This document shows, piece after piece, positions 1-38,694 of a stretch of 38,694 nucleotides of DNA. The notes below the pieces were generated by a model. It was given only the letters and a program-made list of their open reading frames with translations. It did no database searches and was not told the origin of the DNA. How positions within the stretch are numbered: position 1 is the stretch's first letter; each line of letters begins with the position of its first letter. The translations under genes were made by a program, and so were the position numbers. Source of the DNA: Verrucomicrobiales bacterium (lineage in GTDB: Bacteria > Verrucomicrobiota > Verrucomicrobiia > Verrucomicrobiales > DEV007); NCBI GenBank assembly GCA_002698785.1, contig PAAG01000006.1, forward strand, positions 1 to 38,694, read 5' to 3'.

Positions 1-186
1 GAGAACGATCAGAACAAACCACAGCCCGAGGGCATTCCGAATCCGGAAACCTCGCCGCAGGACCAGAAACAACCTACTCAACCGTGGGAAGGTCCGGACT
101 GGGAGATAGCGGAAATAGCGAAGGAGGCTGGGGTTTCGTACAAGGAAGTAGAGGACGGACTCGCTCAGGGCGGAGTCTTCCTGTAG
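1..186 (+). CDS. C-terminal end of a large protein (partial, runs off the left edge)
   Basis: Frame 1 is open from the first base to TAG at 184-186. It encodes a Pro/Gln-rich linker followed by a helical segment containing EIAKEAGVSYKEVEDGL. The residue composition looks like real protein, whereas frame 3 over the same bases gives a Gly/Ser/Arg-rich string typical of a shadow frame. From about base 186 the coding character moves into frame 3, where a GNAT-like domain starts. The segment is therefore either the end of an upstream gene or the body of the next gene before a -1 frameshift. The product is not recognised; the context suggests a large phage-like or polymorphic-toxin carrier protein. 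Confidence 0.5.
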   Translation, partial: ENDQNKPQPEGIPNPETSPQDQKQPTQPWEGPDWEIAEIAKEAGVSYKEVEDGLAQGGVFL

Positions 187-1586
187 CAGGAGACATCGCC
201 GAAGTTTCGGAGCGTGTTCACTCTCCTGGACCCGTCGTAGCCAACGCACTCGGCAATCTCAAAAGAAGCGCGGAAGTCGAGTTCCACGAGCTGAATTCAG
301 CCAATGGTGCCACAGTATTTTTCAAACGAATTCAGGCTGCGAAAGACGCCAACCCGGCGGGTTGGCAGGTTTTCGTCTATTCGGAAGAAGAATACAGAAA
401 CATGCGGCTGTTCGTCTCGGAAGACGGCTTGGCCGGATTTGCCCTGAAACCGGATGGCGATCTCGTTTCTGTCTTCGCCCACCCGGACGCGGCAAACCGG
501 GAAGGAGGCTCCCCCTTTTCAGCAATGATGACGTTCGCTGTCGAGCAGGGCGCGAGAAAGTGCGACTGTTTCAATACGTTTCTTCCCAAACTCTATGCTA
601 GATTCGGCTTCGAAACCGTCAGCAGACAGGAATGGAACGACGAGCATGCTCCCGATGGCTGGATGGAGGCAGACGGCCGTCCCGACGTCGTCTACCTGGT
701 CTATCGTGGCGGAGATCGAGCCACCATCCTGTCCCGTTACGGCACTTTCGACTTCCCGCAAGTCACCGACCTCCCTGCATCAAAATCCTACGAGGAAGCA
801 GTCGCCGCTCAAGATGCAGCACTGGAAGAGTCCTCCGGCGAAACTTCCTTCTCGATCATCGAGCAAGCCGGCGATTTCGAACGAATCGTTTTCGATCCCG
901 AATCGATTCCCGACGATGCTCAGATCGTCACCGAAGCCGAGATCCCCTCTATTCTTCAAAAGGCAGGGTTTCGGGAACTCGACACGAAACTGGTGCAAGA
1001 CTCTATCTGGTTCCACAAGAAGAGTGCAACGACAATCGAGATTCCCACTCCGGGAAGTCTATTGACCGATGGGAAAGCGCTCTATATAAGGGGTGCCGAT
1101 CCACATGTTCCGGAATACGAGGCGGAAGCTGGAAAACCTCCCGGACGAAAAGAATTCGACGAACGCTACGAACAATATATCAAACCGGAAGTAGTCGTCG
1201 ATCTTTCTCTTTGGGATCGTGATATAAGGCTGCACATTCACGACTTCAACATTACGCGCGAAGGAATTCAAAAAATCAGAGAACACCTCAAAAGCCGGGG
1301 AGAGACCGCCGAAAAGGACGAAGCAAACAACGATCTTTTAGAACGCCTGGAACAAATTATGGACGGGTCGATTGAATTGACTGACTATGACCTTTACTTC
1401 TACACCCACGAGTTGAGAGAAAAAGAGCTAATGGACAGCTTTACCACTATACCAAGAAGTGAGAAAGAAGACCAAGATCGTTACTTACTTGCACACGAAA
1501 AGGCACTTCTAGAGTTCGGACAGGATCCTTTCACGGAAGCCTTTGAAAAGATCATTCACCACCCTAGTGTTCACCACAAATTGTAA
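84..1586 (+). CDS. GNAT-like domain protein with toxin-like C-terminal tail
   Basis: The open frame begins at a GTG at 84, but credible coding starts only near 186, so the real start or a fusion to frame 1 upstream is unresolved. Residues ~65-205 resemble an acetyltransferase-like domain seen in phage and polymorphic mega-proteins: a core around DLVSVFAHP, then LYARFGFETVSRQEWN and a DGW...GRPDVVYLVY ending. Residues ~235-500 are a second domain. Its last 75 residues contain DYDLYFYTHELREKELM and a later AHEKALLEFG, a pattern I associate from memory with C-terminal toxin modules in RHS-type and related proteins. A 98-aa gene starts 12 bp downstream, as expected for an immunity partner. No signal peptide is visible. 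The fold assignment is moderate; the toxin activity is an inference. Confidence 0.6.
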   Translation: MGRSGLGDSGNSEGGWGFVQGSRGRTRSGRSLPVAGDIAEVSERVHSPGPVVANALGNLKRSAEVEFHELNSANGATVFFKRIQAAKDANPAGWQVFVYSEEEYRNMRLFVSEDGLAGFALKPDGDLVSVFAHPDAANREGGSPFSAMMTFAVEQGARKCDCFNTFLPKLYARFGFETVSRQEWNDEHAPDGWMEADGRPDVVYLVYRGGDRATILSRYGTFDFPQVTDLPASKSYEEAVAAQDAALEESSGETSFSIIEQAGDFERIVFDPESIPDDAQIVTEAEIPSILQKAGFRELDTKLVQDSIWFHKKSATTIEIPTPGSLLTDGKALYIRGADPHVPEYEAEAGKPPGRKEFDERYEQYIKPEVVVDLSLWDRDIRLHIHDFNITREGIQKIREHLKSRGETAEKDEANNDLLERLEQIMDGSIELTDYDLYFYTHELREKELMDSFTTIPRSEKEDQDRYLLAHEKALLEFGQDPFTEAFEKIIHHPSVHHKL

Positions 1587-1598
1587 ATTTATCACGAA

Positions 1599-1895
1599 AT
1601 GAAAGCGATCGCGTTTTCAGACCTTGAAAAGGAAATTCTCCTACTCTTCCACGAGCGAAACGGCAAATCGGGGATGCACAGGTACTTAGACAAGTATCCG
1701 CAATTTTTCCGTCGAGCTGAGGGACAAAATTCATTCAAACGCTTCGCCGAGATGGGCTTGCTGGAAGGCTTGGACAAAAACAGCTCGATCGAAGACTACC
1801 GTAATACATTTATACAGCTTTCACCTCTCGGAAAAGCCATTGCGGAAGCGATCCTCGAAGCGAGGAAAGAAAAAGCAGAAGCCTCCGAAGATTGA
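1599..1895 (+). CDS. small hypothetical protein, candidate immunity protein
   Basis: A 98-aa ATG-started frame begins 12 bp after the toxin-like gene. It has no signal peptide or membrane segment, so it should be cytoplasmic. The layout (LEKEILLLFHERNGKSGMH near the N-terminus, a central AEMGLLEGL, then LSPLGKAIAEAI and a charged tail) looks like a helical winged-helix type fold, but no family is recognised. The tight spacing behind a toxin-like C-terminus is the main reason to propose an immunity role for a cytoplasmic-acting toxin. It could equally be a small DNA-binding protein. Confidence 0.6.
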   Translation: MKAIAFSDLEKEILLLFHERNGKSGMHRYLDKYPQFFRRAEGQNSFKRFAEMGLLEGLDKNSSIEDYRNTFIQLSPLGKAIAEAILEARKEKAEASED

Positions 1896-1923
1896 CTTCT
1901 ATTTTCTTTTGAGGCTCTGTTAG

Positions 1924-2343
1924 CTTCCCCGATTCGACGCCGCACTCGCCGCCGCCGAAACTAAGGCCGACCGCGACTTCATCGCCACCATCGTGGGACG
2001 CTCCCGCAGCGAATTCGTCGAAGGCGTCTGGGTGCGCACCGCAGACTTCTACCACGGCGCCACCCTCGCCACCGTCATCGAAGAAACCGCCGAAGCCGAC
2101 GCCGGACTCGTCATCGCCAAGCACGGCACCACATTCCTCACCGACAAGCTTCGACGCTTTGAGCAGGCATCGGGCATCTCCCTCTTCACCCGCCAGAATG
2201 GCGACCCGAACGAGTTCGAAGTAAAAGAAGCATTCTCCAAACTCGTCCGCTCCTACCTCCTGACACGTGCAGACGACCTCGGCCAGGTCGGCCAGGATTA
2301 CCGCAATCTCTTTCGCCACGTCTCCATTACTTGCAACCAATAG
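1924..2343 (+). pseudogene. orphan internal fragment of a large polyvalent/phage-type protein
   Basis: Frame 1 opens directly after a TAG at 1921-1923 and runs to TAG at 2341-2343. The protein-like sequence starts abruptly without ATG; the first GTG (1993) lies inside the apparent domain. The core (ADFYHGATLATVIEETAEAD, then LRRFEQASGISLF, then EVKEAFSKLVRSYLL) resembles, from memory, an internal segment of very large phage or conjugative 'polyvalent' proteins. It lacks both the natural N- and C-termini of such a protein. It sits between the first toxin-like pair and the next large gene, so it is best read as a displaced cassette or decay product. Confidence 0.45.
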
Positions 2344-2493
2344 CCCGTTGCATGCCAACTGCTATTTCAACAACACACGCACCTTGCCGAGCTTCTTGAA
2401 TGAGGCCTTGTTCTTGATGACAGGTGCTCATTCTCGTATCCATCCAGACGCGAAAACACAAACTCCATTGTCTGCGCTCCGCCCCGGCGATAA
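2344..2493. other. short non-coding stretch between cassettes
   Basis: There is no + strand gene here. On the minus strand, about 20 codons ending in KASFKKLGKVRVLLK and a TAG (near 2367-2430) look protein-like but are preceded closely by a stop. They may be the 3' debris of a lost gene. The stretch separates an orphan fragment from a large open frame that begins after TAA at 2491-2493. Confidence 0.3.
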
Positions 2494-2559
2494 ACCGGGC
2501 AGGACCTGAAAAAGACCGTCGACCGCGGCGACCGCTTTTCCAAAGAGACCCAGCCCGCC

Positions 2560-4638
2560 GTGCGCCAGGTATTGCAGCAACAATACGTGCGCACCCTCCC
2601 CACCGTGCAGGCCGACGCCATCCGCGCCCAGCGTAACCAGGCACTCACCACACTCGACACCCGCCTCGAGCGAGCCGTCGAAGACCAGGACCACGAAAGC
2701 GGTCTCTCCCTGATTCGGAACTTCGTCGACAGCGGCATACTATCAAAGCAACAAGCCGAGCAGCGACAGGGCGGATTCGAAACCGCCTTTCGCGCAAAGA
2801 GCGAGCAGTTGGCGATAGATGATGCCTTCTTCCTGGCAAAAATGGGCGACCTCCAGAGAGCCAACGATACTATCAGTGACATCGATCCCAAGCGGCGTGC
2901 GCAAATCGGAGAAGACATTCACTTTGCCTTTCGCTCTGCAGAACAGGAGCGAGATGTCCAACAACTTCTGGACAGGCGCAAATACCGAAAAGTAGCCGCC
3001 AGGCTTGCCCGTCGCAAACCCGACGGCAGGTATGCACACTGGAGAACCTTGTCCGACACACGACGAGACGAACTACTGGAACTCGCCACCACTTCCCATC
3101 TGGAAGAAATAAAACCTGTCATGAAGGAAGCCCGCAAGCGGCTCCTCGAAGGCGGCATCTCCGATCCACGCCAAATGCGGACATTCTTTCGGAAACGCGG
3201 ACAGAGCCCAATTCCCGCGTTCGAAGAGATGATGGATCTCGAACTCTCGGGACGCTTCGACACGATCACCGCGAAGAGTTCTTTCTTCAACCGCAAGATC
3301 GACGGCTACGAACCCGAGGAAGACCGGGGCCGCGTGCGCTACCACAACCTGCTCGCGGCACTCGAGGTCTCGGGCCTTCCCGAAGGCAAGGCCGGCACGC
3401 TGGCCGAGCGTCTCACACGCATCGCCGATGGCGACACCGAAGCGCTCGAAGAGCAATACACCCGCCGCGAGTTTGATCGAAGAATTGCGCCTACGGTTCG
3501 CAAGACTGGCGGCCGTGTCAGGGCAGATCGAGTGAAGCGCTTCGACGATCCGGAACGAGGCACAATCTATTACACCGAACCGACCGACAAAGAAAGAAAC
3601 GACCCGGCCATTACGATCGAGTCGCTTCGGACGAGAGGATTCGAAAGCGAGGAGACTGAGTCAGAGGAATCAGTAAATATGCCACTCGTGCCGGAGGAAT
3701 CGGCTCCGCCCTCACCAGCTCCAGAAGCACTCTCGAATGAGGAAGCACAACTCGAACCACCCGAGTCTCCCCTGACTGAAGCGGAAGCAGGAATCACCGT
3801 CACCGATCCTGACATTCCCCTTTCCGAACCTGCGCCGCCCATCGAGGCTCGCGTTCTCCAGCTCAGCCCCGACGGCCAAGCGGTATTGAACGGCGCCTTG
3901 CTGGGAGACGAAGAAGTCACCGACCTCATCCAGTGGGATCGCGAGGAACGGATGGCCAACTTCCTCCAGGACAAGTATGTCACCGGCCTTCAGTCCGGTA
4001 AATACAATAGCATCGAAGCAGCTGCGAAGGATATGGGGAGGTTCGTTCCAAGTGGGCAGATCGCTGACGATGGTAAAGATCCATTGGTGATAAACGAGGA
4101 TCTCACCAAAGTACTCCGGAACGCTCTTGACGACAAACGCGCGGGAAAGATCGTCGGACGGACAGCGTTACATGAATACTTCGGCAACCGCGGTCAGGAG
4201 CTTCCGGAATATTTCGAGGAAATGTCTAACCTGAATCTTCATGGAGACTATGCAATCGACACAGAAAAAGTGGGCTACTTGAACTTTCTTATCGACTCCC
4301 TCAAACCCGAGGAAGATGACGGAAAACAAAAGTACCTACAAATTCAAGCCACAATCGACGCCCTCGATTTTCCGGAAGAAGCCAATCGGGCTCTGAAGGA
4401 ACGGCTCGAACGTGTCGCACAAAGCGGCCACGCAGCCACCAACGAATCCTATGCACGCGCGGCGAGATCAATGCAGCGGACATTCGCTATTACAAAGATC
4501 CTGACACAGGAACTCGATTTTACGTCGAAGCTTCGAAGGCAGATATCCACGACCCGATCGTGCCTGTATTTTCCATTCGACCCGGCTCCGAGGGATCGGA
4601 ATCGGGGGAAAAGGTGGATGTCCGCTTCGTGCGGTTGA
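2560..4638 (+). CDS. large phage-like/polymorphic toxin carrier protein, N-terminal part
   Basis: The frame is open from 2494; the first start is GTG at 2560. Residues ~1-190 are helical and phage-structural in style, with no signal peptide. Then come two versions of a ~300-residue unit. Each has a FFRKRGQ/YFGNRGQ motif, a KIDGYEPEED/SLKPEEDDG motif, a 'ddPerGTiyY' segment and an acidic Pro/Glu linker, and ends in a module with SPDGQ...LIQWDREERMANFLQDKY. In the second unit the frame breaks near 4445-4475. The homologous continuation (DIRYYKDPDTGTRFYVEASK) is in frame 3, encoded by the next open frame. The last ~55 residues here are therefore frameshift products. An ancestral single gene 2494-5696 is the simplest reading. 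It probably delivered the C-terminal peptidoglycan-active domain; the delivery route is not visible. Confidence 0.65.
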   Translation: MRQVLQQQYVRTLPTVQADAIRAQRNQALTTLDTRLERAVEDQDHESGLSLIRNFVDSGILSKQQAEQRQGGFETAFRAKSEQLAIDDAFFLAKMGDLQRANDTISDIDPKRRAQIGEDIHFAFRSAEQERDVQQLLDRRKYRKVAARLARRKPDGRYAHWRTLSDTRRDELLELATTSHLEEIKPVMKEARKRLLEGGISDPRQMRTFFRKRGQSPIPAFEEMMDLELSGRFDTITAKSSFFNRKIDGYEPEEDRGRVRYHNLLAALEVSGLPEGKAGTLAERLTRIADGDTEALEEQYTRREFDRRIAPTVRKTGGRVRADRVKRFDDPERGTIYYTEPTDKERNDPAITIESLRTRGFESEETESEESVNMPLVPEESAPPSPAPEALSNEEAQLEPPESPLTEAEAGITVTDPDIPLSEPAPPIEARVLQLSPDGQAVLNGALLGDEEVTDLIQWDREERMANFLQDKYVTGLQSGKYNSIEAAAKDMGRFVPSGQIADDGKDPLVINEDLTKVLRNALDDKRAGKIVGRTALHEYFGNRGQELPEYFEEMSNLNLHGDYAIDTEKVGYLNFLIDSLKPEEDDGKQKYLQIQATIDALDFPEEANRALKERLERVAQSGHAATNESYARAARSMQRTFAITKILTQELDFTSKLRRQISTTRSCLYFPFDPAPRDRNRGKRWMSASCG
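3790..4043 (+). repeat. junction module, copy 1 (direct repeat)
   Basis: This 254-bp stretch is nearly identical to 5999-6249, with a single in-frame 3-bp indel and scattered mostly silent changes. It encodes TVTDPDIPLSEPAP through EAAAKDMGRF. The two copies diverge abruptly just after the GRF codons. Confidence 0.9.
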
Positions 4639-5696
4639 GCCCGGAAGATGCGGAACGCATTCTTTCAGGGAATACCACCGGATATACAGTAATTGATCTC
4701 GATCAGCGCGAGCGAGAGATGGATTCGTTCCAAGGCTTGCAAGACCGCTATGTCGAAGGGCGGCAGAATGGCGTCTACAACCACGTCTACGAAGCGGAAC
4801 GCGACATGCATCATCGTTTTGGCATCGACTTCGAGCGAACTCCGAAGTTTGAGTATGGAGAGTTGAGGCCACTTTATGAACCAGAACGACAAACGCCAGC
4901 CCCCGTCCTGAATCCCGTGCAGATCGGAAAACTCGAAACGGTAAAAAAGGGAGCCAAAGTGGATCCAGAGGTGGCCCTAATTCAAATGGTCGAAGACAAT
5001 CTAAGAAATCTGACGACAAAAGAAGAGCGAGACTTTCTTCAGAAGCGGATCAATAGCTATAAAAAGGAGATTGAAGATTTGGTACCGGAAACAAACAGCA
5101 CTCGCCTAGTGAGAGATCGTAAAATGTTAGGCTTAATGCTGAACCGGATAGCGTTGAATACGAAATCAGACGTTTTACCCAAAGGCAAAGCACGAAAGAA
5201 TGTTATCATGGAGGATTTGCCAGGTTCATTTTTTGTTGAAAGCAATGAAGAAGAATTTGGCAACAAACCGATTCATGAATTTTCAGTAATTGGAAACCAA
5301 GCCCTGACAAAGCATGGAGAATCAGTGGAGAAATATTCCAAGAAGCACGGAGTGGACCCCTTGCTAGTTGCCACAATAATGTATATGGAAGAGTCACGGG
5401 GATACTATGACAAGCCGCTGTCTCTCGTAGACAAGAATAAATCAATTCTTCCTATGAACATCAACACCGAATACTGGGGAACCAAATTTGGCAGCAGGAA
5501 AGATTTGAAGGATCCGAGCAAAAATATCGAAGCAGGCGTCATGATGATAAGGGAGATCTACGATCATCTCCCCGAGGGGAATAACAGTGTTGCGGTTGTG
5601 GCCACTTTGTACAACAGTATCAATAAAACGAAAGTCTCGGAGTATGGCGTGCGAGCCACCCGGGTCTATTCAGAGTTTAAGAAACAAAATCCATGA
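4560..5696 (+). CDS. lytic-transglycosylase-like toxin domain (C-terminal half of the frameshifted gene)
   Basis: This frame continues the second repeat unit of the upstream protein after a -1 frame change; the apparent GTG start at 4560 is probably not the natural one. Residues ~20-85 are a divergent third copy of the junction module (SPEDAERIL...LQDRYVEGRQNGVYN). Residues ~255-378 look like an SLT/lysozyme-like domain: KHGVDPLLVATIMYMEES with a candidate catalytic Glu278 in Glu-Ser context, then LPMNI, then NIEAGVMMIREIYDHL and VVATLYNS. This family cleaves the glycan strands of peptidoglycan. The stop codon overlaps the start of a small membrane protein (ATGA), a typical toxin-immunity arrangement. 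The enzyme class is inferred from motifs. Confidence 0.7.
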   Translation: MPVFSIRPGSEGSESGEKVDVRFVRLSPEDAERILSGNTTGYTVIDLDQREREMDSFQGLQDRYVEGRQNGVYNHVYEAERDMHHRFGIDFERTPKFEYGELRPLYEPERQTPAPVLNPVQIGKLETVKKGAKVDPEVALIQMVEDNLRNLTTKEERDFLQKRINSYKKEIEDLVPETNSTRLVRDRKMLGLMLNRIALNTKSDVLPKGKARKNVIMEDLPGSFFVESNEEEFGNKPIHEFSVIGNQALTKHGESVEKYSKKHGVDPLLVATIMYMEESRGYYDKPLSLVDKNKSILPMNINTEYWGTKFGSRKDLKDPSKNIEAGVMMIREIYDHLPEGNNSVAVVATLYNSINKTKVSEYGVRATRVYSEFKKQNP

Positions 5697-5932
5697 AATA
5701 TCGGACCGGTTTCATTGTCTCAGTGTTGCTGTCTATAGTCACGGGCGCACTGATGGCTTGGTTGGCGACAAAACATAACCCACAAAGTGCGATCATCGAT
5801 GGCGAGTCGGTTGACGCTAAATATCTTTCCGGAGTTTTTTTCTCGTGGGTTGGGATTTCTTTGTTCTTTTCTTCCGCCGTGATCTTTGGCGTAATCTTTT
5901 TCGCAAATCGGGCGGGAAGGAAAAAGGGATAA
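5693..5932 (+). CDS. two-helix membrane protein, candidate immunity protein
   Basis: A 79-aa protein whose ATG overlaps the stop of the transglycosylase-like gene by 4 bp, which implies translational coupling. It has two predicted transmembrane segments, about residues 7-26 (FIVSVLLSIVTGALMAWLA) and 48-70 (FFSWVGISLFFSSAVIFGVI), joined by a ~20-residue polar loop, and a basic tail RAGRKKG. No enzyme motif is seen and no family is recognised. A small inner-membrane protein directly behind a peptidoglycan-active effector fits an immunity or holin-like role. Immunity is preferred because the partner acts in the periplasm. Confidence 0.65.
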   Translation: MKYRTGFIVSVLLSIVTGALMAWLATKHNPQSAIIDGESVDAKYLSGVFFSWVGISLFFSSAVIFGVIFFANRAGRKKG

Positions 5933-5998
5933 CAAGGGCAGGCCGATCTCGACACCCAGATCAAACAATCATTCTTCGCAAATATTTGCAGAATCAAA

Positions 5999-6249
5999 GG
6001 AATCACTGTCACCGATCCTGACATTCCCCTTTCCGAACCTGCGCCCATCGAGGCCCGAGTTCTGCAACTCAGCCCAGACGAGCAATCCATACTGGATGGA
6101 ACCTTGCTGGGAGATGAAGAAGTCACCGACCTCATCCAGTGGGACCGCGAAGAGCGCATGGCCAACTTTCTCCAGGACAAGTATGTCACTGGCCTTCAGT
6201 CCGGCAAATATGACAGTATCGAAGCAGCCGCGAAGGATATGGGGAGGTT
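5999..6249 (+). repeat. junction module, copy 2, at the head of an orphan cassette
   Basis: This 251-bp direct copy of 3790-4043 is in the same orientation. Here it opens the orphan cassette. It is the homology that would let the cassette recombine onto the upstream gene and swap C-terminal domains. Confidence 0.9.
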
Positions 6250-7156
6250 TTTGGGGGGAATGAACCTGGCAGTTCCCAATCATGGCACACCCCTTTTCGA
6301 CGATCCCGAAAAGAGCCTACACCAACAACTGAACAGATTCCCGGGGCCAGGAAGTCCGACTTCGAACAGACCGGACAAATCTTTGGGAGGTCTTGGAAAG
6401 GGCGGCGTTTTCCATGAGGAAACTGCAATCGTACTCGACTCGATTGCAAGGAATCTCCAAATCCCAAAGGAGAATCGCGTGGGACGACTGGCTGCGTTGA
6501 AATATGTAGCGGAGGAGAATACGGCAGGACAAGATCGCCGAGGGCTTAAACGTTTTCTCGACAGCGCTCAGGATAAAGCTGCGATGCTCGGAATTGGCAA
6601 GACGGACTTCCGAAACTACGTCGCTCCGCACGCGCCCTTCCCATTTGATCCAAAGACTGTGAATTTCGTTCCAGAGGATTTCTTGCGAGCGGGTACATTT
6701 AAGAAGCTATTAACCAGACCTGATATCTCCCTTCACGACATCGGACCGGCAAACATAAAGCTCAAAACCGCCCTAGAAAAACTAAACGTAAGAAGCAGCT
6801 CATTGGTAGACCCTATACGTAGAGCTATTCTCACAACCGAAGGTTCTGCGCTGATTGTTGGCATGCTTGTCGAGAGCGCGCAAGATGATCTGGGCAGTTT
6901 GATCAAGGACCTGCCAGAGCGTGATCAAAGTCAGATTATTGTGGACTATTTGCGCAATGGCAGAGAGCATTTTTGGTGGAGAGTACGAAAGGAGCGACAA
7001 TTGACTGACGTAGAGTTCAAAAAGTGGAAAGCGAACCCCGATACTTTTCGCGATTCGGGCGGCAACTCACCCCGTCCATTAAAATCCAAAAAATATGAAA
7101 ACGTTGACTATGAGGAACTTGAACGCCTCGAACTAATCTACAGAAGCGCCCCTTAA
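5999..7156 (+). CDS. orphan toxin cassette: junction module plus lysozyme-like C-terminal domain, no start codon
   Basis: The frame is open directly after the TAA at 5930-5932, but coding homology begins at about 5999. No ATG, promoter or ribosome binding site precedes it; the first start-like codon is TTG at 6104, inside the module. Residues 1-83 from 5999 duplicate the junction module of the upstream gene. The remaining ~300 residues are unique. LHDIGPANIKLKTALEKL followed by ESAQDDLGSLIKDLPERDQS recalls the 'IGPxQIxxxTA' and 'SPRDQ' portions of lysozyme/transglycosylase-like domains, so a second peptidoglycan-targeting toxin is proposed. It ends with KERQLTDVEFKKWKANPDTF, a tail motif found again at 8225-8449. 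A lipoprotein gene begins 10 bp downstream. Confidence 0.6.
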   Translation, partial: GITVTDPDIPLSEPAPIEARVLQLSPDEQSILDGTLLGDEEVTDLIQWDREERMANFLQDKYVTGLQSGKYDSIEAAAKDMGRFLGGMNLAVPNHGTPLFDDPEKSLHQQLNRFPGPGSPTSNRPDKSLGGLGKGGVFHEETAIVLDSIARNLQIPKENRVGRLAALKYVAEENTAGQDRRGLKRFLDSAQDKAAMLGIGKTDFRNYVAPHAPFPFDPKTVNFVPEDFLRAGTFKKLLTRPDISLHDIGPANIKLKTALEKLNVRSSSLVDPIRRAILTTEGSALIVGMLVESAQDDLGSLIKDLPERDQSQIIVDYLRNGREHFWWRVRKERQLTDVEFKKWKANPDTFRDSGGNSPRPLKSKKYENVDYEELERLELIYRSAP

Positions 7157-7166
7157 ATCAAATTGA

Positions 7167-7535
7167 ATGAAAAGACTGTGTTTCATCTCGCTACTCCTAC
7201 TCCAATCTTGCTCTCGCTCTCCACTTGAGAGCGAAGGATTATCAATCGTACGAGCTCCTACGGAATCACAGACTCTCTATGTGATGGAGATGTCTTACAA
7301 ATCCAACGGAAAAGTAATCGATGGACCTTTAGTTGAAGGAAACGACCTAAAAATCAAATACGTCGATTTAGATGACGATGGGCGCTTGGATGTCTTGTTT
7401 CAGAATCGTTTCGTGGAAGGAGAGTATGCAAAAATCATATTCCGTCCCGGCGCTCCAGATGACGATGTCTTCAAAATTCTCGACTACAACGGCTGTTCTA
7501 TCAGTTGGGCTCCGTTTGGGAATGTTTTCCCGTAA
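7167..7535 (+). CDS. lipoprotein A, candidate immunity protein
   Basis: A 122-aa protein with a short basic N-terminus and lipobox LLLLQSC (Cys15), so a lipid-anchored periplasmic protein. It is the first of three paralogues in this block and shares C(S/T).(S/N)PL(E/K)S(E/K)GL after the Cys. A DLDDDGRLDVLF segment resembles the Ca-binding loops of FG-GAP/VCBS or EF-hand type, followed by FRPGAPDD and NGCSI. It starts 10 bp behind the orphan lysozyme-like cassette. A periplasmic lipoprotein next to a periplasm-active toxin is the expected place for an immunity protein. No known family is recognised. Confidence 0.7.
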   Translation: MKRLCFISLLLLQSCSRSPLESEGLSIVRAPTESQTLYVMEMSYKSNGKVIDGPLVEGNDLKIKYVDLDDDGRLDVLFQNRFVEGEYAKIIFRPGAPDDDVFKILDYNGCSISWAPFGNVFP

Positions 7536-7571
7536 ATTCACGGCCGTGAGTTTCCGCAAACTTTACGACAG

Positions 7572-7949
7572 ATGCGAACGACTCGCTCAAGAAAAGTAAA
7601 GGAAAGATTCCACATCTGCCTACTCTCATTACTAATCGGTTTCGCATCGTGTTCTCGCTCTCCACTTGAAAGTAAGGGGTTAAAGATCGAACGGGCGCCC
7701 ACTGAGTCTCAAACACTATACATTATGGAGATGTTTTATGAATCAAATGGAAAAGTGCTGCATGGCCCACGAGTTCGGGGAAACGACCTTAAAACCAAAT
7801 ATATCGACTTAAACCATGATGGAAGTTTGGATGTTATGTTTGTAAACCAATTTATTGAGGACGAGTATGCAAAAATTATTTTTCGCCCAGGCGCTCCAGA
7901 TGATCAAGTGTTCGAAGTTATCGACCATAAAGGCTGCTCGATCAGATGA
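7572..7949 (+). CDS. lipoprotein B, paralogue of lipoprotein A
   Basis: A 125-aa lipoprotein precursor with a basic N-region (RTTRSRKVK), hydrophobic stretch and lipobox IGFASC. After the Cys it is close to lipoprotein A through SRSPLESKGLKIERAPTESQ, the DLNHDGSLDVMF loop, FRPGAPDD and KGCSI. It is then shortened at the C-terminus, ending where the flanking transposon-derived element begins about 25 bp later. The gap to gene A is 36 bp, so the pair probably arose by tandem duplication and may be co-transcribed. The role is inferred as spare immunity. Confidence 0.65.
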   Translation: MRTTRSRKVKERFHICLLSLLIGFASCSRSPLESKGLKIERAPTESQTLYIMEMFYESNGKVLHGPRVRGNDLKTKYIDLNHDGSLDVMFVNQFIEDEYAKIIFRPGAPDDQVFEVIDHKGCSIR

Positions 7950-7972
7950 GCACAAATCATAACCAAGTAAGA

Positions 7973-8214
7973 AGGGGTCAGAAGAAGGAAGTAGTTGCCA
8001 ATTCTCAACTCTTCTTCCACCGCCGCAACACCGGGGTAAAAGATCTCGCCGAAACACACTCGAACTTCCTCACTTGCTGGCTCACATTTGCCGCCGTCCC
8101 CATCGAGAGCCGCTCCGCTATCCACTTATGCCGCATACTCGTGCGCTTCCGTATCTTCCACGCCACCGCAGAGAGAAAACGGCGCATCATTATTTGATTT
8201 TTGTCACCTACCCC
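7973..8214 (-). mobile_element. RAYT-derived non-autonomous element, copy 1
   Basis: This ~240 bp element runs from GGGGTCA (7974) to a TTGTCACCTACCCC end. Read on the minus strand it carries the last codons of an IS200-like/REP-associated tyrosine transposase, including WIAERLSMGTAANVSQQVR and the final LRRWKKS and stop. The N-terminal catalytic part of the transposase is missing, so it cannot move itself. It lies directly between lipoprotein B and a broken toxin tail, which it seems to have truncated. Confidence 0.75.
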
Positions 8215-8224
8215 CCTTCTCCGA

Positions 8225-8449
8225 ATGGGAAAAGAAACTTTTGATTCCAGAGTTGCCAAAGATCGGGCAATGACAGAAAACGAAATGGAGGAATGGAAGA
8301 ACAATCCCGATGAATTCACAATGCCGGACGGCTCAAAACCGCCCCCTCTCTAACCTGGATTTCTGGATGAGAAGCAGTTTAAACAGATTGAGAAAATTGA
8401 AAGGAAATGGATGCCCCATGAACGTTCAATTGGCCCAATTGAGAAGTAG
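8225..8449 (+). pseudogene. 3' remnant of a second lysozyme-like toxin cassette
   Basis: Frame 2 reads MGKETFDSRVAKDRAMT, then NEMEEWKNNPDEF, matching the tail of the orphan cassette ending at 7156 (GREHFWWRVRKERQLT and KKWKANPDTF). An in-frame TAA after PPPL interrupts it. Past the stop the same frame continues with LDEKQFKQIEKIERKW, the counterpart of NVDYEELERLELIYRS. The left end is cut by the adjacent transposon-derived element. The last 32 bp overlap the start of lipoprotein C, so the order toxin tail then lipoprotein is repeated. Confidence 0.65.
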
Positions 8450-8762
8450 TATTTTTTCTCTCGCAGTTGGTCTACTTCTCATCTCATGCACGGAAAACCC
8501 TCTGAAATCGAAAGGGCTCCGAGTTAGAGAAGAATATGGTCAGAGCGATAGCTTCAGTATTATTGAACTAAGCCTTGGAAAGGAGAGTTCTTTGTTTGTG
8601 ACTGGCAGTCTACTCGAAATCCACTACGAAGACCGAACGCAGGACGGCGAACCCGAAGTTGTTATATCCAACGCTGGCTCAAAGAAGGAAATCGTCATTA
8701 CCATTAAAGACGAGAAGTTGCTTGTTCTCAAAAACACCGGGATATCTGTAGGTGCACCTTGA
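8418..8762 (+). CDS. lipoprotein C, divergent third paralogue
   Basis: A 114-aa protein from ATG at 8418. This start is chosen because it gives a signal sequence and lipobox LLLISC; upstream in-frame ATGs would add an unlikely leader. After the Cys it shares T-E-N-P-L-K-S-K-G-L with lipoproteins A and B. The acidic loop is degenerate (DRTQDGEPEVVI), so calcium-type binding is probably lost or altered. It overlaps the broken toxin tail by 32 bp. It is probably an orphan immunity gene retained after its toxin decayed. Confidence 0.65.
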   Translation: MNVQLAQLRSSIFSLAVGLLLISCTENPLKSKGLRVREEYGQSDSFSIIELSLGKESSLFVTGSLLEIHYEDRTQDGEPEVVISNAGSKKEIVITIKDEKLLVLKNTGISVGAP

Positions 8763-9226
8763 TTTACAAATATAGTTCTACTGATAACAAGGGGTCAGTT
8801 GAGAATGGCGCTGCATTGAGCGCTATTCTCAATAATTACCCGATTCGCTCCGTGTGTAATTCCACAGTATCTTGTGCTTTTTCCTCCACTTCGGAGAAAC
8901 GTGATCTCGAAGTCACGCCTGAATGCCGAGCCACTCGGGTCAGACAACATGTCATCGGTGTTGGTTTGTAGTTTTCATCGACTTCGAGGGTATTGCTCCC
9001 TCAAAGACCGAACCAGCTCTCTTCCATGTTATCCGCCCCCTTAAGCGGTTCATCATACCCATAACATACCGTTGCCAGAGGCGCAGCGACTACCAGCAAC
9101 TGGGGTCCGTTCTGAAATGGCATTAATCGTAGAAGGCACCGCATCAATATGCAGCTCAACCTTGAGAAGTTTCCCAACCCTCCGCTTGCCTGATCACATC
9201 ACGGAGTACACCATGCACAACACTTC
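8763..9226. other. 464-bp non-coding stretch with a REP-like hairpin
   Basis: No credible gene is present. It contains AGGGGTCAGTT (8790-8800), matching the outer end of the transposon-derived elements, followed at once by a strong hairpin (8801-8830). The remainder to 9226 shows no recognisable coding or structural signal. The promoter of the TPR-CHAT gene must lie here, but no clear -35/-10 pair stands out. Confidence 0.5.
8801..8830. repeat. REP-like hairpin following a GGGGTCAGTT end
   Basis: A 12-bp stem, GAGAATGGCGCT against AGCGCTATTCTC with one G-U pair, closes a 6-base loop. No T-run follows, so it is not a typical terminator. Its position directly after GGGGTCAGTT suggests a REP-type hairpin related to the RAYT family. 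Confidence 0.55.
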
Positions 9227-12200
9227 ATGAGCCTTTATTCCCCTGCACTCCTTTGCGCCGTGCTCGCGACCACTCTTTTCTGCGGGATGGCACTCGGCGA
9301 AGAATCAGTGACGGCCAAAGTTTCCGGCCTGCTGACCAGGATGACTGACCTGGGAGATGCCGAAAAATACGAGGACGCCGCCAGCGTAGCACGAGAACTA
9401 CTGGATCTGGCGGAAAGCACGTGGGGAGAAAATCACGAAGCCACGATCAAGTGCAATTCCTATCTCGGGAAATATCTATTCTACGGCAGGAAATACGACG
9501 AAGCGGAGACTTACCTCCAGCGCTCCCACCAATTCTACGAGTCCGCCGGGAGCCCTCTCGAAGAAGCGGAAATGGTGGCCCGCTGGCTCGGCGATATCTA
9601 TTTGGAAAAAGATGATTTCGACGAGGCGGAAACATACTACAAAAAAGCAGTAAAACTCGCCATCGCCTACCATGGGAAAAACGGCTTTCAGACGATTCTC
9701 GATCTCGTCCAAATGGGGGATTTCTATTTGGACACCGGTCGCTTTGAAGAGGCGGAAGCATACTACCGCAAAGCGCTCGAGCTATCAGCGCCATCCGAAG
9801 AGAATACCGGCGAGATCCTCGTCGCAGTCCTGCATTCTCTCGGTTACCTCAGACACCGTGCAGGAGACTATGACGAAGCGGAGAAATTCTACTCCGCAGC
9901 TGTCGAGACCTCTCGTACCACCTATGGCGAGGCAGAAGAAAATGCCGTCGAGATGGCGGACGAGCTCGTCTTTGTCTTCCTCGAACAAGAAAAGTATGAA
10001 AAGGCAGAGAAACAGATAACAACACTGCTCGAATCATGCCTTTCGAAACACGGGCGAGAAAGCCAGGAGGCCGCCTACTGCTACGCCCTTCTGGCCGAGG
10101 TCCATCTCCGAAAGGGCGATTTCACAAAGTCACGAGAATTCGCTGAAAACACACTAACTATAACCCAGTCAAATGGAGAGAAGGAATCGCTACCGGCTGG
10201 AATCGCCAGCGCCGTACTCGGTTCCAATCTAGTAAAAGAATATCGCTACCGAGAGGCCAGGAACTATTTCGACCCCGCGAGAAAGATTTTCGAAAACGAA
10301 CTGGGAAATGCCCATCCGCGCACCGCCCGGCTCTATCATTCCTACGGATCGTTGGAACTCGCCCTGGAACACGGGACCGAAGCACGCAGCCTTCTCGCGA
10401 AGGCACTCGCGTCGAAGCTGGCCGCCTACGGCCAGGGCCACCCGCAGCTATACCTTTCCCTTTCCGACATCGGCGTGGCATTCACCGAACTCGGCGACTT
10501 CGAACCAGCAAGAACGTATCTGGAAGAATACTACAATCACTGCGTTTCCGTCGCAGGCGTCGGAGAAGTGAAAACAATCGCCGCAGCCGGAAACCTCGCA
10601 TCGCTGTATCGCGAAATGGGCGATCACACCAGGGCACGGGAATTTCTCGAAGCCTCGATCGAGGCAGCAACGAAAGCCGGCAACGAAACCGACCCCAGTG
10701 CACTGATCCTGTACGAAGACCTTGCGACCCTCTGCTCCAATATGGGTGAATACCAAAAAGCCGAAAGTCTTCTCACCATATCACTAACAGGAAACAAAAC
10801 CAACACAGACCTGGCCCCCGAATCCTCAATCGATCTCCTGATCGCGCGCGCCAACGTGGAAGCCGACCAGGGCAAATACCAGAAAGCCAAAGAGCTTCTC
10901 GAAAACGCAGCCGACGTTGCAGAGGAAAACTTCGGACCAGACTCCCTCCACCTCTACTCTCCCCTGCTTCACCTTTCCACCGCACTCGGCCATCTGGGAG
11001 AGTATGCCTCAGAGGACCGCATTCTGCGAAGGTGCATGGCGTTACTCAAGGAAAACGGGAGGGAGAAACACCCTGACATGGCCGCCATCTATTCGAATCG
11101 AGCCGCACTCCGCAGTAGTCTTGGTCAATATGCCGAGGCCCGGGCGCTGCACAACAAGGCACTCGAAATCGAATCCGAGGTCTACGGCCCCGACCATCCC
11201 GAGTTGGCCGGAGACGTCTACCTGCTCGGCACGACCCTGCTTCAATTGAAGCAATACGATCTCGCCGACAAAGCGTTCCTCCGTGCGATGGATCTGCTAA
11301 CCGATCACAAGATCGACCGCGAGCTGATTCCGCTTATCGCCACCGGCCGCGCCAGGGCACAACTTCAGCTCGGAGACATCAAAGAAGCCGAAAAATGTTT
11401 TCTCCTCGGTGTACAACATGCCCGCAACATCCACGGTTCCGAACACAAGCGAATGGCCGATGCGCTGTCCGCCCTCGGGTTCTTCTACGTCAGGAAAGGC
11501 GACCTGCAAAAAGCGGAACTACGATACCTCCAGGCGCTCGAAATCTACGAAAACACACTCGGGAAAGAGCACGAATCTGTGTATGGGATGAAGAGAGAAC
11601 TCGCTTTTCTTTACCACTTGCTGGACCGTCCCGAATACTCTCTCGCCCTTGGGAGAATGACGGTAAAGCACGACGCCGCATACTGGCAACAGATGCTGAC
11701 CTACTTTTCCGAACGCGAATGCATCTCCGCCCGGCTCGAGAACAACACCGTGAACCTGCCTGGCACACTCGCCGACGGCTGGCTCGCAGCAGAATTCCAG
11801 ATCCGTTTCAAAGGCTCCGTCCTCGATGCCTTGAGCGACCGCAGGCGAGCCGCTGGAATGCTGAAAGACAACCCGGAAGCACTGGCTCTCAGCGAGCAAC
11901 TCGATACACTCGCAAAACAATATCGAGCCGCAGTTCTGGAGTCAGGCCTCGAAAGCAAACAGACCATCCAACTGCGGGAACAAGCTGAGAATCTGGAAAG
12001 GAAAATCGCCAGCCTTCTCCATACCGAAATAGAGAACTCCGCTCCCTGTTCGATCGGCGTCGACGAAGTCCGGAAATCCTTGCCCCGCGATGCGGCCCTC
12101 GTCGAATTTTTTCGTTTCGAAGAAATCGCCAAAGAAGAACCTCACGAGTTCCGCTACTCCGCCGTCCTGATCACGTCGGACAAACCCCCGGTGTACATTC

Positions 12201-13381
12201 CGCTCGCTCCGGCAAGCGTCGTCGATACGGCCATCGACCAATATCGAGACATCATCAATAGCGCCACCTCAGGTCCTCTGAACGACACGAAGTCCCTGAG
12301 CCAGTTTCATGAAGTAGAGGCCACTCTTTACGAATCGATCGTCGCCCCTGTCGAGAAATATCTCGCCGGGAAAAAGACCCTCATCCTGAGCCCCGGAGAC
12401 AAGCTGGACTTTCTACCCGTCAGCTTTCTCCGCGACGGAGAAGGCACCATGCTGCTTTCCAAATACAACGTGCGGTATGTCACTACCGGGCGGGACCTCC
12501 TCGCCCCGGCCGCCGCGCCCGCCTCGCAACAGCCGCGAGCGCTCCTGGTAGGCAACGCCCTCTTTCACTCCAGCGCAAACCTTCCTGACACACTACTCAC
12601 TACCAGCCGCTCCGCGGATATGCGAGGAGAGATCGAAGAGCATATCGGCACCTCCTCCAGGGGAATAAACCTCCCTCCCCTGCCAGGCACACAAAAAGAA
12701 GTCGATAAAATAGAACAACAACTGAAGACAAGAGGATTCGAGGTCGTCCAGCTCAATCGCGATGGCGCCACCGAGGCGGCACTTTCCGAAACCTGCCAAC
12801 AGGCCGATGTCGTCCATCTCGCCACCCACGGCTTCATCCTCGACCAGTTGGACATCGACCTGGAAAGCACCGACGAGTCCGAACCGGCACCCCTCGCGGT
12901 ACGGCACCCCATGTTCGTCTCCGGGCTCGCCCTGACGAATGCGCAAAACACCTTCGAACTTTGGTCGAAAGGCCAGATTCCCGATCCGGCCAACGACGGA
13001 ATCGTTCTCGCCGCGGAAATGGCAGAGCTCGACCTCTCCGACGCTTCCCTGGTCGTTCTCAGTGCCTGCGACACCGGGGTAGGCCTGAGTTTGGGCAACG
13101 AAGGCGTGCTCGGTCTCCGACAAGCCCTGAACGCCGCCGGTGCAAAAAACATCATTCTGACACTATGGCCCGTCGGGGACGAACCCACCGTCGAGATCAT
13201 GGAAGACTTCTACACCCGCTTCCTGGCAGGCACACCTCCCTCCCAGGCCCTGGCTGAAGCCCAGAAAGCCCTCTTCCCGAAATGGGAACAGGAATACGGC
13301 GAGATCAACGCAATCGCATTCCTCGCTCCCTTCCTGTGCACCAGCACCGGTCCGGCACCAGCCACAACAGAGCCCGAGTGA
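9227..13381 (+). CDS. secreted TPR-CHAT caspase-like protease
   Basis: This 1384-aa protein starts at ATG 9227 with a signal peptide (cleavage expected after residues ALG-E, about residue 24). Residues ~30-830 are a long series of TPR/Kinesin-light-chain-type repeats with recurring Y.eAe..y..al motifs. Residues ~1010-1375 form a CHAT domain, the caspase-like clan CD fold of the HetF-TPR family: VVHLATHGFIL supplies His1201 and VVLSACDTGVG supplies Cys1281, both intact. The downstream GNEGVLGLRQAL, TLWPVGDEP and FYTRFLAG motifs complete the family signature. The CHAT domain should therefore be a competent Cys protease in the periplasm, gated by TPR-bound partners. It converges on the next gene with 19 bp between stops. 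No substrate is evident. Confidence 0.9.
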   Translation: MSLYSPALLCAVLATTLFCGMALGEESVTAKVSGLLTRMTDLGDAEKYEDAASVARELLDLAESTWGENHEATIKCNSYLGKYLFYGRKYDEAETYLQRSHQFYESAGSPLEEAEMVARWLGDIYLEKDDFDEAETYYKKAVKLAIAYHGKNGFQTILDLVQMGDFYLDTGRFEEAEAYYRKALELSAPSEENTGEILVAVLHSLGYLRHRAGDYDEAEKFYSAAVETSRTTYGEAEENAVEMADELVFVFLEQEKYEKAEKQITTLLESCLSKHGRESQEAAYCYALLAEVHLRKGDFTKSREFAENTLTITQSNGEKESLPAGIASAVLGSNLVKEYRYREARNYFDPARKIFENELGNAHPRTARLYHSYGSLELALEHGTEARSLLAKALASKLAAYGQGHPQLYLSLSDIGVAFTELGDFEPARTYLEEYYNHCVSVAGVGEVKTIAAAGNLASLYREMGDHTRAREFLEASIEAATKAGNETDPSALILYEDLATLCSNMGEYQKAESLLTISLTGNKTNTDLAPESSIDLLIARANVEADQGKYQKAKELLENAADVAEENFGPDSLHLYSPLLHLSTALGHLGEYASEDRILRRCMALLKENGREKHPDMAAIYSNRAALRSSLGQYAEARALHNKALEIESEVYGPDHPELAGDVYLLGTTLLQLKQYDLADKAFLRAMDLLTDHKIDRELIPLIATGRARAQLQLGDIKEAEKCFLLGVQHARNIHGSEHKRMADALSALGFFYVRKGDLQKAELRYLQALEIYENTLGKEHESVYGMKRELAFLYHLLDRPEYSLALGRMTVKHDAAYWQQMLTYFSERECISARLENNTVNLPGTLADGWLAAEFQIRFKGSVLDALSDRRRAAGMLKDNPEALALSEQLDTLAKQYRAAVLESGLESKQTIQLREQAENLERKIASLLHTEIENSAPCSIGVDEVRKSLPRDAALVEFFRFEEIAKEEPHEFRYSAVLITSDKPPVYIPLAPASVVDTAIDQYRDIINSATSGPLNDTKSLSQFHEVEATLYESIVAPVEKYLAGKKTLILSPGDKLDFLPVSFLRDGEGTMLLSKYNVRYVTTGRDLLAPAAAPASQQPRALLVGNALFHSSANLPDTLLTTSRSADMRGEIEEHIGTSSRGINLPPLPGTQKEVDKIEQQLKTRGFEVVQLNRDGATEAALSETCQQADVVHLATHGFILDQLDIDLESTDESEPAPLAVRHPMFVSGLALTNAQNTFELWSKGQIPDPANDGIVLAAEMAELDLSDASLVVLSACDTGVGLSLGNEGVLGLRQALNAAGAKNIILTLWPVGDEPTVEIMEDFYTRFLAGTPPSQALAEAQKALFPKWEQEYGEINAIAFLAPFLCTSTGPAPATTEPE

Positions 13382-13400
13382 TCTCGTATTGTTAGACTTA

Positions 13401-15194
13401 CTATTCCGGCTTCCGCTCCGGACGTCCGAACAGCGCCAGCGATCGTCTCTGATCTTTTTCTTCGTACGACATAGGCACCAGCATATAGTTGGCAACACCT
13501 TCCTCTTTGTGCCGAAAAATCGCCATCGCGGATTCGGTCTCCGGAACGTCGTGCACCGTGAGCGTTCGTCCCTCGACATCGCCCCGAATGTCCGAAGCAA
13601 TCAAGGAGCGCTTCCACGCCTCCTCATCGACGTACGATTTCCCGATCAATACAGTGAGAAGAGCGTTCACCTCCTCCAGCGTCGGCTCCGGCTCCGGCTT
13701 GTCCACATCGATGTCGCCATTCTCATCGAGCTCCAGGATTGTCAGCCGGTACTCGAGGATCTCTTCAGAGTCAGTTCGATAATAGACACCTATGGTTGCA
13801 AGACGCTGCTTGTCCTTCGATAACATAACGGCATACAAGCGAGACTTTCGACCATCACCATGGTCTTCTTCCCGGAGGAGAGGAGCCACCTCGAGCTTCT
13901 GCAACTTCCTCCAGAGTTCCATCCACCGATCCAGTGTCCAGGGAACTCCATCGTCCCAGTCCTTTGAAGGGTCTACCATTGTCGAATCCTTCGTGCCAGA
14001 TCCGGAAATACTGTCTGCCTCAGACATGTCGGGAGAAAGAATCAGACTACCATCTGTCCCCTCGGGCGCGTCGAGCACCATCGGCTCCAGGTACCAGTCC
14101 CCAACCTCGAGAGTCTTCACCAGAGTGATTTTCCGCGACAGCATGTATCCGTCCAAACCCGGCACCTCGTACTGCTTTAACAAATCGCCCGTCAACTCAC
14201 GAGCCTCCTCTTCCGGAAGATCCAGTTGCAAGCCCAGTCCCCTCGGAGTCGTCGAGACGAGCAGATTGTCCTCCATCTCCTCTTCCCCGGAATAATTTTT
14301 CCCGCCCGTGATCTCGCCTAACATAGCATTCATCTCGTCCCACTTCGCACTGCGCTCGGCGGGTAAGCCTTCGATATCGATCTTCTGGTCGTAAACCTTC
14401 GGAGTGATTTTCCGAACCTGCTTTTCACCCGCCATCAACTCCACATAGACCATGGCCTTCAACTCGCCCTCAAGTTGTGTTTCCGGCAGGGAGAAAACAT
14501 ACAACTCCCGCCCGCCCGGGAGAGCCGTCATTTCGCGAACGAGGCTCCAGCGTTCCCGGCAGGCATCAATATCCACCGGAGGCCCCCCGGCATCCCCCCT
14601 TGCCACGGCTGGCTCGCTGGCCTTTTTCTTCTCCACGAACCTCCGCTTCTCCTCCGACGTCAAAGCTTCGATCCGGTAGTAAGTAACCTTGTCGGCTCCA
14701 TCGTACTCCACCACCATCAATCCATTCACTCCCGGAATGTCATAGGCCGAATTCACCAAGTCCCCGCCGTCAGTCTCCTCTTCCTCGGTCCAGAGAAGCA
14801 GCCTATTCTCCTTGTCAGGAAAGGGTGACGGGATTCCTGTCACCAACTCGACCACTTCGTCCAACTCCTCATCCGTGGGATCCCGAGGAGTCATCTCCTG
14901 CCCGTCCGCGCTCACGCCGTAAAACATGAATATATACTGATCGATACGCTTCGATGCCTTATCCACATTTACCGTGATCGCCCGGATATCCACCGAATTT
15001 TGATCGAGATCGTAGAGGTAGGACAGAACACCTTCCTCCTCCTCATACTCCCCATTGAGGACTATCTTTCCCTCTGGATCCTCCTTCTCCAACCGCTCCT
15101 CCCAATCTTCCAGTGTCCTTGGGATATCGGCCAAGAGGACGACTGGAAAAGAAAGAAACAAAAAAACGACAGCAGCGTAGAAGATTCGACTCAT
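13401..15194 (-). CDS. secreted protein with three divergent internal repeats
   Basis: ATG at 15194 is preferred over a TTG at 15257 because it gives a clean signal peptide (SRIFYAAVVFLFLSFPVVLLA). The mature protein (597 aa in total) contains three divergent ~180-residue units. Each has a Trp-containing opening (TLEDWEERL, ACRERWSLV, TLDRWMELW), a central strand-rich block, an acidic helix before a five-to-six residue GITGGKNY/LIGKSY-like turn, and a VPG/VPE segment near the end. No enzymatic motif or known domain is recognised. It is strongly acidic and probably periplasmic or surface-exposed. It converges with the TPR-CHAT gene, so any functional link is only positional. Confidence 0.7.
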   Translation of the reverse strand: MSRIFYAAVVFLFLSFPVVLLADIPRTLEDWEERLEKEDPEGKIVLNGEYEEEEGVLSYLYDLDQNSVDIRAITVNVDKASKRIDQYIFMFYGVSADGQEMTPRDPTDEELDEVVELVTGIPSPFPDKENRLLLWTEEEETDGGDLVNSAYDIPGVNGLMVVEYDGADKVTYYRIEALTSEEKRRFVEKKKASEPAVARGDAGGPPVDIDACRERWSLVREMTALPGGRELYVFSLPETQLEGELKAMVYVELMAGEKQVRKITPKVYDQKIDIEGLPAERSAKWDEMNAMLGEITGGKNYSGEEEMEDNLLVSTTPRGLGLQLDLPEEEARELTGDLLKQYEVPGLDGYMLSRKITLVKTLEVGDWYLEPMVLDAPEGTDGSLILSPDMSEADSISGSGTKDSTMVDPSKDWDDGVPWTLDRWMELWRKLQKLEVAPLLREEDHGDGRKSRLYAVMLSKDKQRLATIGVYYRTDSEEILEYRLTILELDENGDIDVDKPEPEPTLEEVNALLTVLIGKSYVDEEAWKRSLIASDIRGDVEGRTLTVHDVPETESAMAIFRHKEEGVANYMLVPMSYEEKDQRRSLALFGRPERKPE

Positions 15195-15673
15195 GGGATC
15201 GGCACCGCATACCACACAACCGGCCTCATCTCCACGACGAATTGTACAAAAAATCAATCACCCCACCATTGCCTACGTGCTGACTACCTTTCTTTAGAAA
15301 GAATGCCTATAAGCGATCTCATAAATACTGGATGGTCCTGCTACAATGAAATTTGGTATCGGGCAAGGCCCGCCAAGGAAATTGGCTGGCGGCGCCGCGG
15401 TCGGGACCAGTGCCTGCGTAAGAAGGCAGCGTAAGACGGGGGCAGTTGACAATTCTCAACCCTTCTTCCACTCCCGTAGCTCTGGAGTAAGAGATCTCTC
15501 CGAAACACTCTCGAACTTCCTCACTCCCTGACTCACATTTCCCGCCGTCCCCATCGAGAGCCGCACCCCTTCTGATCTGCCCCCGGGAAAAGGACTGCTC
15601 CCCTTTCTACTGGAAGTCACGTAGCCCATCGCCTGATCTCTTTCAGAGCCTAGCGATTCGCTAAATCGACCAT
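15195..15673. other. 479-bp non-coding stretch with a truncated mobile-element copy
   Basis: Apart from element copy 2 (15438-15583), nothing clear is present. A short frame at 15346 reads MKFGIGQGPPRKLAGGAAVG and runs into the element; it looks like the 5' scrap of a gene, not a real one. Promoters for the minus-strand gene ending at 13401 should lie near 15200-15300. Confidence 0.4.
15438..15583 (-). mobile_element. RAYT-derived non-autonomous element, copy 2 (truncated)
   Basis: It begins GGGGGCAGTTGACAATTCTCAAC and follows the common sequence to CATCGAGAGCCGC, then jumps to TCTGCCCC. Roughly 80 bp of the end encoding WIAERLSM upstream are lost. Orientation is the same as the other copies. 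Confidence 0.7.
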
Positions 15674-17494
15674 CTACTCCGTTTCCTCACCACTCACCTC
15701 GCCTTCGTTACTCCCCTTCGCACTTCCCCCTGTCTGGAACTCACTCATCTGCGCTAATATCGCAGGTTCATTCGGATACAGGCCCAGGCCTTTTTCGAGA
15801 GTCGCGATCGCCTTTTCCTGATTCGACTGCTCACGATACAGCTTCGACATCAGCAAAATGGCAGGCACTCGTTGTTCATGATCCTGCTCCGCCTCGAGTA
15901 GCGGCAGCAGGGCCTCCCGCCCCGCATCGAAACTACCGGCAGCAATGTGCAGACGCGCTATCTCTAGCAAAGCTGCACGATCCTGTATCGGGGAAAGATT
16001 ATTCCGACGCCTCGCTTCACGAAACGACGCCAGCGCCTCCTCATTCATATTCAATTGTGCCATTGCAAAGCCCGCCACCAGATGGCCCTTCCCATTCCAC
16101 GGAGCCGTCCGGACCGAGTCCGCTGCGAGCATCAGAGCCTCCTCCGGCATTTGTCGATTGGTCAGTTCGACCGCTGCCAAACGCTGCGCTAGAAACTGAT
16201 ATGGCCTCGCCTGCGCGGCCTGCACATACAGCGCCGCCGGGTCATTCCACAGACTCGCCTGCTGCGGATACAGCGGCACGAAAATCGCCCTCCACCCGCC
16301 GAGCGCCACTAGCAGAACCACAGCGACAACCTTTGGCCCATTCAAAACCTCACTCTTGCGCAGCGTCCAAACCGACCTCGCCAAAGCCGCAAAAACAATC
16401 GCCAGCCCGATGCTTGGGATGATCAGATAATAATCCGCTACAGGTGCCGTGTAGAGAGGAAAGAAATTCGACACCGGGAACATCGCCGCGCCAAACCAGA
16501 GCAGCCCTATCGCCATCAGCCGATTCCGTTTCCAGGAAACCACAGTGGCCACAATGCCACCTATCATGACGAGCCAGGCCACTAACAGATCACCCGACGT
16601 CGCCGATTTCCCCCATACATACGAGCTGAGAAATTCGATTCGATCGATCGGAAACAGCCACATCGCCAGATGCTTCATCAAAAACCACGGAGCCGATACC
16701 ATCAATTGCCAATGCGTCAAATCCGGCGCAAATCCCGGCCCCCTACCCCCCGTCGAATACGTCGCACCCACCACAGACCTCAGGCCCAGATACCCCAGCA
16801 CGATCACCCCGTAAGCAGCATACGCAGCGAACTGCCTCCGCGAAAACTTCGCCTGCAGAACCAGCCGGTCATAGAAAAATACCAACCCTATCGCTACCAC
16901 CAGGCTCTCATAGGAAAATAACGTCAGTACCAGCAGAAGCCCGGACACAATTCCCATCGCAACAGCCCCCGTCTCACACGACTGCATGCGACTGTGCACC
17001 AGCAAGAACAGACAGACAAAAAAGATTCCCAGATTGATATTCGAACAAGTCAGCCAGATCGCAGCAGTCGTCATACTCGGAGTCAGTGCCCAGACCGCAG
17101 CCGCCAGCACCGCATATTTCCACGAGCCAAACATGCCTCGCACCAGCATATACAGCGCACCCACCGCCGCCAGGTGGATCCCCATACCTACCCCGTGCCA
17201 GATTAGCATTGAGCCACCCGCCACCTCCTGCAGCCCGTAATAGATCAGATTCTTGAACGGTCGGAAAAACCCAAACCCATCCGGCTGAGCAAAACAATCC
17301 CAGACCCCGGAAAACTGCGCGACATGGGCGATTTGCAGCTCATCATCGAGCACAATTGGCGACCTCATACCCGGCAGAGCCACCAGGACAATCGTAAGCA
17401 GAAGTAACCCCACCGCCAAACACTCCGCAGAGCGAAAACTGAAGGATTGCGAAGATTTAGATACCGACTCCATGAGAAAAAGCAGAAAGGACAC
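15674..17494 (-). CDS. multispanning membrane protein with TPR tail (TMTC/GT-C glycosyltransferase-like)
   Basis: A 606-aa protein. GTG at 17494 has a GGAG about 11 bases upstream; ATG at 17473 is the alternative start. Residues ~25-420 contain about ten hydrophobic helices. The first periplasmic loop holds PIVLDDELQIAH, with an acidic pair where GT-C transferases place their catalytic Asp, followed by FRPFKNLIYYG. Residues ~425-590 are TPR-like (EEALASFREARRRN, QEKAIATLEKGLGLYPNEP). This order, membrane GT-C-like half then TPR half, is that of the TMTC/O-mannosyltransferase-like family widespread in PVC bacteria. A lipid-linked sugar transfer role is likely, but donor and acceptor are unknown. 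The gene stands alone. Confidence 0.7.
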   Translation of the reverse strand: MSFLLFLMESVSKSSQSFSFRSAECLAVGLLLLTIVLVALPGMRSPIVLDDELQIAHVAQFSGVWDCFAQPDGFGFFRPFKNLIYYGLQEVAGGSMLIWHGVGMGIHLAAVGALYMLVRGMFGSWKYAVLAAAVWALTPSMTTAAIWLTCSNINLGIFFVCLFLLVHSRMQSCETGAVAMGIVSGLLLVLTLFSYESLVVAIGLVFFYDRLVLQAKFSRRQFAAYAAYGVIVLGYLGLRSVVGATYSTGGRGPGFAPDLTHWQLMVSAPWFLMKHLAMWLFPIDRIEFLSSYVWGKSATSGDLLVAWLVMIGGIVATVVSWKRNRLMAIGLLWFGAAMFPVSNFFPLYTAPVADYYLIIPSIGLAIVFAALARSVWTLRKSEVLNGPKVVAVVLLVALGGWRAIFVPLYPQQASLWNDPAALYVQAAQARPYQFLAQRLAAVELTNRQMPEEALMLAADSVRTAPWNGKGHLVAGFAMAQLNMNEEALASFREARRRNNLSPIQDRAALLEIARLHIAAGSFDAGREALLPLLEAEQDHEQRVPAILLMSKLYREQSNQEKAIATLEKGLGLYPNEPAILAQMSEFQTGGSAKGSNEGEVSGEETE

Positions 17495-17696
17495 CGGAAT
17501 ATAATCTCCATATTTTCCATATACAAGGCAGATTATTAAATATTCTTAACTTTCGCGAGATCCCCCCCTTTCGGACAGGTAGGCGAGACCTGAGCCCACT
17601 CCCATCCACAAGGATTACTCGAAGGTCAGAATGAAAATCGGAATCACCACCATGATCGACCTCACTCCTTCGACACGTCCCGCAGGTAATAGGAAG
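17495..17696. other. AT-rich upstream region of the membrane protein gene
   Basis: It contains an AT-rich block next to the GTG of the minus-strand gene. On that strand TTGTAT, 17 bases and TATATT form a possible promoter, but its -10 nearly touches the start, so this would be a leaderless mRNA. No gene is seen. The stretch runs into element copy 3. Confidence 0.3.
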
Positions 17697-17940
17697 GGGT
17701 CAGCGCAGTACGAAGAGGTCAGTTGACCATCCTCAACTCTTCTTCCACCGCCGTAGCATTGGCGTAAGAGATTTTTCTGGAACACTCTCGAACTGCCTCA
17801 CTTGTTGACTCACATCTGCCGACGTCCCCATCGAGAGCCGCTCCGCTATCCACTTCTGCCGCCCTCTCCTTCGCTTCCAGATCCTCCATGCCACCGCTGA
17901 GAAAGGGCGCTTCATTATTTGATTTTTGTCAACTGACACC
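17697..17940 (-). mobile_element. RAYT-derived non-autonomous element, copy 3 (most complete)
   Basis: It spans GGGGTCA (17697) to TTTTTGTCAACTGACACC (17940), so both ends are present. The minus strand encodes KWIAERLSMGTSADVSQQVR and stops after LRRWKKS. An ATG following TCAAATA at the other end opens a 68-codon frame that joins what seems to be the transposase start to its tail, as expected after a large internal deletion. Confidence 0.8.
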
Positions 17941-18017
17941 TGCTACACCAAAGCCGCCCTTACACAGAAGGCGTTTAAGTTTTTGAATGGTCCCATTAAT
18001 TTGGCATATTTTCACGC

Positions 18018-18374
18018 ATGAACAGCACCCTATTAGAATCCACATTAAAGGGGATTCAAAGTCGTGGTAAAGTGATAACCCATGAAGAATTTTATTCGAA
18101 GTTCTTCGATGAGATATTTTACTATGGCGTAGATGAAGTATCCTCGACACTTTCTTCGTTGACCGCTGACGATTTGTCCCACATGCAATCGGTATTTGCG
18201 GCTGAAGCAGAGAACCCGGATGCGGAACCATGTCCCTACACCTATCGTGTGGACTTTTCTAAAGAATATCCTGAAAACCTGAAGGCAGAAAAGGTGGCAT
18301 CCTATCGGAAAGACATCAGGAAATTGCTCGATCTCTTCACCAAAGAGTTGCAAGCGAGATCTAGAAAAAATTAA
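18018..18374 (+). CDS. hypothetical protein, 118 aa
   Basis: An ATG-started frame without signal peptide or membrane segments. It is acidic and aromatic-rich at the N-terminus (HEEFYSKFFDEIFYYGVDEV) and has a charged helix at the C-terminus (RKDIRKLLDLFTKEL). No family is recognised. It lies between two mobile-element copies, 77 bp after copy 3 and a few bases before copy 4, in an AT-rich stretch, so it was probably acquired. It may be an orphan immunity-type or other small accessory protein; no evidence favours one function. Confidence 0.6.
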   Translation: MNSTLLESTLKGIQSRGKVITHEEFYSKFFDEIFYYGVDEVSSTLSSLTADDLSHMQSVFAAEAENPDAEPCPYTYRVDFSKEYPENLKAEKVASYRKDIRKLLDLFTKELQARSRKN

Positions 18375-18381
18375 TAAAGAA

Positions 18382-18604
18382 GGGGGCGGTTGAGAATTCT
18401 CAATTCTTCTTCCACCGCCGTAGCTTTGGGGTAAGAGATTTTTCGGGAACACTCTCGAACTTCCTCACTTGCTGACTCACATTTGTCGGCGTCCCCATCG
18501 AGAGACGCTCGGCTATCCACTTCTGCCGCACACTCGTGCGCTTCCAGATCTTCCAAACCACCGCAGAGAAAACGGCGCGTCAGGATTTGACCTTGGTCAC
18601 CAGC
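18382..18604 (-). mobile_element. RAYT-derived non-autonomous element, copy 4
   Basis: It starts GGGGGCGGTTGAGAATTCTCAA right after the stop of the 118-aa gene and ends in GACCTTGGTCAC. The transposase tail is recognisable on the minus strand but more diverged (small indels move the frame), so this is an older copy. Confidence 0.7.
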
Positions 18605-18705
18605 CATCCTCTACCCTTTCGTCGCCTGGAGACGCTCCAACTACTGTCGATCCCAGAGGCAAAGGTCGTTCCTTCATCGTTGCTCATCCTACCTAGCCTG
18701 TCGAA

Positions 18706-19224
18706 CTATACTTCTTCAGTTTCCTCAATTTGATTCGCTTTTTTGAAATGTACTTCCCCGGCTAGCACATTTGGAACCAAAAGCGGAAATACATAGTCGC
18801 TTTTAATTTCGATGATCTGCCTACCCTCAAAATTGGATAAGCAAATTATATCCTGAGTTGTAAATTTAAGATAGGGAGCCCCTTCATAGGAAACTTCGAC
18901 ACTGTCTTCAAATACCTCCCATGAAAATGTTCCTTTCATCTTTTTCATTTCCTTAGAATACACTCTTGCCAATTCTGCAACTTTCTTCTTTCGAGACCCA
19001 AAAAAAACCCAATCAGCAATAAACACAAAAAAAAGAAGCATAACAGAAACAATTGGATGCAGAAGCCAAGCAACCAATCCTATAATCACAAAATATGAAA
19101 TAGATTTAATCCAAATAAACTCTACAACTCTTTTCTTACCCTTTCTAGTCATTGCGAAACAGTACCTGTAGAGCAATTCAATCTCTTCAGCATCATTGCG
19201 AAATTCAATTTTCTCATGTTTCAT
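18706..19224 (-). CDS. YcxB-like membrane protein
   Basis: A 172-aa protein starting at ATG 19224. It has a basic cytoplasmic N-terminus, two adjacent hydrophobic helices (about residues 42-60 and 62-78) and a soluble C-terminal ~90 residues rich in beta strands (GTFSWEVFEDSVEVSYEG, then FTTQDIICLSNFEGRQIIEI). This is the layout of the YcxB-like family: two helices followed by a PH-like domain. Such proteins have no settled function, and some are encoded beside polymorphic toxins. The gene is markedly AT-rich, with only about 37% G+C in the 60 bases from 19021. It is flanked by mobile-element remnants, which suggests horizontal transfer. Confidence 0.6.
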   Translation of the reverse strand: MKHEKIEFRNDAEEIELLYRYCFAMTRKGKKRVVEFIWIKSISYFVIIGLVAWLLHPIVSVMLLFFVFIADWVFFGSRKKKVAELARVYSKEMKKMKGTFSWEVFEDSVEVSYEGAPYLKFTTQDIICLSNFEGRQIIEIKSDYVFPLLVPNVLAGEVHFKKANQIEETEEV

Positions 19225-19285
19225 ATCAAACGATCGTGAGGGTTATGCTGGAATCGATCCCGAATAAGAAAGGTCTATAAAGAAT

Positions 19286-19508
19286 CGACAGTCAATCCCC
19301 AACTCTTCTTCCACCGCCGTAGCACTGAGGTAAGTGATCTCTCCGACACTTTCTCGAACATCCTCACTTGCTGACTCACATTTGCCGCCGTCCCCATCGA
19401 GAGCCGCTCCGCTATCCAGTTCTGCCGCACACTCGTTCGCTTCCACATTTTCCACGCCACCGCTGAGAAACAGGACGCGTCATAATTTGATTTTTGTCAA
19501 CTGCCCCT
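19286..19508 (-). mobile_element. RAYT-derived non-autonomous element, copy 5
   Basis: It runs from GACAGTCAATCCCCAACTC to TTTTTGTCAACTGCCCC. On the minus strand it encodes WKMWKRTSVRQNWIAERLSM, then GTAANVSQQVR and the LRRWKKS region, but lacks the stop at the usual place. The left terminus has lost the GGGGTCA end. Confidence 0.7.
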
Positions 19509-19527
19509 CCTACGATACTCAGAAATT

Positions 19528-19965
19528 TCACGATTCCTCCTCTAAGAACGCCATAAATTTCTCAACTTTCTTTAAATACGCCTCACGGTCAGTAAAATTT
19601 ATATGATCAGGATAGACTCGATTTGGACTTCGATGATCCCAGTACATGGGATCTCGAAACACTTCCGAATAGGTTTGGGACACATCCCTAACATGCCCGT
19701 AGAAGTATCGTATTGCGCCATTTACACGATTTGAACTTCGCGTTTCTTCAGATTCAACTGATGAAAACAAACGAAATGCCAAAAAGGCCCCTTGCCTTAC
19801 TACACTTTCGCGATCCTCTTCCTCAACAGAATCCACAACATCGCAAAGACGGAGAAAATACATTGCTGAAAGCACTTCATACTCCTCATACTCATTAGCG
19901 AAGCATGCATTACCAAATATCACCCCACCTAGAATAAATACAAATATTAACCATCTATCATTCAT
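19528..19965 (-). CDS. small secreted hypothetical protein, 145 aa
   Basis: ATG at 19965 is followed by a signal peptide (WLIFVFILGGVIFGNACFA); cleavage is likely before NEYEEYE, and a lipobox is possible at Cys21. The mature part is acidic and helical, with FLAFRLFSSVES, then YFYGHVRDVSQTYSEVFRDP and a DREAYLKKVEKFMAFLEEES tail. No family is recognised. Its start overlaps by 8 bp the end of a broken frame on the same strand (stop at 19958), so the two were probably one translationally coupled operon. Confidence 0.6.
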   Translation of the reverse strand: MNDRWLIFVFILGGVIFGNACFANEYEEYEVLSAMYFLRLCDVVDSVEEEDRESVVRQGAFLAFRLFSSVESEETRSSNRVNGAIRYFYGHVRDVSQTYSEVFRDPMYWDHRSPNRVYPDHINFTDREAYLKKVEKFMAFLEEES

Positions 19966-20191
19966 TTTCCAAAGCGCATCTGTCTTTTACTATTTGACCC
20001 GTCACGATCATCAACTGCTCATACGTAGTGGGAAACTTACTCAACTCCAAGAGCTTCTTCAAACTTAGAAATATATTTTCATTTATTCGTCGGGCTTTGC
20101 CCTCTGTCCATTCGCATTCATCTTCGGAAACTTCTTCACAAGATTAAAACTCAACTTCTATTTCGATCCCATACACAACAAATTCGTGGAG
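19958..20191 (-). pseudogene. broken small gene upstream of the 145-aa secreted protein
   Basis: On the minus strand a protein-like frame reads LHEFVVYGIEIEVEF, an in-frame TAA, then SCEEVSEDECEWTEGKARRI, later KKLLELSKFPTTYEQLM, and stops at TGA 19958-19960. Coding character continues unchanged on both sides of the TAA, and no good start codon follows it, so a nonsense mutation is the best explanation. The 5' end is lost where element copy 6 begins. The product is not recognised. Confidence 0.5.
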
Positions 20192-20193
20192 TA

Positions 20194-20301
20194 AGGAGCC
20201 ACTGATAATCCTCAACTCTCCTTCCACCGTCGTAGCACTGAGGCAAGCGATCTCTCCGACACTTTCTCGAACATCCTCACTTGCTGACTCACATCTGCCC
20301 C
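20194..20301 (-). mobile_element. RAYT-derived non-autonomous element, copy 6 (short)
   Basis: About 108 bp from GGAGCCACTGATAATCCTCAA through the common CTTCCACCG and CACTTGCTGACTCACATCTG blocks, then a direct jump to CCCC. Only the last ~30 transposase codons remain. It abuts the broken gene at 19958-20191. Confidence 0.65.
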
Positions 20302-20444
20302 TTCCGCAGAACAAAATAGCGGCTTGTTAGTGTCCAACCAAACGAGAACGGTCTTCTCCTGATTAGATGCCCAGCAACGCCCCCAAACCTTTCCCCCTTT
20401 AGGTTTCGCTTTGGTAGATCTTTCCGCTACACTCTGCTACCGCC
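20302..20444. other. upstream region of the 267-aa secreted protein
   Basis: A short non-coding stretch. A TACACT hexamer at 20431 could be a -10 box, but the matching -35 is weak. Nothing else is seen. Confidence 0.25.
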
Positions 20445-21248
20445 ATGAACCGATACCACTTACTACTTTGCTCGGCTCTTCTTCTCCCCTGCTCCACACT
20501 TCCGGCCCAGGAGATGAGCGACCGGGATTTCGCGGCACGAATCCAGACCCAAGTCACCTGGTCCGAGTTCCCGCACGCAGACCGTGCCGTTGAACGCGTC
20601 CCTGACCAGTTCAACTCCGCGCGCCACATGCGGGCGAAAGTGGAAAGTTGCCAATCCACCTCCACCCCTTTCCTCCTGACCTTCCGACTCGGGCTCAGCC
20701 CGGATGGCAACTGGAGCAACATCCAGTTCACCGGACCGCTCGTGACCTTTCGCATTAACCGACGCCTTCCCATTCCGCCCAACGAAATCGTCGGTAAAGA
20801 GATCTCTCTCCAGTACGATCAGCGGGGAGAACTGCTATCCATCAACCTGCTCGGCATAGGCGTCACCCACGTCCGGAAATCGGTGAACAGCGAAAAGCGT
20901 GAAGTCAAAACCGTCATCGAAGGAGACGGCCTGTTTCCCCTCTTCGATGTGAACGCCACCGACCAACAGCGTCGCAACGCCCTCACGCAAGCAACGTCCT
21001 TTTCCTTTCTCCCTGACAAGCTCGCCCTTCTCGACAACGACTCGGAGGAACTTCTGTTCTTTCGAGTGCTGCAGCTCGCCAGGGACTACGGAGTCGTCGT
21101 TCAGACCTTCGACGGTGCCCCCGGGATGCTGGAGTTGGAAAGCTTCGAACTCGAAGCGCCCCCGTCTCCCAATCCATGGATCCCCGTCGGCAAATGGTCG
21201 AGCTGGGGGCCTCTCCCTGCGCAGCAGCGCACGTTCAATCTCCAATAG
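20445..21248 (+). CDS. secreted hypothetical protein, 267 aa
   Basis: ATG at 20445 is followed by a signal sequence (NRYHLLLCSALLLPCSTLPAQ). Cleavage is likely after AQ; a lipobox-like LLLPC makes a lipoprotein possible. The mature part appears beta-rich, with FLLTFRLGLSPDGNWSNIQF, a PPNEIVGKEISLQYDQRGEL block and a late LLFFRVLQLARDYGVVV helix. No conserved catalytic motif or family is recognised. It is GC-rich, with about 65% in the 60 bases from 20581, in contrast to the AT-rich island to its left. A small His-rich secreted protein lies 111 bp downstream on the same strand. Confidence 0.65.
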   Translation: MNRYHLLLCSALLLPCSTLPAQEMSDRDFAARIQTQVTWSEFPHADRAVERVPDQFNSARHMRAKVESCQSTSTPFLLTFRLGLSPDGNWSNIQFTGPLVTFRINRRLPIPPNEIVGKEISLQYDQRGELLSINLLGIGVTHVRKSVNSEKREVKTVIEGDGLFPLFDVNATDQQRRNALTQATSFSFLPDKLALLDNDSEELLFFRVLQLARDYGVVVQTFDGAPGMLELESFELEAPPSPNPWIPVGKWSSWGPLPAQQRTFNLQ

Positions 21249-21359
21249 AAGAGGGCATCTTCGTCTTTCTGAATATCCGCCGTCCAGCCCTTCCCTTTTC
21301 GCTGTCTTTTTCTCCAAAATTCCCGAACATTTCGGTCGTTGCGATTTCGAAAAACCTCC

Positions 21360-21761
21360 ATGAAGACAATCTTCCTTCCGACTCTTGCCGCCCTGATTTT
21401 GATACTCCCCTCCGCTATTGCCCATCCGGGGCATCATCACCACAGCAAGCCCGGTCCCAATGGCGGGCGCGTGCTCGGTTCCGTGACGCCGCATCTCGAG
21501 TTCGTTGTGAGAAAAGACCGAAAGGTGCAGATCGTTGCGTTGGATGATGAGGGAAAAGCGACAGCGATCGGAAAGCAAGTTGTCCGCGTGAAAAGCGGTA
21601 GTCGGTCGAACCCGACCATACTGAATTTCAGAAAGTGGGCTGGCAAATTGGTATCGGACGCCCGGCTGCCCGAGGGAGAGGACATACCGATAACTGTCGA
21701 GATCCAGGCTGAAAAAGGTGCCCCGAAAACGACCGCAAAATTCAGCCTCGACGTGAAGTGA
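21360..21761 (+). CDS. small periplasmic His-rich protein, possible metal-binding
   Basis: ATG at 21360 is chosen over an in-frame codon at 21339 because the signal peptide KTIFLPTLAALILILPSAIA follows it directly. The mature 133-aa precursor begins HPGHHHHSKPGPNGGRVL and continues PHLEFVVRKDRKVQIVALDD. The 'GPNGGR...PHLEF' pattern with a His cluster occurs in small periplasmic proteins and in N-terminal parts of heavy-metal efflux components. A copper/zinc-binding or metal-buffering role is thus plausible but not proven. No efflux genes lie nearby in the window. Confidence 0.65.
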   Translation: MKTIFLPTLAALILILPSAIAHPGHHHHSKPGPNGGRVLGSVTPHLEFVVRKDRKVQIVALDDEGKATAIGKQVVRVKSGSRSNPTILNFRKWAGKLVSDARLPEGEDIPITVEIQAEKGAPKTTAKFSLDVK

Positions 21762-21845
21762 ATATGAGCACTTCTTCAAAGGTGGATCCCCGGTGCATTG
21801 GGCCTCCCTGACAGGGCGACCACCTCCCTCGAAGGCCCCCGGCAA

Positions 21846-23054
21846 TCACTGACCGATCGCCCTCGGCGCATTCCCTTTCAACAAAGGTCGCCATGTGGAG
21901 ATCTCAATCTCTCCACGCCACGAAAAGCGTGCCTTCACATTATCCAGCTTCATCAGCACCCATGGAGTGAGCTGTGAACGATCGTTCTTCGTTAGCACAA
22001 TATCATCAGCCACATAGACACAGGCGTGGACGATATTCCCGGACTCAGCATTCCGAAACACTACCATATCTCCATACCGACTGGCAGTATCAATTGATTC
22101 ATACTTCTCCGAAAGTCGCGCCGTCAGGCTGGTGGTCTCTACTTCAGGTGTTTCGGGAAAAGCTCTAAAAAAGTTAAAGCTCGTCCAGATACTGTCAGGA
22201 AAAACACCACCGAGCCCGTCTCCGTTGGAAGGGAACTCGTAGAGATACTTCTTCGGAACCGCGGGAAAAAAATTCGACGGATCAATGGTATTGTCAGGCT
22301 CCGTCACACGCAGGACGGATTCGAGCAACGGCGCTGTGGATTTCACCTTTCCTTCGAGGGTCCAGTAATCAGCAAGTGCCTTCGCCGCATTGGCATCAGC
22401 AGGGATTTCCAATTCGAGCACCAGCGTCTGCGATCGAGTCACGGCACGACGCAGGGCACGATCTTCCTCGACCCGCGCCGCGTATTGAAAAAGAAGAGGC
22501 ACGTCAGAAAAGGCGAGTGTCGAGTCGCCCACCGGGTAGCTGAGCTGCTCGATCAATTCAATCGCCGGAGCAGGCAGATTCAGCGGGGCAAACCACTCAC
22601 GAGGCGAAGTCGAATCGATAAACACAGGGCGGTAGTGATACCGATTTCCTGAGAAATCGGAGAGCTTCGCATAGATCTTTCGAAGAATGTCAGGAGGTAT
22701 CGCGAGTATCGCCTTCCTGCTGGGAAACGCTCGCACCTCCTCATCTTCGGGTAGCTCCTGCAGGGCGATTTCTTTCCGGAACAGCTCGACAACATCCGGT
22801 CGAGACTGCGCGGTGGATTCGAGATACTCGATCAACTCCTCTGCCGTCGAGTATTCAGGAAATCGCCACATCGTCGCTGCCGGTGGGGACGCAAATAGCT
22901 GAAGAGTCGACTCGGGAACTTCGAGGAACACCTTGGAATATCGCAGCTCCCCCCACGGACCGGGATTACAATCCACTACCTGCGCCCGCGACGGGAGACC
23001 GTGAAGAAGCAACAGAAACACGAAGCCGAAGATGAAGGGCACCCGACTCCTCAT
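21846..23054 (-). CDS. secreted NlpC/P60-like paralogue lacking the nucleophilic Cys
   Basis: A 402-aa precursor with a signal peptide (RVPFIFGFVFLLLLHGLPSRA). Its ATG overlaps the stop of the upstream gene by 4 bp, so the two are translationally coupled. The last ~130 residues match the neighbour: FPDSIWTSFNFF, then YGDMVVFRN, then VHACVYVADDIVLTKND and TPWVLMKLDNV. In the neighbour the first motif carries Cys316, but here the position is Ser288. His343 is retained. The protein is therefore probably an inactive binding partner or regulator. The N-terminal ~250 residues are a helical domain shared with the paralogue and not recognised. Confidence 0.65.
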   Translation of the reverse strand: MRSRVPFIFGFVFLLLLHGLPSRAQVVDCNPGPWGELRYSKVFLEVPESTLQLFASPPAATMWRFPEYSTAEELIEYLESTAQSRPDVVELFRKEIALQELPEDEEVRAFPSRKAILAIPPDILRKIYAKLSDFSGNRYHYRPVFIDSTSPREWFAPLNLPAPAIELIEQLSYPVGDSTLAFSDVPLLFQYAARVEEDRALRRAVTRSQTLVLELEIPADANAAKALADYWTLEGKVKSTAPLLESVLRVTEPDNTIDPSNFFPAVPKKYLYEFPSNGDGLGGVFPDSIWTSFNFFRAFPETPEVETTSLTARLSEKYESIDTASRYGDMVVFRNAESGNIVHACVYVADDIVLTKNDRSQLTPWVLMKLDNVKARFSWRGEIEISTWRPLLKGNAPRAIGQ

Positions 23055-24316
23055 TCGCGATACTCGGGTTTCAGCCTCAGGTAAAAGGCCGTGATCTTGT
23101 CATCATTGAGGTAGGACGCGAGGATGTCGTCCAATTGCTGAAAGACCCACGGCCTCCTCTCGCTCTTCCCGTTTTTGGTGAACATGATATCTCCCGCGAT
23201 GTAGTTGCAGGCGTGGATCCATCTCGAATCCGAGTCTTTGATTACCAGAATGTCTCCCAACTGCGGTGGCAGTTCAGCTCTTTCGTAGCGCTCTTCGGAA
23301 ACCTTTTTGAAATCAGCCAGATTTCCCGAGCGCACTTCATTGGAGAAAAAAGTAAACGCCGTGGAAAAACAATCCGGCCAGAAATTTCCAATGCTCTCAC
23401 CAGTATTCGGATAGGTATTGAGAAGCCCCTTGTTCTTCGCCGGCAGCAATCGTCCCAGTTCAATGGTGTGTATGGCAGGGTTCTCGAGAGCAGTCTCGAT
23501 CAGCCCCCTCGCCTTTTCATTCCTTCGAGACGCCGTCCAATATTCGAGGATCTCATCATGAGACTGACCCGCCAGAGCCGACAGATCCAGCCAGGCGAGC
23601 ATCGACATTTCGCGGTGAAAAGTTTTCAGAATTCCCAGCCGCTCCGTTTCGCTGCGTGCCTGTTGCAGGGTCCACCGAACGTCGGAAAAAAGCAGATCAT
23701 TTCCCTTTCCCCAGAACGACATCCGTTCGATCTGAGAAATCCGATTCGTGGAAAGGCCTGATGTCTTACCCGCCATTCGGGAAAACCCACCATTCCACAA
23801 CACATACGGATAACGAAAAAGATTCCCTTCCACATCCTGCCCGATGTGCCGATAGAGCAAAGCGCGAATCTCGGGAGTGAGGTGCCGAATCACTTCGTCC
23901 GAGGGGAACACTCTCGTCCCGCCTCCACTCGACGAGTCATCCCGAGCCGTCGCGAGCAGCGCCTCCACATCGCCCTCCAACAGCCCGCTTTCGCGTAGCA
24001 ACTGCCGCACCCCATCGGGCGACTGGCGAAATGCCCAGGTCACCGGTTCTTTCCACGTCTCGAATTCGGGATAAGCAGTCACCGTATCACTGGTCGGCTC
24101 GAGAACCAGCTCCCGGCAGGCGATCTCGCCCCAGCGCCCCGCATACCGTGTCTTGAAAGCCGGAACCTCCCCCGGATCAATCGTGCGCTCAGGCGACTCC
24201 GGCTTCGCGATATTCCCTGCAAAAGCGGGCCCGGAAGAGCAAATCACAAGCATCGTGAGCCCAAGAATCGACAGAGTCGAAAGGACACAGGAATACACTC
24301 GAATGGAACGGGGCAT
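23051..24316 (-). CDS. secreted NlpC/P60-like cysteine hydrolase candidate
   Basis: ATG at 24316 gives a signal peptide (RVYSCVLSTLSILGLTMLV then AFA); a TTG at 24355 would add 13 residues. The 421-aa protein has a ~290-residue helical N-terminal part and a C-terminal papain-like module. NFWPDCFSTAFTFF places a candidate nucleophile at Cys316 at a helix start. PPQLGDILVIKD and WIHACNYIAGDIMFTKNG give His368. PWVFQQLDDI closes it. The order Cys-then-GD-then-His is that of NlpC/P60 peptidases, which cut peptidoglycan stem peptides. The fold call is based on motifs only. It is the first gene of a two-gene operon with a Cys-less paralogue. Confidence 0.65.
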   Translation of the reverse strand: MPRSIRVYSCVLSTLSILGLTMLVICSSGPAFAGNIAKPESPERTIDPGEVPAFKTRYAGRWGEIACRELVLEPTSDTVTAYPEFETWKEPVTWAFRQSPDGVRQLLRESGLLEGDVEALLATARDDSSSGGGTRVFPSDEVIRHLTPEIRALLYRHIGQDVEGNLFRYPYVLWNGGFSRMAGKTSGLSTNRISQIERMSFWGKGNDLLFSDVRWTLQQARSETERLGILKTFHREMSMLAWLDLSALAGQSHDEILEYWTASRRNEKARGLIETALENPAIHTIELGRLLPAKNKGLLNTYPNTGESIGNFWPDCFSTAFTFFSNEVRSGNLADFKKVSEERYERAELPPQLGDILVIKDSDSRWIHACNYIAGDIMFTKNGKSERRPWVFQQLDDILASYLNDDKITAFYLRLKPEYRE

Positions 24317-24488
24317 TGTTGGCGTGGCAAACCAGTGCGAGAACGATTGGGTCAAACCGAGCCCTCACTGCGGAAGGAACAAAATCATGGAATTACAGGG
24401 AAGAAACGTGAAATTCCACACATCTTCAAGGTACAAGATGCAGTACCACATGACTGCGTATGACACCCCGTTCGATTCGACTATTCCC

Positions 24489-24516
24489 TTGAGAGGACCA
24501 TACGCGACGCTACATT
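24489..24516 (+). promoter_or_regulatory. candidate sigma-70-type promoter of the BLUF gene
   Basis: TTGAGA, a 16-base spacer and TACATT lie 19 bases before the BLUF ATG. The hexamers are partial matches, so this is tentative. No Shine-Dalgarno sequence is visible between it and the start. Confidence 0.3.
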
Positions 24517-24534
24517 CCCGATAAAACGCTACGA

Positions 24535-24954
24535 ATGCTGGGAGTGACCTACAAAAGCGAAGCCGCACATGTCTTTTCGGACGCAGAGGTCGAAGAGTTG
24601 GCGGAGAAAGCCGCAGAGTTCAACGCCTCTGTGGGAATCACCGGGTATCTCTACTACGCCCACCCCGTATTCCTCCAGTATATCGAGGGCGAAACCGAGG
24701 CGATCGAATCGCTGATGGAACAAATCGCCAAAGATCCACGCCACACAATCGTCGCCACAGCAAAGGATGAGGACAGGGTGAGCCGCAGATTCCCATCCTG
24801 GTCGATGCGCCTCTTCCAGCCGGGGCGGGATCCAGAGATCAACCTACAATCGATCTGGTCGGACATGCTCTCGATCGAAGCCCTCGACTGGCCGGGCGAA
24901 CGATCCAACTCGATCTGGAGATGTATCGAAAAGATCTCTTCGACACAGGCCTAG
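24535..24954 (+). CDS. BLUF-domain blue-light photoreceptor
   Basis: A 139-aa protein that is essentially a single BLUF domain, which binds FAD and senses blue light through a Tyr-Gln hydrogen-bond switch. The key residues are in place: Tyr6 in VTYKSEA, Asn30 in FNASVGITG, Gln48 in FLQYIEGE, and the FPSWSM segment with Trp89 and Met91. The start at ATG 24535 leaves a slightly shortened N-terminus relative to the usual M-hydrophobic-strand. A ~45-residue C-terminal helical extension follows, and no output domain is fused, so it must act through a partner. Its stop is 33 bp from the stop of the convergent CheB-CheR-kinase gene. Confidence 0.9.
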   Translation: MLGVTYKSEAAHVFSDAEVEELAEKAAEFNASVGITGYLYYAHPVFLQYIEGETEAIESLMEQIAKDPRHTIVATAKDEDRVSRRFPSWSMRLFQPGRDPEINLQSIWSDMLSIEALDWPGERSNSIWRCIEKISSTQA

Positions 24955-24987
24955 CACAGCACTCTCACTCCTCGACGAGCCACATTC

Positions 24988-27900
24988 TCAATCGTCCCGC
25001 TTGGTCCACTTCTTAGACGTCTGCCGCTTCGGCACTCGGTAGTTCGGGAGATCGACAAAGAATCGAGTATCTCCCTTCTTCGAAGTCACGCGGATGGTCC
25101 CGCCATGCGCCTCGACAAACGACCGGGCGATGGAAAGGCCGAGCCCGCTGCCCGATTTCCCCGTGTTTTTGATCCGGTAAAAACGCTCAAAGATTCGTTC
25201 CCGCGCCTCCTTTGGTATCCCGTCGCCTTCGTCGCTCACTTCGAAACGCAGCTTACGATTGTTCTTTTCCACGAACGATGCGTAAAGCTCGACCGTGCCA
25301 TTCTGAGGCGAATATTTGATAGCGTTGTGCAGGATGTTCACCAGGGCAGTGCGAAGCCGCTCGATATCCACGTAGATCACAGGATCGTCCGTATCATCTG
25401 TCAGGATGAGCTCGACGTCATTGTGCACCGCGGTAGCCTCGACGGCTTCGAAAACGGATTCCAGAAACTCAGAAAGCTGAACGACCTCTCGACGACACGA
25501 ACTGTCTTCCATTTCGAAGCGAGTCAGGTCCAGCAGCCCGTTCACCGTGCGCCGCATGCGATCGACCTCTTCGGACATGTTGCGAAGAAGACCGCGATAT
25601 TTCCGAGGCGATTCATCCATCCGCCCTTCCAGCATCAGCAAAAGAGGCAGCTGGATGGCGGCGAGTGGATTCTTCAGCTCATGGCTGGCAGCACCTAGCA
25701 GATCACTCTTTTCTGCATCGAGCTCCTGCCAGGTAGTCACATCCTCCAGGACGACCATGGCACCGAGAGGGTGTTCTCCATCATCAAAAGTGACCGGCGT
25801 CACACGGGGCTGAAAAAAGAGTTTCTCCTTCCCGATCGTCATGGGAAAGGACCGCAGTTTACACTTCACGTACTTACCGGTCTTTAATGTCTTATCGATG
25901 CAGTCCTCCACCTCGTCGGGGAAGCGACCGCTGGCTTCGCTCTTTTTCAGATGACTGATAATGTCGCGCCCCGCATTGCTCGCATACTCAAGTTTCCTGT
26001 CCGCATCGTAGACGAGAACCACACCGGGAAGCTCCCGCACGATTGTCTCGAGAGTGCGAATGAGAATACGCAGACTCTCTTCCTTCGCATGGAGATCACG
26101 TATGTCGCGCGCCACCGTGGAATAATACCCGATGCTCTCCCCACCTTCGTCGCCCGGATGCGCGATCACGACCTGGTTCACCGGGATCTCCGTCCCGTCG
26201 GCATGGCGGATGAAGTTCTCCATCGAAATTGCGTCACCCGGCGAGAGCTCCCTGAGGTTCTCCGCTAGCTTGGTCAGCCTGTCAGGAGTATGCCAGAAAC
26301 TGAGCGGTTTGCCCTCGACGTCAAAATCGCTCTCATACCCCGTCATCTCCAGACCAGCAGGATTCACATAGGTACATGTCAGGTTCTCATCGACCATTCC
26401 CACAAAGTCCGGCGATTTCTCAAGAACAGTCGCGAGCCGGTCGCGCTGCAATTGAAGAGAAGAAACTTCGGTGATGTCGACAAACGTCAGCAAGACGCCG
26501 CGAATCTCATTCTTTACCCGATACGGCAGGATGCGCTTGAAAAACACACGTCCCTGTCGATCGCGAATCTGTCGTTCACGAGTATTTCCATCTTCCAGCG
26601 TCAGCCTCGCTTCCGAGAAGAGACGCTTGCTCATTAGCGAGTGGCTGAAGCTCTCAATGCTCCGCCCTTCATCCTGCGGCAACAGGTCGAAAAAATCGCG
26701 CACCTTGGGGGTGAACTTTCGGATGGCGAGATTCCGGTCGAGGAAAATCACGCCCACCTCAGTGCTCGTGAGCAGATTCTCGAGGTCGTTCGTCATCTCG
26801 CTCAGTTCCGTGATCTTGCGCTGGTGCTCCGCATTCACCGTATGGAGTTCCTCATTCACGGAATGCAGTTCCTCGTTCGAGCTTTGAAGCTCTTCGTTAC
26901 TGGCTACGAGTTCTTCGTTAGTGGCCTGCAGTTCCTCATTACTCGTTTCGAGTTCCTCGATGGTTGCCTGGAGGTTCTCCTTCGTATACTGCAACTCCTG
27001 CTCGATGTTCGAAATGTGCTCCCGCGTGAGTGCTGACAGATCGACTTTCTCATTTTCCGGCAGCGAAATGGCCTTGTCGCTCACAGCAGGCGCCTTGCCT
27101 GTATGAAAGGCGAGAAAGTAGAAATTCGCCGTCCGTCCTTCCTCTCCCAGCACCGAAATCGTCAGGTCGAAGCGACTCTCCTCGTCACCCTTCCCGACCG
27201 GGATACTGGTGTAAGTGACAGTCGTCCCCTTTCTCGCCGCATGCTGCAGCGCGCCGGAGATCGGTGTGCGCAGGTCAGGGTCGAGCAGGTCGAGAACGTT
27301 CGTCGAAGGCCGCCCGCGATTCACACGAAGAAACTGGTCCGCATCCCCGAAAGTATGAAGCAGGTGAAAGCGATCGTCCACCAACAGCCCCGCCGGTGCA
27401 AAGCGATTCAAAAGATCATCGTAGACCTTGATCAATTCCGAGTCACCCATCGCACCAGCCCACCTGTCGCTCTCTCCCGTGTTATGAATGATCGGCGGAA
27501 GAAGCGTCCGGGTTTCCGTGGGCAGGCGAACGTCCCGCCGCTTTCGGTAGATCTTCCAGTGCGTATCGATAGACTCGAACTCGTCCAGCAGGTCGCCCGG
27601 CGTTTCGCTCGGCCCAAGAAAGAGAACACCCCCGGTTCGCAGCCCGAAGTGAAACAGCGAGACAGCCTTCTTCTGCGCCACAGGCCGAAAGTATATCAAG
27701 AGATTCCGGCACGTGACGAGGTCCATTCTCGTGAACGGCGCCGACTTGATGACGTTGTGATAGGCAAAAATCACACTCTGCCGTATCTCGCTGGTGACCT
27801 TCCACGTCCCATTGCCGAGATCCTTGAAATACCGGTTCTTCAGATCCTCATTTACCTCTAACAAAGCATCCTCGACATAGACCCCACGCCCCGCATAGTC

Positions 27901-29016
27901 CAGTGACTGGCGGTGGACATCGGTTGCGAAAATCTTGATCTCGATAGTGCTGTTCCGCTTCCGCCTTTCCTCCTCCAGCGCGATAGCGAGGGTATACGGC
28001 TCCTCCCCTGTTGCACAGCCAGCGCACCACACACGCAACTCACCCTCCCGCTCCGCCGAGCGAAAGAGCGAGTCCATTATCTCCGGAGACGCCAGCGCTT
28101 CAAATGCCTCAGGATCTCGGAAAAACTTCGTCACACCAATCAGCAAATCGCGATAGAGATTCCCCAGTTCTTCCAAATCGCGACGCAGAATCTCGACATA
28201 ACGATCCAGCTCCACCCCCGCCATCTCGAGTCGCCGGTCGATCCTCCGGAGAACAGTCGTGGGTTTGTAATGCTGGAAATTGATTCCGTATTCCGCGCGG
28301 ATCAGCTCGAAGAGCCGCTCCATGTCCCGACTCACCGGATCAAAGCTCGCCTGGTCAGGATCATCATGCTCACACTCAGTCGTAGGAGCACGGCTGATAT
28401 AGTCTAAAATGACCGGCATCATTTCCTCCGGCTTCAGAATACGATTCACCAGCCCGGTCGCGACCGCACTCTCCGGCATACCATCGAACTTCGCAGAATC
28501 AGAATCCTGACAGAGAATCAATCCACCCGCTTCAGCGATGCGCTTCAGCCCCCGGGAACCATCGCTGCCAGTACCGGAAAGAATCACCGCTACCGCACAC
28601 TCACCCACATCATCGCCCAGCGACTTGAAAAAGCGATCGATCGGCAGGGACATGCCATCATTCGGGTCCTTCTCCCGCAACAACAACCGCCCGTCAGAAA
28701 TGATCATCTCCCGCCGCGGCGGCAAAAGATAAATCGTGTCAGGCTCCGCCGCGAGTTCACTGGCCGCCTGCTTGATCTTCAACCCCGTCTTTCTCCCCAG
28801 CAGATCATCCATCCGACTCTCGTAATCCGGAGACAAATGCTGGATCACGAAAAATGCACAACCAGACTCCGCCGGTATGCGCTCCACAAACCTCTCGAGC
28901 GCCTCAAGTCCGCCAGCACTCGCGCCAATGCCCACATACCGCACGGGCGACGCCGATGGCTCATCAGCAGATCGATTCTCTTGAGATTCAAGGATTTCTA
29001 TTTCTTCGTCTTCCAT
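24988..29016 (-). CDS. CheB-CheR-PAS-histidine kinase fusion protein
   Basis: A 1342-aa soluble signalling protein. Residues ~25-205 are a CheB-type methylesterase with Ser33 (GASAGG), His60 (QHLSP) and Asp152 (GTGSDGSRG) intact, and no receiver domain in front. Residues ~230-490 are a CheR-type methyltransferase (VLRRIDRRLEMAG, WCAGCATGEEPYTLA, CRNLLIYF). Residues ~665-745 form a long coiled coil of 'EELqatNEEL' repeats, as in other CheB/CheR-PAS kinases. Three PAS-like segments follow. The HisKA box ASHELKNPLAAIQ has phospho-acceptor His1112. The ATPase has NILHNAIKYSP, DEGDGIP and GSGLGLSIA. There is no C-terminal receiver and no membrane segment. The partner response regulator is not in the window. 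The physically convergent BLUF protein is a possible input. Confidence 0.92.
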   Translation of the reverse strand: MEDEEIEILESQENRSADEPSASPVRYVGIGASAGGLEALERFVERIPAESGCAFFVIQHLSPDYESRMDDLLGRKTGLKIKQAASELAAEPDTIYLLPPRREMIISDGRLLLREKDPNDGMSLPIDRFFKSLGDDVGECAVAVILSGTGSDGSRGLKRIAEAGGLILCQDSDSAKFDGMPESAVATGLVNRILKPEEMMPVILDYISRAPTTECEHDDPDQASFDPVSRDMERLFELIRAEYGINFQHYKPTTVLRRIDRRLEMAGVELDRYVEILRRDLEELGNLYRDLLIGVTKFFRDPEAFEALASPEIMDSLFRSAEREGELRVWCAGCATGEEPYTLAIALEEERRKRNSTIEIKIFATDVHRQSLDYAGRGVYVEDALLEVNEDLKNRYFKDLGNGTWKVTSEIRQSVIFAYHNVIKSAPFTRMDLVTCRNLLIYFRPVAQKKAVSLFHFGLRTGGVLFLGPSETPGDLLDEFESIDTHWKIYRKRRDVRLPTETRTLLPPIIHNTGESDRWAGAMGDSELIKVYDDLLNRFAPAGLLVDDRFHLLHTFGDADQFLRVNRGRPSTNVLDLLDPDLRTPISGALQHAARKGTTVTYTSIPVGKGDEESRFDLTISVLGEEGRTANFYFLAFHTGKAPAVSDKAISLPENEKVDLSALTREHISNIEQELQYTKENLQATIEELETSNEELQATNEELVASNEELQSSNEELHSVNEELHTVNAEHQRKITELSEMTNDLENLLTSTEVGVIFLDRNLAIRKFTPKVRDFFDLLPQDEGRSIESFSHSLMSKRLFSEARLTLEDGNTRERQIRDRQGRVFFKRILPYRVKNEIRGVLLTFVDITEVSSLQLQRDRLATVLEKSPDFVGMVDENLTCTYVNPAGLEMTGYESDFDVEGKPLSFWHTPDRLTKLAENLRELSPGDAISMENFIRHADGTEIPVNQVVIAHPGDEGGESIGYYSTVARDIRDLHAKEESLRILIRTLETIVRELPGVVLVYDADRKLEYASNAGRDIISHLKKSEASGRFPDEVEDCIDKTLKTGKYVKCKLRSFPMTIGKEKLFFQPRVTPVTFDDGEHPLGAMVVLEDVTTWQELDAEKSDLLGAASHELKNPLAAIQLPLLLMLEGRMDESPRKYRGLLRNMSEEVDRMRRTVNGLLDLTRFEMEDSSCRREVVQLSEFLESVFEAVEATAVHNDVELILTDDTDDPVIYVDIERLRTALVNILHNAIKYSPQNGTVELYASFVEKNNRKLRFEVSDEGDGIPKEARERIFERFYRIKNTGKSGSGLGLSIARSFVEAHGGTIRVTSKKGDTRFFVDLPNYRVPKRQTSKKWTKRDD

Positions 29017-29174
29017 TCAGAAATGCACATCAAATTGCCACTAGCCTACCACACACACAGCGCAGCAGGCCATCGCATCCGAGGATAGCCCTTGGAAAAG
29101 GATACGCAACTGAACCAGATATTTCTCGGATTTTCCGGGAAATTCCAGAAAACCGCCCCGGCACGCCTCCCCTC

Positions 29175-29843
29175 CTACTGATGAGAGCGAATAAACCCCG
29201 CCACACCACTCGGGTCGGGAATGTCGTGAATCACGATCTCCATATCATCCTGCCCGGCGCTCGAAATCTCCAGATCGCCAAACCCAAAGATCCTCTCACG
29301 TATACTGAGATCCACCTGCATATTACGGATATCCTCATAACGAATCTCACTCGTTCGCTTTCGCAAAACTCCCTCACGATACACCACACGCTCATTCGAA
29401 AGGATCAGACTGACAGACTTCTTCTTTACCCATCGAGAAAGCAAAAAAACAAGACCGAGAACCGCCGCCCCTGCTCCGCCAAAAGTCATCGCAGGTTCCA
29501 CCCCGACACTGAGACCAAGAAACAGGAATCCCAGCCCGCCGATGAACAACATCCACGAAACCATCGTCGTGAAAAGATGGGCCCGGAAAAGCGCCGGATG
29601 AATCCTCCTCAACGTCGTCTCATCCGGGACACTGACGACATCGGGATCATCCCCTGCCGAACCCGACTCTTTCGCATCACCGTTAGGGCGCGCAGAAGGC
29701 ACTTCGGCCCGAAACCGTAGACCGCACGAAGAGCAATCCACCACCTCTCCCATCATCGATTCAGGAACAGAAACCCCAGCCTCGCAATGGGGACAAGAAT
29801 AGCTGATCGACCGTTCATCAGCGACATCAGTAGGTATACTCAT
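29175..29843 (-). CDS. zinc-ribbon membrane protein with bacterial PH (YdbS-like) domain
   Basis: ATG at 29843 is preceded by GGAGG at good spacing and is preferred over the TTG one codon upstream. The 222-aa protein has an N-terminal zinc ribbon (SCPHCEAGV with Cys17/20; VDCSSCGL with Cys37/40) and a flexible acidic linker. Two hydrophobic helices (LFTTMVSWMLFIGGLGFLFL and FGGAGAAVLGLVFLLSRWV) follow. The C-terminal bPH_2 domain has SLILSNERVVYREGVLRKRT and IRNMQVDLSIRERIFGFGDL. The bPH_2 order 'two helices then PH' is common in bacterial membrane proteins of unknown role. A lipoprotein gene lies 28 bp upstream on the same strand, which suggests an operon. Confidence 0.8.
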   Translation of the reverse strand: MSIPTDVADERSISYSCPHCEAGVSVPESMMGEVVDCSSCGLRFRAEVPSARPNGDAKESGSAGDDPDVVSVPDETTLRRIHPALFRAHLFTTMVSWMLFIGGLGFLFLGLSVGVEPAMTFGGAGAAVLGLVFLLSRWVKKKSVSLILSNERVVYREGVLRKRTSEIRYEDIRNMQVDLSIRERIFGFGDLEISSAGQDDMEIVIHDIPDPSGVAGFIRSHQ

Positions 29844-29870
29844 CAAAAATCCTCCAGCCCGATTCCTTAC

Positions 29871-30239
29871 TCATTGATTCTCAAAAACCGCGTTCTCATC
29901 AGTGGCATTGTCAGGGAGATTTCCCGATGCGCTGCCACCCTCCGTTCGAGCCTTCGCCTCAGAAACAGCCTTCTCGAGAGCCTCCGCCGTTTGGCGAGCC
30001 TCCGCTTCCAGCACCTCCACCGCAGCTTCCGCCTCCTCAGCCAGCGCCTCCGCCACTGCCACATCGCTCGGCGAACTCGATACCTCGATCTCTTCAAAAG
30101 CCTCGATCGCCTCCTCCGTTTCTTTCACCGCCTCATCACCAGCAGTCTCAACGTCCTTCATTTCCGAACGGACAGAATCCTCCTCACAGGCGGTGAAGAA
30201 GAAAAACGAAAACAGAGCGATCAGGAAAAAATGTTTCAT
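29871..30239 (-). CDS. Ala/Glu-rich lipoprotein
   Basis: A 122-aa precursor with signal KHFFLIALFSFFFF and lipobox FTAC (Cys18), so a lipid-anchored envelope protein. The mature part is almost entirely acidic helix with A/E heptads (EAVKETEEAIEAF, EALAEEAEAAVEVLEAEARQ), so an extended coiled-coil or Lpp-like rod is likely. No sequence family is recognised because of low complexity. It stands 28 bp upstream of the zinc-ribbon/PH protein and is probably co-transcribed with it. Confidence 0.7.
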   Translation of the reverse strand: MKHFFLIALFSFFFFTACEEDSVRSEMKDVETAGDEAVKETEEAIEAFEEIEVSSSPSDVAVAEALAEEAEAAVEVLEAEARQTAEALEKAVSEAKARTEGGSASGNLPDNATDENAVFENQ

Positions 30240-30537
30240 AGCAAGAGATGCAAACTTGCCACTTCAAAAGAGCAGGAATCCATCCACGCCCCACCAACTT
30301 CACACCACCCCTTCCACAAACCGTCAAACCCAATCCCGGCAAGGGCTAATGCCGCCACCCTTTCATCACCCCACCCGAAACACCAGAAACCCTACTACCT
30401 CAATATATGCAATCCACCCACACCCATCGTGCTACTTGCAAGGCGACCACCAAAAAACTACCAACCTCCCCCACACTACTCCCCCACCGCCGGTATCACC
30501 TGCTCCGTTTACGAATTCAAAGAACAGGAGAGAAAAC
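30240..30537. other. 298-bp non-coding stretch containing a 27-bp duplicate of a gene end
   Basis: It is C- and A-rich with no credible gene. Bases 30477-30503 are identical to 34425-34451, which encode the last residues (QVIPAVGE) and part of the stop of the secreted protein at 34424-35272. This suggests a lost paralogue of that gene or a recombination scar. Nothing else is seen. Confidence 0.55.
30477..30503. repeat. 27-bp direct repeat, copy 1
   Basis: TACTCCCCCACCGCCGGTAT followed by CACCTGC is identical to 34425-34451 and in the same orientation. Confidence 0.85.
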
Positions 30538-33500
30538 TCACCTTTTCTCCACGACTGAATGCACAGTGTCGCTGAGGGAAGGATCACCTATCGACCCCAC
30601 TCGCAACCTGAACACCTTACTCAGTCTCCTTTTGCTCTTTGCTGCTCTCGCGGTGGGACGAATCAGGATTCCTGCCCTCGTTCTGTCGCTGGAGGCATAC
30701 CCTCTCTGCAGTCCCCTCGTAGTAATGACCCCGGTATCATTAAACGTGTTCACCCGGTAAACGGGACGGAAAAATCGATTTCCCGGCGTGCCTATTATGC
30801 GAAACACGTCTCCGCTTTCCCCGTCATTTTCGATTACGAGATAGAAAGCCGTCCTCCTTTTTCCTTTCACAATTCTCTTGAGCCTTTGCGCCCGAGAAAA
30901 CGAATAAATGTTATCCCCACGGAGGGCCTCGTAGCTCGCGCCCAAAAGTGCATCCGGTCGAAAAGGAGGGCCCACTGTGCCAAATCCCACAACGGAAGAA
31001 CTCAACACGCCAGAAATTTCGCCCGCAACGGCCTGGATGAAATAGTAATATTGATAGCCCGGCTCTCCTTCCTCATCGAAGTAGGTCAGATCAGCAGTCG
31101 CCCATACTATCTCAGCCACGGAAAAATCGTCCAGGGGACTTCGGTATACTATGTAGCTGTCAGCGCCGGGCACCGGTTCCCAATTGAGTTCGACAGCACC
31201 TTGAAACATCCCCTCTGAGGCTCGAAACCCAGTCGGCGGATCGATCCATACGTGTCCAGAATTGATCACGCTGGCTTCTGAATTCGCTTCCGAATTTGCC
31301 GCAACGACGTAGTAGGAATACAAAATCCCTGGAAGAACATCATAGTCCACGAAGGCAGTTGTCGTCGTCGTTTCAATCAGGGAGTAGGGCTCTTCCTCTC
31401 CTGGCGAGCGATACAGGTTATACCAGTCGGCATGGGAGCTACTCGTCCATCCGACCTCGATGCGATCTTTGAAATCTCCATCCGTTGCCGATATGAGAAC
31501 AGGCGTGGTGGGAACCAATGGCGCCAGACTACCCGCCGCACCTTCGCTCAACTCTCCCTTCTGCGAATTGGTCCGAGCTTCCACGAAATAGTAATACGTC
31601 ACGCCATGTTCGGCCCCGTAGTCAAACGCCTTCAAAAACGATGCCACTTCTACGATTTGCTCTGCAGTTGAAGCATCGTTGATCTCACTCCGGTACACAC
31701 TGTAGTAATCTGCACCTGCAACTTCTTCCCAGGTGATTTCTACCCTGTCCGGGCTTGTACCCTGAGAAGCTTTCACCCCAGTGGGAGGAGGGAGAAATCT
31801 CTCTTCGACGAAAACCGAAACGCTTTCACTGGGGTCTCCAGATCTCCCGGAGCCCGACGACCGAATCCAGAAAAAATACTCTTTCTCTATATACCGTACA
31901 CGAACTGTATAGGCTTCGCCAACTGCCGTTCCACTGTCAGACGCCCCTAAAAAGTCGTCTTCCGTATTCCAGTACACTGAGTAGGAGGCTACCCCATCTA
32001 CCCCCTTCCAAGTGAGATCGACTTCGAACATATTATCCTCACTCTGTGTCGCTTCGATCTCCGTGGGCGCCGGGGGCCCTGGATCCGATCGCATACCCTT
32101 CCCTAACGTGCTGAACCGACTCTCTCCAAACTCATTTTTAGCCACGACCGCATAGTAGTAAGTCTTCTCCGTCTCGGGGGGGACATCATCGGCTCGCGCC
32201 CCGGAAATATTCGACCTCACAAGAGCCAACATATTTTCGATCCGACTCTCCGATCGATAGAGATCATAAGAAGTGGCATTCGGAATTTCTTCCCATTGGA
32301 TCACGATTTTCTCATGAAATGTCCGGAACGTTCCCCAAACATGATTCGGCTCGACCGGAAGATTCGAACGAATATGCCCGCGTTCCGCGCGAGTTTCCCC
32401 CCCCCCGAAATCGTTCTCACCTCTGACCCAATAGTAATAGCTGATTCCGGGAAGCGCCGTCGTGTCGCTAAAACGGGTTTCCTGGAGTCCTGCTGCCAGG
32501 GTCTCCGCGTAAACAACGGAATCGGTCGTATTTCTCAGAACCCGATAGCTGGTTGCGGTTTTGGAAACAGCCCACGACAATTCCACCCGGTCATCGAATG
32601 CTCCGTCTGTTGCGGAAAGGTCAGACGGAGACCTCGCTGCAATGCTGAAAGTCATGCCTGGGTTACGTGCAGGGTACGGCCCGCCCACGCCATTTTCATT
32701 CTCCGAAGTGATCCAGTAATAGTAGGCTCTCCCGACCTCGACATCTTCATCAATCCACGAAAACTGGGACCAGTAGGGGTGAGTGCTAGGCCAAAACAGT
32801 TCGTCAATTACAGCCATTTCCACCGCATCTTCCAGCCTCTCAGTTTCCGATCTCAAAATGCGCACCGTGTGGGCACGCGAATCCCCCTCCTCCCAGTTCA
32901 CCTGAATGCCATCGACGAGAGCACTCGTATCCAGATATCGAATAATAGGCGGGCGGTCACTGATCAACCCGGGAGCGTCTCCAGCCAGATTCGATGACCG
33001 GGAACCATCCACAGCGACCACATGATATCGAAACTCTCCCAGAAAAGTAATGTCAGGGTCTGTAAAAAGAGTGTTCACAGTTGTTCCTACCGGTACCAGC
33101 GCGTTCGGCGGAGGTCCTATTGCCCTTCGGAAAATCCAATACTCTGACGCCCCTGGGACCGGTTGCCAGGTTACGTCAATACGATCGCTATACGTTCCTA
33201 TCGTTGCCCTGATTCCCCCCACGGTAGGCAGTGAATCCTCCGGCTCTTCATCAGGCCGAATCAGCCCCAACACCCGATCACCATCTTCATTCACGAACCG
33301 ATAGACGACGCTCCCCGAGACGAGCACATCAAACCTCCCGGCTGCGAGGTAGCCACCATCGGGAACATCTTCATTCGTATCTAGAGGCCACTCACCCAGC
33401 GTCGCCCCGTCACTTTTGGAGAATCTACGAATGTAGTGGCGGGAATCCCCCTTGCTGAGCACGTAAAAATCCGGTGCTCCATCGAGAGTGACCACATCCA

Positions 33501-34347
33501 GCCCTGTGTGCCCCTCCCCTAGGTGACCAGACTTCAACTCGCCCGAATTACGATCAAAAATCGAAACCGTGTCATTGTCTGTCGATAACGTCAAATTGCT
33601 CGATTCGTCGTGCGCGAATTTGTGGAACAGAACTGAATGCAAAGAATTCCACGTCTTGATCGCATACCTGCTAACGGGCACGACATTCAAGCTAGCAGAA
33701 TGGCTTATAAACAAGAGAGTCCCCGACGGGTTCCGCTTCACTATAGCATTCGAATTGTATGACGAATCGTCGATTTCCTGCACTTTCGGAGTCGATGCCA
33801 CTTCTCCCGTCCGCGAATCGAAAATCCTCAGTTTGATTTCTTTGTCTACCGTTGCCAATCCGAAGAGATTCCCATCACATCCGCATACAAAACTCCAAAC
33901 CGGGTATTTCACCTCCAAAACTCCCGTCGGCACCAGCGTCCCCGCTGAGAACGAATGGATGCGACTCGTTACGGGTGTCGAGTAATAGACAGTCTCCCCA
34001 TCCAGAGAGAATGCGAGGAAACCTCCATCTGCATCATCTCCCAAATCAACGACCGCTTCGACCTCTCCCGTTTGCCCATCGAAAGCAACAATCCGGTCGT
34101 CAGTGAGATCGACGACATAGAAAACATCCAGAGTCGGGTCAGCACAAATGCGACCGACCTCCCACGGCACCACCTGCTCCACCTGCGATCCAGATGGATC
34201 GAACCCGGCCTCAGCGTCTGAACACAACAAGACAAACCCGACCGATACCTCCAGTAACAGAAAGCAAAACAGAGAACGGATAGAATGAGCAAACGACCTG
34301 GGTGCGAAACAGGGCAAAGTAGAGAAAACTAGCTCACACTCAACCAA
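30538..34347 (-). CDS. secreted beta-propeller / eight-FN3 surface protein
   Basis: A 1269-aa precursor. TTG at 34347 is the only start upstream of the signal peptide (SLFCFLLLEVSVGFVLL ending AEAG). Residues ~50-375 look like a YncE/YVTN-type beta-propeller (AFDGQTGEVEAVVDLG, FSLDGETVYYS, IFDSRTGEV). Eight fibronectin type III-like units follow, each with 'D+(V/I)E(V/I)xWeevpgAxxYxvyRs' and a later 'YYYfV.A' strand, about 90 residues apart between ~390 and ~1110. The last ~140 residues form a conserved-looking beta domain (FYLVIENDGESGDVFRIIG, then NTFNDTGVITT). No transmembrane anchor or sorting tag is evident. The role is probably adhesion or matrix binding, by analogy. Confidence 0.8.
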   Translation of the reverse strand: MVECELVFSTLPCFAPRSFAHSIRSLFCFLLLEVSVGFVLLCSDAEAGFDPSGSQVEQVVPWEVGRICADPTLDVFYVVDLTDDRIVAFDGQTGEVEAVVDLGDDADGGFLAFSLDGETVYYSTPVTSRIHSFSAGTLVPTGVLEVKYPVWSFVCGCDGNLFGLATVDKEIKLRIFDSRTGEVASTPKVQEIDDSSYNSNAIVKRNPSGTLLFISHSASLNVVPVSRYAIKTWNSLHSVLFHKFAHDESSNLTLSTDNDTVSIFDRNSGELKSGHLGEGHTGLDVVTLDGAPDFYVLSKGDSRHYIRRFSKSDGATLGEWPLDTNEDVPDGGYLAAGRFDVLVSGSVVYRFVNEDGDRVLGLIRPDEEPEDSLPTVGGIRATIGTYSDRIDVTWQPVPGASEYWIFRRAIGPPPNALVPVGTTVNTLFTDPDITFLGEFRYHVVAVDGSRSSNLAGDAPGLISDRPPIIRYLDTSALVDGIQVNWEEGDSRAHTVRILRSETERLEDAVEMAVIDELFWPSTHPYWSQFSWIDEDVEVGRAYYYWITSENENGVGGPYPARNPGMTFSIAARSPSDLSATDGAFDDRVELSWAVSKTATSYRVLRNTTDSVVYAETLAAGLQETRFSDTTALPGISYYYWVRGENDFGGGETRAERGHIRSNLPVEPNHVWGTFRTFHEKIVIQWEEIPNATSYDLYRSESRIENMLALVRSNISGARADDVPPETEKTYYYAVVAKNEFGESRFSTLGKGMRSDPGPPAPTEIEATQSEDNMFEVDLTWKGVDGVASYSVYWNTEDDFLGASDSGTAVGEAYTVRVRYIEKEYFFWIRSSGSGRSGDPSESVSVFVEERFLPPPTGVKASQGTSPDRVEITWEEVAGADYYSVYRSEINDASTAEQIVEVASFLKAFDYGAEHGVTYYYFVEARTNSQKGELSEGAAGSLAPLVPTTPVLISATDGDFKDRIEVGWTSSSHADWYNLYRSPGEEEPYSLIETTTTTAFVDYDVLPGILYSYYVVAANSEANSEASVINSGHVWIDPPTGFRASEGMFQGAVELNWEPVPGADSYIVYRSPLDDFSVAEIVWATADLTYFDEEGEPGYQYYYFIQAVAGEISGVLSSSVVGFGTVGPPFRPDALLGASYEALRGDNIYSFSRAQRLKRIVKGKRRTAFYLVIENDGESGDVFRIIGTPGNRFFRPVYRVNTFNDTGVITTRGLQRGYASSDRTRAGILIRPTARAAKSKRRLSKVFRLRVGSIGDPSLSDTVHSVVEKR

Positions 34348-34423
34348 CCAGTCAACATAGAGAATATAATATTTTGATTATTCTATAGATTCGACCTCCA
34401 CCGAATAACGCAATCCTATCCCC

Positions 34424-35272
34424 TTACTCCCCCACCGCCGGTATCACCTGCCCCTGCAGCCTCTCCCTTCTCAACCTCGCCGCCTCCGCCTGCAAAGCAG
34501 ATCCCACCGCCCAGGGATCGAAATTCTGCCGCAGGAAAAACTCCCACTCATCCTCCGTGAACACCTGCAGAAACTTCATCCCCTTCGCCCGCATCGATGC
34601 ATAGTTCGCCCGATAGCCCGGTAGGTAATACCCATCCTCCGGCAGCATGGCGAACCAGTCCTCGAAGGAAAGCCCGCCCGTCTTCACCCACAGATACCGA
34701 CTCGTCGGCACATCGATCCGTTCGCAGAAAGGCACCCACGATACCTTGTAGAAATCCTCCAGCGCCTTCAGCGCACCATACTCCACACGCACCACCTCCC
34801 TGACATAGTCATCACGACTCACCCGGCCCAGCCACGCCATGATCGACAGCTCGCTGAACGCCTCCCACTCCTGCACATTGTGCAACTCATACAGCGCGAG
34901 CGACCACAGGTAGCCGAACGAATACTCCTCACCCGTCGCAGGATCCCGCCGCCGAATCCGAATCGTCGCCAGCTCCTTCGCGCGGGGCGATGTGTGGTTC
35001 GCATCCTCCGGCCCCCTCGGCAGAACGCTGTCCCAGAAAACCGGAACCCCAGACGCCGCCCCCGAAAACAACACCGCAACCGAGGTAAAAAACGGATCAT
35101 CAGCAGACAACCACTCCCCCGTAAAAGGATCCTTACCCATCTGCGGAATGTCGCTCACCATCCGATTCAACTGGCGTCTCCCGTGTGATTCCGTTTTCCG
35201 CTGCTTCGGTAGCTCCGCAAAAGCGTTCTCGAAAGCAGCCAACACCAACACAATGAAGAACCAGGCACGCAC
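34424..35272 (-). CDS. secreted hypothetical protein, 282 aa
   Basis: GTG at 35272 opens a signal peptide (RAWFFIVLVLAAFENAFA). The mature protein is rich in Trp, Tyr and acidic residues, with FGYLWSLALYELHNVQEWEA and SELSIMAWLGRVSRDDYV, then EDGYYLPGYRANYASMRAKG and a C-terminal basic helix. No catalytic motif or known family is recognised. It lies 76 bp upstream of the FN3 giant on the same strand, so the two may be co-transcribed. A 27-bp piece of its 3' end is duplicated at 30477-30503. Confidence 0.65.
   Translation of the reverse strand: MRAWFFIVLVLAAFENAFAELPKQRKTESHGRRQLNRMVSDIPQMGKDPFTGEWLSADDPFFTSVAVLFSGAASGVPVFWDSVLPRGPEDANHTSPRAKELATIRIRRRDPATGEEYSFGYLWSLALYELHNVQEWEAFSELSIMAWLGRVSRDDYVREVVRVEYGALKALEDFYKVSWVPFCERIDVPTSRYLWVKTGGLSFEDWFAMLPEDGYYLPGYRANYASMRAKGMKFLQVFTEDEWEFFLRQNFDPWAVGSALQAEAARLRRERLQGQVIPAVGE
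34425..34451. repeat. 27-bp direct repeat, copy 2 (gene 3' end)
   Basis: These are the C-terminal codons and two bases of the stop codon of the 282-aa secreted protein, identical to 30477-30503. Confidence 0.85.
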
Positions 35273-35464
35273 GACAAAAAGATACTAACCTGATCGCCAC
35301 CTTCCCATCAATCCAAAACGTTCCCACACCCACCCAGAGCTTCGCTGCCCCACAGCACGCGCCATTCTACAGTTAGCAGGAAAGCAGTTGCTAGATTCCT
35401 TAAATTGTGGTATTTATGATTTTTAACACATGGTCCCCTTTTCTCCTCTCGTAAATTTGATAAA

Positions 35465-36061
35465 ATGGGCGATCGAAAATCCAAATGGTTGGCGCATCTG
35501 CCAACAGTAATCTGGGCAGCACTCTGCTTCTCCGGCTTCTCGATATTGGCTTTATACGCCAACTCACCTAGCCCCCAGGGTAACGCCGCATCCCCCGTGC
35601 CGGACTCATCGAACGATGGGGCCCGCGTAACTATGTTCCTTCATCCGAAGTGCGTCTGCAGCCGCGCCAGCATCGACGAACTCAAAGCAGCGATCCAGCA
35701 GGCCGATCAATATCGCGGCACACTCCATTTCTACATCACCGTTCCCGAATCCGGCTCCACCGAAGAATGGAAAAAAGAACCCCTCGTCACACAGCTCAAA
35801 CACTGGGGACACAACTCCACCATCCACTTCGATCCCGGCGGGAAACACGCAGAAAAACACGGCGCCCTGACATCCGGTCACGTCGTGGCACACGACAGTG
35901 AAGGAAAACTGATTTTCACAGGAGGCATAACCGCGAGTCGAGGACACCGAGGCGAAAACCCCGGGCGCCTCGCACTCACCATCGCATTGGAGGGCATACC
36001 ACACAAAGCGCCGTCGCCAGTCTATGGCTGTGGACTTCAGACAACAAACGCCCCGAATTAG
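35465..36061 (+). CDS. redB: RedB-like thioredoxin-fold membrane-anchored protein
   Basis: A 198-aa protein with an N-terminal membrane anchor (LPTVIWAALCFSGFSILAL) and a periplasmic thioredoxin-like domain. VTMFLHPKCVCSRASIDEL carries a Cys63-X-Cys65 pair in place of the usual CXXC. GKLIFTGGITASRGHRGENP and a final VYGCGL complete the pattern that I know as RedB, a redox-associated protein commonly paired with sensor kinases. The precise reaction is unknown; thiol or metal redox sensing is the usual guess. A hybrid histidine kinase gene follows 7 bp after the stop, strongly suggesting an operon in which this protein provides or modulates the signal. Confidence 0.75.
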   Translation: MGDRKSKWLAHLPTVIWAALCFSGFSILALYANSPSPQGNAASPVPDSSNDGARVTMFLHPKCVCSRASIDELKAAIQQADQYRGTLHFYITVPESGSTEEWKKEPLVTQLKHWGHNSTIHFDPGGKHAEKHGALTSGHVVAHDSEGKLIFTGGITASRGHRGENPGRLALTIALEGIPHKAPSPVYGCGLQTTNAPN

Positions 36062-36068
36062 TACATCG

Positions 36069-38300
36069 ATGACCACCCCTGACAAACATGCCTTCAGCCC
36101 CTCCGAGGAACAAGTGAACGCGCGCTACCTCAGCACCCTCGAACAGTCCCGCGATACCCACAGCCAGATATTCGCCCGCATCCTCCCCCTCCAGTGGATC
36201 GCCTGCGTCATCATCGCAGCCACCATATCGCCCCGCACCTGGGACGGCATACAGTCCAGCATCCATCCCCACCTCATCGCAGCCATATTTCTCGGAGCCA
36301 TTATCTCCCTTTATCCCAGCTACCTCGTCTGGAGAAAACGCCGTGGCACCTCGACCCGATACATCATCGCCATAGCGCAGATGTTGATGTCAGCACTCAT
36401 CATTCACCTCTTCGGTGGGCGCATCGAAGCACACTTCCACATCTTCGCCTCCCTCGCCCTGATCGCCTTCTATCGAGACAACAAAATCCTCTTCCTTTCC
36501 GCCACCATCGTCTTTCTCGATCACGTGCTTCGAGGAGTCTTCTGGCCCCAGTCCGTCTTCGGCGTCGACGAGCAATGGCCCATGCTACGAGCATTCGAAC
36601 ACACCATCTGGGCCACACTCGAAGTCATCGTTCTCGCCGTTTCAATACGTCGCAGCCTCAAAGAAATGCGAGGCATCGCAGAACGACAGATCACCCTCGA
36701 AAACGCAGAAAAACTACTCGAAAAAACCGTCGCAGAACGAACCCGCGAACTACGCACCAGCGAGAAAAAAGCCCGCGACCGATTCGAGAACGCCGTCATA
36801 GGCCTCTACCACTGCGACACCGAAGGCCGACTACGAAGCGTCAACCCCGAGATGGCCCGCATGCTCGGCTACGAAACATCAGAAGAATTCCTCGCCGAAA
36901 TCAAAACCATCGACCAGATCGACAGCAGCGCCCCCGCCACCGACGAACGCTGGATCGACCGAGTCCTCTCCAGGCGAGGATACCGCCAGCGAGACTCCCT
37001 CTGGCGCCACAAAAACGGCAACACCATCCCCGTACGAGAATCCACCAAAGTCATCGCCAGCGACGGCGGCACCCTCCTCGGCATAGAAGGCAGCGTCGAA
37101 GACATGACCGAATTCAAAGAACTCGAACAACGCTACCTCCAGTCACAAAAAGTGCAGGCACTCGGACAACTCACCACCGGCATCGCCCACGACTTCAACA
37201 ACATCCTCACCTCCATCGTAGGATTCTCCGAACTCATCATCTCCGCACCCGACACCCCCGAGAACGTCCGCCACCAAGTCAAAGACATCCATACCTCCGC
37301 CGGTCACGCCACCCGCCTCACCGCCCAGCTCCTCGCCTTCAGCCGAAAACAGACCTTTCAGCCCGAAGCCTTTCTCCTCACCACCAAAGTGAACGAAATG
37401 AGCAACATGATCAGCCAGCTCATCGGAGAAGAAATCCAACTCAAACTACACAGCACCACCGAAGAAGCCGCCTACGCAGACCCCGCACAAATCCAGCAAG
37501 TCATCCTCAACCTCGCCGTAAACGCCCGCGACGCCATGCCAGACGGCGGAGTCCTCACCCTCGAAATCGACACCGCCCACCTCGACCAAGACTTCATCTC
37601 CCACTGCGGCACCGCCACAGCAGGCCACTACACCGTCCTCACCGTCAGCGATACAGGAACCGGCATTTCCGACGAAGAAAAAGAACGAATCTTCGAGCCC
37701 TTCTTCACCACCAAAGGCCCCGCCAGCACCGGCCTCGGCCTCGCCACCTGCATAGGCATCGTCAAACACTCCAACGGACACATCACCCTCTCCAGCGAAC
37801 CCGGAGTCGGCACCATATTTCGAGTCTACCTACCCGTAGCAGAAAACAAACCCCAGCACACCACCACAACAACAACCCAGTGCTCACTTGCCGAACTCAA
37901 CCAGGACACCTGGCATGGCGGCGGCACCATCCTCCTCGCCGAAGACGAAGAAATGGCACGCAAACTCGGAGTCCGCGCCCTCACATCCCTCGGCTACGAA
38001 GTCGTCGAAGCCATCAACGGAGCCGACGCCCTCCAGAAATTTCTCGATCGCGGAGGCGAAGACAAATTCGAACTCGTCTTCACCGATGTACGAATGCCCA
38101 TCATGGGCGGCGTCGAACTCGCCCAGCGGCTCAAAGAAATCTCCCCCAACCTCCCCATCATCTACAGCTCCGGATACACCGGCGAAGCCATCACCAACAC
38201 CGACCAGTTGAGCGACAGCAGCTACTTCCTCCAAAAGCCCTACTCCATAGAACTACTCGGGAAACGGATCACAGAAGCCCTCGGCATCCCCGCCGCCTAG
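36069..38300 (+). CDS. membrane hybrid histidine kinase with PAS and receiver domains
   Basis: ATG at 36069 lies 7 bp after the redB-like stop; an ATG at 36024 inside redB is the alternative. The 743-aa protein has about five hydrophobic helices in residues ~40-200, with STRYIIAIAQMLMSALIIHL and GGRIEAHFHIFASLALIAFY typical of a recurrent sensor module. A coiled coil ends in ERTRELRTSEKKA. A PAS domain follows (IGLYHCDTEGRLRSVNPEMA). HisKA GIAHDFNNILTSIVGFSEL carries His374. The ATPase has NLAVNARDAMP, DTGTGIS and GLGLATCIGIV. A C-terminal receiver domain contains LLAEDEEMARK, Asp673 in FTDVRMP, and LQKPYS. All catalytic elements appear intact, so autophosphorylation and internal His-to-Asp transfer are expected. 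Confidence 0.9.
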   Translation: MTTPDKHAFSPSEEQVNARYLSTLEQSRDTHSQIFARILPLQWIACVIIAATISPRTWDGIQSSIHPHLIAAIFLGAIISLYPSYLVWRKRRGTSTRYIIAIAQMLMSALIIHLFGGRIEAHFHIFASLALIAFYRDNKILFLSATIVFLDHVLRGVFWPQSVFGVDEQWPMLRAFEHTIWATLEVIVLAVSIRRSLKEMRGIAERQITLENAEKLLEKTVAERTRELRTSEKKARDRFENAVIGLYHCDTEGRLRSVNPEMARMLGYETSEEFLAEIKTIDQIDSSAPATDERWIDRVLSRRGYRQRDSLWRHKNGNTIPVRESTKVIASDGGTLLGIEGSVEDMTEFKELEQRYLQSQKVQALGQLTTGIAHDFNNILTSIVGFSELIISAPDTPENVRHQVKDIHTSAGHATRLTAQLLAFSRKQTFQPEAFLLTTKVNEMSNMISQLIGEEIQLKLHSTTEEAAYADPAQIQQVILNLAVNARDAMPDGGVLTLEIDTAHLDQDFISHCGTATAGHYTVLTVSDTGTGISDEEKERIFEPFFTTKGPASTGLGLATCIGIVKHSNGHITLSSEPGVGTIFRVYLPVAENKPQHTTTTTTQCSLAELNQDTWHGGGTILLAEDEEMARKLGVRALTSLGYEVVEAINGADALQKFLDRGGEDKFELVFTDVRMPIMGGVELAQRLKEISPNLPIIYSSGYTGEAITNTDQLSDSSYFLQKPYSIELLGKRITEALGIPAA

Positions 38301-38343
38301 CGAGGACTAACACTTTGCCAGAAAAGAGCGCAAGATCAAAAGC

Positions 38344-38460
38344 GTGAAACGGAAACTCCGAAAAGCCAAACGCACCGGAAACCGCGTCCGCATCTTCAAG
38401 CTTCGCCAAAAACTCCAGAAGCTCAGAGCCAGGCTCCAGCAACTGAAAGCTCTCGAGTAG
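38344..38460 (+). CDS. tiny basic leucine-rich peptide (38 aa), uncertain
   Basis: A GTG-started frame reads KRKLRKAKRTGNRVRIFKL then RQKLQKLRARLQQLKALE and TAG. It is strongly basic, with leucines at heptad-like spacing over the second half, which looks like a short amphipathic coiled coil. It lies 43 bp after the kinase gene on the same strand. No Shine-Dalgarno is visible, and Lys/Arg/Leu-rich short frames can arise by chance, so this is tentative. Confidence 0.35.
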   Translation: MKRKLRKAKRTGNRVRIFKLRQKLQKLRARLQQLKALE

Positions 38461-38508
38461 CGCAAAAGCAACGCGCCCACTCCACCTCTCCCGAGAGCAA
38501 AACGGTAG

Positions 38509-38529
38509 AGACCTGCGGCCTGCAGGTCT
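38509..38529. repeat. perfect 8-bp hairpin AGACCTGC/GCAGGTCT
   Basis: A stem of 8 bp with a 5-base loop (GGCCT), directly before the heptameric repeats. No T-run follows, so it is more likely an intergenic palindromic repeat than an intrinsic terminator. Confidence 0.6.
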
Positions 38530-38530
38530 A

Positions 38531-38572
38531 CCCAAAGCCCAAAGCCCAAGATCCAAGATCCAAGATCCAAGA
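38531..38572. repeat. heptameric tandem repeat, six units (CCCAAAG/TCCAAGA type)
   Basis: Units in order: CCCAAAG twice, CCCAAGA once, TCCAAGA three times. The period is exactly 7 bp throughout, with a gradual change of unit sequence. Confidence 0.9.
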
Positions 38573-38592
38573 TCGCTCGAGCATATCCCGGC

Positions 38593-38640
38593 CTCACCGC
38601 GCCACCACCTCACCGCGCCACCACCTCACCGCGCCACCAC
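38593..38640. repeat. 16-bp tandem repeat, three perfect units
   Basis: CTCACCGCGCCACCAC occurs three times head-to-tail without a mismatch. Confidence 0.95.
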
Positions 38641-38643
38641 CTT

Positions 38644-38694
38644 CCCGTGACCCGTGACCCGTGACCCGTGACCCGTGACCCGTGACCCGTGACC
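38644..38694. repeat. heptameric tandem repeat CCCGTGA, at least seven units
   Basis: Seven perfect copies plus two bases, running off the window end. The true copy number is unknown. Confidence 0.95.

What the first reader, a model, noticed from the sequence alone, without database searches (positions are those of the whole stretch)
9227..13381. CHAT protease with an export signal
Most described TPR-CHAT proteins act in the cytoplasm. This one has a signal peptide, ~800 residues of TPR, and intact His1201/Cys1281. A gated caspase-like protease in the periplasm would be an unusual defence or signalling set-up.
Basis: partly seen in the sequence, partly recalled or inferred. Interest (0 to 1): 0.55.

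Follow-up and report, generated by a model that had tools for sequence, protein, structure and literature searches.

The report
Exported TPR-CHAT caspase-like protease
This gene encodes a large caspase-like protease that carries a signal for leaving the cytoplasm, and many of its relatives in the same bacterial group carry one too, so a protease type best known from work inside the cell probably works in the cell envelope here.

Summary
ORF 9227-13381 (+, 1384 aa) has a signal-peptide-like N-terminus, TPRs over about residues 45-800, and a CHAT domain (E 1.8e-58) with His1201/Cys1281. No upstream ATG/GTG/TTG start exists. In 44 aligned CHAT ORFs, the window's included, His is kept in 44 and Cys in 43. 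Export is not peculiar to this gene: in 20 relatives whose mature start could be anchored by a conserved motif, 19 have a signal peptide there, against 57 of 2147 interior controls. Eleven relatives of one family of the order also end in a membrane helix with a K/R-rich tail, consistent with CHAT outside. The window gene stands alone. A different, mostly exported subfamily adjoins CHASE2-cyclase genes and often two-partner-secretion genes, also in some cyanobacteria. Best reading: a TPR-gated CHAT protease acting in the envelope; export, activity, gating and substrate are inferred. Defence is possible but not favoured. Exported caspase-like proteases have precedents, so this is a new variant of a known kind.

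The parts
9227..13381 (+). exported TPR-CHAT protein, 1384 aa
9227..9298 (+). signal peptide, residues 1-24, predicted cleavage ALG|EES
   Evidence: rule-based scan; aligned with the N-termini of paralogues C39 and, loosely, C58
9299..11641 (+). TPR solenoid, about residues 25-805 (boundaries approximate)
   Evidence: Pfam TPR_12, 10 stretches; kinesin light chain TPR matches
11642..12319 (+). segment between the TPRs and the Pfam CHAT match, about residues 806-1031
   Evidence: by exclusion; 50% identical to C39 over residues 821-1030
12320..13279 (+). CHAT domain PF12770, residues 1032-1351
12827..12829 (+). catalytic His1201 codon (ATHG)
13067..13069 (+). catalytic Cys1281 codon (SACDTG)

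Best explanation
The protein is made with a Sec-type signal peptide, crosses the inner membrane and works in the periplasm or cell envelope as a clan CD (CHAT) cysteine protease. Its long TPR solenoid is the sensing or docking part: when it binds a partner, it repositions the His1201/Cys1281 dyad, and the enzyme then makes a limited cut in an envelope or surface protein. Supported by sequence: reading frame, signal-like N-terminus, TPR plus CHAT, conserved dyad, signal peptides in relatives. Inferred: actual export, protease activity, TPR gating, substrate. Probabilities: located outside the cytoplasm about 0.85; active protease if located there about 0.8; substrate a surface or adhesin-type protein about 0.35; defence role about 0.15.
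For: TPR and CHAT at strong scores. Dyad H 44/44 and C 43/44, window included. In 20 relatives with an anchorable mature N-terminus 19 have a signal peptide ending there, against 57 of 2147 interior anchors. Each of the six CHAT genes of the genome has an SP-like start, three at the first listed start (window, C39, C58) and three only at a downstream one, which is a weak test on its own. Nearest paralogue C39 (43% identity) has an aligned signal peptide with a basic residue. Six of 61 class-level CHAT ORFs by a strict rule, and five more by eye, all from one family of the order, end in a membrane helix with a K/R-rich tail; of these eleven, five have a signal peptide at the first start, three at a downstream start and three none by the rule. 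Paralogue C39 lies upstream, on the same strand, of a 1825-aa DUF4347/SdrD_B/beta-helix protein, with one 162-aa ORF between. In another, mostly exported subfamily CHAT is next to CHASE2-cyclase and two-partner-secretion genes. Gating by analogy: in Csx29 a TPR activation region repositions H615/C658 (PMC10028731, passages).
Against: The n-region has no K or R. Only composition, not order, distinguishes the N-terminus. Signal peptide at any start in the first 150 codons does not discriminate: 35/41 of the genus-level and near CHAT ORFs and 43/59 class-level ones, against 224/400 other ORFs; at the first start 23/41 and 29/59 against 113/400. The 20 anchored relatives are those with motifs I chose after seeing the sequences; the other 24 ORFs, the window's among them, were not in that test. 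No gene next to it recurs and no substrate is known. The structure model was useless (pLDDT 45).
Confidence: 0.65

Rival explanations
1. The hydrophobic N-terminus is not used: translation starts downstream (for example at Met39) and the protein is an ordinary cytoplasmic TPR-CHAT protein.
For: No basic n-region and, by eye, no Shine-Dalgarno at the usual distance from ATG 9227. TPR-CHAT proteins without a signal peptide exist, e.g. two beside cas1 in Nostoc and Anabaena plasmids.
Against: Paralogue C39 aligns through the signal region and the segment after it, which a Met39 start would cut (C58 aligns there only loosely). Other relatives keep diverged signal peptides just before the conserved mature start.
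Confidence: 0.08
2. It is an envelope-located defence or conflict effector that recognises phage or rival products and triggers cell damage.
For: CHAT is described as a defence effector domain (PMC10907252, passages). Paralogue loci C39 and C58 contain NB-ARC/DUF7779-TPR and TIR-SLOG, DUF4062-amidase, ParA-TPR genes.
Against: PADLOC on five window proteins gave only a generic TPR model and one weak PDC hit for this protein; no match in phage records at 1e-5; among 21 of 29 gene-like window ORFs scanned by Pfam I saw no defence family; no gene next to it recurs.
Confidence: 0.15
3. It is an exported scaffold with an idle protease domain; TPR binding is the function.
For: TPRs make up more than half of the protein; one relative (L064) has Arg for Cys.
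Against: Dyad and flanking residues nearly invariant.
Confidence: 0.1

Closest known systems
Csx29 (TPR-CHAT of Craspase, type III-E CRISPR)
   Same: TPR with CHAT and a His/Cys dyad (H615/C658; PMC10028731, passages)
   Different: Csx29 works in an RNA-guided complex with Cas7-11 and cleaves Csx30, hence in the cytoplasm (inference); here a signal-like N-terminus and no Cas domain in the window proteins scanned. A chain of 8d9h (a Craspase entry by recall) matches the profile only at E 0.67
HetF of Anabaena
   Same: CHAT, TPR and membrane association
   Different: CHAT fragment is aa 1-555, so N-terminal, and one TM is predicted (PMC8406250, passages); here signal peptide, TPR, then CHAT
Gingipains and PorU (recalled)
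   Same: exported clan CD cysteine proteases
   Different: no type IX sorting-domain model among the NCBIfam hits and only 13 residues after the CHAT envelope
Prokaryotic metacaspases with N-terminal helices
   Same: caspase-like, possible signal peptides, one fused to CHASE2 (PMC3501461, passages)
   Different: C14 metacaspases, not CHAT (0 occurrences of CHAT in the main text); the authors place the CHASE2-fused metacaspase domain in the cytoplasm
CHAT of the TPS/CHASE2/DUF928 cassette
   Same: TPR-CHAT-type protein, mostly with a signal peptide
   Different: different CHAT subfamily; no cassette gene among the window proteins scanned

Membership tests
CHAT protease family (PF12770) | CHAT domain over the curated cut-off | tested here: met
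   198.7 bits against cut-off 24
CHAT protease family (PF12770) | His/Cys catalytic dyad | tested here: met
   H1201, C1281; H 44/44, C 43/44 in the alignment
CHAT protease family (PF12770) | proteolytic activity | not testable with these tools
   needs an assay
Craspase Csx29 | association with Cas7-11/gRAMP and Csx30 | tested here: not met
   no Cas family in 21 of 29 gene-like window ORFs scanned by Pfam; the rest of the genome was not searched
Craspase Csx29 | no signal peptide (recalled) | tested here: not met
   SP-like N-terminus
Gingipain / type IX cargo | C-terminal sorting domain | tested here: not met
   no such NCBIfam model among hits at E 0.01; 13 residues after the CHAT envelope
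HetF | N-terminal CHAT, one TM, TPR | tested here: not met
   order here is TPR then CHAT
TPS/CHASE2-linked CHAT cassette | adjacent CHASE2, ShlB, TPS, DUF928 genes | tested here: not met
   none in the window proteins scanned
Exported protein (Sec signal peptide) | hydrophobic core and AXA-like site at the true start | tested here: inconclusive
   rule met, basic n-region absent, comparative support, no experiment

The most novel reading that the evidence does not exclude
Exported TPR-CHAT proteases form a bacterial envelope signalling system: an extracytoplasmic caspase-like enzyme senses surface events through its TPRs, cleaves giant or two-partner-secreted adhesins, and reports inward, in some lineages through a co-encoded CHASE2 receptor cyclase. 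The window protein would be a stand-alone member of this group.
Probability: 0.25. Interest if true: 0.75.

Novelty: new variant of a known kind. Interest (0 to 1): 0.45.

Why it matters
Of the described TPR-CHAT proteins whose papers I looked into (passages only), Csx29 works in an RNA-guided complex and HetF is a membrane protein of the divisome. A lineage in which many, perhaps nearly all, CHAT proteins are exported would mean that caspase-like regulated proteolysis is also used outside the cytoplasm. In related subfamilies it sits beside receptor cyclases and secreted adhesins, which gives concrete candidate substrates. In the open-licence library I found no paper on exported TPR-CHAT proteins (listings; most listed papers not opened) or on the CHAT/CHASE2/DUF928 cassette (one paper holding two of four terms, not opened).

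Tried and rejected
Single-sequence AlphaFold2 of residues 820-1384 gave pLDDT 45 and was not used for fold searches. 'Signal peptide at any start in the first 150 codons' was dropped as proof because 224 of 400 control ORFs also pass. The scan of 8700-13500 found 2 promoter-like sites (shuffles 1.9) and 10 terminator-like sites (shuffles 5.9, sd 2.5); neither was used. PHROGs on seven upstream proteins gave one match, of unknown function. NCBIfam gave only TPR-driven matches below their cut-offs. Paper searches gave nothing useful; others (DUF4347 with caspase; 8ROT) found no paper. Genome contigs gave one weak TPR match in a Chloroflexi MAG. The phylum scan with profile A1 (29 of 383 genomes) scored at most four candidates per genome, so it is a lower bound and was not used further. 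A survey of another phylum was not done. A tree of CHAT domains was not built.

Full report
What is there. The ORF at 9227-13381 (+) is 1384 aa with an ATG start. The frame upstream ends in a TGA with no ATG, GTG or TTG between. Pfam finds TPR_12 (4.3e-91, 10 stretches) and CHAT PF12770 (1.8e-58, residues 1032-1351); the best solved TPR relatives are kinesin light chains. His1201 sits in ATHG and Cys1281 in SACDTG.

Export. Residues 1-24 read as a hydrophobic core followed by ALG|E. Residues 1-6 carry no basic residue, which is a weakness. My rule is crude: it passes 63 of 1260 interior positions of this protein, and 7960 of 10000 shuffles of its own residues 2-30, so it measures composition. 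At the first listed start it is met by 23 of 41 genus-level and near CHAT ORFs with a stop upstream (3 of the 44 were dropped as open at the 5' end), by 29 of 59 class-level ones, and by 113 of 400 other ORFs of 300 aa or more in the same loci, some of them surely not genes. Allowing any start within 150 codons removes most of the contrast (35 of 41 and 43 of 59 against 224 of 400). One search, with a stricter rule, gave 22 of 44 at the first start, 35 of 44 at any start, and 73 of 1667 interior starts. I therefore used anchored N-termini: in 20 of the 44 ORFs one of three conserved N-terminal motifs marks where the mature chain begins, and in 19 a signal peptide ends there, against 57 of 2147 interior anchors. 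The motifs were chosen after viewing the sequences; the other 24 ORFs, the window's among them, have none of the motifs as I wrote them and were not tested this way. The nearest paralogue C39 has an aligned signal peptide with a basic residue; C58 aligns there only loosely.

Relatives. The genome (7.0 Mb, 60 contigs) has six CHAT genes; each has an SP-like start, three at the first listed start and three only at a downstream start. Of 56 genomes, own included, 39 have a match to the protein, many to TPRs only. Of 286 genomes of the class, own included, 64 have CHAT. I fetched the 60 best-scoring places outside the own genome; they hold 61 CHAT ORFs, of which 29 have a signal peptide at the first start and 43 at some start, the second number being weak for the reason above. 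Six of the 61 by a strict rule, and five more by eye, end in a membrane helix with a K/R-rich tail; all eleven come from one family of the order. With a signal peptide this places CHAT outside; five of the eleven have one at the first start, three at a downstream start, and three (L152, L156, L159) none by the rule, though L152 and L156 begin with a hydrophobic stretch. None of the 44 genus-level and near ORFs has the tail helix. The 16S gene holds the EUB338-III target and not the EUB338 target (probe sequences recalled), which fits Verrucomicrobiota; the phylum is inferred, not shown.

Active site. The 44 CHAT ORFs are the window's, five others of its genome, 35 from other genomes of the genus and 3 from the order. 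His is kept in 44 and Cys in 43, Arg in L064. A profile of 19 of them finds a CHAT protein in the PDB (8rot, E 0.0004), three separases (E 0.26-0.35), a CHAT chain of 8d9h (E 0.67) and an unrelated kinetochore chain (E 0.82), so the link to known structures is weak at sequence level.

Surroundings. Compared with 98 other loci at BLASTP 1e-8, the only window genes besides CHAT with a match elsewhere are the histidine kinase at 36024 (three other loci) and the fn3 protein at 30538 (one other); both lie more than 17 kb from CHAT. ORFs were picked by length, so genes may be missed. Paralogue C39 is followed on the same strand, after one 162-aa ORF, by a 1825-aa protein with DUF4347, SdrD_B and beta helix, the only DUF4347 match in the genome, with NB-ARC-TPR and TPR genes further on. 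Paralogue C58 is near TIR-SLOG, DUF4062-amidase, ParA-TPR and HD-CE/HATPase genes. In a different subfamily a CHASE2-cluster gene adjoins CHAT in 11 of the 60 class loci, and domain search adds G167; two of these genes were Pfam-tested and carry CHASE2 and a cyclase domain. A ShlB cluster occurs in 11 of the 60 loci, four of them of the tail-helix group; four members were Pfam-tested and confirmed. One TPS adhesin and one DUF928 protein were Pfam-tested. Of the 13 CHAT ORFs in loci with CHASE2 or with ShlB outside the tail-helix group, seven have a signal peptide at the first start, five at a downstream start, and one is truncated. The 20 genomes were chosen partly for having the cassette and give no background rate.

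Named records. The window protein matches 95 plasmid records and the L117 CHAT protein 196. I looked at nine regions, four from the first list and five from the second. Two have the full ShlB, CHASE2, hemagglutinin, CHAT, DUF928 set, one has hemagglutinin, CHAT, DUF928, one DUF928 and CHAT, and five none of it in the stretch shown; that gene table is incomplete. By the rule three of the nine CHAT proteins have a signal peptide (L169, L172, L174); L168, which has the full set, fails the rule but starts with a hydrophobic stretch, as do L170 and L171; L166, L167 and L173 have none, two of them beside cas1.

How it most likely works. Exported, TPR-docked or TPR-gated, cutting an envelope or surface protein. 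Gating is borrowed from Csx29, where a TPR activation region changes and H615 and C658 are repositioned (PMC10028731, passages read). The adhesin idea comes from the neighbours of a paralogue and of other subfamilies, not from this gene.

Known or new. HetF is a CHAT protein with one predicted membrane segment (PMC8406250, passages). Metacaspases with likely signal peptides, and one fused to CHASE2, were reported in 2012 (PMC3501461, passages); the fused one was placed in the cytoplasm by its authors. A Bacteroides fragilis CHAT protein was called likely transmembrane (PMC11854122, passages). A CHAT-TIR protein of a defence-like locus was predicted cytoplasmic (PMC10907252, passages). Exported TPR-CHAT as a lineage-wide group was not found in print in the searches. 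I call it a new variant of a known kind.

Noticed in passing
window 9213-9230: A five-codon ORF (ATG 9213, GGAG at 9203-9206) whose TGA overlaps the CHAT start ATG 9227 (ATGA), possibly translational coupling.
   Followed up: no
L107, L110, L113, L114, L116-L121, L127, L129, L135; L168, L172: Recurrent CHAT cassette with CHASE2-cyclase, DUF928, ShlB and TPS adhesin genes, in varying subsets, in class-level relatives and cyanobacterial plasmids.
   Followed up: partly
L038:6358-11835: Surface protein near paralogue C39; its DUF4347 domain shows LLSHA and LLYGC, a possible caspase-like His/Cys pair (lead only).
   Followed up: no
L039:2248-18884: Paralogue C58 lies in an apparent conflict island: TIR-SLOG, DUF4062-amidase, ParA-TPR, HD-CE/HATPase.
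   Followed up: partly
window 7167-7535 and 7572-7949; 21846-23054 and 23051-24355: Two pairs of tandem paralogues with signal-like N-termini; the first pair looks lipoprotein-like, the second has a weak NlpC/P60 hint (E 0.043).
   Followed up: no
window 24535-29016: A BLUF blue-light sensor gene next to a CheB-CheR-PAS-histidine kinase gene.
   Followed up: no
L046:8455-14812: Two CHAT genes in tandem in a related genome (G032).
   Followed up: no
L064:7736-10477: CHAT relative with Arg in place of the catalytic Cys (SARDT), a likely pseudoprotease.
   Followed up: no
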